Positions 1 through 64,000 of a stretch of 64,000 bases of DNA are shown here, piece after piece. The stretch comes from Panopea generosa (taxonomy: Eukaryota; Mollusca; Bivalvia; Adapedonta; Hiatellidae). The DNA is taken from the NCBI GenBank assembly GCA_029582155.1, contig CM055895.1, positions 48,756,057 through 48,820,056 of the forward strand, in the 5' to 3' direction. The notes under the pieces were generated by a model, which saw only the letters and a list, made by a program, of their open reading frames with translations, ran no database searches and had not been told where the DNA came from. Positions within the stretch are counted from its first letter, which is position 1; each line of letters starts with the position of its first letter. A program made the translations under genes and the position numbers.

Positions 1-204
1 ACGCATGTAAAGACCTTGGAAATTAATAATCCTGATTACATATACTACGACAGCTAGAAGACGAGATTACGACTGCTGGACAAAGTGAGAACACGATAAC
101 ACAGTACGACACAGTACGACGTTATGATAACACGACAATGGCAATGGAAGGGTATGTTGGAAGGGTGTGTTGGAAGGTTGTGTTGGAAGGGTGTGTTGCT
201 TACA
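1..204. other. Low-complexity intergenic sequence
   Basis: It contains short direct repeats such as acagtacgac (about 98-120) and four copies of tgttggaagg(g) (about 150-198). No gene is seen. Confidence 0.5.
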
Positions 205-640
205 AAGTCTCACTACACAGTTGAATTGTCTTCTTTGTTCTGTATAAAATAAAGTCTAGGATTTCCAAAAAGAGTTCTGATATTTACATACATTTTTATT
301 AAAGTACCCTTTTCATAGCTGGAATGTATTCCAACATAAAATGCACAATAACTTGTAGGTTGACTTGCTTGGTTTTTTTAAAGAGAGTACAGCGACACCC
401 TAAATTTTTTTTTAAAAAAAAGAAGCCCTCAAATGCTCATTAATACGAAACATTTTTTCAACACCAGTGATGTCTTATTGCAGTATATGCTATATCAGAT
501 TTTGCTCTACTCATCTGAAGCAAGAAATCACCACCCCTATGAACCATTTTGAAAATATTTAAAACCAAATTATATAGGACGTTTAAGTGTAAGAATCATG
601 TTACCGTGGTGGGAAAGGGAACTGCGTAGTTTGTAGTGCG
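205..640. repeat. Dispersed repeat, copy 1 of 2
   Basis: This stretch matches 20976-21400 in the same orientation, including gtctcactaca, aggatttccaa, cataaaatgcacaat and tactctactcatctg, at roughly 80% by eye. No coding capacity or terminal structure is recognised; it is probably a mobile-element fragment. Confidence 0.65.
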
Positions 641-2000
641 ATAATCAATATTGCGATTTCGACATCGTGGCGGCATTGCATTGCTTTATCGCGATAGTGG
701 CCTTGCACTATCGAACCGTCACCATAGTGTTGACGTACTATCAACATTGAGCGTCGCTTTACATCATCTTGTTGTCGTTATGTCACAATAATGGCTCGCT
801 TTCTCACCGTCTTGCTGTCATAAACTGGAACACTTACCATCGTGAATTCTCTTTGTCGTCATAAAATTGTCATGATCAGTATCACCATCATAGCCTCGAT
901 TTTGTCTTAAAATTATTGTCGTCAAATCGTAATATTACAGTCGTGACCTTGTTGCCGTATTGTTGTTACATAAGTATTGCAGTCGCAGTGATCATCGCAT
1001 TGTAAGTCATTGTATTCTACATTGATGAACCGATGATCCAACAGAACACCATATACATCTAATTTTAGTATAACTAATAAAGAAATGTCTTGAGCTTCTA
1101 TAACACTTCATACTTAATATTCAAATTATTTAAAACTCTATAAAATAAAAATTGTACTACATAGTAGTAGTACTTATACTGCTGCTGCAGCTGTTGCTGC
1201 TGATGCTACTTCTACTAATAACAATAATAATAATGATGATAATGATGATGTCGGGATAGGTGCTTGTTATTTTATTCGTATCCTCAAGTTCAGTCCTTTG
1301 GCTATTAATCACTGAAAAATATATTTATAATTATGACGTATGTATATTTTATGTAAAAGATACATATACATCTTGGTTATCAGTATATATTTGCGTCATA
1401 TAAACATAACTTGTCGGTGAAGACTGATGATGCGCCGTATTTGATCCAGTCTTTATACAGATAACGAGAAGTAACTCTGTTAATAACAAAATATAGACAA
1501 TCCCGAATTATTCCCCCTGCATTACGTGTATTACCTATTTTCTACAATATATAGATTATACATCACTTTTCTACGGTGTTCCGTCACCAACGTACTGTCA
1601 TGCCATTATAGCATCGCGCCTTTGTCATCGTGTCTTCCCTCTATCATGCGATACCATGACAACACGTTGACGAAAACAATTATGTTACATGTACGACAAT
1701 TGAGCGACGACATGGTGGTGATCGACCGATGACACTATGGTGATGGAGCGATGGTACGATGGCGATTGAGCGAAGGTACGATGGTGACGGAGCGATACAC
1801 AATGACGAAGACACGGTGCTACGATGGCACGAGTGCACGATGGTGATTGAGATAAGTCACGATGGTGACAGAGCGAAGGGACGAAGACGTCGTGCTGGAC
1901 TCACACCACTATTATCCCCCTTGAGTACTCCGGAGCTACAAATGAAGGGGGTAAAATTTAACTTTTGTTCTCTTTTTCTTCTTTTATCAGGGCTTTGTAA
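641..2000. repeat. Degenerate ACGATGG/CCATCGT-rich repeat region
   Basis: Many imperfect words of the type cgatggtg, catcgtg and gacgatgg occur (strongest at 1715-1890), with a trinucleotide patch (CTG/AAT/GAT) at 1185-1250. Related words recur at 2150-2240, 17080-17475 and 18036-18500. The small open frames here have no recognisable family. Confidence 0.5.
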
Positions 2001-2149
2001 TTTAAAACATTGCCATTGAAAATTTGATGCGGATACCAAATTTCTATGCAATTCTGTGTAATTTTAGAATTGTTGGTTCGAATCGCATCGTGGGCGAATA
2101 GTTGACATATTATTTTTTTCTGGAAATGGATAGTTATCACAAAACCCGG

Positions 2150-2240
2150 CATCGTTGTTTCGACTTTTCATCATCGCAGTTTCGACTTTTCACCATCGTA
2201 ATTTCGTTGCTTCGACTTCTCATCATTGTAGTTTCGTTGT
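2150..2240. repeat. Short minisatellite, unit tttcgacttttcaccatcgtag
   Basis: About four imperfect copies of a 20-22-bp unit, the same unit as the arrays at 17165-17475 and (inverted) 18036-18240. Confidence 0.6.
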
Positions 2241-2254
2241 TTTACTGTTTCGGC

Positions 2255-2737
2255 TTGACTTAATTTTCAAAATTTTTAACGATGGTTCCAACGAGACACC
2301 GTAATTTTGGTATTGTACTAATAGAAACACGATCTGATTGACCTTTCAAAGTTTTACCCAAACACTGGCATTGTATACACAAAATAAATTGTTTACTCGG
2401 TAGAAATACAAGGGGAATCCCATACTGTATATTAAATCCGGGTGTGTGTCTGGATGTGGATATTATATTTGACAAGTGATTTAATACCATTATAAATACT
2501 ACTAACAACAATAAACATTTTACCTCTTATACGATGTTGTATCGACTTAGTCCATAAACGGTTCGTTTCTAAATAATCAAAGGCTTTGCTAAAATCTATA
2601 AAACTACAATATATTTTCTTACCTGTATTAATCATATACAAAATTAGACCACGGAGAACAAACATATTATCAGTTGTACCCATACCCTTTCGAAAGCCTG
2701 TCTGTGCTTCAATATATACGTGATAATTTTCAGCCCA
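2255..2737 (-). mobile_element. LINE reverse-transcriptase fragment (decayed)
   Basis: The minus frame reads WAENYHVYIEAQTGFRKGMG, then TTDNMFVLRGLI and CSFIDFSKAFDYLETN. This is the non-LTR reverse-transcriptase finger/palm pattern (QTGFRKG...D..F.L; DF.KAFD). The catalytic YADD block is absent. The upstream end is cut at the MITE at 2738. Confidence 0.75.
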
Positions 2738-2987
2738 GGGGTGGTATTCACCAACCATTCTTAAGAATATTCTTAAACTTGAATTCAAGAATGAATTTTG
2801 AAAAACACACTTAGAGGCTATTGTTTGAGACCAAAATTTGTAAGCATATTAAGACACATAATTTATAGTCAAACCAACTCTCAAAATTATTTTATCTGTC
2901 ATGGGAAACTAGATATCTAAGGTTAAATTTGGATTTTCAAGCTCAAATCTAAGAATATTCTCAAGAACGGTTGGTGAATACGACCCC
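2738..2987. mobile_element. MITE with ~40-bp terminal inverted repeats
   Basis: The left end ggggtggtattcaccaacc and the right end ggttggtgaatacgacccc are inverted matches, and similarity continues through ttctt(a/g)agaatattctta. The 250-bp element has no coding capacity. It abuts the LINE fragment at 2737. No clear target-site duplication is seen, so the superfamily is left open. Confidence 0.75.
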
Positions 2988-3987
2988 AGGAATCTGAAAA
3001 TCTGCTGGAGTTTCTCGTTATAAACTTGAGCAATTATAGTTAAATCTTTCAAACATCGAAATCTTATTTTGTCTGACTGTTATACTTGCATGTAACTAAG
3101 TATATTAAGCGTTGAGCTTCATATACCATTAGGAGGCATGTTCCTTGCTAACTTAGGTATACAGTATCGTCAGTATGGTATCATGTTTACCATGCTGGCG
3201 ATAACAGCTAATTTCTAAATAGCACTTACTAAATAAACAGCACCAAGAACAAATATTCCTTGTTTAAAGTAAACAAACTAATATTTGATGACTTGTGGTC
3301 AATTTTATTGGACACGCCATATACGATTATTTTAATCACTTTATCCATATTTGACCCACACCAAAACAGGTAGAATTCAGAGTAAATGTGGTATTAGTCT
3401 ACCTTCGAAACATATAATCTGTTCATTATTTTCATTCAATTGTTGTATTAGGTTTATCTTTCCAAAGTTTATTTCTGAAATATCGTTATTTTTTGTTTGT
3501 TTCTTTGTATTTAAATGAAATCAACATAGCCACAACGTAACTCCAGTAGATTGTTAGATTTAAAGTACTACAGTTTTGGGCCATGTTGTACGTTCTGTAG
3601 TATGTCCTGGTCCAAAACGCCACTTTTAAATAGCGTCACATCTTTCAGGCCCCAACTTTAATAACAAATATCTACTTGACATTTTTCTCAACTAACATTT
3701 TTGAAATGCTGTAACTTCATTTACATTGATCATATTGCATTCTCTCCTTTGCAAATGAGAGAATATTTGTTATAACCTCAAATCCTCTAATATACATGCT
3801 TATTTAATTTGTAATAAAGTCAATATATATCGTGATATTTTTTAGTTGAGGAAAATCTCAGCTTGAAATCTTAAATAAAACAGGCTTTAGGTTTGAATAT
3901 ATCCAATACATATCTACATTGCCAAATGATCTAAACAATGTTTGCGCCCTCTACGAGTATACGGCCTTTGGTATACGCTGTTGTCAT
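2988..3987. other. 3' flank of gene A, no gene recognised
   Basis: AT-rich sequence with scattered minus-strand polyadenylation words (TTTATT on the plus strand near 3469). Nothing else is supported. Confidence 0.5.
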
Positions 3988-5275
3988 TTATTTCAGGTCG
4001 TATTTCAACAATCCAGACAAAGATCCTTCCTGTGTCCTCGACCCATATACACTCAGTGTTCCTGATTGTCCAGTTTCCACAATGCCTTCAAACACTGTGC
4101 CTTGTCTTTGTAACAAAGTTTTGCCGACCATGATCCTCTGAAGGGACGGCGATGAAAGGCGAAATTTCACCTGGCTGTTTCTCGGCAGCTTGTTTCGAAG
4201 TGGTTCTATCAGTTGACATTGATCAACTTGAAACTGCGTGTACGTCTCTGGAAACTCAAAGTCGCCATCGTCAACGCGGGAACATTTTAGTATGTACTGA
4301 AACAGAAACGCAAATGACCCTGAATCGGCTTCTCTTTTGCCGAACAACTTCAGATGAAATGTACCAGACATGTTTGGATGGACACGTAATTTGTACAGGC
4401 CGTGATCCATTCTACCAAATACACTTTGTCTTTTCTCAAACAAAGTATTTCCGTCTTTAATAAACAGTTTCGCTATGTAGTTAATCTTTGTACTGCTTTT
4501 AAATGTTAGTTCTACTTCATTTTCAACTTTTATCAGACCATAAGGATGTGATATGGCTTTCACTCCGAATTCATCCGCGGCTTTTTCACCCTGTAGATAC
4601 TCAAAGTCGGCGTCTTTAACCCCACTGCATCTGATATAATATTGAAAAAGTTCAGGAAATGGTCCTTCGTCAGTTGATTTCTTTCCAAATATTCGTAGGC
4701 GATATGTCCCTTCACTGGGGGGATGAACAAGGAGTTTGTACTTGTTCTTTTCAACTTTCCCCAGTGTTTTACGTTGTGTTTCCTTCAACATGTTTCCCTC
4801 TTTATAATACAACGTTGTGCTGAACTCGACACTGTACTTCCCATTTATTGCAAACTCCAGCTCAACTTCATTTTTCATGTTAATCACAGCGTCTGTATGC
4901 GATACAGGTCGAACTCCCAGCTTAAACGACTGAGAACAACATTTCAATGCTTTACTATACTGTTCTAGACTAATAGGTTTGTTAAGCAACTGCCATTTCT
5001 TGCTTCCTTCCATATCCCCATCTATGTAAGGGAAGTGATCTGTAACAAATTGTCGCGGATCTGTCAGGAAATAGTGATCATTAAATTTTTTCGTAAACAC
5101 GTCTTCACTCAGATGTCCAGCTCCCCATGTAGAATCTACCAGGTGCCATTTCCCATTAATCTCAACTGCATTCCATGCGTGATCAGTCGCCATGTTTGTT
5201 GTTATAGGTTGTTCAAGGGATCTACCATATCCTTTAGCATAGCCGGAGAGAGTTTTTACATTGATATTTGCTTGT
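3988..5275 (-). CDS. KY-like: Gene A exon 4 (His/Asp of the triad and C-terminal modules)
   Basis: The acceptor CTTTCAG precedes ACAAGCAAATATC, and the stop TAA is at 3990-3988. It encodes residues 127-555: the DHAWN and VDSTWG motifs, a PRQFVTDHFPY segment, two repeated beta-rich modules each ending in a LFQY(Y/I)..C pattern, and a final 80-residue module ending KYDLK. Open sequence continues upstream to 5331, but that extension is intronic: gene B breaks at the same place and the residues before Arg127 show no similarity. The sequence AATAAA overlaps the stop codon; another minus-strand AATAAA is near 3469-3474. Confidence 0.92.
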
Positions 5276-7056
5276 CTGAAAGTAGATAATGCGATTAAGC
5301 TAATTTTGAAATGATTAAAATAACGGAACATTATTTGCAGTTATTCTTGAATTTAGGTTATGTACAAATGGACTGAGAGACGACAAGCTTTGGGTCATGC
5401 AAAAAAGGATACAGACAGGGTTTGAATCATGTAAAAATGGATGGAAAGAAACAGTGCTTTCTAGCCGCGTAGAAAGCTGATAGATAGGAGATGCCTGCGT
5501 TCTTGTCGCACAGGTAGCTGACAGATGGGAGTTGCAAGCGTTCTGGTCGCACAGGTAACTGACAGATGGGTGATGCCAGCGTTCTGGTCGCACAGGAAGC
5601 TGACATATGGGGGATGTCAGCATTCTGGTCGCACAGGTAGCTGACAGATGAGAGATGCCAGTGTTCTGGTCGCACAGGTAGCTGACAGATTGGAGATGCC
5701 AGCGATCTGGTCGTACAGGTAGCTGACAGATGGGAGATGCCAGCGTTCTGGTCGCACAGGTAGCTGACAGATGGGAAAATAAGATGTATGTCGCGTAGTG
5801 AGCTGTCGGATTGGAGAATATGGTGTATTTCTCGTAGAAAGTCGATAAACGGAAAACGCCTGTAACATTAAATTTTGACCTCGTTGAATAATGACCCTAA
5901 GGGTCATTTTTCAATGTTGAAAATTGACCCGGTTCACATTTAAACATTAAATTCTGATCAAAACAGTCGTTGAAAACTGAACAGTGTTAAATTTTGATCA
6001 GACATGGGGTCCTTTTTTAACGTTTTGTTAAATATAAGCAAAACATCACATGACTGATGTCGCATGTTGCAACAATTAAAAATAAGCCCTGATAAGCTTT
6101 TCAATCGACATTAAATACACTACATCCATCTTTTATCCATTTATAACACACAAAAATGCCAGATACTGTTTTTATTTCAATTAATAAAATTTCCTTTTAA
6201 AGATTCATTAAACTTCCGAAATGTACACTTTTTGATTATTACAAAAATGATTGTAACTAAATGTGTTTATAGTATTGCTAAAAACATTTATGTTCACCCC
6301 ATAGTGACTGTAAGAAAGCGAGAAAATGAATAACTTCGACCAAAATGTGTATTTCTTAGGTGAGCGGATCGAACTTTTAACTTTTGTTTACATTTTTATA
6401 ATTCCGTAATGACTCGGTTGCTTTCCGACTGTACCTCCGCCGGTGTTCGGAAGTACACAAATGAATACTGCAGTGGTAGTGTGCGGATTAAGACCGTTAG
6501 ATAAGGGGTTCATTAACAAGTTTAGAAAAGTTATGGCTTCACTAATATTATGTATCGTTATTGGGTTTTCCTTTTTTAAAAAAATATATTAATGTCTGCA
6601 ATAAAACTGTATGGAACGTAGTACGCATTATATTATTTATACGTACTGGAAAACAATCAGTACGGTACACTAGTTTGGTCTAATAAATCTTGTTCAGGAT
6701 CCTCCCTTGCATATATGCGCGTGGTACTATCGTACGCGCTATTGCGTAACAAATCACTTCATCACAGTCAATATTGCCGTTTTGAGTAACTTAGCGTAAT
6801 TATAAGTATTTTGTAGGTAATAGATTCTTTAATGGGCGTAAGAGCACTTCAGTTATTGGGGAGAGGCAACCTGGGGTTAGTGTGTGGGACTAGTGTTCCT
6901 CTCACGCTGGTGGCGATAATACTACTCTACTTCTGCTTTTTGGATACTTGGAATCGCTCCGAAATATGAATGCTGAATTCTACTCATTTCTTAGAAAATA
7001 TGATTGCTATATACGCCAATGTTTGTTTGTTTTTTACTTTTAAGCGTTATTATTTG

Positions 7057-7103
<47 letters not shown>

Positions 7104-7130
7104 TCACTCACTCACTCACTCACTCACTCA

Positions 7131-7196
<66 letters not shown>

Positions 7197-10100
7197 TAGA
7201 TGTATTTTTAAAAGCAAATTTCCAACGAGTGTCTTAACTGAAAGTGTGACGCCGATGCCCGGGTAACAAAAAGATAGAGAAAGACGGAGACAGAGAGCTG
7301 ATGTAAGAATGCTTCATCGCATTCTTAACTTGTGAAACAATAACTCACTAACGAAAGGCCATTCCAACAAATACCATTCCGATACCACACCTGTTATCAC
7401 CAATGAAACAACGTATTTATAGCATACCAGCCATTTTTTTACCTGCCTCTGCGGACGCGACTTTAGTATTAAGATAGGATTTGATTTCCTGTTGGGTACT
7501 CTGTTCAAAGTGAAACAAGTCAATACAACGCAATATGGCGCAAGGTACCATCAAAATTGGATACATTCTGTATTTTACGCTTCATTTTACAATACGGTCT
7601 TCTCCTGGTCTTCTACGATTTTTTTTCTTAAAAGTCTGTTTATCTTAGTTTATCAAATCATTAAACTTGTTTTTATAAAAGGTCATTGTATTCTCTCTTA
7701 ACATTACAGTGATGTCAATTGGCGCTTTTGAACGATCGTAAGGGACCGTTTATCTTATAGAAAAGCAAGTGTCGGTGATCATCAAGACTACGAAAACTAT
7801 GCAGTCTATTTTAATACACAGGTTATCATTGTTCAGCGAATGTAAACAACTTCTATGTAAATAGATATAGGCAAACTTGTTATGACCTTCTTTTTTTTTA
7901 TTTGAAGGTGCCGACGGTACTTTTGTTGTTTATTTCAATTTTATTACAATTTTTAATATGCCATGACTGATGCAAGACTAGTCTTGTTATTTTCCCGCCC
8001 AGCTGCCAAATTATCTAATAGAAATTAATGAATGGTGAGTCCATTTTTATATAGGTTGGATACCGTTACCACAATTTCATTTACATAGTAACGGATTCGT
8101 TAGTCTTAGGGTATAATTAAATATATTTGGGGTAAAACGTTTAAAAGATACCCTTATATTAAGTATATAGGTTATCGTTGAAATGATGTTGAATGTGTCA
8201 TTATAATGGTGATTTACCTTCGATGAAAGTGGCTCGAACCGTTCATAAATTTCATTTTTTCTGAATATTTAAGAGCAAAGGTGTAGCAGCCGGGCCGGGA
8301 TGACTCCCTACCACAATGATTATGTCGGGTGAGGTTTGCGGAGTCAGCATATGCGTTGTCCCAACATGTATTTTGATTAAAAACTTAACGGCATAGCTGC
8401 AAGATACATAACACATGTTACATGTCCCCTTGAACACACATCGGTGTGGGTGGGTCATTAAATAACGGTCGGGGGTAAGTTTTCAATGTTAAAAATGGAT
8501 CACTCATCCGTTGAAAAGTGACCCATCAACATTTAATGTTACAGGCATAGTGCCACCATTGCAAAAAGGAAGTGCTTCCGTGGGGTAGTCGCATAATGGC
8601 GGTTGTAAATAATCCTCAATTCTTCTTCTTTAAAAATGCATTTTCCTTATTTTAATGCTCATTTTTTTATTTGAATGGGATTATTGATGTATTTTGAACA
8701 TTTTGATAGCATTGTCATGTTTGAATTGTGAATTTAGAAAAAAAAATGATGCTTGGAAATTGGGGTATGAATTCATGATTTCGGAAGTCTACTTTCACTT
8801 TGTCACCAGTGTACACACTGAGCAGGATAAAAATCACTTATATGACACATGACCCCTACTTTTCTCATCATATTTTGATAGTGCAGAGGTTGACAAACAG
8901 TAAAATGTAGGTTTCACTTCTTTCATTTGGGACCCTCTATGAATGACAAGCCTTCAAACTTTTATTATTTACTATAGAATAAAGAACAAAAATCAATGGT
9001 GGGGTTACACCTATAAGAGAGACTTGAGTGAAATGGGGGTGATTTTCCAAAATGTTAATTGTAGGTAAAATAACCTCTTTTTTACACTCTCATAGTATTA
9101 AATGACAAATTGGAGACATTTGCTTCATAAAAAAACACATTTTGGCAAGTGTATGCCTCAAATAAAGCATATATGTGCATATTTACATTGAAATTTCATG
9201 AAAAATCACACAATTTTGAAGATTTTTTATTTTGGATGATTTAAATGTGCAATTTTTAGCATGTACATTGTATTGAATAATGTATTTTTGGTAAGATAAT
9301 GTCTTCAGTGTATCATGAGACTATTTTGGTTTAAAAATTTTAATGGAATTAGGTAAAAAAAAATTTTTTTGGTAAAATTAGTCAAACACATCAAAATTGC
9401 ATGTCGGTCAACATCTCGCGCCTGTATATAATGATCATGTAAAAAGTGGTATTTTGACAAAAGTTTCAGTATTTAATGCCTGCAACTTGGCAGTATTACT
9501 TCAAATTGGTAGTACTTAGTAAAAATGAGGTAATTATGAAATTAAAAAAAAAAGAGTTTCCTTATATACAACGGTTTTCTGGTTGTGCATATCGTTTATA
9601 GACGGGCGATGTCGGCGTTCAAAGCACGCAGGTAGCTTGTAGCTTATAGACCGAAAATGTAGAATTAATGCTCAAAAGTGTATTTTATTTTAAATGTGTG
9701 TTTTAGGGTATAAAGTTTATACAACTCTGACATACGTTCTTTTGCATCAATGAATTAATAAGAAATTGAATATTTCTTATGAAGGGTGTCAAGTTTTCAT
9801 ACTATTATGATATAGTCGCAAGGATTACAAGTGGATATTGTGGTAGAATATTGAATGCTGCTATATAACCTTCAACACTCACAAGCAGATATTGTGGTAG
9901 AATATTTAATGCTGCTATATAACCTTCAACACTCACAAGTGGATATTGTGGTAGAATATTTAATGCTGCTATATAACTTTCAACACTCACAAGTGGATAT
10001 TGTGGTAGAATATTTATTGCTGCTATATAACCTTCAACACTGACAAGTGGATATTGTGGTAGAATATTTAATGCTGCTATATAACCTTCAACACTCACAA

Positions 10101-13100
10101 GTGGATATTGTGGTAGAATATTTAATGCTGCTATATAACCTTCAACACTGACAAGTGGATATTGTGGTAGAATATTTAATGCTGCTATATAACCTTCAAC
10201 ACTGACAAGTGGATATTGTGGTAGAATATTTAATGCTGCTATATAAACTTCAACACTGACAAGCGGATATTGTGGTAGAATATTTAATGCTGCTATATAA
10301 CCTTCAACACTCACAAGCGGATATTGTGGTAGAATATTTAATGCTGCTATATAACCTTCAACACTCACAAGCGGATATTGTGGTAGAATATTTAATGCTG
10401 CTATATAAACTTCAACACTGACAAGCGGATATTGTGGTAGAATATTTAATGCTGCTATATAACCTTCAACACTCACAAGCGGATATTGTGGTAGAATATG
10501 TAATGCTGCTATATAACCTTCAACACTCACAAGCGGATATTGTGGTAGAATATTTAATGCTGCTATATAACCTTCAACACTCACAAGCAGATATTGTGAT
10601 AGAATATTTAATGCTGCTATATAACCTTCAACACTCACAAGTGGATATTGTGGTAGAATATTTAATGCTGCTATATAACCTTCAACACTTACAAATGGAT
10701 AGTATAAGTAGCTTTTAAACTGGAGATGTCAAGGGTTCTGGTCGCTTAAGTAGCTGACAAACGAGATATGTCAGCACAGTAAGCTTATATACGGAAGAAT
10801 TCAGAATTCCGAGTAGACGAAGAAAAGTTGGTGCATGATAAATGAATGGGCGAAGAAAAGTCGGTATTAGGACCATAAAGGCATAAACAGAGGAGTAAGA
10901 CAGTTGTTTCTAGAAAATAGACACGGTATAGCTGGTTAGTTTCAGATTGAAAAATTCTAACATTACTCCATTACTCTTTAATGCTGTTTCTGGTAAACAA
11001 ATGCAACTGAACAATTGTTTTATATATGCGCGTAGAAAAAAACAAATTGGAATTGCGTCCTTATCGAGAATAGGTAATAGATACAATTTTAAACGGACGT
11101 GTTGTGTCGGGGATTCCTGGAATAACTTATGTACAGGTTGGTTACATGGATCTGCTAGAGTGTACGAATGCCAATATATACTTGGTATTATACAAGATAA
11201 GTGACGTAATTTTCGTCTTCCATTTATATTTAGGTTTAAATGTAAAAAAAATCTTATCTTATCTTTTAATATTTAACATCGTCTTTATTATGGAGATATA
11301 AAATGCGTAAATAACCATGGTAAAACATTTAATAGTTTACCGTCATGTGTAACAAAAACGATATTTAGTCTGGCAGTAGGGCACCTAGGTCAGTTTAGCA
11401 TCATTTCATTAAAATAAAATTTCTTATTGCCAACACGAAGATGAAAATATGTTAGGCAACCCTTTAAAACATCACTAAAAAAATCCGATCTTGACAACTA
11501 ATATACACACACATATTAATTAATTTGAATTTGATGTACAGTCAATACGAACCTAAACCGCTTTGTAAATATAAATCTTTACGAACAAGAGAAGTAAAAC
11601 TATTCAATTTTCTATTTTAAAAGCATGTTATACTGATGAATGCAATTTCTCTTACCTGCATAAAGTTTCCATCACATTTGCATACCCGGCACAAACAGAT
11701 TTCCCAGTTCTCATCACGGACTCGGCGTCGCAGGGAGAGCGTGCAGATCTTCCAAAGTATCCATCCGTATCATACCTGAATTGGCATTGAAATCTTATAT
11801 TTACTGTAGGTTTAAGTGTTGAACGATGTGGTTCATTAATACATTCCCCATAAGCTGTTAGTTCCTACAAAACTGTACACATGTATTGGTAAATAGTCCG
11901 TTGTTCTAGCCAAGAAATAACTAAATTTTGAACAGATGTAAGTTAGTTTGCCTTTATCATCTGCGACCTTTGCTTTTCCATTATCTTGTAACATAGCAAT
12001 GGTCGAATATGATCAAGACTTGTTTGATACCCACTTTCGCCGTTTAAGTGTAACTCTTCAATACTGAAGGCAGAAAAAGTTAGGGTTAGTGTTAGTTCCT
12101 ATTCAAATACCGAAAGACAATAAACAATTATCAAGCTACGTTCAGTCTGCTATCAGATACACAGAAATGGGTAATCATTTCATGATTTTGACCTTGTTTT
12201 TGTTCACAAACGTGCTATAACAGAAATGAAAAATGGTCGAATAAATCATTAAATTATATAAATAAAAGGTATTGGACGCCTCTAATCAATTAAATTCTGT
12301 TATCTGACCTGACGCTTTGATACGGACATATTTCCCTTGTGTTTTTTTTAACATTTCCCTTCCACGTAAAGGTCTATACATTATACATATATCATTTTAA
12401 TGAAGACTAGCGTGATACACAACACATAGACAAACAACTAAACACGCAAACACAGAAATGTTACGAGCTATACAGAACATAAAATGGCTTATTTGACTTA
12501 AGGATACTATTGCTAATCATCATGATACGTGTATATCGTTAATAGGATATATATGTTTTGCACCTGAAATATTAAAGACAAAATTTGACACCACGTCATC
12601 TAAGCAATTAGAAGTTTATAATATTCTGTATTCGTTTTTTTTAATATTAAACTGTGTAGCTCTTCCATATAAGAGGTTTAAAGGGTCAGGGTTAGTTTCA
12701 TCGAGACACGAATATCAAACAAATTTCATATCGTGTACAAAACTGATTTCCTTTTAATATCTTGTATTTCTTTTTAAAATGATAAGGTGATCATATAAGT
12801 TGGATATAATGTTATATATATATATATATATTTATATACAATTAGTGACATTTAACACGTAGTGTTTTAAATGACCTTCAAGTTGTTAATAAAACGTACT
12901 ACATTATATTGTGTAAAATTATTAAAATCATTTTCTCTTTACCTATATTGTAAATTATCATTTTATTGTATGCATAATCCCTCCATATAAGAGGAAATAA
13001 TTAATGAAATCAAGGTACATTTATCATAATAGAGCACATTACATTACAGACTACTATATTACGTGTGGTCGTTGCTTTTCATTTATCAGGTCATTTTAAC

Positions 13101-15276
13101 TTATAGTCTGTTTCAGAGTTTTCGATATGAATGCACCTTTAAATTTCAGTGGGTTGGAGTGTACATATATATTTTTCCACAATGTTGTACGTTCTAACTA
13201 TTGAGGTAAAGCTCAGGTGGGGGTGGGGTGTGGGATAGATTCCGAACCCTTGCCCTCCTCCCCCCCCCCCCCCCCCTTAATCCACCCAGTAAAAGCACAT
13301 GTTTATGTAAGTTTGTGTTTGCAAGGACTTCAGATATAAAACTGCTATATAAAATACACTCTTAACTTATAGAACAAATCTATCGAGCGTTATTTATTTG
13401 ACTTTAAGTTATACATTCAGAACATGTCTTATCATAAATTAAAAAGAAATACGCGGAAGTTACTTGTGCACAAACAAATTGTTTTTTTACAAACGAACAT
13501 TTGATTAATTATTTCTTATCTGAAAATATATAAACATGCACTACAATTCTATTTCACCAAGGAAAGAAAGGGAACTGATTAAGCTTTCGAAAACGCCCGC
13601 GTATTCACGCAAACACTCGCGAAATCTTGTTTTCAATTATCTTAATTCGACAATAACAGTTATTTTTGATGAAGCATTAGATACAGTTTACCCATTCTGT
13701 AAGCATACGTATTTTTAATATTATAAACAAAGTGTGTCTGAATTGATCTCGTTTTGTACAGAATTTCAGTCTGCAGAATCACAATGTTGATTCGGGTTCC
13801 TGAGACAATATTACTTCAAACAGCAATGTTTTTAATTCAAGATCAGTTTGCCTGATCAAAACATTTCAGAACACCTATAGGTTACATGCTTTATTCCGTG
13901 TATGTTAAGTCATTGCCTGTGAATTATGAGTGAGTAATCAAATAATTAACTAGTCGTATGCTATCATTGATGTCAACAACTTCAAATGTCACTTCAAAGT
14001 GACCAATTGTGAATGAGCTTTCAAATTGATGAAATTATACAATTTATTTTATATTGGTCAAGTACTACTTAATATATATTTTAAAAAATAAATAAAGCAG
14101 CTGATATAACGGTTTTATTCACTGTAGTTGACTGTATTTTCACTTTAAAATACCACTTATTGTTTTAGAACTTGACTTTACATATTGTGTTATTAAAAAA
14201 GTGACATGTAAACCTGATTAGACTGGGTACAATATCTTATTATATGTATAAATGTTTGGCTGCCTATGTTTATATTATATCGTAGTAATCATGTCATACA
14301 AACAGCTACATACATAAGATAAACGATAGCAATACAAGATTATGTCAGGTTTATAACTGGAGTAGATATTACGTAATTGTTTAATATCAGCTGAATAAAT
14401 TCAATGTCTATATTCTATATATGTTCAATGTCGAATAATCTATTTCAGAAGAAAGTCTTAATAAATTAAATGATGTATATGCTTATAAATGAAATACTCT
14501 ATACTGATTATACGTACCTGACATTTTCTGTAATCCATACAAAAAACGCCCTAACTAGCATCTTTGAATCCTTTGAAGGCGTGGATAGATATGTCACAAG
14601 ATCTTCCACGGAGTTGCGTAGAGAAGAAGGTGCCTGTAAATAAAAAAAACAACACTGTTTAACGCGTTCTCCTTCTTTATGATATCAGGCAGTATTAATT
14701 AAATGACTCGTTTTAAAACATTGACATTGCGATCAAAATGATCAGGGGAACCGATAGAGTCTGATATTGATATTGAAACATTTTTGTTTGTCTTTAAATC
14801 AATATAAACACTGATGTTGAAAGTGTTTTCAAAGCTTAATTTCTCTTCGTGAAATTGAATGAATAATTCTTTACCAATCATTTCATTATTAATGGCAATG
14901 ACAATGCCATGGACAACAATGGCATTGACAATATGACATAACTCTATGACATCATAAAATGACAATGACAATGGTAATAACAATTACAATAACGATTGAA
15001 ACAGATATTCCATTTACAACTATAAATGGAATGACAATGGTAATAACAATAACGATTATAACACTTATTTCAATTCCAATTACAAATGAAATGATAAATA
15101 TTTAAATGTTTATTGTGGTTATCCTTTTTTACCGCTTTTGCATTCTCATCAACTCTGCGATACAACTTGTCGGACTCATTTTCGTCGGCTAACAAAGAAT
15201 TTACATTTTCACCCTTTTTTACTTTATTGTTTTTTTTACTTTCACTTCCACCTTCTTTTGAATTGATACATCCCAT
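3988..15276 (-). CDS. KY-like: Gene A: KY-like (kyphoscoliosis peptidase/hillarin-type) transglutaminase-like protein, complete, 4 exons
   Basis: Joining 15276-15133, 14633-14518, 11775-11656 and 5275-3988 on the minus strand gives 144+116+120+1288 nt, one open frame of 555 aa, with AG/GT at every junction. The N-terminus MGCINS fits N-myristoylation at Gly2 with palmitoylation at Cys3. The transglutaminase-like core spans about residues 74-180 (LVRAFFVWITENVRYDTDGY) and carries Cys115 in SVCAGYAN, His159 in DHAWN and Asp174 in VDSTWG. These are the expected Cys-His-Asp triad. Two similar beta-rich modules (about 243-355 and 362-475) and a shorter tail (475-555) follow, as in KY-family proteins. 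Known relatives (vertebrate KY, annelid and fly hillarin) are cytoskeleton-associated; whether this one is proteolytic or cross-linking cannot be read from sequence. A noncoding upstream exon is likely, because an AG sits just before TGTAACG-ATG. Exon C could be an alternative first exon. Confidence 0.88.
5466..5790. repeat. 41-bp minisatellite in gene A intron 3
   Basis: About eight imperfect units of gttctggtcgcacaggtagc followed by tgacagatgggagatgccagc. Isolated diverged units recur near 9600-9640 and 10720-10780. The ~100-aa open frames across it are repeat artefacts. Confidence 0.85.
5858..8546. mobile_element. Candidate 2.7-kb TIR-bounded element in gene A intron 3
   Basis: The left end gcctgtaacattaaattttg and the right end aacatttaatgttacaggc form inverted termini. 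Subterminal gaccc/ttgaaaa words occur at both ends (5880-5935 and 8465-8535). No transposase is recognised inside. No target-site duplication is evident, so a chance pairing of two separate repeats remains possible. Confidence 0.45.
7059..7194. repeat. (CA)n / (CACT)n microsatellite
   Basis: A compound simple repeat: CA, then a CACT block, then CA again. It lies within the candidate TIR element. The open frame across it is an artefact. Confidence 0.97.
8547..9830. other. Gene A intron 3, AT-rich, no feature recognised
   Basis: Mostly AT-rich sequence with homopolymer tracts. A diverged unit of the 41-bp minisatellite appears near 9600-9640. Confidence 0.4.
9831..10694. repeat. 54-bp minisatellite, exactly 16 units, gene A intron 3
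   Basis: The unit is gtggatattgtggtagaata, tttaatgctgctatataacc, ttcaacactcacaa. The 864 bp divide into 16 units with few substitutions and no length change. Because 54 is divisible by 3, long frames stay open on both strands (an 18-aa repeat SVEGYIAALNILPQYPLV on minus). It sits inside an intron, has no family similarity, and is not called a gene. Confidence 0.95.
10695..11655. other. Gene A intron 3, remainder
   Basis: Contains one or two diverged 41-bp minisatellite units (10720-10780); otherwise nothing is recognised. Confidence 0.4.
11656..11775 (-). CDS. KY-like: Gene A exon 3 (carries catalytic Cys115)
   Basis: The 120-nt exon has acceptor TTCAG and donor GTAAGA. It encodes YDTDGYFGRS and then GKSVCAGYANVMETLC. 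The cysteine of SVCAGYA lies where the transglutaminase-like superfamily nucleophile sits. Gene B exon 3 is also 120 nt but has serine at this position. Confidence 0.92.
11776..14517. other. Gene A intron 2
   Basis: AT-rich intron with a (TA)n tract at about 12813-12832 and a poly-C tract at about 13257-13276. No embedded gene or element is recognised. Confidence 0.55.
13257..13276. repeat. Poly-C tract
   Basis: A run of C preceded by C-rich sequence; a likely sequencing and replication trouble spot. Confidence 0.9.
14518..14633 (-). CDS. KY-like: Gene A exon 2 (start of transglutaminase-like core)
   Basis: The 116-nt exon has acceptor TTTACAG and donor GTACGT. It encodes APSSLRNSVEDLV followed by the KY-family signature LVRAFFVWITENV and ends in phase 2 (AG|G, Arg87). 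Gene B exon 2 has the same length and phase, which strongly supports both boundaries. Confidence 0.9.
15133..15276 (-). CDS. KY-like: Gene A coding exon 1 (MGC acylation N-terminus)
   Basis: This exon encodes 48 residues beginning MGCINSKEGG, then a lysine/asparagine-rich linker, and ends YRRVDENAKA before a GTAAAA donor at 15132 (phase 0). The ending aligns with KVDDHARN at the ends of exon C and gene B exon 1, which fixes the donor. A longer reading through the donor to 15070 is open but has no family similarity. The ATG is preceded by TAG-TGTAACG, so the 5' UTR probably continues in a separate noncoding exon. Confidence 0.75.
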
Positions 15277-15544
15277 CGTTACACTATATCACGTATAGAC
15301 GTCTCCACTATTATTTCTACAATCATGTATACGAGCATAATATAGACACGCATTTATAAAGGTTTATCTTTATAGTCAGGGCCATCGTGTAACGTCGCTA
15401 ATGTATGCTCGCTCTGTATGGCCAAAAAACAATACTGACTGAAACTGATACTAAAGGTGGTATTAGTTGGGTAGATATAGATAGAGGTAATTTGACTGAT
15501 TTAAACTTTACAGTTTCTCATTATTATACACATACAATGTTAAA

Positions 15545-15568
15545 TATATATATATATATATATATATG
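15545..15568. repeat. (TA)n microsatellite
   Basis: A simple TA run upstream of gene A exon 1, followed by a G-rich stretch (15590-15640). Confidence 0.9.
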
Positions 15569-16289
15569 ATACCAGATAATTTAGAGGGGAAATGGAAGTT
15601 GGTGGGGTGGGATGGGGTGTGTATGAGGGGGCGAGGAGGGATTAATGTTATGTATGATTGTATGCATCGTTAAGAAGCAACTTTAGTTAAAGAAAATCAA
15701 CATTGATATGTAGATCTGCGTTCCAAGAGATACTTGAAACCACCAACTAGTAGATACAGATGTTCAAAGAGTCGTTACTTTAACGGCAGGTTATGATCGT
15801 AACAAATTGTCATTACTTCAATAACCCATTGTACATGAAAACTTAGAATTTTTAAAGATATTGGACATACAAGCTTTCAACTAACGGGTGTGTTAAGGTC
15901 ACAAAGCTTTGAACAGCTCATCCCAGGACTGTGCACGAGTATAGTGCGGCCTGATTTCTTAAATTTATCACACGCTGCACTTAAGGTGACCCTGTGTCAA
16001 GGGAAATAAATTATGTTCACCCGAATCTAAAATAGCACAGGCACGTCTACAGATGGTAGCTTAAATGTATTTTAAAAACAATCACTACCATATTTCGGAA
16101 AACTGAACACGTGACTGCGCATGTCGGTGAGTCAGTTCTAAACGTAGCTGTACTTTCTTTGATACGCTTTATATTTTCAAGATCTTATTAATTACTTTTC
16201 ATATTAAAAATGTATATATCAATGGTACTTCCTTACTTGTAATACATACTAAAACAGCATGACATTTAGCACTGGAACACTTGAAACAG

Positions 16290-16329
16290 GTGAACAACAA
16301 CAAAAATAACAGCAACTACAATTACTTTA

Positions 16330-16394
<65 letters not shown>

Positions 16395-16690
16395 GCAAGC
16401 AACAACAGCAGCAAGCAGCAGCAGCAGCAGCAGCATCAGCATCATCATCATCATCAACAACAACAACAACAACAACAACAATCATCAACAATAACAATAA
16501 CAACGATAACTATACTGAAGAAGACGAACAACAGCAGAAACAACAATAATATTAACAACAATAGTAATAACAAAAACCAGCTGCAGCAGCAGCAACAACA
16601 ACAACAACAACAACAACAACACTGCCAACAACAATGCCAACAACAGCAAAATTAACAACAACTACAAACAACAACAGACAAAATAGCTAA
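16290..16690. repeat. (CAA)n/(CAG)n/(CAT)n trinucleotide repeat
   Basis: Nearly 400 bp of CAA triplets with CAG and CAT interruptions; the purest part is about 16330-16395. A 124-residue Thr/Gln/Asn-rich frame is open across it, but no flanking coding or splice signals support a gene. Confidence 0.9.
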
Positions 16691-16909
16691 AACAACAATA
16701 AAAAGTCGATGAAAGGATCTTCTTCAATTCTGCTTTTTCTTCTTTTTTTCCTTCTTCTTTTTTCTATCAGGCGAGATTGTGATAAATAGAAATAATAAAC
16801 AGTTTTCTTCTACATGTGAGCATAAAACTATAGCCGTATAAATACTGACATAGCGACCCTAACTATAAAGGTATTAATAACACATCTAAAGTGTTTATTG
16901 TCAATTTCA

Positions 16910-16990
16910 AATATTGAACACGTGCCAACATTATGTTGACAGCGGGTTCCCAATGAATGTATACTGGGAAGTTAAAAGTTATCCCCCGCG
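16910..16990. repeat. Dispersed ~80-bp repeat, copy 1
   Basis: A segment of the form ttgacagcgggttcccaatg..tgtatac..gttaaa that resembles 18530-18605 in direct orientation (about 70% by eye). The two copies flank the ACGATGG minisatellites, as if they were parts of one composite element. Confidence 0.45.
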
Positions 16991-17079
16991 TGTTGTGTTG
17001 TACTCTTAAGTTAAAATCAAATATATTATCTACGGTGTCACATTGGGGCCATCGCGACATATTTTCTAAATTAAGAAAA

Positions 17080-17475
17080 CATTAAGTCGAAACAACAAAA
17101 CAACGAAACTACGATTGTAAAATGTCGAAACTATGGTGTTGAAAATTCGAAACTAAGATGGATGAAAAGTCGTAGTTTTGTTGTTTCGACTTTTCACCAT
17201 CATATTTTCGACTTTTCACCATCGTTGTTTCAACTTTTAACCATCGTAGTTTCGACCTTTCACCATCGTTGTTTTGCGTTTTCACCATCGTAGTTTCGCG
17301 TTTTCAGCATCGTAGTTTACTTTTCACCATCGCAGTTTCGTCTTTTAACCATCGTTGTTTCGACTTTTAACTACCGTAGTTTCGACTTTTCAACGTCGTA
17401 GTTTCACATTTTCAGCATCGTAGTTTCAACTTTTAACCATTTCACTATCGTAAATTCAACTTTTCACTGTCGTAA
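17080..17475. repeat. 20-22-bp minisatellite with an orientation switch
   Basis: Units read as gtcgaaactacgat up to about 17165 and then as the reverse complement (gtttcgacttttcaccatcg) to 17475, making the array palindromic. Gene-free. Confidence 0.85.
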
Positions 17476-18035
17476 TATTTCGTATACCCGAAAGCGTAAC
17501 GCACACTTAAGCAATTGCTTATTCTGCAGTTTATTTAGGTAAACATTTAGAAAACAGCATATAGATCTACATGAATAATGATAAGCGTTACATGTTATGT
17601 AATTCTCACTCAATCCTTTTAATGTCAGAAAGCGTAAGATGTAATTGTAGATTTATTGAAAAGAGTAGCGTCTATTATTGATTTTACTGCACGATGTGTT
17701 ACTTTAGTAACAATACAATAATCCAACGAAATGTTTTGCATGTTTACATTTCAACAAAGTCAGTTAGACAGTTCGTATTATAATATGTGACATAGCATTT
17801 CAGTGATTTAAGACAGACATACGGAGATATATTAGGGGCGTAGCAAGTCATATTATCAAATGTATACAAATAAAGTAAATCGTAAGCGGGACCTAAATTT
17901 GAATACATAGTTATGCTACATATGTATTGCTTATAACATAAACATTAATTCATGAAATCTCAAGTTGACCTATACACAAACCATATCTAAAACTTCAGTT
18001 GATCAATATATAATTTTAATTCGATTGCGCTTGAC

Positions 18036-18500
18036 CAAGACAAAGGCGAAACAACGACGATAAAAACGCTGAACTACGATGGTGAAAAGTCGAAACAACG
18101 ATGGTGAAAACGCGAAACAACGATGGTGAAAAGGCGAAACCACGATAGTGAAAATGCGAAACAACGATGGTGAAAAGTCAAAACTACGATGATGAAATGT
18201 CGAAATTACGATGGTGAAAAGTCGAAACAACGATGGTGTTCTGTAAGGGCCATCGTGCTATCGCTTTGTTACCAGGCACACGCGATGTCACTATAACACG
18301 GTGATACGATGGTGATGGCAAGGCAGTACGATAACACGGTAACACGGTGGTAATTGTACGATGGCACGATGTTGATGAAGCGATTGCATGATGACGCTCC
18401 ATACCATCGTGTCATCGCGCCATCGCCATCTTGCTATTGTACTGTCGTGCCATCATCACCAGTGTTATCGTGGCACCGCGTAACACGATGGCCCTAATTG
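18036..18500. repeat. 20-22-bp minisatellite (inverted to 17165-17475) and related ACGATGG words
   Basis: 18036-18240 holds about ten units of gaaacaacgatggtgaaaag. 18240-18500 is a degenerate mixture of ccatcgtg, acgatgg and aacacggt. It could pair with the 17165-17475 array. Confidence 0.8.
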
Positions 18501-18529
18501 AATACCGTAATTCATATGTAACGTAGTAT

Positions 18530-18605
18530 CGGTCTTCACAACATGACGTTGGCAACGGGATCCCAGTGGCTGTATACGAAGAGGTTAAATTTAGACCATG
18601 CTTAT
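18530..18605. repeat. Dispersed ~80-bp repeat, copy 2
   Basis: The counterpart of 16910-16990: ttggcaacgggatcccagtg..tgtatac..gttaaa. Confidence 0.45.
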
Positions 18606-19323
18606 GTTTATCAAATAGCATAGCACCGCACAGTTAAATAATTTAAAGGGATTATATTGGCATATTACCGTCAATTCCCTGTCCTAAGCATGAAGATACA
18701 CTTATAACTTAGAGATATACGCGTCGAAAGTGTTTAATTGCATAACCTCTTTATTACAAACATGGGGTTTCTGAAGCCACGTTTTTGTTTTTGTTTACAT
18801 TTGCCATGTTCAACAAACCGCTTTCGGGTTACCGATCAATCATCGGATAACATCGTGAAGACTCGTTCCAGATCCCGTTTTCGAGGCTTTGTTCGGGAAA
18901 ATTACGGAGTTCAATGTAAACATTGTGCAATTCTTTATTGCGGGACGTATTTAAGTTTTGGCCAATATTCAATTACTGTCAATTTGATAACTTTCAAGTT
19001 AATACATACATAAGCATTATTTTGTGCACATTGCATACTGGAAAAGTCTGTATTAACAGCGTGTTTATGTTACTTGCCAATATAATCCCTTTACACGTTT
19101 TATCATTAGGACACATACTAGTAAAGTACTAATATACTGGAATGATAAAGAAACGCGGTGTGAATTTCATAACAAGATTGGCATAATAGTACTAGTATCA
19201 GCGATTATTTACAGTTTTACAATATGCACATAAAGGCATTTTATTAATGAGTTTGTCAATAAGACCCATGCATATTCTACAACTGTAAATATCGCTAACA
19301 ATATTTTGATAATGTGGTTTTAA

Positions 19324-19530
19324 CCCTTTGCTCCATACACACGCGTTTTCCCGCACAAATCACAGAAGGCCTTTGAAATAAGTGCAGGATGAAGTGCACT
19401 TCCTGCACTGTTTTCCACTCTGTCAGTTAATATAAACATAATTCACCCACTAATTCAAAAGCCTTCTATATTATGTGTCCAAAGGCGTCTATATAAGAGG
19501 TGTCGAAAGGCGTCTATATGAAGTAAAGGG
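19324..19530. mobile_element. PiggyBac-type MITE (207 bp) with TTAA target-site duplication
   Basis: The ends ccctttgctccata and tatgaagtaaaggg are inverted termini, directly flanked by TTAA on both sides (19320-19323 and 19531-19534). PiggyBac elements insert at TTAA. The internal segment aaggcctttgaaa..agtgcagg recurs as a fragment near 26119-26160. No coding capacity. Confidence 0.75.
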
Positions 19531-19678
19531 TTAAAATTCACCCGGCGTTTCTCTATCTTTTTAGTATATAATACAGGCTGATTCGACTGCATTACATTTT
19601 ATTATTTTGTCAAGAACATTCATTGCCGAGTCGTCTAAATCGATACTGTAGTCATACGAGTCATACCAGCCATTTTGA

Positions 19679-19995
19679 TGTTTTGTTGTATGGTGTTTAG
19701 CGTCGCTTTCAACAATTTTTCATTCATATCACGACGGTGTCTACTTGAAACAGTATTCTAAGCACTGTCACACTGGAATATCATGCCGCAGACACGTGGT
19801 ATGATATCCAACCCAATCACATTATACTAACACCGGGCCGACCAGACCTAGAACTAGCCTCTAAATGTTGAGCGCCAACCGAGGAAGCTTCTAGTACCAT
19901 TTTTAAAGTCTTTGGTATGACCCAGCCGGGGATCGAACCCACGACCTTGCGCATGCGAGGTGGACGCTCTACCACTAGACTACGCTGCGGTCCAG
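19679..19995 (-). mobile_element. tRNA-derived SINE, apparently full length
   Basis: On the minus strand the 5' part has an A-box-like tagtctagtggtagagcg and a B box ggttcgatccc. A non-tRNA body containing ggtctggtcggcccggtgt and ctgcggcatgatattccagt follows; this body is widespread in mollusc genomes. An 11-bp duplication, agccattttga, flanks it at 19668-19678 and 19996-20006, marking a retroposition event. Confidence 0.85.
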
Positions 19996-20167
19996 AGCCA
20001 TTTTGAAACAAACGTTGGTACTCTTTATGCTTTTTATTGCACCTTTTGTTATTAATCGTTCATTTCGGCTACTTTAATTTAATAACCATACCTTGACGTT
20101 TGCTAAGTTTAAGTTAACAGTGGGGTACATTCATGTTTATACGTAACGATTAATAGTTGCACTAATC

Positions 20168-20232
20168 CCAGGGCGGTGTGGTTAGAGTGGTGGCTTGTCA
20201 CGCGGAAGTCTTAAGTTTGAATTCGTGAGGTA
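20168..20232 (+). pseudogene. tRNA-Asp-like pseudogene or SINE head
   Basis: The sequence has tggttagagtgg (A-box-like), an anticodon-arm-like cttgtcacgcgga as in tRNA-Asp(GUC), and a degenerate B box aagtttgaattc. The acceptor stem does not pair, so it is not a functional tRNA. Confidence 0.5.
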
Positions 20233-20739
20233 TCTCTTGAGCTATATTATATTCAATAACGTTCTTTATAATATTTTATACATGCTAATGTAATTTAATA
20301 ATGTTTCATGATGATGCATATCAAGCAAAGACTCATAAACAAAGATGATAAGACACAAAAATGTTCCTTGTACGCCAATCAACATATTGTGTGCCATGCA
20401 TTACAGCTGATATCGTTAGCCTGGGAATCCGACGAGTATTTCGGTTAAATACAAGACACATGAAAAAGGATTGACTTTCATATACACTGCTTTCGTTAAA
20501 ATGTACCAAAAATAACATTGATTTGGCGGTGGACTCGTTTCGCAGGTCGTCAGTAGTAACTGAACTACCTGCCGAGTCCATTTGGCGGTCAGCGAAATAT
20601 TAAACAGTTTATAATAAATAGAATTTGTGTTACTAAGCACTGTTACCCAGGATTGGTTTCATTCAGTTTAGCTGATCGTTTCATGTGAAATGGAACTTGA
20701 AAGAACATGTACAGTTTTAACTTATATGTGAAATATTTG

Positions 20740-20824
20740 CCCCATGAAGGGGATTGTGCTTTATATTAACTATTGCCCCATGAAGGGGTTGTGATTTGTG
20801 TGATTTATTTACCCCATGATGGGG
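20740..20824. repeat. Three tandem ccccatgaagggg hairpins
   Basis: Three copies of CCCCATGA(A/T)GGGG followed by (a)ttgtg start at 20740, 20776 and 20812, exactly 36 bp apart. Each is a perfect 4-bp inverted repeat. The function is unknown. Confidence 0.6.
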
Positions 20825-20975
20825 ATTGTTTTACTGAGAGCTGCCCATTTGTTGTTGACGGTAGCCCGAAATATTGAGCCGTAGCCAAACAATGCCAAAC
20901 TTAAAATAAAATATAATTAACTAATATTATTTGTTGTTCAGCATTCTCCAATAACATGTTAATATTGACCTACTA

Positions 20976-21400
20976 TTAAGGTCTCACTACACCGTTCAGT
21001 TTTGTTCTTTGTTCTATATAAAATAAGGTCGAGGATTTCCAAGGTAAAAACAAAATTCCACATAGATTTTTTTAAAAGAATTTTTTTCATAGCAGGAATG
21101 TATACCCGCATAAAATGCACAATTACTAGTAGGTTGACCAGCTTGTTTTTTTTAAAGAGGGTACAGAGACACCCTAAGATTAAAAAAAAACGTCCTTAAA
21201 TGCTTATAAACACATGTATATGTTGAAATCCTATACAAGTTCAGTTCTTACTCTACTCATCTGCAGCAAGTAATCACAACCACTATGAACAATTTTGAAA
21301 TTATTTTAAAACCAAATTACAAAGGATCATTTTTAAGTGTAAAAATCATATTATCGAGGGAAAAAAAGAGAGTAACTGTGTAATGAGACGCAAAGCAACT
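20976..21400. repeat. Dispersed repeat, copy 2 of 2
   Basis: Direct-orientation match to 205-640. It lies just downstream of exon C on the minus strand, while copy 1 lies beyond the 3' end of gene A. Confidence 0.65.
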
Positions 21401-21580
21401 GTGCATTGATTTAGTGTGATAAAAATGTAATTTATATGAGATAAGGAGCCAAGCTCCCGTTTCTGGGCCATGATCTGGGTACTTAAGCACTCTCAACTGT
21501 GGATATATAAGTCTATTGAGAAGTACATTATATTATGTGACATTTCTGAGTAAAAAAGACATAATTATATACATTCTTAC

Positions 21581-22660
21581 ATTTCTGGCGTGGTCATCAA
21601 CTTTCGAAAACATTGCGGTGTGGACGGAAGTGTTGTCTTCTTCATGTCTCTCCTCAGCATCCCCCGTCTTGGAACCTGTGTGACCCTTCGCAGACATTCT
21701 TGCTTTTCTGGTGGGGTCATCCACCTCCGAAACCACTGCCATGTTGACCGAAGTGTTGTCTTTTTTAAGACTCTCCTCAGTATCCCCCGTCTTGGAACCT
21801 GTGTGACCCTTCGCAGACATTCTTGCTTTTCTGGTGGGGTCATCCACCTCCGAAACCACTGCCATGTTGACCGAAGTGTTGTCTTTTTTAAGACTCTCCT
21901 CAGTATCCCCCGTCTTGGAACCTGTGTGACCCTTCGCAGACATTCTTGCTTTTCTGGTGGGGTCATCCACCTCCGAAACCACTGCCATGTTGACCGAAGT
22001 GTTGTCTTTTTTAAGACTCTCCTCAGTATCCCCCGTCTTGGAACCTGTGTGACCCTTCGCAGACATTCTTGCTTTTCTGGTGGGGTCATCCACCTCCGAA
22101 ACCACTGCCATGTTGACCGAAGTGTTGTCTTTTTTAAGACTCTCCTCAGTATCCCCCGTCTTGGAACCTGTGTGACCCTTCGTAGACATTCTTGCTTTTC
22201 TGGTGGGGTCATCCACCTCCGAAACCACTGCCATGTTGACCGAAGTGTTGTCTTTTTTAAGACTCTCCTCAGTATCCCCCGTCTTGGAACCTGTGTGACC
22301 CTTCGTAGACATTCTTGCTTTTCTGGTGGGGTCATCCACCTCCGAAACCACTGCCATGTTGACCGAAGTGTTGTCTTTTTTAAGACTCTCCTCAGTATCC
22401 CCCGTCTTGGAACCTGTGTAACCCTTCGTAGACATTCTTGCTTTTCTGGTGGGGTCATCCACCTTCGAAACCACTGCCATGTTGACCGAAGTGTTGTCTT
22501 TTTTAAGTCTCTCCTCAGTATTCCCCGTCTTGGAACCTGTGTAACCCTTCGTAGACATTCTTGCTTTTCTGGTGGGGTCATCCACCTTCGAAACCACTGC
22601 CATGTTGTTTATTTTAAGGTTCTCCTCAGCAACCACAGTCATGGAACTTGTGCAACCCAT
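21581..22660 (-). CDS. Exon C: MGC-anchored first exon with eight 41-aa tandem repeats, KY-family exon 1 homologue
   Basis: The open frame encodes 360 residues: MGCTSS (same acylation-type start as genes A and B), a short lead to NNMAVVS, eight units of 41 aa (123 bp) of the type KVDDPTRKARMSTKG-YTGSKTG-NTEERLKKDNTSVN-MAVVS, then KVDDHARN directly before a GTAAGA donor at 21580. The sequence around the ATG (cagtgaacactagcg) and the end KVDDHARN|gtaaga match gene B exon 1 almost base for base. The repeat is Lys/Thr/Ser/Asp-rich and probably disordered. The donor is phase 0 and could join gene A exon 2, giving a protein of about 867 aa. No private exons 2-4 are seen between 21580 and 15277, so an orphan exon is the alternative. 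The two other open frames here are by-products of a repeat length divisible by three. Confidence 0.7.
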
Positions 22661-22705
22661 CGCTAGTGTTCACTGCACCTGTATGATACACATTGTAGGC
22701 CTATA

Positions 22706-23895
22706 GAACAAACCGCTACTAGATACGACACTGTGAACAAATCACTAAATAAGGTACTGAGAACAAATAGATACGGTATTGAGAACAAACCGCTACATAC
22801 ATCACTGAGAACAAACCACTACATATGGTACTGAGAACAAACCACTAGATACGGTACAGAGAGCAAACCACTCGATAAAGTAATGAGAACAAACCACTAG
22901 ATACGACACTGAGAACAAACCACTATATACGGCACTGAGAGCAAATCATTAGATACTGTACTGAGAACAAACCACTAGATACGACACTGAGAACAAACCA
23001 CTAAATAAAGCACTGAGAACAAACAACTAGATACTGTACTGATAACAAACACTAGATACAGTATTGAGAACGAACCACTAGATACGAAATTGAGAACAAA
23101 CCACAAGATATGGTACTGAGAACAAACCACAAGACACTGTACTGAAAACAAACAACTCACTAGAAACGGTTCTGAGAACAAACCACAAAATACGATACTG
23201 AGAACAAACCACTAGGTACAGCTCTGAGAAAAAACACTATATATGGCACTGAGAACCTCTAGAAAAGGTACTGAGAACAAACAACAAGATACTGTACTGA
23301 GAACAAACCACTACATACGACACTGAGGGCAAACCACTAGATACGACACTGACAACAAACCACTAAGTAAAGCATTGAGAACCAACCTCTAGATACGGTA
23401 CTGAGAATAAACACTAGATACGGTACTGAGAACAAACTAATAGATACGGTACTGAGAACAATAACTATATACGGTACTGAGAACAAACCACTCTATATGG
23501 CACTGAAAACCAATAGATACGGTATTGGAAACAAACCACAATGTACTATTACTGAGAATAAACCACTCACTAAAAAATGTACTGAGAACAAACCACTAGA
23601 TACGACACTGAGAACAAACCTAAGATAAAATAATGGGAATAAGCACTAGATACGACACTGAAAACAAACCAAAGATAAGGCAATTAGAACAAACCACTAG
23701 ATACGGTATTGAGAACAAACCACTAGATACGATATTGAGAACAAATCACTAGATATGACACTGAGAACAAACCCATAAATACAGCACTGAGAACAAACCC
23801 CTAGATACGGTACTGAAAACAAACCACTAGATACGGTACTAAGAACAAACCATTAGATACGGTACTAAGAACAAACCATTAGATACAGCACTGGG
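22706..23895. repeat. 26-bp minisatellite, unit accactagatacggtactgagaacaa
   Basis: Roughly 45 degenerate units upstream of exon C on the minus strand. The same family recurs at 28128-28990 and 35040-35722. It may hold the 5' UTR or promoter of exon C, but no promoter motif is recognised. Confidence 0.92.
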
Positions 23896-26100
23896 AACAT
23901 ATAGGTTTATTCGTTTATTAAGCCAAACATGGCCCATCTATATTTATCTTAATTACAAACATATATATGTTATTGATACATGGCAAGTGATAATATGCAT
24001 GAATATTTAGATTAGTTCGTATGGCAATGTTTAATACAATATATAGGCTTATTAATTTGCATGGAGTTCACGATGTTTAGCGTCATTGTTAATGGTTGGT
24101 ACATTATCCAAAACATTAACAAAATTCGGTCCAATGGGAGAGAGAAGCTTGTTGCTGTGGGTTGTTGCGCATTTTTGTGATCTTTTAAAGCCAAATTATT
24201 CCCTTTATCCACAGATCTAAATAATCTATTTATTTTTTGTCAAAATAAGTCGTTTGCAAATTAGCGTAATTATTTTGTTCAAATGTAAGTGGCTTACAAT
24301 TACACTATGTTTTACTAGTCCATAGTCGATAATCGTGTACCAATCCTGAGCTGGAGGTATACACTATATAATAGCGTTATTCAATGAAATTGAATAGTTT
24401 GAAGAAAACGTATTACATGTATGCGAATTTAGACTGTAAGGGATACAAGTCATTTTAAAAAATGTATAGAGTATTGTTATTATTTATTTCAATAAATATG
24501 CGATAATAGGGATTCTATATCGTATGTTAATTTGTTATCATTCCTAATTTAAATGCTTTGTATATAAAAACGTAGAGTTTTCTTAATTCAGATTGGTTTG
24601 CGCACTTCAGTAGCTGTGTGCATTTGAAATAGCTTGGGTGTGTCCAGTAATATGGTTTTATATATGTTTTCCTTAGTTCACCATATTTTTTACATTCTAT
24701 TAGGAAGTGGTATTCGTCTTTTAAAATATTACATTATAAAAACCTAGTTTAGATAATAGATTTTGTACTTGTGAAACTCAGTTAATTCTTATTTATATAA
24801 CTGATCCTTCCTGTCTCTCCATAAATGAAATTATTTTGTGTCGATAGCTTTACGCCTAAAAGCCTCTTACAAAACTTAAATGTATTCTTTCGACCTGCGC
24901 ATCTTTGTTAAACCCCCATTCCTCCGATGAATAATTCAGAATACCCGTAATGAGCTTATCAAATAACTCTAAAATATGTTTTGGAGAAATATTAGTATAA
25001 TTGTTTTAGTAGCCATTTAGTTTAAAAATAGCCTTAAGGGCTTGCCCCGAAAGTACTTTATTGGTTTTATTAAAAGATCCACCTGGTGTGAATATAAACC
25101 CTACATATTTGAATTTACTTACAATCTCAATGACTGTATCATTATAATTGTATCTCAAGTTTTTTTGGTAAACTTCCCCCTTTCTGAACACCATAATTTT
25201 AGTTTTTGCCATATTAACTGTTAATTTCTACCTAGTACAATACTCTGCTTAAACATTTAATGCGTTTTGTAAATCTTCTGTCGATTTTGCTAATAAAATG
25301 ATATCATCAGCATATAACAGTAAACATACAGTGAAAGGAAAAAGAAAGTATACATACCTATAAACGCCGACAGGTCAAGGAACAATAAATGTATTGCATA
25401 TAAATTTTGTTTATTTTTATTTGATCATATTGTTGATTAAAAAAAACAACATTTAATTCATTTCAAAGCAAAACAATAAGAAAAAAATCAGTTCATTTTC
25501 CATCACATGAATAAACTTAGCCAATAACGAAATAATTTTAAAAACCAAAATGTATACTTTTCTTTCCTTTCTGTGTATATTAAACATACCAACATCAATT
25601 CCCTCAACCCTTTTTTGTAAAGTTCTTGTTCAAAGTCATTTAAATGCATGCTAAACAGAAATGGCAAAACACATTCATCTTGACGGACCCCGAGATAACA
25701 CGAGAATTCACTGCTTAAAGTATTCATATATTTTACTTTTGATTTTATACATTGATTTAATTACTTCCAAAATTTCCCCCCGAACCCCTAATTTAATCAG
25801 TTTATACCAAAGTATGTCCCTAACGACAAAGTCGAAAGCCTTTTTAAAAACTACAAATGCACAGTATAGACTCCCTCGTTGGTTTAAAGTTTGTGAAATA
25901 ACCCCGTGTAAAACAAAAATTTTGTCTGACGTGCTCATACCTGCTTGTGCCTCTACATTGGCTTGATAAATTTCTGCCCAAGATATTAATCTGTTATTTA
26001 GAACTCTTGTAAACAGTTTGCCCAAGACACTTAATAAAGTAATCCCCCTATAATTGCTTGGATCACTCGTGTCCCAACTTTTTAAAATAGGCACTATCTC
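23896..26100 (-). mobile_element. LINE, 3' part with reverse transcriptase, frameshifted
   Basis: In successive minus frames from 26094: SNYRGITLLSVLGKLFTRVL with NNRLISWAEIYQANVEAQAG, CAFVVFKKAFDF, YLGVRQDECVLPFLFSMHLN, then LLYADDIILLAKSTEDLQNA (catalytic YADD, about 25260-25330) and FKYVGFIFTPGGSF. Stops and an AT-rich interruption (25340-25500) break the frame. The 3' end appears to be near 23900, in a ggcttaataaacgaataaac-type tail. The endonuclease is missing. Confidence 0.8.
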
Positions 26101-26118
26101 TTTTCTCCATAGATACCA

Positions 26119-26165
26119 ATCAAAGAAGGCCTTTGAAAACAGTGCAGGGTAGAGTTCAGATAGCT
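26119..26165. repeat. Fragment of the PiggyBac-type MITE
   Basis: aagaaggcctttgaaaacag followed by tgcagggtagag resembles the interior of the MITE at 19324-19530. No termini are seen here. Confidence 0.4.
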
Positions 26166-26254
26166 CGTATACTTTACATTAACGGTTCTTTGTACAGAGC
26201 GGACAATTTTACAGATGCTTAGGACGGACCCAAGGAACAGTTGAAATTCCTACT

Positions 26255-27720
26255 CTGGAATGTACAGGGGATTTAACAAAAACTGTCAGACTGTGATTTC
26301 TTAAACTTCGTAAATCAGTATTATATTTGCTTTTAACTAAAACTTGGAACTCAAATATTTCTTGTGTAAATATTGATGGTTATACCGATTTTTCATGTTT
26401 TAGACCGAAATCTAATCGGAAAGCTAATCGTCATAGTGGGGGTATAATTATATATTACAAGGAAAAATATGAAAATATGATTGAGTCCCCCCCTCCCCCC
26501 CACCTGAGAGCTCAACTATTTATAAAAATGCAATGCAAACTTAGATCTTTTTGAATATGACTTCTTTAACCAATTAAACACCGATATTATTAAATATCAA
26601 TACTATGGTGATATTTATGTCACAGGTGACTTCAATTCTAGAGTAGGTCAACGGTCAGATTTAGTCGATAGTATTAATCTTGACCGATATGTTGACATGC
26701 CGTTAAGCGATGACCCGTGCACGGCATACCTGTACGGTATTCCCTAGACAATACAGTGAACACGTTTGGCAACAGGCTGTTAAATCTCTGTAAAGAGAAT
26801 AGCCTAGCTATTGTGAACGGTCGCCTTAAGCAAGGTAAATTTACCTGCTTTAATTTGATCAGAAATCAAACCGCATCGAGTGTTGTGGATAATTGTTATT
26901 AAAATTCTGGATTAAGATTTTGATAAGCCCAAATTCTATTATATATAGATCTTTTATTGATCAATGCGAATCTATCACTGGTAAAATGTGAAGAAATATT
27001 TGAATAGACTAGGATTTAGTGAACTATGGTTAAACATTAATACTGACGTAAATTATCTACCCATGTTTAGACAAAGAATACGTGATCAGTATATCCAGAG
27101 TTGGAATACTAGCATTGAAGAATTGCCTAAATTTGAATATTTTAGGAAATTCAAGAAACAGTTTTATTTTTTGAAGATTATATAGATGTTATAAAAAATA
27201 AATAGAAAACAGTTAACGTGTCTTAGATTAAGCTCCCACGATTTAAAAATTGAGTTTGGAAGATTTAATAATATAATCTAAATTGTGTTCCGTGAAAGTT
27301 GTTGAAACTGAATATCATTTCTTACTATGTTGCCCAAGATACCATAGCATCAGAATATTATATTTAAATAGTTCATCTTGGCCTACAGCTCAGAAATTTT
27401 TAAGTATTATGTCAAATAAAAACAAGAAAAATATTTTAAAAATAGGAAAGTATGTATCTGAAGCGTTTAAGATAAGAAAACTAGCACTAGAACAAGTAAA
27501 TGCTATTAAATAATGAAACTACTTTACGATCCCTATATAATGTAACTGTTTCTTATACTCAATATGTGTATAGCTTAGTTCATAACTTGTATGTGAATGA
27601 TATTTATGATTTTGTTGTTTATTGTGTCTTGGCAATATTTATTTAAAAACTTTGTAAATGGCCAAAGGCAGATGTTTGCCGAAATTGCCAATACAATTTG
27701 ATTTGATTTGATTTGACTAT
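26255..27720 (+). mobile_element. LINE with endonuclease and C-terminus, reverse transcriptase deleted
   Basis: The 5' part encodes APE-type endonuclease motifs: WNVQGI near 26260, TKTWNSN, then DGYTDFSCFRPKSNRKANRH with SGGIIIYYKE, and VTGDFNSRVGQRSDLVD. At about 26895 the sequence jumps to the LINE C-terminal region (YLNRLGFSELW, then VKVVETEYHFLLCCPRYHSI, a Cys/His-type C-terminal motif). The whole reverse transcriptase is missing. It ends in a tttgatttgatttga tail near 27710. Confidence 0.8.
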
Positions 27721-28127
27721 TTAGTCTGGCGGCCATTGACATAATTTGCTGGTCGTTGTTTTCAAGGCGTTTTATTTTGGTCAATATAATTGACAGTTTG
27801 TCATCCATTGTTAACGTGTTTTGAGAATATTGTGACAACTGACCCGATATCACTGGCTGTTTAACAAAAGTTTCACAGTTTTGAGGATTGTGTCTATACC
27901 TCTCGCTCTAACGGTGCGTACCTGTTTGCTGTGGGTACTCCAAATGTCACATTTTAGCGATCTAATTCATTATGTTGTTATGCCATCATACACGTAAACG
28001 TTATTTAAACACTTTGTCCGATAAATTTCCAAAAATGTTTACATAAATAACTTTCAATCCAATTTTTATTCCATTTCTTCACCTCCCGCTAAAAACAGTC
28101 AACCGCCATGTATCATCACGTGACCAG
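27720..28127. other. Unique-looking stretch within the duplication
   Basis: A 92-codon minus frame (27853-27575) overlaps the LINE tail and is conserved at 34768-34490 with one or two changes, as expected for a recent duplication. No family is recognised. Confidence 0.4.
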
Positions 28128-28990
28128 ATATACCACTAGATATGGTACTGAGAATAAACCACTAGATATGGTACTGAGAGTAAACCACTAGATACGGTAC
28201 TGAGAATAAACCACTTGATATTGTATTGGGAACAAATCACTAGATATGGCACTCTGAACAAACCACTAGATATGGAACTGAGAACAAACCACTAAATTTC
28301 ATACTGAGTACAAACCACAAGATATGGAACTGATACCAGACACTAAATACGGTACTGAGAACAAACACTAGAAATGATATTGAGAACAAACCACTAGATG
28401 CGTAACTGAGAACAAAAAACTAGATACGACACTAAGAGCAAACCACTAGGTACAACACTGATAACAAATCACTATATATGGCACTGAGAACCACTAGATA
28501 CGACACAGAGGACAAACCACTAGATATGATACTGACAGCAAAGCATTAGATAATGTACTCAGAATAAACACCATATATGGTAATGAGTATAAAATACAAA
28601 ATACTGTACTGAGAACAAACCACTCACTAGACACGGAATTGAGAACAAACCACTACATGTGACACTGAGAACAAACAAGAGATAAGGTAATGAGAATAAG
28701 CATTAGATATGACACTGAAAACAAACCAAAGATAAGGTAATGAGAAAAACAACTAGATACGACACTAAGACCAAACCACTAGATACAGTTTCGAAAACAA
28801 ACAACTAAATACAACACTGAGAACAAATCACTAAATATAGCATTTAGAAAAAAACACTAGATACGGTACTGAAAACAAACAACTAGATACGGTACTGAGA
28901 ACAAACCACTAGTCTAAGACTGGTAATGAGAACAAACCACTAGATATGGTACTGAGAACAAACCATTAGATACGGTTCTGACAACAAAGG
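28128..28990. repeat. 26-bp minisatellite (actagatacggtactgagaacaaacc family)
   Basis: About 33 degenerate units, the same family as 22706-23895, carried in segmental duplication copy 1. Confidence 0.92.
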
Positions 28991-30195
28991 CTGTAAAAAT
29001 ACTAGCTATTATAATGACTATAATATACTCGCTAGCATAATGGTTATATTATACTGGCTACCATAATGACTGTATATATACTAGCTACCATAATTGTTAT
29101 ATTATACTAGCTACCATAATGACTGTATATATACTAGCTACCATAATGATTATAAAGTACAAGTTACCATAATGCTTATGATATTCTAGCTACCATAATG
29201 GTTATAAAGTACTAGTTACCATAATGATAATAATATACTAGCTACCATCAAGAGTATAAAGTACTAGTTACCATAAGTATTTAAATAAACTAGCTACCAT
29301 AACGGTTATAAAGTACTAATTACCATAATGACTATATTATACTAGCTACCATCATGGTTATATTATACTAGCTACCATAATGACTAATACACTTACTACC
29401 ATAATGGTTATAAAATATTAGTTACCATGATGATTATAGTATACTACCTATATGTACCATAATAGTTATAATATACTAGCTAGCATAATGGTTATAATGC
29501 ATGTACAACAATAATGGTTATAATATACTAGCTACCATATTGGTTACCATATTGGTTATAATATACTAGCTAACATAATGATTATAAAACATTACCTACC
29601 ATAATGGTTACAATATACTAGTTACCATAATTATTATAACATACTAGCTACCATAATGGTTATAATATACTAGCTACTATAATGATTATAATATACTAGC
29701 TACCATAATGATTATAAAGTACTAGTTGCTATCATGATTATAAAGTACTTGTTACCATAATGATTATAACATACTAGCTACCATAATGATTATAAAGTAC
29801 TAGTTACCATAATGGTTATAAAGTACTAGTTACCATAATGATTATAATATATTAGCTACCATAATGATAATAATGTACAAGCTACCATAATGGTTATGAA
29901 GTACTAGTTACCATAATGATTATGATATACTCGGTACCATTATGATAATAACATACTAGCTACTATAATGATTATAGAGTACTAGTTACCATAATTATTA
30001 TAATATACTAGCTACCATAATGATTATAAAGTACTAGTTGCCATAATGGTTATAAAGTATTTGTTACCATAATGATTATAATATATAAGCTACCATAATG
30101 ATTATAAAGTACTAGTTACCATAATGGTTATAAAGTACTAGTTACCATAATGATTATAATATACTAGCTACCATAATGGTTTTAAAGTTCTAGTT
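28991..30195 (+). repeat. 26-bp minisatellite 2, unit tactagctaccataatgattataata
   Basis: About 45 units with substitutions such as atggttataaagtactagtt. It ends abruptly at the left inverted-repeat arm. Confidence 0.95.
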
Positions 30196-30570
30196 ACTGA
30201 TGTACGGACGGTTGGATGAACGGACACAGGTGGAAGAACGGATCGACGGATATGCGTACATACTATTATAAATTATAAGATACCAATATGATAATGATTT
30301 TTAAATACTAGATACGATACTCAATATAAAACACAAATATATAGCTTACCAATTTTTTTCCTCTAAAAAGTCACTGTTTAAATATGTTCGCTATAATATT
30401 ATAACATTTCTTGTCTATGTGGTCGTGTCTTACCGTTTTTTTGTTTCTATTGTTCAATGTGTATTTATATCTTCAGTTTTATCTAAATAGATTGGATATC
30501 CGTTTTCAGGATTACACAAACATGACGACTGAACAAACAAAGGGTATTATTAATTATTTAAAAATATTGT

Positions 30571-30640
30571 AAATGGCCAAAGGCATATTTTTGCTGATAG
30601 TTTGCCAATAAAATTGAATTGGATCGAATTGAATTAAATG
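30571..30640 (+). mobile_element. LINE 3'-tail fragment in the left arm
   Basis: gtaaatggccaaaggcatat, a ttgccaata word and a gaattggatcgaattgaatt tail resemble the 3' end of the LINE at 27650-27715. The mirror copy is at about 42985-43060. A second, more distant tail-like sequence is at 31880-31995. Confidence 0.55.
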
Positions 30641-31177
30641 TAGCTCCGACTATAACTATAAATAGAACATACGTACAGACGTATAACATAGTATAGCTAA
30701 ATAGCAATAAAGTACGTGCTGATAGCTTGTATGTATGTATGTACTTGTTATTTGTTTTAACATTGTACTTGAAGCGAATTAAACGTGTACAGAAAAAAAA
30801 CTGTATAAAAATGTTTGAATCTGTAAACAACAGCAAATATCGATTTAATAAATGGGTGTCTTCGCCATTGCTTATTTTATAATGACGCGTGTACTATGTA
30901 GAGAGAGGTACACGCTATGTACCATCAGATAATGAAACATACAGTTATTCCTCCTTAAACAGCCATTTGTCTTCAGCAGCCACATTTTTATTTCCAATTT
31001 CTTTCAGTTCACAACAAACTAACCTGTATTAAGCAACAATCTATCTTAAAAGCCCATATATGCTATTTCTCTTTACTGGCTGTTTAAGAAAGGTTTAACT
31101 CTACTGTACTGTCCTATGGTTTCAAGTGAATGAAAGTATTTATCACTTGTAATAACAATAATTAATTAGCTCTAAAA

Positions 31178-31300
31178 GGTTCCTCTATGGCCGACTGGTA
31201 CAATGTTTCGTCGGGCTCGGGTTATACCAGTTTCGTAGGGATCCGTAAACATTCCAGTGGAGGTTACATGAGTATGATTTTAAACGCAGAAATGTTCAGA
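31178..31300 (+). pseudogene. tRNA-like (SINE-like) remnant in the left arm
   Basis: tggccgactggtacaatg resembles an A-box region and a degenerate B-box-like gggttataccag follows. The mirror copy is at about 42325-42445 in the right arm. Confidence 0.3.
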
Positions 31301-33055
31301 TAAAGATAATATATAAAAAGACACAAGTGATGCAATGCTGTGGACTAAGTGATGGCGAGTTACCACTGAAACCTAAAAAGAATTTCATTTAAGCCTTAAT
31401 ACGTATTTTCTTTCTGTGCCGTTTTTCTACGATAAGTCATTTAGAACATCCATGCTGTGTCTTTCCTATATATATATTTATCTGACCAAATGTGTATGTT
31501 CTAACTATACACATGTGTTTTCTGTCGTATGTTGTATGTGATAAAATTAGGGCTAAGTTCCCCATGGTGAATTTGCTACGAACTGGAAGGTCCGAGGTTA
31601 TGAAACTTTGTTCCATGTCTAATTCAAGAATAACTAAAATTCGAATGAACACATTGCCCTAGATAAATGTCACTTTCCTTAGTAGACGTATTAGATAGTA
31701 TGGCATCGTTGTTTATAAGATAGAGTTTGTCTAATATCTCTGAGAAATTCGATTATAGTACTGTCACTTAAGATTTGATTATGTTTATACATTAGTATGA
31801 TGGATGTTTTATATATTTCATTGCCAAACTTATGCACCTACACAACATGTATTTCATGAATTATGTAAATTCTTTGTAAATGACGCAATATTATCTACTA
31901 TTATCAGACATATTTTCACATAACTGGTTTTGTAAAGGCCAATAGCAGTTTTGCAGCTGATTACTTTATAAAACTGAGTTGAGTTGATATTCATAAAATA
32001 TGTTTTTGTTATATAAATAATGTTTACCCATAAGCTTTATGTAATATTGACTCCCATTTACAACCACCCTGGTTGTTTTGTACACATTTTGTGTTTGTGC
32101 TGTAAATGGATTTTCAAGCTATTAAAAAAATTAAAATAAAACGAAAGGTTTCAACACCAATTGAACAATAGAATGAACGAAAACAAACGAATCACAATAC
32201 CTAAATATGTTGGAGATACGATCTATTACGTGTTTAGCCATTGACTTGATTTTGGATATTTGATTGTAAGTTTTCCGGTAAGATATAAATGTAGCTTTTA
32301 TAAATAGGACTAATGAGGTCATCGTCATTATTACGGCAAGTGTTTAATTTTCATTGTGGTAGCTGGTACTTTATAATTATTATAGTAGCTAGTATACTAT
32401 TATCATAATGGTAGCTAGTATAATATAATCATTATGGTAACCAGTACTTTATAACCATTATGGTAGCTAGTATATTATTATCATTATGGTAGCTAGTATA
32501 TTATAATCATTATGGTAGCTAATGTATTATGATCAATATGGTAGCTAATGTATTATGATCAATATGGTAGCTAGTATATTATAATCATTATGGTAGCTAA
32601 TGTATTATGATGAATATGGTAGTTAATGTATTATAATCATTTTGGTAGCTAGTATATTATTGCTAGTATATTATAATCATTATGGTAGCTAGTAAATTAT
32701 TATCATTATGGTAGCGTGTATATTATTATCATTATGGTAGCTAGTATATTATAACCATCATGGTAGCTAATATATTATAATCATCATGGTAGCTAGTATA
32801 TTATAATCATTATGGTAAAAAGTACTTTATAATAATTATTGAATCTAGTACTTTACAATCATCATGGTAGCTAATGTGTTATAATCATTATGGTAGCTAG
32901 TATATTATAGCTAGTATATTATAATCATTATGGTAACTAGTACTTTATAACCATTATGGTAGCTAGTTTATTATAATAATTATGATAACTAGTACTTTAT
33001 AACCATTATGGTAACTAGTATTTTATAATAATTATGTTAGCTAGTATATTATAAT

Positions 33056-33799
33056 CATCAAGAGGATTATATTTATTCTTCATTCAATTATTCAAAAGAT
33101 TTTAGCTAATAAATCCAAACTATATCGTGCATTCATTGGCTACGAAAAAGCTTTTGACACCGTTATCAGGGATGCAATCTGGGTTGCACTTATACAATCA
33201 GGATTAAGCTGTAAAATGGTTAAAATCATTAAATGTATTTATGACATTGTTAAATCTTGTGTAAAAATTCCGTCTAACAGTAATTTATCGGAATTCTTCG
33301 ATGTTACGCTTGGTTTAAAGCAAGGGGCGCTACTCTCGCCTCTTTTATTTCTAATTTTTATTTAATAAAACAAAAATATGTATCTTCGAGACAAGAAAAC
33401 AAATTAATAACTTTGTTTTTTTTTGTTAACGGGGAACCTATTGAAGTTGTTGACACGTTTTGTTATTTAGGTATAAAATTCACTCACACGGGTAACATGA
33501 CACATGCTGTGAACGCGTTATCTGAACAAGCATTGAAGGCTTATAACAACTTACTATCTGTTTGTGATAGACTTAATCTCGACATTAAAATCAAATTATC
33601 TTTTTTTGACTCGATGGTGGTACCTGTTATCTTATATGGGGCGGAAGTCTTGGGTATCTATGATTTCAAGGAAGTGGATAAAATTCATATTAAATTCTGC
33701 AAACGTATTTTAGGTGTTCGTCAGCCAACATCAAATCTAGCTGTATTAGTGGAACTATGAAGATAATTATCCACTGTCAATTATAGCTAAAGAGAGAGC
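33056..33799 (+). mobile_element. LINE reverse-transcriptase fragment with the catalytic block deleted
   Basis: The frame encodes LYRAFIGYEKAFDTVIRDAI and LGLKQGALLSPLLFLIFI, then stops. A second frame (33413-33760) encodes NGEPIEVVDTFCYLGIKFTH and MVVPVILYGAEVLGIYDF..KFCKRILGVRQPTSN, the thumb and connection region. The intervening FADD/YADD segment is missing. It runs directly into duplication copy 2 (LINE C-terminus). Confidence 0.8.
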
Positions 33800-36765
33800 A
33801 TTAAAATTCTGGATTAAGATTTTGATAAGCCCAAATTCTATTATATATAGATCTTTTATTGATCAATGCGAATCTATCACTGGTAAATGATGGGCGAGTA
33901 ATGTGAAGGAATATTTGAATAGACTAGGATTTAGTGAACTATGGTTAAACATTAATACTGACGTAAATTATCTACCCATGTTTAGACAAAGAATACGTGA
34001 TCAGTATATCCAGAGTTGGAATACTAGCATTGAAGAATTGCCTTAATTTGAATATTTTAGGAAATTCAAGAAACAGTTTTATTTTTTGAAGATTATATAG
34101 ATGTTATAAAAAATAAATAGAAAACAGTTAACGTGTCTTAGATTAAGCTCCCACGATTTAAAAATTGAGTTTGGAAGATTTAATAATATAATCTAAATTG
34201 TGTTCCGTGAAAGTTGTTGAAACTGAATATCATTTCTTACTATGTTGCCCAAGATACCATAGCATCAGAATATTATATTTAAATAGTTCATCTTGGCCTA
34301 CAGCTCAGAAATTTTTAAGTATTATGTCAAATAAAAACAAGAAAAATATTTTAAAAATAGGAAAGTATGTATCTGAAGCGTTTAAGATAAGAAAACTAGC
34401 ACTAGAACAAGTAAATGCTATTAAATAATGAAACTACTTTACGATCCCTATATAATGTAACTGTTTCTTATACTCAATATGTGTATAGCTTAGTTCATAA
34501 CTTGTATGTGAATGATATTTATGATTTTGTTGTTTATTGTGTCTTGGCAATATTTATTTAAAAACTTTGTAAATGGCCAAAGGCAGATGTTTGCCGAAAT
34601 TGCCAATACAATTTGATTTGATTTGATTTGACTATTTAGTCTGGCGGCCATTGACATAATTTGCTGGTCGTTGTTTTCAAGGCGTTCTATTTTGGTCAAT
34701 ATAATTGACAGTTTGTCATCCATGGTTAACGTGTTTTGAGAATATTGTGACAACTGACCCGATATCACTGGCTGTTTAACAAAAGTTTCACAGTTTTGAG
34801 GATTGTGTCTATACCTCTCGCTCTAACGGTGCGTACCTGTTCGCTGTGGGTACTCCAAATGTCACATTTTAGCGATCTAATTCATTATGTTGTTATGCCA
34901 TCATACACGTAAACGTTATTTAAACACTTTGTCCGATAAATTTCCAAAAATGTTTTACATAAATAACTTTCAATCCAATTTTTATTCCATTTCTTCACCT
35001 CCCGCTAAAAACAGTCAACCGCCATGTATCATCACGTGACCAGATATACCACTAGATATGGTACTGAGAATAAACCACTAGATACGGTACTGAGAGTAAA
35101 CCACTAGATACGGTACTGAGAACAAACCACTTGATATTGTATTGGGAACAAATCACTAGATATGGCACTCTGAACAAACCACTAGATATGGAACTGAGAA
35201 CAAACCACTAAAGTTCATACTGAGTACAAACCACAAGATATGGAACTGATACCAGACACTAAATACGGTACTGAGAACAAACACTAGAATTGATATTGAG
35301 AACAAACCACTAGATGCGTAACTGAGAACAAAAAACTAAATACGACACTAAGAGCAAACAACTAGATACAATACTGATAACAAATCACTATATATGGCAC
35401 TGAGAACCACTAGATACGACATAGAGGACAAACCACTAGATATGATACTGACAGCAAAGCATTAGATAATGTACTCAGAATAAACACCATATATGGTAAT
35501 GAGTATAAAATACAAAATACTGTACTGAGAACAAACCACTCACTAGACACGGAATTGGGAACAAACCACTACATGTGACACTGAGAACAAACAAGAGATA
35601 AGGTAATGAGAATAAGCATTAGATATGACACTGAAAACAAACCAAAGATAAGGTAATGAGAAAAACAACTAGATACGACACTAAGACCAAACCACTAGAT
35701 ACAGTTTCGAAAACAAACAACTAGTTACCATAATGATTATGATATACTCGGTACCATTATGCTTATGATATTCTAGCTACCATAATGGTTATAAAGTACT
35801 AGTTACCATAATGATAATAATATACTAGCTACCATCAAGAGTATAAAGTACTAGTTACCATAAGTATTTAAATAAACTAGCTACCATAACGGTTATAAAG
35901 TACTAATTACCATAATGACTATATTATACTAGCTACCATCATGGTTATATTATACTAGCTACCATAATGACTAATACACTTACTACCATAATGGTTAAAA
36001 AATATTAGTTACCATAATGATTATAGTATACTAGCTATATGTACTATAATGGTTATAATATACTAGCTACCATAATGGTTATAATGCATTTACAACAATA
36101 ATGGTTATAATATACTAGCTACTATATTGGTTATAATATACTAGCTAACATCATGATTATAATACATTACTTACCATAATGGTTACAATATACTAGTTAC
36201 CATAATTATTATAACATACTAGCTACCATAATGGTTATAATATACTAGCTACTATAATGATTATAATATACTAGCTACCATAATGATTATAAAGTACTAG
36301 TTGCTATCATGATTATAAAGTACTTGTTACCATAATGATTATAACATACTAGCTACCATAATGATTATAAAGTACTAGTTACCATAATGGTTATAAAGTA
36401 CTAGTTACCATAATGATTATAATATATTAGCTACCATAATGATAATAATGTACAAGCTACCATAATGGTTATAAAGTACTAGTTACCATAATGATTATGA
36501 TATACTCGGTACCATTATGATAATAACATACTAGCTACTATAATGATTATAGAGTACTAGTTACCATAATTATTATAATATACTAGCTACCATAATGATT
36601 ATAAAGAACTAGTTGCCATAATGGTTATAAAGTATTTGTTACCATAATGATTATAATATATAAGCTACCATAATGATTATAAAGTACTAGTTACCATAAT
36701 GATTATAAAGTACTAGTTACCATAATGATTATAATATACTAGCTACCATAATGGTTTTAAAGTAC
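33800..36765 (+). repeat. Segmental direct duplication, copy 2
   Basis: Matches 26897-30193. The same LINE C-terminal frame (VKVVETEYHFLLCCPRYHSI) lies at 34198-34428, the 26-bp 'gatacggtactgag' array at 35040-35722, and the join to the ctagctaccataatg array at 35723. In copy 2 the LINE is continuous with reverse-transcriptase sequence upstream; in copy 1 it is joined to endonuclease sequence. Confidence 0.88.
35040..35722. repeat. 26-bp minisatellite (actagatacggtactgag family), duplicated copy
   Basis: Unit order and private variants (for example gatatggaactgataccaga) are the same as at 28128-28805. Confidence 0.92.
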
Positions 36766-39700
36766 TATTTACCATAATGAATATAATATACTAGCTACAA
36801 TAATGATTATAAAGTACTAGTTACCATAATGATTATAATATACTAGCTACCATGATGATTATAATATACTATCTACCATGATTGCTATAATATACTAGCT
36901 ACCATGATGATTATAAAATACTAGTTACCATAATGGTTATAAAGTACTAGTTTCCATAGTGATTATAATATACTAGCTACCATAATGATTATAATAAACT
37001 AGCTACCATGATGATTATAAAGTACTAGCTATAATAATGATTATAAAGTACTAGTTACCATAATGATTATAAAGTACTAGTTACCATAATGATTATAATA
37101 TACTAGCTACCATAATGGTTTTAAAGTACTATTTACCATAATGAATATAATATACTAGCTACAATAATGATTATAAAGAACTAGTTACCATAATGATTAT
37201 AATATACTAGCTACCATGATGATTATAATATACTATCTACCATGATTGCTATAATATACTAGCTACCATGATGATTATAAAATACTAGTTACCATAATGG
37301 TTATAAAATACTAGTTTCCATAGTGATTATAATATACTAGCTACCATAATGATTATAATAAACTAGCTACCATGATGATTATAAAGTACTAGCTACAATA
37401 ATGATTATAAAGTACTAGTTACCATAATGATTATAGTATTCTAGCTACCATGGTGATTTTAATATACTGGCTACCATGATTATTATAATATACCAGCTAC
37501 CATAATGATGATAATATACTAGCTACCAAAATGAATATAGTATACTAGCTACAATAATGATTATGATATACTAGCTACCATAATGATCATAATCCGTTAC
37601 CTACAATATTGATAATAATACATTAGGTACCATATTGATAATAATATACTAGCTACCATATTGATTATACTATACTAGCAACCATATTGATTATAATATA
37701 TTAGCTACAATGATAATTATTAAATACTAGTTACTATAATGTTTATAATATTTAGCTACCTTAATGATTATAAAGTAATAGTTACCATAATGGTTATAAA
37801 GTATTAGTTACCATTTTGATAATAATATACTAGCTACCATAATGATTATAATATACTAGCAACCATAATGGTCATAAAATATTAGTTACCATTATGTTTA
37901 TAATATACTAGCTACCATAATGATTATAAAGAACTAGTTACCATAATGGTTATAAAGTATTAGTTACCATAATGATTATGATATACTAGCTACCATAATG
38001 ATTATATTATACTAGCTACCATAATGGTTATAAAGTAGTAGTTGCCATAATGATTATAATATACTAGCTACCATAATGATTATAAAGTACTAGTTGCCAT
38101 AATGGTTATAAAGTACTAGTTACCATAATGATTATAAAGTATTAGTTACCATTTTGATAATAATATACTAGCTACCATAATGATTATAATATACTAGCAA
38201 CCATAATGGTCATAAAATACTAGTTACCATTATGTTTATAATATACTAGCTACCATAATGATTATAAAGAACTAGTTACCATAATGGTTATAAAGTATTA
38301 GTTACCATAATTATTATGATATACTAGCTACCATAATGATTATATTATACTAGCTACCATATTGATAAAAATATACTAGCTACCATAATGATTATAAAGT
38401 ACTAGTTGCCATAATGGTTATAAAGTACTAGTTACCATAATGATTATAAAGTATTAGTTACCATTTTGATAATAATATACTAGCTACCATAATGATTATA
38501 ATATACTAGCAACCATAATGGTCATAAAATACTAGTTACCATTATGTTTATAATATACTAGCTACCATAATGATTATAAAGTACTAGTTGCCATAATGGT
38601 TATAAAGTAGTAGTTACCATAATGATTATAATATACTAGCTACCATGATGATTATAATATACTAGCTAACATAATGGTTATAACATATAAGCTACCAAAT
38701 GATTATAATATACTAGCTACCATGATGATTTTAATATACTAGCTACCATAATGGTTATAACATATATGCTACCAAAATGCTTATAATATACTAGCTACCA
38801 TGATGATTATAATATACTAACTAACATAATGATTATAAAGAACTAGTTACCATAATGGTTAAAAAGTACTTGTTACAATAATGATTATAATATACTAGCT
38901 AACATAATGATTATAAAGTACTAGTTATCATAATGATAATAATATACTAGCTACCATAGTAATAATAATATACTAGCTACCATAATGGTTATAAAGTTCT
39001 AGTTACCATAATGATTATAATATACTAGCTACCATAATGATAATAACATATTAGCTACTATGATGATTGTAAAGTACTAGCTACCATAATGATTATAAAG
39101 TACTAGTTACCATAATGATTATAATATACTAGCTACCATTGAATTATAATATACTAGCTACCATGATGCTTATAATATACTAGCTACCATAATGATAATA
39201 ATATACTAGCTACAATAATGCTAATAATATACTAGCAACCATAATAGTTATAAAATACTAGTTACCATCATGGTTATAAAGTACTTGTTATCATAATGAT
39301 TATAATATATTAGCTACCATGATGATTGTAAAGTAGAATTTACCATAATGATTATAATAAACTAGCTTCCATAATGGTAATAAAGTACTAGTTACCATAA
39401 TGATTATAATATATTAGCTACCATGATGATTGTAAAGTAGAATTTACCATAATGATTATAATATACGAGCTACCATGATGCCTATAATATACTAGCTACC
39501 ATAATGATAATAATATACTACCTACAATAATGATAATAATATACTAGCAACAATAATGATTATGATATACTAGCTATAATATACTAGCTACCAAAATGAT
39601 TATAATACATTAGCTACCATAATGATTATAATATACTAGTTACCATAATGATTGTAATATACTAGTTACCATAATGATTGTAATATACTAGCTACCATAA

Positions 39701-41265
39701 TGATTGTAATATACTAGTTACCATAATGATTATAATATACTAGTTACCATAATGATTGTAATAAAATAGTTACCATAATGATTGTTATATTCTAGGTTCC
39801 ATAATGATTATAAAGTAATAGTTACCATAATGGCTATAAAGTATTAGTTACCATAATGATTATAATATACGTGCTACCATAATGATTATAATATCCTAGC
39901 AACCATAATGGTTATAAAATTCTAGTTACTATTATGATTATAATATACTGACTACTATAATGATTATAATGTACTTGTAACCATAATGGTTGTAAAGTAT
40001 TAGTTACCATTATGATTATAATATACTACCTACCATAATGATTATAATATACTATCTACCATAATGGTAATAAAGTACTAGTTACCATAATGATAATAAT
40101 ATACTAGCTACCATAATGATAATAATATACAAGCTACCATAATAGTTATAAAGTACTATTTACCACAATGATTATTATATACAAGCTACCAGAATGACAA
40201 AAATATACTAGCTACCATAATGATTATAATATACTAGCTACCTTGATGATTATAATATACTAGCAACAGTAATGATTATAAAGTACTAGTTACCATAATG
40301 ATTATAATATACTAGCTACCTTGATGATTATAATATACTAGCTAACATAATTATTATAAAATACTAATAACCATAATGGTTATAAAGTACTAGTTATCAT
40401 AATTATTATAATAAACTAGCTACCATAATGGTTATAAAGTACTAGTTTCCATAATGATTATAATATACTAGCTACCATGATGATTATAACATATTAGCTA
40501 CCATGATGATTGTAAAGTACTAGATTCAATAATTATTATAAAGTACTTTTTACCATAATGATTATAATATACTAGCTACCATGATGATTATAATATATAA
40601 GCTACCATGATGGTTATAATATACTAGCTACCATAATGATAATAATATACACGCTACCATAATGATAATAATTTACTAGCTACCATAATGATTATAATAT
40701 ACTAGCTATAATATACTAGCTACCAAAATGATTATAATACATTAGCTACCATATTGATCATAATACATTAGCTACCATATTGATCATAATACATTAGCTA
40801 CCATAATGATTATAATATACTAGCTACCATATTGATCATAATACATTAGCTACCATATTGATCATAATACATTAGCTACCATATTGATCATAATACACAT
40901 AATACATTAGCTACCATAATGATTATAATATACTAGCTACCATAATGATAATAATATACTAGCTATCATATTGATTATAATACATTAGTTACTATAATGA
41001 TTATAATATACTAGCTACCATAATGATTATAATATACTAGCTACTATAATGGTTATAAAGTACTGGTTACCATAATGATTATAATATACTAGCTACTATA
41101 ATGGTTTTAAAGTACTATTTACCATAATGATTATAATATACTAGCTACTATAATGGTTATAAAGTACTGGTTACCATAATGATTATAATGTACTAGCTAC
41201 CATTATGATAATAGTATACTAGCTACTATAATAATTATAAAGTACCAGCTACCACAATGAAAATT
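35723..41265 (+). repeat. Long 26-bp minisatellite 2 (ctagctaccataatgattataatata), ~5.5 kb
   Basis: More than 200 units with internal block duplications; for example the run at 36740-37010 recurs at 37100-37370, and that at 37800-38000 at 38150-38340. The right end (40556-41265) is the reverse complement of 32345-33055. No open gene is present. Confidence 0.95.
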
Positions 41266-43426
41266 AAACACTTGCCATAATAATAACGATGACCTCATTA
41301 GTCCTATTTATAAAAGCTACATTTATATCTTACCGGAAAACTTACAATCAAATATCCAAAATCAAGTCAATGGCTAAACATGTAATAGATCGTATCTCCA
41401 ACATGTTTTGGTATTGTGATTCGTTTGTTTTCGTTCATTCTATTGTTCAATTGGTGTTGAAACCTTTCGTTTTATTTTAATTTTTTTAATAGCTTGAAAA
41501 TCCATTTACAGCACAAACACAAAATGTTTACAAAACAACCAGGGTGGTTGTAAATGGGAGTCAATATTACATAAAGCTTATGGGTAAACATTATTTATAT
41601 AACAAAAACATATTTTATGAATATCAACTCAACTCAGTTTTATAAGGCAATCAGCTGCAAAAATGCTATTGGCCTTTACAAAACCAGTTATGTGAAAATA
41701 TGTCTGATAATAGTAGATAATATTGCGTCATTTACAAAGAATTTACATTATTAATGAAATTCATATTGTGTATGTGCATATGTTTGGCAATGAAATATAT
41801 AAAACATCCATCATACTAATGTATAAACATAATCAAATCTTAAGTGACAGTACTATAATCGAATTTCTCAGAGATATTAGACATACTCTATCTTATAAAC
41901 AACGATGCCATACTATCTAATACGTCTTCTAAGGAAAGTGACATTTATCTAGGGCAATGTGTTAATTCGAAATTTAGTTGACCGTGACTGTATTCTTGAA
42001 TTAGACATGGAACAAAGTTTCATAACCTCGGACCTTCCAGTTCGTAGCAAATCCACCATGGGGAACTTAGCCCTAATTTTATCACATACAACATACGACA
42101 GAATGCACATGTGTATAGTTAGAACATACACATTTGGTCAGATAAATATATATATAGGAAAGACACAGCATTGATGTTCTAAATGACTTATCGTAGAAAA
42201 ACGGCACAGAAAGAAAATACGTATTAAGGCTTAAATGAAATTCTTTTTAGGTTTCAGTGGTAACTCGCCATCACTTAGTCCACAGCATTGCATCACTTGT
42301 GTCTTTTTTATATATTATCTTTATCTGAACATTTCTGCGTTTAAAATCATACTCATGTAACCTCCACTGGAATGTTTACGGATCCCTACGAAACTGGTAT
42401 AACCCGAGCCCGACGAAACGTTGTACCAGTCGGCAATAGAGGAACCTTTAAGAGCTAATTTATTATTGTGATTACAAGTGACAAATACTTTCATTCACTT
42501 GAAACCATAGGACAGTACAGTAGAGTTAAACCTTTCTTAAACAGCCAGTAAAGAGAAATAGCATATATGGGCTTTTAAGATAGATTGTTGCTTAATACAG
42601 GTTAGTTTGTCGTGAACTGAAAGAAATTGGAAATAAAAATGTGGCTGCTGAAGACAAATGGCTGTTTAAGGAGGAATAACTGTATGTTTCATTATCTGAT
42701 GGTACATAGCGTGTACCTCTCTCTACATAGTACACGCGTCATTGTAATATAAGCAATGACGAAGACACCCATTTATTAAACGATATTTGCTGTTGTTTAC
42801 AGATTCAAACATTTTTATACAGTTTTTTTCTGTACACGTTTAATTCGCTTTAAGTACAATGTTAAAACAAATAACAAGTACATACATACATACAAGCTAT
42901 CAGCACGTACTTTATTGCTATTTAGCTATACTATGTTATACGTCTGTACGTATGTTCTATTTATAGTTATAGTCGGAGATACCTTTAATTCACTTCAATT
43001 CATTTCAATTCAATTTTATTGGCAAACTATCAGCAAACATATGCCTTTGGTCATTTACAATATTTTAAATTATTAATAATACCCTTTGTTTGTTCAGTCG
43101 TCATGTTTGTGTAATTCTGAAAACGGATATCCAATCTATTTAAATAAAACAGAAGATATAAATACACATTGAACAATAGAAACAAAAAACGGTAAGACAC
43201 GCTCACATAGACAAAAAATGTTATAATATTAAAGCGAACATATTTAAACAGTGACTTTTTAGAGGAAAAAAATTGGTAAGATATATATTTGTGTTTTATA
43301 TTGAGTATCGTATTTAGTATTTAAAAATCATTATCATATTGGTATCTTATAATTTATAATAGTATGTACGCATATCCGTCGATCTGTTCTTCCACCTGTG
43401 TCCGTTCATCCAACCGTCCGTACATC
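40556..43426. repeat. Large inverted repeat, right arm
   Basis: Pairs with 30199-33055. Short frames such as 41289-41480 (plus) and 41959-42174 (plus) have mirror copies in the left arm (32328-32131 and 31652-31437, minus). No family is recognised and their preservation is explained by recent duplication. Confidence 0.9.
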
Positions 43427-43432
43427 CGTTCG

Positions 43433-45040
43433 GTACAGACAAATCATGACTATATTATAGGATATTAAATTCTTTTTTTCCCTGTTTTTTATGCATGTGT
43501 AAAGAATGTCGAATCACGCACAAATAAAATAAAGTCCGAAGTAATTTATGTCAGATTATAAATCTTAAGATTCCAATCCTGATGATTATATTTAATTTGA
43601 GACTCCTCAAGTGAATGAATGAACAAAAAAAACAAAAATAACTATCCGCTGCAAAGTAAACGCGTAAGAATACATCACTTCTGTCCTGGTTGACATCGCA
43701 TTCTCTAGCTCTAAGATCGTAACGACTACTATTTCCATTATCGGATGAACTCTGTAACATAGTTGGTTTATTGTAAAATGACGAAATATTTTGAAGTAAA
43801 AAAAATAAACACCCGCTTTTTATCTCTCGATTTGGACAAATGAAAAATCAGTAACTCCAGGAAATACCCACACAGTGTAGACGCTGACGTCATTGTTTAG
43901 TTTTTGTCAACACGATTGTTTTTAAAAATGTGTCATTATTTACGAAGGCCATATAAATCCACGCTGGTTGATGGATAATCCGAATTTGGAACGATCGTTT
44001 GCTTCTGAACTTGAACTACATGTACATGTTTTTATTTCATTTTTCTTGTTTAATAAATTGGTCTGTGGAAATTTTTGTCAACGGCTAGCATTCACGTTCG
44101 GTAAACATTGTGTTCAATTGTACAAAAAACATCTCAAATCTGAACATGTTGTGACCTAATTCATTGTTTCTGGTCTGATTGTGGCGCCCGGTTAAATTGC
44201 TTGACCCAAAAAATCTATAAAACAATAAACCGAATAAAACAGCTAGACTAAAGACTAGAGCTAACATTGGTTTTTGTTGTATTTTATTATTAAAATAAAC
44301 GAGGAACCGTTGTGCACGTCATTTAAGTTCGTATATTGTTAAACCGACCATCAAAATGTCGATGCTTCTTTGTTTACGCAAGAAACGTAAAAGTAGTCCG
44401 GCTCCAGCGTTTTATCGAAAAATAAAAGTCTTTAAAAAATTGACGTTGTCCAATGAAATTCTTTAAATACATATATGATAATGAGATTGGAATTATCTCT
44501 TTTTATTTAAGTCTCTCTTTGTTATTTTACTCTTCAATTTACCTACTGTTACCTCTTATATAATTGACATATTTACACAACTCGTCTTAACCAGACATTT
44601 ATTGTACCATGATTTTTAAACTGATTGTTATGCCGAGTCATTCCGGAAGTGGCTCAATCCTGGAAAATTACTCTTAAAGTCTTAAAGCGACAAAGGTACT
44701 GAATATTAATCCTTGTCTTCGTTTTGTCTAACCCTTCATTATAGTTTTTGCTGCTTTGGTTTAATCGAGTTCATCACTTGTTTCCTGTTCTATATTAATT
44801 TACCTGCGCATGTTAATGCTTTACTCGGTACATATGTGCATGCTACCGCATTTGAAATACAATGATCTGGCTATTTTTATTTACCCTGCCTCTTAATAAC
44901 CTTCTCCTGTATGTATGTATGTATTGTAAGTATTATGTAAATTCTGTTAGGTGATTATATGGCCAGACCCTTTTGGCTACTATCGTATATGATTTATATG
45001 CGCAATATATAAAGCAATATGTGTTTATATGACAATACAT
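43433..45040. other. Intergenic sequence left of gene B
   Basis: Unique-looking AT-rich DNA beyond the inverted-repeat arm. No gene, tRNA or clear element is recognised. It may contain the gene B promoter or noncoding first exon. Confidence 0.45.
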
Positions 45041-45041
45041 T

Positions 45042-45250
45042 GTCCTCCGAGGCTGAGTGGTCTCAAGATCACTTACATCTCACCGCTAAAGTCGTAGGCT
45101 TGAGTCGCGCTCGCACAGAAATGTTGTGTGATAAAGTTTGCCAGTTACTTGCAGAAGGACGGTGGTTCTACTCAGATTCATTCTGATGTCTTCTTCAGCA
45201 TATAAAACTGGGTATGCCATATGTAACCTGAAATGTGTTGAAAATGTCCA
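45042..45250 (+). mobile_element. tRNA-derived SINE-like element
   Basis: cctccgaggctgagtggtct resembles a Leu/Ser-type tRNA 5' half with A box, and taggcttgagtcgcgctc resembles a B box. The non-tRNA remainder ends in an A-rich tail (attaaataaaaag). Target-site duplications were not identified. Confidence 0.5.
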
Positions 45251-45679
45251 ATTAAATAAAAAGACAATGCAATTTGTTTAAACTAAACAGTTTGTTCTGT
45301 TACAGTAATTGTGTCCTTTAAATGACCATCCCTTAATTAACAACTATGACGTATCAACTTTCCCTGAAGCATCTGACTAATCATCGTGCTCAAATCACAT
45401 TGCTATGTAACGGACAAAGAGCTGGGTTCGTTCTACAGTCAAACATAGTACTCATACGATGTTCTTTTTTTATTGACGACTTTATATGTAAACAGTATTA
45501 ACTTTATCAACTGGTATAGTGGACATTAACAAATGTATCTCAAATTTTGATGAGTTTTCGGATGAAGTTCATAAAACGCATATACAGTTTAGTCAGCTAT
45601 GCATAAAGTACTTATTTGATATTCTTTTTTTGCATATACACGGCATTATTTTTACCAAATGCTTCAGTGAACATTAGCG

Positions 45680-45787
45680 ATGGGTTGCTCAGGTTCAACG
45701 ACTAAAGAACCAGAGAATATATGTGAAAAGAGCAAAGCATCAGATAACATAGCAGTCTTTCCAAAAGTGGATGATCATGCCAGAAAT
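45680..45787 (+). CDS. KY-like: Gene B exon 1 (MGC N-terminus)
   Basis: Thirty-six codons, MGCSGSTTKE to FPKVDDHARN, with donor GTAAGA at 45788 (phase 0). It is the unrepeated counterpart of exon C: both the bases before the ATG and the start of the intron are alike in the two loci. Confidence 0.85.
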
Positions 45788-48700
45788 GTAAGAACATATT
45801 ATTTTTCAATGACCCATGGAAATGTCGCTTAATACATTGCACTGCTCAGTGATGATAACCAAGATAGAGGAACTAGTTTGCATATTTATTATTTATAATA
45901 CAATAAATAAACAAAAAAGAAAATATTGTCAACCTAACAACATTAGCAACATCTTCGCAGGCTGCGTGTCAATACAATAAAGTTTGAACGTGGTTGCATC
46001 AGAGGCCATTGAAATCGTCCATAATCAATGGATAGGCTGTAATATATTTATATATTGTGCTGGTAATATATGTATATAATGTACTGTAATATATTATATA
46101 ATGTGCTGATAATATATGTATATAATGTGCTGGTAATATATGTATATAATGTGCTGATAATATATGTATATAATGTGCTGGTAGTATATGTATATAATGT
46201 GCTGTAATATGTGTATATAATGTGCTGTAATATATGTATATAATGTGCTGGTGATATATGTATATAATGTGCTAAAATCTATGTATATAATCAGCTGGTG
46301 ATATATCTATATAATGTGCTGGTAATATATGTATATAATATGCTGGTTATATATGTATAAAATGTGCTGTAATATATGTATATAATATGTTGGTAATATA
46401 TGTATATATTGTGCTGGTAATATATGTATATAATGTGCTGGTAATATATGTATATAATGTGCTGGTAATAAATGTATATAATATGTTTGTAATAAATGTA
46501 TATAATGTGATGGTAATATATGTATATAATGTGATGGTAATATATGTATATAATATGTTTGTAATATATGTATATAATGTGCTGGTAATATATGTATATA
46601 ATGTGCTGTAATATATGTATATAATATGTTGGTAATATATGTATATAATGTGCTGGTAATATATGTATATAATATGCTGATAATATATGTATATAATGTG
46701 CTGTAATATATGTATATAATATGTTGGTAATATATGTATATATTGTGCTGGTAATATATGTATATAATGTGCTGTTATATATGTATATTATATGCTGGTA
46801 ATATATGTATATAATTTATTGGTAATATATGTATATACTATGCTGTAATATATGTCTATAATGTGCTGTAACATATGTATATAATGTGCTGTTATATAGT
46901 ATATAATATGTTGTAATATATGTTTATAATGTGTTGTAATATATGTCTATTATGTGCTGTAATATATGTATTTAATGTGCTGTAATATATGTATATTATG
47001 TGCTGTAACATATGTAAATAATGTGCTGTAATATATGTATATAATGTGCTGTAATATATGCATATAATGTGCTGTAATAAATATATATAATGTGCTGTAA
47101 TTTATGTAAATAATGTGCTCTAATATATGTTTATAATGTGCTGTAATACATGTAAATAATGTGCTGTAATATATGTATATAATGTGCTGAAATATAATAT
47201 GTAATATGTTGTAATATATGTATATAATGTGCTGATGATATATGTAAATAATATGCTGTAATATATGTCTATTATGTGCTGTAATATATGTATAAAATTT
47301 GCTAGTAATATATGTATAAAATTTGCTGGTAAGATATATATATAATATACTGAAATATATGTATATAATGTGCTGTATTATATGTATATAATGTGCTGTA
47401 ATATACGTATATAATGCGTTTTGTTTATTTTATAGGCACCGGAGTCGGTTGGGTGCTCAGCTGAAAGTTTAATAGGCTATCTGTCAACGGTCGCAACAGA
47501 GCCCGTTTTACTTGTGAGGGCATTTTACGTTTGGATAACAAATCATATATGGTATATAACATATTATACGTTGCTATACAATATTCAAATAAAATTTTAA
47601 GGTAGAAACAGTTTGTATCACGTATATATACACACATGACGGACTAATGGTGGATGAGATAACTTGACGTACTACTGTGTATTGTATTTTAGCTCGTTTA
47701 TAAAAGCTCTCGGGTCCGTTTATTGGGTAGAACCAGTACCGAGTTTTGTTGTTTGAGGGACCATAAGGCCGATACTGGGAACAAACCTGTAACATTTTAC
47801 GCGAGAGTCTATTCTCTTTAAATTTTGACTGAATACCCACCCGCTTAAAAATTTTAAAACATTTAGACATTTTAGCAAAATATATTATTTTTGTGTGTTT
47901 TATTATTTTGTCCATGTTTGTGTTTTTATATCAAGGTTTGATGCAGATGGATACTTTGAACGATCTGGGACATCTTCTGGAGACCCGGAATCAGTTCTGA
48001 AAACCGGAAAGGCTGTAAGTGAAGGATATGCAAATTTGATGGAAGCGCTGTGCAGGTATAATATAAATTTATAATGAATATGGAATATTCCATTTGCATT
48101 TTGTCGTTTGAATATTTTTGTGTATCATATAAGCTCGTAAACTCACTCACTCACTCACTCACTCACTCACTCACTCACTCACTCACTCACTCACTCACTC
48201 ACTCACTCACTCACTCACTCACTCACTCACTCACTCACTCACTCACTCACTCACTCACTCACTCACTCACTTTATGGATATGTCTATGTCCTTAAGCAAG
48301 ACACTTTAAGGAATTATATAGTGTCATTGAGCAAGACACTTTATAGAAATATGTATTGTGCTTGAGCAAGACACTTTATGGACAAGTGTAATATCCTTGT
48401 GCAAGATACTTCATGTTCGTATGCAGTGTCCTTCAGCAAGACATTTTATTGAAATATGTAGTGTCTTTGAGCGAGATACTTTATGGACAAGTGTAATGTC
48501 AAGACACTTTATGAAAAAATGTGTTGTCCTTGAGCAAAACATTTTATACACAAGTGTAATGTCCTTGTGCAAGATACTTCATGGACACATACAGTGTTCT
48601 TGAGCAAGACATTTTATGGAAATATGTAGTGTCCTTGAGCAAGATACTTTATGGACAATTGTAATGTCTTTGTGCAAGATACTTTGTGGACACTTTATGG

Positions 48701-49990
48701 ACATATGCAGTGTCCTTGAGCAAGACAATTTACGCAAATATATAGTGTCCTTGAGCAAGACACTTTATGGACAAGTGCGATGTCCTTGAGCAAGACACTT
48801 TAGCCACATATGCTTAGGACTGGTTCTACCAGGAAGACTTTCATTATCGTTGTAAAATTAATTAGTTTAAACTGTTGGACATATAAAAAATCATTCAGTT
48901 TTCATAAATTTTATGAAAAAATGTTGGTTATATATATTTTATTTAAAATATGTTCCATGAAAAGTTAGCGACATGACCTCATAACTTCATGTGTAATTGG
49001 TAAATATTGTAGCAATCGTTCTGTTTTAGACAGGTTGACATACCAGTTAAAAAGATAACTGGTTATGCCAAGGGGTTTAGTTATTCCGCCGAAGACCATA
49101 TCACGAACAGGACCTCTCCAAATCACGCCTGGAACGTCGTTAAGATAAACGACAAATGGTACCTCGTAGATTGTACGTGGGGCGCGGGTCATCTTGATGA
49201 GTTCAGACAATTTAAGAAAGAATTTGACGAATTTTATTTCATGACTGATCCCGAGCAACTGATAACGTCACATTATCCATACATGGTTGATGACGAAAGT
49301 GAATCGAGTGAGTCGTGGCAGTTGCTTAACAAACCTTTAACACTAGAGGATTTCAATACCAATCTAAAATATTTTCCTGAAGCTTTTAAACTAGGTGTGA
49401 AAGCTGTATCGCATAAAGTTGGCTTGATAGAAATGGAAGACGAAATAACTGTAGTGTTTGAAACAACTGACGCAGACATTGTTATGAGTAGTACCCTGTG
49501 GCATAAAGGAGGTACTACTTTGTATGAAAAACCAAGAAGCATTTTTGATTATATGGAAAACAATATGTACACAGTGCGTATTCATCTGCAAAGGAAAGGC
49601 ACGTTCATTTTGAGAGTTTTTGGCGAAATATATTTGGACAATAGTGAAACTGAGGCTCCACTGACTCAGTTGTTTCAATATGTTGTTAAGTGCAACAATG
49701 TCGAAGACGGCGACTTTGAGTTTCCAGAAACCTTGGCACAGGCCAATGTTGATAAATGTCGTCTTTTAGAACCATTGCAATATAAACTTCCAGGAGACAG
49801 CTCCATTGCTTTCCGACTTAACTCCACCTGTTTAGAAGAAGTCATGGTAATTAAAACATTTTTACAGAAAAAAGGTTCCACATTTGAAGGAAACATCATT
49901 ACAGGATCCCCAGGGACGTTGATTACGGTCTATGGATCCAGAGAAACGTACGGCAACCTTCCAGCTCTGTATGAGTTTGAAGTAACTTAA
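45680..49990 (+). CDS. KY-like: Gene B: KY-like paralogue, complete, 4 exons, catalytic Cys replaced by Ser (probable pseudoenzyme)
   Basis: Joining 45680-45787, 47436-47551, 47936-48055 and 49030-49990 gives 108+116+120+961 nt, one frame of 434 aa, with AG/GT junctions in the same phases as gene A. It starts MGCSGS (acylation-type), has LVRAFYVWITNHIW, then KAVSEGYANLMEAL where gene A has KSVCAGYANVMETL. The nucleophile position is Ser103 (AGT), although His147 (NHAWN) and Asp162 (VDCTWG) remain. The C-terminal part has one full beta-rich module plus the tail, one module fewer than gene A. A binding or scaffold role rather than catalysis is inferred. The 5' UTR probably starts in an upstream exon, since CAG precedes TGAACATTAGCG-ATG. 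AATAAA at 49989-49994 overlaps the stop. Confidence 0.88.
46039..47417. repeat. 23-24-bp minisatellite in gene B intron 1
   Basis: About 58 units of gtgctggtaatatatgtatataat, in 24-bp (tggtaat) and 23-bp (tgtaat) forms. The array ends about 18 bp before exon 2, leaving only a short pyrimidine stretch (gttttgtttattttatag) as acceptor. Confidence 0.95.
47436..47551 (+). CDS. KY-like: Gene B exon 2
   Basis: The 116-nt exon encodes APESVGCSAESLIGYLS and then LLVRAFYVWITNHI. The acceptor is TTTTATAG and the donor GTATAT (phase 2). It aligns with gene A exon 2 without gaps. The acceptor lies about 20 bp after the end of the intronic 23-24-bp minisatellite. Confidence 0.88.
47936..48055 (+). CDS. 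KY-like: Gene B exon 3 (Ser103 in place of the catalytic Cys)
   Basis: The 120-nt exon encodes FDADGYFERSGTS, then GKAVSEGYANLMEALC, and ends TGCAG before GTATAA. A perfect GTAAGT hexamer at the mutated codon (GCT-GTA-AGT, 48014-48019) could act as a cryptic donor. Conservation of the residues after it favours the downstream donor. Confidence 0.88.
48140..48270. repeat. (ACTC)n microsatellite, gene B intron 3
   Basis: About 130 bp of uninterrupted tetranucleotide repeat directly after the intron start region; the Thr-His-Ser-Leu frame across it is an artefact. Confidence 0.97.
48271..48815. repeat. ~35-bp minisatellite, unit cttgagcaagacactttatggacatatgcagtgtc
   Basis: About 15 degenerate units following the ACTC tract, inside gene B intron 3. 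Confidence 0.9.
49030..49990 (+). CDS. KY-like: Gene B exon 4
   Basis: The acceptor CTGTTTTAG precedes ACAGGTTGACATACC. It encodes residues 115-434: NHAWNVV, WYLVDCTWGAG, the TDPEQLITSHYPY segment, one beta-rich module ending LFQYVVKC, and a tail module ending YEFEVT. An internal ATG at 49241 is not the start; coding similarity to gene A runs upstream to the acceptor. Confidence 0.9.
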
Positions 49991-52900
49991 TAAAATCACC
50001 TGTAATATAGTTACTACTTTAAGCACAATTTTAATTGTGACAATACGTATATTGCAAATGAGAATGGTTAGATAACAATGTATGTCTATGTTGAATGGCA
50101 TAGAACATGCCATAAAACACATTTCATGCTCATTAAGTATGTTTCATTAAACAGAAAATGATTTGCTTTTACAACAACAGTAAATTCTCGAGCACGATCT
50201 GTGTTATCCCTTTAGCAGTATTTTAATTGAATTTAATGCAAATATAAAAACTCATGTAGATAGCGTCCTCGGTAAAGACCATATGGCTAAACAGTATAAA
50301 TCAATAAATTACTTTTTATTCCCTTATGAATATATGATTTTTTAAAACCTTGTTCATATAATTATTTAAAAAATAATGTCAAATATAAAATTCTGTATAT
50401 ATGCCATGCCGCATGATATTCAACGCACCTAAGTAAGAGTTGTATTTCAACTTGTCAAAAAAAACAAAAAACCAAACAAACATCGTTACTAAGTTATAAG
50501 TATAAACAGTGTAAGTACCGAAGTTACTATTAAACTTTTACCTAAAGATTAATTAATTTGTGAATACATATGTCATGAATACAACACATATCACAAAAGT
50601 ACAAATATTAAATCGCAGTATTACATATTTTTCATAAGTATCACCTTTAGTATAGTACTGTTACATTACTGTTACATATGTTTGAAACACATATATATAA
50701 CATAGTATAATCTGAAATTCTTACAACTTATTTCTAATGTGGTCCTTATGAAAAAAATAAACTCTAAATCTCAACATATTGGATACAGTAGCCAAACGGA
50801 CTTATAATGAAACAAAGAAAGACAACTCTGACTAGTAACTGTTGTGGTACATTTAATAGTTTAATTTCCTATCATTGAAACATTATCACAGAATATATCA
50901 AATTTGTACTGAAATGTATTTTCACATATAGACTCAAATCATGACATACACATCACATATTTGAAATACTTTGCAGAAAAGTACAAAATTTGCTTATTCT
51001 ACACATTTGTTTGATGCTTTTTGATGAATTAGTGATATTTCTCAGTAGATTATTTATGGTTATCCGCTGTTTCAGTGAAATTATGAATACAATTCTTTTC
51101 ATTTTTTTTGTCCTTGCATATTAATTTCAAAAAAATATTTTAAAGAAAAGGACTTCAATTTTTTTATTAATCGAATAAGACCTTATGGCAAATTGAGGTC
51201 AAAATAAACAAAATATAAGTATGTAAATGTATAAAATAAAAAGAAAATTTGTTTTGGTGTAAGATCAAATGATCACTAAAAATGATAGTCTCACATGTGG
51301 CAAGCCACTCGTGAAAATATGACTTGATGATATATAATTCGATCTCACACCAAAACAAACAAATATCCTTTATTTCACACTTTCATACTTTCAATCAGTT
51401 GCAATTTCACCTTTCATGAATTGTTTTGTAAATACGGAAGCGTGAACCTAGTGGTCGTTGTCTATCAATGTTCATTCATTTTCCTACTTCATTTGGTAAT
51501 CGCTGAGAAAAAGCTTTTATAAATAAGTCGTACGTTCTTATTTGACTAATATGTTAAAACGTCTTTTGAATTTTTTAGTAGACAGAAGTAGACTGAATAT
51601 AATCAAACTCTTTTAATTAGTGTCTACAAAAAAACGAGTAACTGTACGAGTAGCTGCATACTTTTGTTAGATTTTTCTCCACGTGAAACAATCGCTCATC
51701 TGTACGATAGGTGACAATGCAATTTTCTGAAACCTTTTTTAACCTAATTACCAATCAAACTCTACTACTAAGAAGACACTCTCGGTGAGTTAATTGATAT
51801 TATGTATTAGGGGATATAGCGCATTAAATGAGACTTAGTCATTGTATAATCTAGTACATATCAAAACACGAGAATCATTGTGTTAAAATATTTGCGTGAC
51901 AGATCCCGACGTTATTGGTATAATTGGGCACGATTTAGTATTCCAGCTTTACTGCTGTGATTGAAGTGAAAGCGACATGGATGACTAGACATATTATGAT
52001 AACAACTGCTACCTAAATAACTGTTTTGGATTCGGAAACAATGTTTAATCCATCCCATCGTGAACAAAACCTGATAACAATAATTCTTGATTTCATCCAA
52101 AACCTTGCTTTTAGTTTAGATATAGAATGACACTATTTCCAAGGAATTAAAACAAACTCACGTTGGATCCATTTTGAAATTAAATTGTTTTGTTTGACAT
52201 ATTGAAGACAAGATGATAGAACGCCATGAAAAGGAGTCAGTTGTAATTGTTAATACTTGCTGATTCTTGAACTCTTAGGTCTCTTCACGCCAAACGTATT
52301 CCATCTGCGACCAACAAAAACAATTAATAAGATCTAGATAAAATTGCCACCATTAAAATTTTGTAAAGGAATCATTGTTGATACTGAGTGTTTTTTTAGA
52401 GGCATCGGGTCAAGCTTGGAATCGACCCCGTAAACTCTGGCGTGAGAGGCGCGACATCATGGCGTTACATCAATGTGGCAAGTAAATTGCTCATTGAAAG
52501 TTTAAATTATCAATGTTTTTTGTCAGTTCGTTTTCGGTGACACAGTTTTGTTTTCTAATCATAAAAACAAACTTTCTGTTCTCTGGACAATTAATTTATC
52601 TATGTATCAATAAAATGATATCCAAACAATGTTGAAACCCTCGGCTAAAACTCCAATCATACAAAGCTGGAATGCATACATAAAAAAGAACGAATGTACC
52701 AAATTTCAATTGTGTTTTAATTCTTAATATTACATATAACAATAAAAGTATTAAACAGAACTTGTGCATTAAGTAGATGAATAACAAAGCTGTGCGGCTC
52801 AATGAAAACATAGGTATACATGCACCAGGTCAAAGGGCTTCAAAGTTGTACACATTACAGTAAATCAATGTTTGGACATTTTCTTAATTTGAGGATGATT

Positions 52901-55900
52901 GTGGGTATATGTACTATACAAACAATATGATAATTGATCCATATTAGTCCGAGAACGGTTCGGTAGGTGTTTAATTTAAAGTGTTTCACTACGATTCGAA
53001 CATTCGACCCCGCGTCCGAATTTGATATTCAACAGTTAACCATATTTCTTGATTGATAGACACTTTTGAAAAAGACGGTGAAAACATTATAAACTGCAAT
53101 GTTTTCTCCTAAAGCCAGCCCTGTTCGGACATGTCCATTTTTAACCACAATTAAACCGAAACTAAGATGAACATTTAAAGAAAATATATTACATATTACC
53201 ATATAAATAGTAAGGACCAATGGACCATAGAAAGAAATGTGTTTGTCAAATAAGTTGAATATAATACACACACATACATGTGAATACAATAATGCATGCC
53301 TGGATGCATAAGTTTAACATAATTATAGTATATAATACATGCATCTTATTACTGTTTAATATCATTTTTACTTTTGCAAGGACGTGCCTTCATATTGTAC
53401 GCTGTTTCTAAAGGAAGATCGACACAGATATGCAGCTAGAGTTTCGCAGCAAAAATAAAATGTATGAAGATTGTAGATATCGTCAGTCTCCCGAACAGGA
53501 AGTAGAGTAAATTAGTCTAGTGGATTTTTATATTTTAGTTCATTTCACATGACTACATACCATTTATCGGAAATTGCTTCAGGTATATTTTGCAATAAAA
53601 CAACGTGTTTGATGAATGGATCGTGACAATGGATTATGGCATCAGATATGTCACAATTAAAATATGTAATGAACACGCAGTCGTTGCAAAGTAAGCTTGC
53701 CTTTTGATGCATTATAAAGGCGCTGAATTACTGACAAATGACAAAATGACAAAATGTTGTTACAGATGATTTAAATATAAAGAATGAACTTACTTGGTTA
53801 ACTGTTAATGAGATATCGAGCAACATTCAAGGTTCAATTTACTTTGCACACACGTGGTGTTAATTGATATCTCACGAGCATTCAACAAAAACAATCAAAA
53901 CTTAATAAATGAATTCAATATATTGCAGGGGTTGGTTTTTGAAAAATATAAAACTTCAATGACACACATTCACAACACTGTATGATTGCATAGCAACGGA
54001 CAAAATGTCACCAAAGTACACATACAATTGTTTTCCCATAATATTTATACGGCGTCTATATTTTATGAATCCAATGAAAACATACTTTATGTATTCGTAT
54101 ATGCTTTAAAATAAATTTATTTTAAATTTTGTTATTGTTAATTTTTAACCCTGTTTTCAAGCAATGAGTTTTTTGAATATCACATGACGACATGTAGGCC
54201 ATCGTAATTGAAAATGCAACACTTCATTCAAGTCTTTAAATGAGGTATTTAAAGATTTTATTTATTTATAATAATGATATGTTTTGTATCCATTTTAAAA
54301 GTGATTTTGTTTTTAAAGCATTCAATGTGTTTTTCTGACATGCCTTTAAGACATGGTAAAAGCACTGTTCAATTTTCTCTTAATTTATAGAAAGATTTCT
54401 TATTCAGATATTTACATATAGTTTGTATGTACATGTATAAACAGTATTTTATGGTGAGCGAAATGTGACATTTCAACAGTAATGCCACAGTTCTTAATGT
54501 CTGTAACACAGTTCAAAATTTGACATTAATTGCTGTTGACGTATGTGAAACGTTGTTATATTTCAATTGTTTTAAATATGTTTGCACTTTTCATATATGT
54601 TATTTAAAGCATAGGTTTTAGTTATTGAATAAAACTGAAAATGAAAATGTAATATTATTTTTAATCAATTTATTTTAATAGCGTAAGGTTATTACATTCT
54701 TTTCAATTATGACTTTAAGTAACATTCCAATGACTAAACTAGCATATTTATCATTTAATCCCGCCCGCAAAACTTTGTATAACTTCATTAGTTATTCAGA
54801 GTATTATGTTACTTTAATAATATATCGGGTCGTTTAACAGCTAGATATAGTTTGCTGAGAAATTATGAAGTCATTATATTCGATGAGCTAAATTTGTAAC
54901 CACCTAGAACAGATGCCATGTTTTTTTCGTAAATTAAATTGTGTTGCAGTCACATTTTATGTTATGGAGAAAAAACTTGTCATGAATGTCAGTAAGTGCA
55001 GTGATAAATTTCTCTCGATATTTGGAAACAAATACTGGATTTACAAATGTTATGCGAAGGACAAAACGTTCAATGTCAATTAGTGTAATGTTGCAAATGC
55101 ATCTTTTTGAAATATAAGTTGTAGTATTTTCATGTATACTCCTTTTTAAATTTGCACTGCAGTTCTGAATCAAACATAGTTCATTTAAGTTTTATATCTA
55201 TGATTCACGGAGCTACACCGGTCACGTGCTGGTCATGTGATGGATACTATCAGTATACAGTCATATACATTTCTGATGTTTCCTGATGAAAAATGATTGT
55301 TGTTTGCGCGTATATGTTGGAGGGGCTACAGGGTTGAATATACATGATATCTTGTTTCTGTCTTTCTGTAGATAATTCAAGTCGCCCAGAACAATAATTA
55401 TATAGATTTACTCATGCATACACTTTTTCAAATTTTACGAAAGTTAATAAAGCGAACAAGATAAAGAAGTTGAAGAAAGATGAAGAAATAATATGCATCT
55501 GCCATATTTTAAGTCATATATTCGTTAAAACGTTTTATCTGATTTTATTTTATCTCAAACCGTGGCAATTCAATAAAATAAACTTGTCCTAGTCCTTCAT
55601 CACCTCTTCTCTCATATTTACTTTATTCAACAAAACATTCCGTTTTCCTTACATTAGTTGCATCTTGTCCATCTTTAACATGTGTAGTTGGTATTCCACC
55701 CACCCTTGTTTTATCGATTGTTCATTTACACCACCATCATGCATTTAGTTATATTAACATAAGTACAATGATTTATAATAAGATTTTGTCTGTGCAAAAC
55801 CTCTAAAATACTAATATCTTGTTTCTTCAAAACTACTTAAATCAATTGTGTGTGTTAAAGGAAATACTAGATAGCAAAAGTGTCGATAATTTCGTCTGTA

Positions 55901-56325
55901 TTTACAATAATTTGTCTATGTGAAACGTCTTTAAAACACTGTAATAGTTGACCTTATTTCTTTGTGTATAAATACCACCAACCATAATCATAATTTTGGT
56001 ATGACTGGTTTTGAGCTCAATATAAACAGTTATAAAATTAAGATCATAACAACTTCCGTTATTGAATCTAAATTTAATCCCAGTAGCAGTATGTATTTTA
56101 TTTCCTTCCTTTAAAAATAATCTCAATCAATCCGTTTCTATTTACATCCCACAAAACTGAATTATTCCATGTTTTATACATGTAAAGCCGAACATCATAA
56201 CTTTTACATCCACTATGGTGTTCCAATACCGCCATTCTTTATAAAACACATCTGTATTCATTCCATCATCATGATTTGAAGATACTCATCATAATATCGC
56301 CATTTGTTTCACAAAATATACACCA
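49991..56325. other. Intergenic between convergent genes B and D
   Basis: About 6.3 kb of AT-rich sequence with only short random frames. No exon-like similarity, tandem array or recognisable element was found. Confidence 0.5.
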
Positions 56326-56627
56326 TTATAATATAATTGTTGGATTTGACGTGCCACCTGATTCCTCTTTGTCTCCAAAGCTGTCCAACTTATCTTCCAA
56401 ACCTGGTATTATACGCACCATGTCATCGGTGCTGGCGTTCCGTTGCATATATAGTGTCACAAAGACCACGGCCGTGGCTTCTGTTATCATGAAGGCTATC
56501 CCAGCGAAGAAAAATGACCACCCATACTCGTACGCAAATTGTTTATCCTCTTTACCCTTTGACCTATGACCTACTTCATCGTTGATGGCGGAAATATAAA
56601 AGATGATACCAACAGCTAGCGTTAGTC
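56326..56627 (-). CDS. CACNG5/7-like: Gene D last exon (end of TM3, TM4, cytoplasmic tail)
   Basis: The acceptor TACTTCAG precedes GACTAACGC, and the stop TAA is at 56328-56326. It encodes about 100 residues: LTLAVGIIFYISAINDEVGH, YGWSFFFAGIAFMITEATAV, LYMQRNA and a 40-residue acidic tail. The open frame continuing to 56670 is intronic. Confidence 0.88.
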
Positions 56628-59600
56628 CTGAAGTATAAAACTTGGAAATGCAGTATTTCAGCCGGTGCAATGTTTATTGCGCACGTTTCATACCATAAGT
56701 GTTATTTTTTTATATCTAAAATGAGCACCAGGTATGCGTTTCTTAATTATATAATAAAAAATCGGTTTAAAAATATTAATTCAATTTGACATACAAAGAA
56801 ACCAATATTTATTTAATTATGGATGTTAACGGGATAATTAAATATATTCGATAAATAAATTGATAAAAACGAAATATTTAACGATCGAATAAAAAATAAA
56901 TAATTGAGAAACATATCGCGTATGAATATTTATTTTTATTCCATATAATATTGTGTTATACTGTGTATAAATAAATCACCACATGTAAGTGATTATTATG
57001 CAACTACAGCAGAAGAATAAAAATTATTTCAAAATCAAAGAAACAAAATTGTTTATGTCAGTGAATGAACTAAGTATTGAATATCCAAGGGAATTATTGC
57101 ACATTGATTACAGAATTTCACACTATTGAATATGAATAAACTATATTATTATAACATTATGATAAAATGAAATGTAGTAATTCAAATGATGTTCCCATAT
57201 ATTCATATAGAATACACGTAGAAAGAATATTGCAACAAATTAATATCAATAGTTGCAAACAGCGAATTCAAACCTTTTTTTTAATTTTTTTTATTCCCAT
57301 AGTATATTCACATACAATTTATAATTACGTACATAATACAATTTACATTCTTCATATCTATTTGTTGATGAACGTGTTAACAGAATTAAAGTTAAGGATT
57401 ATTACATAATAGGTTGGAGAGAAGTGAAAAAAGAAGGACGAAAAGAAAGACAGGTAAATTACTCTACATTGTTACTTTATAGATTAAATTGTTTTATTAG
57501 AAAAGTTGCAGTTTATTCCATTTGTTTTCATGTAGTGTTATTTGTCTTTTGTCAGTGCAATTAATCTTTTGAGGGTTTTTATGGTATTATAAATATTTTT
57601 TAAAATTCGTTGTTGTTTTTTGCATATTTATTTTTTTAAAAAAGAAATATTTTGCATATATAAATATACAGTTTAATAAGTTAGTGTAGCTGCTCTGAGA
57701 TGCGAAATGAGATCAGTGAATAAGTTAAATTTATGTATGTTTGCTTTACATTTAAAAACATTTGAATTTCTGTCCAAAAACTTCTCGAAATGTGACATTC
57801 CCAAAATAGGTGTTTATTAGATTCTACATGCATATTGAAGAAGTCACACAAACTTGTGTTATTAATGCCAAAAAAAAAAACTCGACATGTCCGAATATCG
57901 ACATAGATTTTGTCTCAAAATCAATATTTATTTTCATCACCTGATAACTGCCGTACACCAATTGTACTTTTGCTTTCATATTACGGTCCGTGCAGAAGAA
58001 TTACACTGTCGTGATCAATGTTAATATCCGGGTCCTTCTTTGAATTTCTCGGCAGTGTGAGATACAAACAAGTTGAGGCTGATTGATTGAATCAAATGAT
58101 ATTTAAACAAAATTCACATGCAATCACCCACGATGTGACACGATGTTTGTAACGTTCTGTCAATCATTAAAACTGACACCTTTGTCGTTGACTGGTAATT
58201 AGTATTGTGTCTTAAATAAACTGTGAAAATGGCATGAGTAGATTTTCGTACGGCGTGGAAACACACACACTATTATGTCAACAATAAATATATCGAGACA
58301 AACATTCAATTAAAGGTGTGAAATGATCAATCGGGGACTTAAACTGGGATCGAGATATCCGGAATATCGACACAGTCAATTTCAAGATAATTTTTTTATT
58401 TATATAAGCAAAGAAGGGGAAAAGTTGAGACTGGCCAAAAATACAGACATTACCGGAATATCAACTTAAGCGATATCGAGATAACGAGTTTCGACTGTAT
58501 TAATTTTAAATAGAAATTTGTTGTTTGGGATTTCACTCATCAAGTTTTACTTTTTTATTGAAACGCCCTTAATTTTGTATTCATCAAAGAATTGATAGAT
58601 AAAGTAAGCACAGTTTTCTAGGTTATGTTATTGATTTCTTTGTAACTTATCACATTGATAAACCAAGTCTGAAGAGACATAACTACATGATACAGAGTGT
58701 AAAGTACATTTAAGTTAGCAAAACGATAAACCAAATCTGAAGAGACCTACATGATATAGAGTGTAAGGTACATTTAGGTTAGCATAACGATAAACCAAGT
58801 CTGAAAAGACAGAACTACATGATACAGAGTGTAAGGTACATTTAAGTTAGCAAAACGATAAACCAAATCTGAAGAGACAGACCTACATGATATAGAGTGT
58901 AAGGTACATTTAGATTAGCATAACGATAAACCAAGTCTGAAGATACAGAACTACATGATGCAGAGTGTAAAGTACATTTAAGTTAGCATAACGACAAACC
59001 AAGTCTGAAGATACAGAACTACGTGATACAGAGTGTAAGGTACATTTAAGTTAGAATAACGATAAACCAAGTCTGAAGATACAGAACTACATGATACAGA
59101 GTTTAAAGTGCATTTAAGTTAGCATAATGACAAGCTAAGTCTGAAGAGACAAAACTACATGATACAGAGTGTAAGGTACATTTAAGTTAGCATAACGATA
59201 TCGCAAGTCTGAAGAGACAGACCTACATGATACAGAGTGTAAGGTACATTTAAGTTAGCATAATGATAAACCAAGCCTGAAGATACAGAATTACATGATT
59301 CAGAGTATAAAGTACATTTAAGTTAGCATAATGACAAGCCAAGTATGAAGAGACAGAACTACATGATACAGAGTGTAAGGTACATTTAAGTTAGCATAAC
59401 GATAAGCCAAGTCTGAAAAGACAGAACTACATGCGACAGAGTTTAAGGTACATGTAAGTTAGCATAACGACAAACCAAGTCTGAAGATACAGAACTACAT
59501 GATACAGAGTGTAAGGTAAATTTAAGTTTGCATAACGACAAGCCAAGTCTGAAAAGACAGAACTACATTTAACAGAGTGTAAGGTACATTTAAGTTAGCA

Positions 59601-62600
59601 TAACGACAGGCCATGTCTGAAGAGACAGAACTGCATGATACAGAGTGTAAGGTACATTGAAGTTAGCATAACGACAAGCCAAGTCTGAAGAAACAGAACT
59701 ACATCATACAGAGTGTAGGGTACTTTTATGTTAGCATAACGACAAGCCAAGTCTGAAGAGACAGAACTACATTTAACAGAGTGAAAGGTATATTTAAGTT
59801 AGCATAACGATAAGCCAGGTCTGAAGAGACAGAACTACATGATACAGAGTGTAAGGTACATTTAAGTTAGCATAACGACAAACCAAGTCTGAAGATACAG
59901 AAATACATGATACAGAGTGTAAGGTACATTTAAGTTAGCATAACGATAACCCAAGTCTGAAGAGAGAGAACTACATGATACAGAGTGTAAGGTACATTTA
60001 AGTTAATATAACGACAAACCAAGTCTGAAGATACAGAAATACATGATACAGAGTGTAAGGTACATTTAAGTTAGCATAACGATAACCCAAGTCTGAAGAT
60101 ACAGAACTACATGATACAGAGTGTAAGGTACATTTAAGTTAGAATAACGATAAACCAAGTCTGAAGATACAGAACTACATGATACAGAGTTTAAAGTGCA
60201 TTTAAGTTAGCATAATGACAAGATAAGTCTGAAGAGACATAACTACATGATACAGAGTGTAAAGTACATTTAAGTTAGCAAAACGATAAACCAAATCTGA
60301 AGAGACCTACATGATATAGAGTGTAAGGTACACTGAGGTTAGCATAACGACAAGCCAAGTCTGAAGAGACAGAACTACATCATACAGAGTGTAAGGTACT
60401 TTTATGTTAGCATAATGACAAGCCAAGTCTGAAGAGACAGAACTACATTTAACAGAGTGAAAGGTATATTTAAGTTAGCATAACGATAAGCCAGGTCTGA
60501 AGAGACAGAACTACATTTAACAGAGTGAAAGGTATATTTAAGTTAGCATAACGATAAGCCAGGTCTGAAGAGACAGAACTACATGATACAGAGTGTAAGG
60601 TACATTTAAGTTAGCATAACGACAAACCAAGTCTGAAGATACAGAAATACATGATACAGAGTGTAAGGTATATTTAAGTTAGCATAACGATAACCCAAGT
60701 CTGAAGAGAGAGAACTACATGATACAGAGTGTAAGGTACATTTAAGTTAATATAACGACAAACCAAGTCTGAAGATACAGAAATACATGATACAGAGTGT
60801 AAGGTACATTTAAGTTAGCATAACGATAACCCAAGTCTGAAGAGACAGAACTACATGATACAGAGTGTAAGGTACATTTAAGTTAGCATAACGATAACCC
60901 AAGTCTGAAGAGACAGAACTACATGATACAGAGTGTAAGGTACATTTAAGTTAGCATAACGATAAACCAAGTCTGAAGAGACAGAACTGCACGATACACA
61001 GTGTAAGGTACATATAAGTTTGCATAATGGTAAGCCAAGTCTGAAGAGACAGAACAACATGATACAGAGTGTAAAGTACATTTAAGTTAGCATAACGACA
61101 AACCAAGTCTGAAGATACAGAACTACGTGATACAGAGTGTAAGGTACATTTAAGTTAGAATAACGATAAACCAAGTCTGAAGATACAGAACTACATGATA
61201 CAGAGTTTAAAGTGCATTTAAGTTAGCATAATGACAAGCTAAGTCTGAAGAGACAAAACTACATGATACAGAGTGTAAGGTACATTTAAGTTAGCATAAT
61301 GATAAACCAAGCCTGAAGATACAGAATTACGTGATTCAGAGTATAAAATACATTTAAGTTAGCATAATGACAAGCCAAGTCTGAAGAGACCGAACTACAT
61401 GATACAGAGTGTGAGGTACATTTAAGTTAGCATAACGAAAAGCCGAGTCTGAAGAGAGAGAACTACATGATACAGAGTGTAAAGTACATTTAAGTTAGTA
61501 TGATGACAAGCAAAGTATGAAGAGACAGAACTACATGCTACAGAGTGTAAGGTACATTTAAGTTAGCATAACGATAAGCCAAGTCTGAAAAGACAGAACT
61601 ACATGAGGCAGAGTTTAAGGTACATGTAAGTTAGTATAACGACAAACCAAGTCTGAAGATACAGAACTGCATGATACAGAGTGTAAGGTACATTTAAGTT
61701 TGCATAACGACAAGCCAAGTCTGAAAAGACAGAACTACATTTAACAGAGTGTAAGGTACATTTAAGTTAGCATAACGACAGGCCATGTCTGAAGAGACAG
61801 AACTGCATGATACAGAGTGTAAGGTACACTGAGGTTAGCATAACGACAAGCCAAGTCTGAAGAGACAGAACTACATCATACAGAGTGTAAGGTACTTTTA
61901 TGTTAGCATAATGACAAGCCAAGTCTGAAGAGACAGAACTACATTTAACAGAGTGAAAGGTATATTTAAGTTAGCATAACGATAAGCCACGGTCTGAAGA
62001 GACAGAACTAACATGATACAGAGTGTAAGGTACATTTAAGTTAGCATAACGACAAACCAAGTCTGAAGATACAGAAATACATGATACAGAGTGTAAGATA
62101 CATTTAAGTTAGCATAACGATAACCCAAGTCTGAAGAGACAGAAATACATGATACAGAGTGTAAGGTACATTTAAGTTAATATAACGACAAACCAAGTCT
62201 GAAGATACAGAAATACATGATACAGAGTGTAAGGTACATTTAAGTTAGCATAACGATAACCCAAGTCTGAAGAGACAGAACTACATGATACAGAGTGTAA
62301 GGTACATTTAAGTTAGCATAACGATAAACCAAGTCTGAAGAGACAGAACTGCACGATACACAGTGTGAGGTACATATAAGTTTGCATAATGGTAAGCCAA
62401 GTCTGAAGATACAGAACAACATGATACAGAGTGTAAGGTACATTAAGCATAATGGTATTGCAAATATATTTGTACATATGGAATACTGAGTATATGTAAT
62501 ATATATTAAAACTTCATGAAGTGATTATTCAATGACAAAATATCTAACCAGATCCTTCATTTACTACACCAGTCTGGTATGTGATGTACAACTTACCAGA

Positions 62601-62731
62601 CAATATAAATATTACAGCAGCAATGAGCGTTTTAATATCTTGTCGAATATTACCCAGGATCCCCAATATCACAGCTACAGTTATCATGATTAATGACACA
62701 ACCGGAAACAGTGCTGCTACACGCGTCGCAC
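56326..62731 (-). CDS. CACNG5/7-like: Gene D: calcium-channel gamma subunit/TARP, CACNG5/7-like, 3' part (two last exons)
   Basis: Two minus-strand exons, 62731-62597 and 56627-56326, join in phase 1 (TCT G|GA CTA). The joined protein reads ATRVAALFPVVSLIMITVAV (TM2), NIRQDIKTLIAAVIFILSG then LTLAVGIIFYIS (TM3), AINDEVGHR, and YGWSFFFAGIAFMITEATAV (TM4), with a short C-tail ending NPTIIL. The IS-INDEV motif and YGWSF at TM4 match type II TARPs (gamma-5/gamma-7). Family members are four-pass membrane proteins that modulate AMPA-type glutamate receptors or voltage-gated calcium channels. The first exons, with TM1 and the GLW motif, lie beyond the right edge. The final IIL is compatible with a class II PDZ ligand (inference). 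Confidence 0.85.
56628..57860. other. Gene D intron, left part
   Basis: AT-rich with no recognised feature. Short frames such as 57167-57409 have no family similarity. Confidence 0.45.
57870..58500. mobile_element. DNA-transposon remnant (pogo/Tigger-like ends suspected)
   Basis: The right end reads cgatatcgagataacgagtt then tcgactgtat. The words cgaatatcgacat near 57892 and cggaatatcgacaca near 58361 look like degraded terminal or subterminal repeats of a mariner/pogo-type element. No transposase is seen and exact ends are uncertain. Confidence 0.35.
58610..62450. repeat. 68-bp satellite array with higher-order duplications, gene D intron
   Basis: About 55 units of acgataaaccaagtctgaag, agacagaactacatgataca, gagtgtaaggtacatttaag, ttagcata. 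Blocks with private variants recur: ccaaatctgaagagacctac near 58730 and 60290; gcacgatacacagtg near 60990 and 62350 (about 20 units apart); acatttaacagagtgaaagg at several sites. Short minus frames in it are artefacts. Confidence 0.95.
62597..62731 (-). CDS. CACNG5/7-like: Gene D penultimate exon (TM2 and start of TM3)
   Basis: The 135-nt exon has acceptor TTTTTCAG, donor GTAAGT and phase 1 on both sides. It encodes ATRVAALFPVVSLIMITVAV, then NIRQDIKTLIAAVIFILSG. The in-frame ATG at 62807 is intronic. No further exon is seen between 62732 and 64000. Confidence 0.85.
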
Positions 62732-63565
62732 CTGAAAAAGACATCGCAGAGGTTTTAAAGAATGTCACACAGTGTAAGGTACACGGTCGTACACGTGTCT
62801 GCAACACACTCGTGCATATTGGCGTACTGTTACATGTACCACAAGCAAAGTAAGAATCACCAATGGGTTAATGTTAAATTTACTCTTTGCATTTGAGTCC
62901 ATATGTCACAAACGTTCAACCAAGTACATTCGTCTATAAGATATATGTTTATGTTGTCACTGTACTGAGGTGGAAGATTATATACCACTTTATTTTGTTT
63001 GTTCTTGCTACATGGATTTAAAGAGGATATATATATATAAACATTTTTTCAAAGACCTTCTATGTACAAGCTAATTTTATTGCTTAATTCAAATGACAAA
63101 ACTATTTAATCTGATTTGCACAGTATATAAAACGTTTTCCGAATAAAATACACAACATTTTAAATATGTATTTGGCAATGAAAAAACAATAATCAAATAA
63201 ACGTGTTCGTCTTCGTCTAGTTCTTGAAGAAAGTATTTCTTATATTATTTTGACATTTTTATTTAAAACAAATAAATATTCACTATAATTAAACTTCTAA
63301 TGACATATGAGGTACTAATGATATATATATTATGATATTATGAGTTGTAAATATGTTATTATGACGATGCATTGATGTACAAGTCTGAAATGAAATATCT
63401 GTTCTGTTCTGTTATCATTGTGTCAAGGTTATAGTACCATTGATGTATGCGTAGTTGTATGTGGATTTACGGATAAGCAAATATTATGCCCCAGCACAGC
63501 ATTTTCGTTGTCCTTGATTCTTTTGAATTAGTGTTGCACGAGGAAAATAGAATGCTGATTAAGTT
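62732..63565. other. Gene D upstream intron sequence
   Basis: AT-rich, with no further exon of gene D and no recognised element. Confidence 0.45.
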
Positions 63566-63569
63566 TGTG

Positions 63570-64000
63570 CTAGGGTGCGTGGTGGGTGTTGTGCTAGAGG
63601 GCGTGATGGGGTGTGTTGTGCTAGAGGGCGTGGTGGGGTGTTGTGCTAGAGTGCGTGGTGGTGTGATGCGCTAGAGGGCGTGGTGGGGTGATGCGTTAGA
63701 GGACGTGGTGAGGTGTTGCGCTAAAGTGCGTGGTTGGGTGTTGTGTTAGAGTGCGTGGTGGTGTGTTGTGCCAGAGGGCGTGATGGGGTGTTGTGCTAGA
63801 GTGCGTGGTGGGGTGTTGTGCTAGAAGGCGTGGTAGTGTGTTGTGCAAGAGTGCGTGATGGGGTGTTGTAGTAGAGCGCGTGGTGGGTGTTGTACTAGAG
63901 TGCGTGGTGGGGTGTTGTGCTAGAGGGCGTGGTGGTGTGTTGTGCTAGAGTGCGTGATGGGGTGTTGTACTAGAGCGCGTGGTGGGGTGTTGTGCTAGAG
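63570..64000. repeat. G-rich ~25-bp minisatellite running off the window
   Basis: About 17 units of gtgttgtgctagagtgcgtgg followed by tgggg. The plus strand is G-rich; the array is cut by the window end. Confidence 0.9.

Follow-up and report, generated by a model that had tools for sequence, protein, structure and literature searches.

The stretch of Panopea generosa DNA analysed here (the window, 64,000 nt) holds two genes for KY-like proteins, the kyphoscoliosis peptidase family defined by PF01841 and PF23265. They lie head to head, gene A on the minus strand (15276-3988) and gene B on the plus strand (45680-49990). Both have four exons, with equal lengths of exon 2 and of exon 3, and their predicted products have 555 and 434 residues, respectively. 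The exon models of both genes are comparative and were made from sequence alone. Their parts are as follows.

15277-15590, minus strand: region upstream of gene A, aligned in the paralogous gene D, with TATAAAGA at -98
15133-15276, minus strand: gene A exon 1, 48 codons, MGCINSK...RRVDENAKA, phase 0 donor
14518-14633, minus strand: gene A exon 2, 116 nt, to which exon C might be spliced across an intron of 6947 nt
11656-11775, minus strand: gene A exon 3, 120 nt, contains SVCAGYAN
3988-5275, minus strand: gene A exon 4, end of the transglutaminase core and two Ig-like_KY stretches
45680-45787, plus strand: gene B exon 1, 108 nt, comparative model
47436-47551, plus strand: gene B exon 2, 116 nt
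47936-48055, plus strand: gene B exon 3, 120 nt, Ser at the place of the gene A Cys in SVCAGYAN
49030-49990, plus strand: gene B exon 4, remaining transglutaminase core and one Ig-like_KY stretch

Both predicted proteins score above the cut-offs of the two Pfam models, as is expected of KY-like proteins. Transglut_core (PF01841, cut-off 23) is matched with 51.5 bits by gene A and 60.6 bits by gene B, and Ig-like_KY (PF23265, cut-off 27) with 114.4 bits in two stretches by gene A and 40.6 bits in one stretch by gene B. At what we take to be the catalytic Cys, His and Asp positions of the KY-like core, gene A has the motifs SVCAGYAN, DHAWN and LVDSTWG; at the Cys position gene B has AVSEGYAN, with Ser in place of the Cys. 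The motif SEGYAN also occurs in two paralogues on C14 (L035 6935-7054 and L034 7898-7984), and several KY members in this genome may be inactive enzymes, with Ser for the catalytic-type Cys. The genome search gave 30 KY-like matches, those of genes A and B among them, spread over more than 10 separate loci on C14, C2, C6, C8, C9, C10, C15 and C17, and 11 of the 30 are on C14. The gene B protein used as query did not list exon C, described below, so this search is blind to first exons of that kind.

The remainder of the window is rich in duplicated and repeated DNA. An inverted duplication of about 2.17 kb (30199-32350 and 41261-43426, 96.6% identical) surrounds minisatellite arrays, and a direct duplication of about 1.25 kb (26898-28131 and 33800-35047) is 98.5% identical. 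About 5.5 kb at 35720-41260 consist of a 26-bp minisatellite in 212.7 copies, a similar unit being present at 28996-30197 and 32351-33058. A repeat with 73% identity over 413 columns is found downstream of gene A (204-609) and just downstream of exon C (20978-21359). Reverse transcriptase fragments (RVT_1) lie at 25708-26178 and, on the minus strand, at 2432-2848, the second below the cut-off. Two exon-like minus-strand frames (56326-56673 and 62544-62867) have weak PMP22/claudin matches, the first 0.2 bits under the Pfam cut-off and the second well under, and between them lies a 68-bp array of 55.8 copies (58657-62444).

Upstream of gene A, on the same strand, is an exon that consists of nine copies of a KY first exon joined in one reading frame, here called exon C. 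Its parts and the array beside it are:

21581-22660, minus strand: exon C, 360 codons, nine KY first-exon copies in one frame
22565-22660, minus strand: copy 1, 96 nt, ATG and MGC kept, 12 nt missing in frame
21704-22564, minus strand: copies 2-8, each preceded by the 15-nt linker GCAAGAATGTCT[A/G]CG
21581-21703, minus strand: copy 9 and its linker, the unit that has diverged most, with the gene-B-like end KVDDHARN
21575-21580, minus strand: splice donor GTAAGA, in a 9-nt context AATGTAAGA identical to that of gene B exon 1
22718-23899, no strand assigned: 26-bp minisatellite, starting 58 bp upstream of the exon C ATG

The sequence-only reading had given the coordinates of this exon correctly: the ATG is at 22660, the GTAAGA donor follows directly after 21581, and the 360 codons between them are open. 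The length of 1080 nt is 96 + 8 x 123, and TRF describes the array as 8.4 copies of period 123 with 97% matches and 0% indels. The GC content of 0.493 is reached in only 3 of 3146 segments of 1080 nt taken in 20-nt steps, exon C included. The predicted protein begins with MGCTSS, and the corresponding starts are MGCSGS in gene B, MGCINS in gene A and MGCAGS in gene D. We take MGCTSS to be of the kind that is myristoylated and palmitoylated (MGCxxS motif).

The proposed homology of exon C to a KY first exon holds, and gene B exon 1 is the closest relative found: copy 9 equals it at 70 of 108 nt with no gaps. The two share the ATG context CAGTGAACA[C/T]TAGCGATGGGTTGC, the MGC start, the KVDDHARN end and the donor AAT/GTAAGA, all of which the earlier reading had listed. 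In the intron the DNA similarity persists for about 60 nt, at a score of 43 compared with at most 30 in 300 shuffles; there the alignment needs gaps, while that of the exon is gap-free. Upstream of the ATG the similarity reaches about 25 nt (score 27 for the last 58 nt, as high in 0 of 500 shuffles); further upstream, over nt 26-200, it does not stand out, since 99 of 300 shuffles score as high. By these features exon C is of the gene-B type, orphaned upstream of gene A.

The earlier reading had described eight 123-bp units inserted into a first exon. Eight in-frame units of 123 nt are indeed present, but they are copies of the exon itself rather than inserts: each consists of exon 1 (108 nt) and the 15-nt linker. 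Although eight units of foreign repeat placed in the exon would also lengthen it in frame, the units align end to end with gene B exon 1 and with exon C's own two ends, the linker is made of intron start and 5'UTR end, and the genome searches gave no source of the unit elsewhere. We therefore regard an insertion of foreign repeat units as very improbable indeed.

The linker can be read as the intron start after the final donor (GTAAGAATGT) followed by the end of the 5'UTR; this second part is CTAGCG, with one base less, or GCG, according to the position chosen for the join. The linker matches exon C's own intron start and 5'UTR end at 13 of 15 positions, a value reached by 0 of 20000 permutations and by 1 of 20000 random 15-mers from the window; against the gene B flanks it has a raw score of 11. 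Because the linker is composed in this way, the duplicated piece was apparently the whole first exon, including its start codon and splice donor. In the inner copies the ATG is changed to AAG, the Cys codon to Tyr or His, and the donor GT to GC; with the inner start and donor altered in this manner, the copies are read through as one exon.

The distribution of differences between the units suggests an order of events. Units 5-7 are identical over 123 nt, and units 1-4 differ from them at 5, 2, 1 and 1 sites, respectively. This near-identity of the inner units supports the recent expansion that had been claimed. The further statement that the near-identical units are those nearest the donor holds for units 5-7 and fails for the unit that touches the donor, which differs at 17 of 123 sites. 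Between copies 1 and 9 there are differences at 24 of 96 sites. The inner units carry the copy 9 state at all nine informative sites of columns 1-41 and the copy 1 state at all nine of columns 70-108; the six sites in the middle are divided, two as copy 9, three as copy 1 and one as neither. Since the inner units resemble copy 9 in their 5' part and copy 1 in their 3' part, the inner unit would cover the join within an older array of two copies. Gene B exon 1, taken as outgroup, has the copy 1 state at four and the copy 9 state at two of the nine 5' sites, and the copy 9 state at five and the copy 1 state at three of the nine 3' sites. This polarity suggests the direction expected of a two-copy origin, though it is not clean.

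We consider it highly probable that exon C arose from a KY first exon of the gene-B type that was duplicated whole in tandem and of which the junction unit was then amplified. The piece duplicated in tandem would have comprised the final few bases of the 5'UTR, the start codon, the 108-nt exon, the donor and about 10-12 bases of the intron. The inner donor would then have changed from GT to GC and the inner start from ATG to AAG, which merged the two copies into one exon, and the two copies would have diverged, to the 24 of 96 sites seen at present. The unit across their junction, with the tail of copy 1 before the linker and the head of copy 9 after it, would finally have been amplified to give nine copies, most likely by unequal exchange or slippage. 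In a last step, which we only infer, the exon would have been retained to serve gene A as an alternative first exon, with a phase 0 splice from 21581 to 14633.

This last step corresponds in part to the earlier proposal that exon C is spliced to gene A exon 2. The join is in phase 0 and gives an open product of 867 aa. However, gene A possesses an MGC exon 1 of its own, preceded by a region that is aligned in gene D, so exon C can be at most an alternative first exon, and it is of the gene-B type. The product would be a transglutaminase-like KY protein in which 360 residues replace 48 before the enzyme. About 350 hydrophilic repeat residues would lie between the acylatable MGC start and the enzyme, and the length of this tether would follow the copy number. 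One third of the residues of the exon C protein are charged, the net charge is +2, and 19% are hydrophobic. In the Uversky plot it falls on the disordered side by its composition (mean hydropathy 0.383, boundary 0.415), and a single-sequence AlphaFold model (all-beta, mean pLDDT 59.5, pTM 0.64) is too uncertain to decide on disorder. An anchored stalk, as had been suggested, is thus possible.

The reading frame also continues for 15 codons beyond the donor, to a stop at 21533, and the first AATAAA/ATTAAA downstream is at 20809. Exon C could accordingly be a self-contained single-exon gene, translated through the donor into a 375-aa MGC repeat protein with no enzyme domain. Against this, the donor 9-mer is identical to that of gene B, and in genes A, B and D the end [KR]VD[DE][HN]A[RK] directly precedes the junction of exons 1 and 2. 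We regard a single-exon gene as improbable.

No KY exon other than exon C was found between 15.3 and 45.6 kb by tblastn of the gene A, gene B and C-A proteins against the window (other matches E 3.1 or worse), and a third KY gene body belonging to exon C was rejected on these grounds. The lack of an own KY exon downstream fits a different explanation, that exon C is a relic, left behind either by a third KY gene resembling gene B or by a duplication of gene B that was only partial. It would have lost its promoter and later exons and would now be a non-coding minisatellite that is open by chance. In agreement with this, the upstream homology stands out for only about 25 nt and a 26-bp minisatellite begins at 58 nt. 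The 400 nt upstream of exon C contain no TATAAA, only TATATAGT at -269, within the minisatellite; in the 400 nt upstream of gene B neither TATAAA nor TATATAGT is seen. The window has many other tandem arrays, and one of them, a 54-bp array of 16.2 copies (96% matches) in intron 3 of gene A (9827-10701), lies within an open minus-strand frame of 307 codons; open tandem arrays therefore occur in the window besides exon C. The genome searches, moreover, gave no second array of this kind: exon C DNA had one occurrence in the genome, and the exon C protein had no credible second copy among the 113 of 138 candidates that were scored. Two protein matches, of 27% and 16% identity at E about 1e-6, contained 8 and 22 stops and were taken as repeat noise. 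Two Pfam matches of exon C above their cut-offs, SAM_DprA (39.3 bits) and Phage_base_V (31.8 bits), were put down to the repetition, no stretch passing alone, and three further Pfam matches were below their cut-offs, again with no stretch passing alone. What speaks against a relic is the state of the exon, in which the ATG, the MGCxxS, the donor and all 360 codons are intact and the sole gap between copies is of 12 nt and in frame.

The open frame as such carries little information. The tandem unit is open in three of six frames. The coding frame stays open in 514 of 2000 dinucleotide shuffles, about a quarter, as a relic open by chance would allow, and at least three frames are open in 235 of 2000. 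Since 38 neutral changes would leave exon C stop-free with a probability of 0.38, the lack of stops is unremarkable. An open frame through the array is, taken alone, weak evidence of coding.

Substitutions relative to gene B exon 1 were also compared. Copy 9 has more synonymous than replacement change, with pS 0.61 and pN 0.29 (Fisher 0.004, or 0.045 on the 96 columns shared with copy 1), and the inner unit, represented by copy 6 (identical there to copies 4-8), has pS 0.59 and pN 0.32 (Fisher 0.02). Copy 1 gives a weaker result in the same direction (pS 0.47, pN 0.31, Fisher 0.14), and its first 57 nt have no synonymous excess (0.39 and 0.39). By codon position the differences between copy 9 and gene B exon 1 number 12, 9 and 17, a third-position excess that is not significant (p 0.28). 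When the changes are assigned to branches, the synonymous share falls on the gene B branch together with the common stem, which have 8 synonymous and 10 replacement changes; copies 1 and 9 have 3 synonymous and 16 replacement changes since the duplication, and all five differences among units 1-7 are replacements. With 3 synonymous against 16 replacement changes, no purifying selection on the residues of exon C is seen after the duplication, as would be expected of a relic. In a control comparison, however, the first exons of A and D, both functional-looking, have pS 0.25 and pN 0.21, and are thus about as little constrained. First exons of this KY family appear to tolerate replacements anyway, and the lack of constraint in the exon C array does not decide its function. 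Neither the selection tests nor the open-frame tests tell an alternative first exon apart from a relic, and by them the two are about equally likely.

The paralogues bear on the question of whether exon C belongs with gene A. Gene D on C14 (L032) is the closest gene A paralogue found, with 80% identity over exon 4 and a first exon of the same kind as that of gene A (MGC). A single alignment of 486 columns (73.9%) between genes A and D spans exon 1 and about 314 bp upstream of the start codon. No exon of the C type was seen in 23.7 kb upstream of gene D exon 1 (L032 1-3677, L033 and L045), a match in L045 with E 2.5 being taken as chance; the idea that such an exon is an ancestral part of the A/D lineage was rejected because of this absence. 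Ten paralogue loci were examined in stretches of 10 or 20 kb, namely D, E, three others on C14, and L040-L044, and a fitting MGC frame was seen at two, D and E. Paralogue E (C14, near 43.02 Mb, L038/L037) has a 264-aa MGC frame followed by an exon in which MFKKVDDNSR stands close to the end, and next by exon 2. These pieces seem to be one gene with a long MGC-led N-terminus.

Use of exon C thus has in its favour an intact start, MGCxxS and donor, 360 open codons and a phase 0 join to gene A exon 2. The synonymous excess between copy 9 and gene B exon 1, their gap-free alignment over 108 nt beside an intron that needs gaps, and the lack of any other candidate partner among KY exons between 15.3 and 45.6 kb also favour it. 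Against it are gene A's own exon 1, the short upstream homology, the missing TATAAA, the lack of constraint after duplication, and the absence of a similar exon upstream of gene D. Taken by itself, the use of exon C as an alternative first exon of gene A is plausible but clearly short of an even chance. A relic is a strong competitor, which we would put a little below even. The best overall explanation in our judgement, close to even though still not reaching it, is a gene-B-type exon that was duplicated, amplified and kept as an alternative first exon of gene A.

A more elaborate version of exon C use was also considered. The eight inner junctions each carry AAA/GCAAGA, a donor of the GC type whose codon phase is that of the final GT donor. 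Of the 9 positions of the donor consensus, the inner sites match 6 and the final donor matches 7. Exon C could in that case be a telescoping exon, in which inner GC donors are used at times and give a ladder of membrane-anchored KY proteins with tethers of one to nine repeats. If this were so, changes in array copy number would add or remove rungs of the protein ladder. We think it quite unlikely, more so than a single-exon gene.

Compared with known systems, exon C is homologous to the first exon of KY-like proteins, that of gene B above all, and differs from these proteins in having no family domain, being at most an N-terminal part, and occurring ninefold. Coding minisatellites are tandem repeats within an exon. 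Exon C resembles them in its in-frame unit (123 nt, a multiple of 3, in an open and putatively coding array), in its near-identical inner and more diverged outer copies, and in the GC-richness of the array. Unlike them, it repeats an entire first exon, including the start codon and 5' splice site together with short pieces of intron and 5'UTR. Paralogue E is similar in its MGC start, its long hydrophilic N-terminal stretch, its MFKKVDDNSR exon and its exon 2, whereas no first-exon array was seen in its stretch by eye. The earlier reading knew of no described KY protein on a long membrane-anchored stalk. Among the titles and abstract openings seen, none concerned a KY protein with a repeated or acylated N-terminus. 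A long MGC-led N-terminal extension may not be unique, since paralogue E appears to have one.

In summary, the structure of exon C is real and well defined, with its anatomy corrected here, and the protein proposed for it is possible. Coding repeats and partial gene duplicates are ordinary. Exon C is an unusually legible record of exon lengthening, in which a splice site and a start codon were apparently absorbed by one tandem duplication and the junction unit was then multiplied. If exon C is not transcribed, it would illustrate that a first exon no longer in use may look like a coding repeat when the raw sequence is read. If it is transcribed, an acyl-anchored enzyme would have gained a tether of variable length by the use of an alternative first exon.
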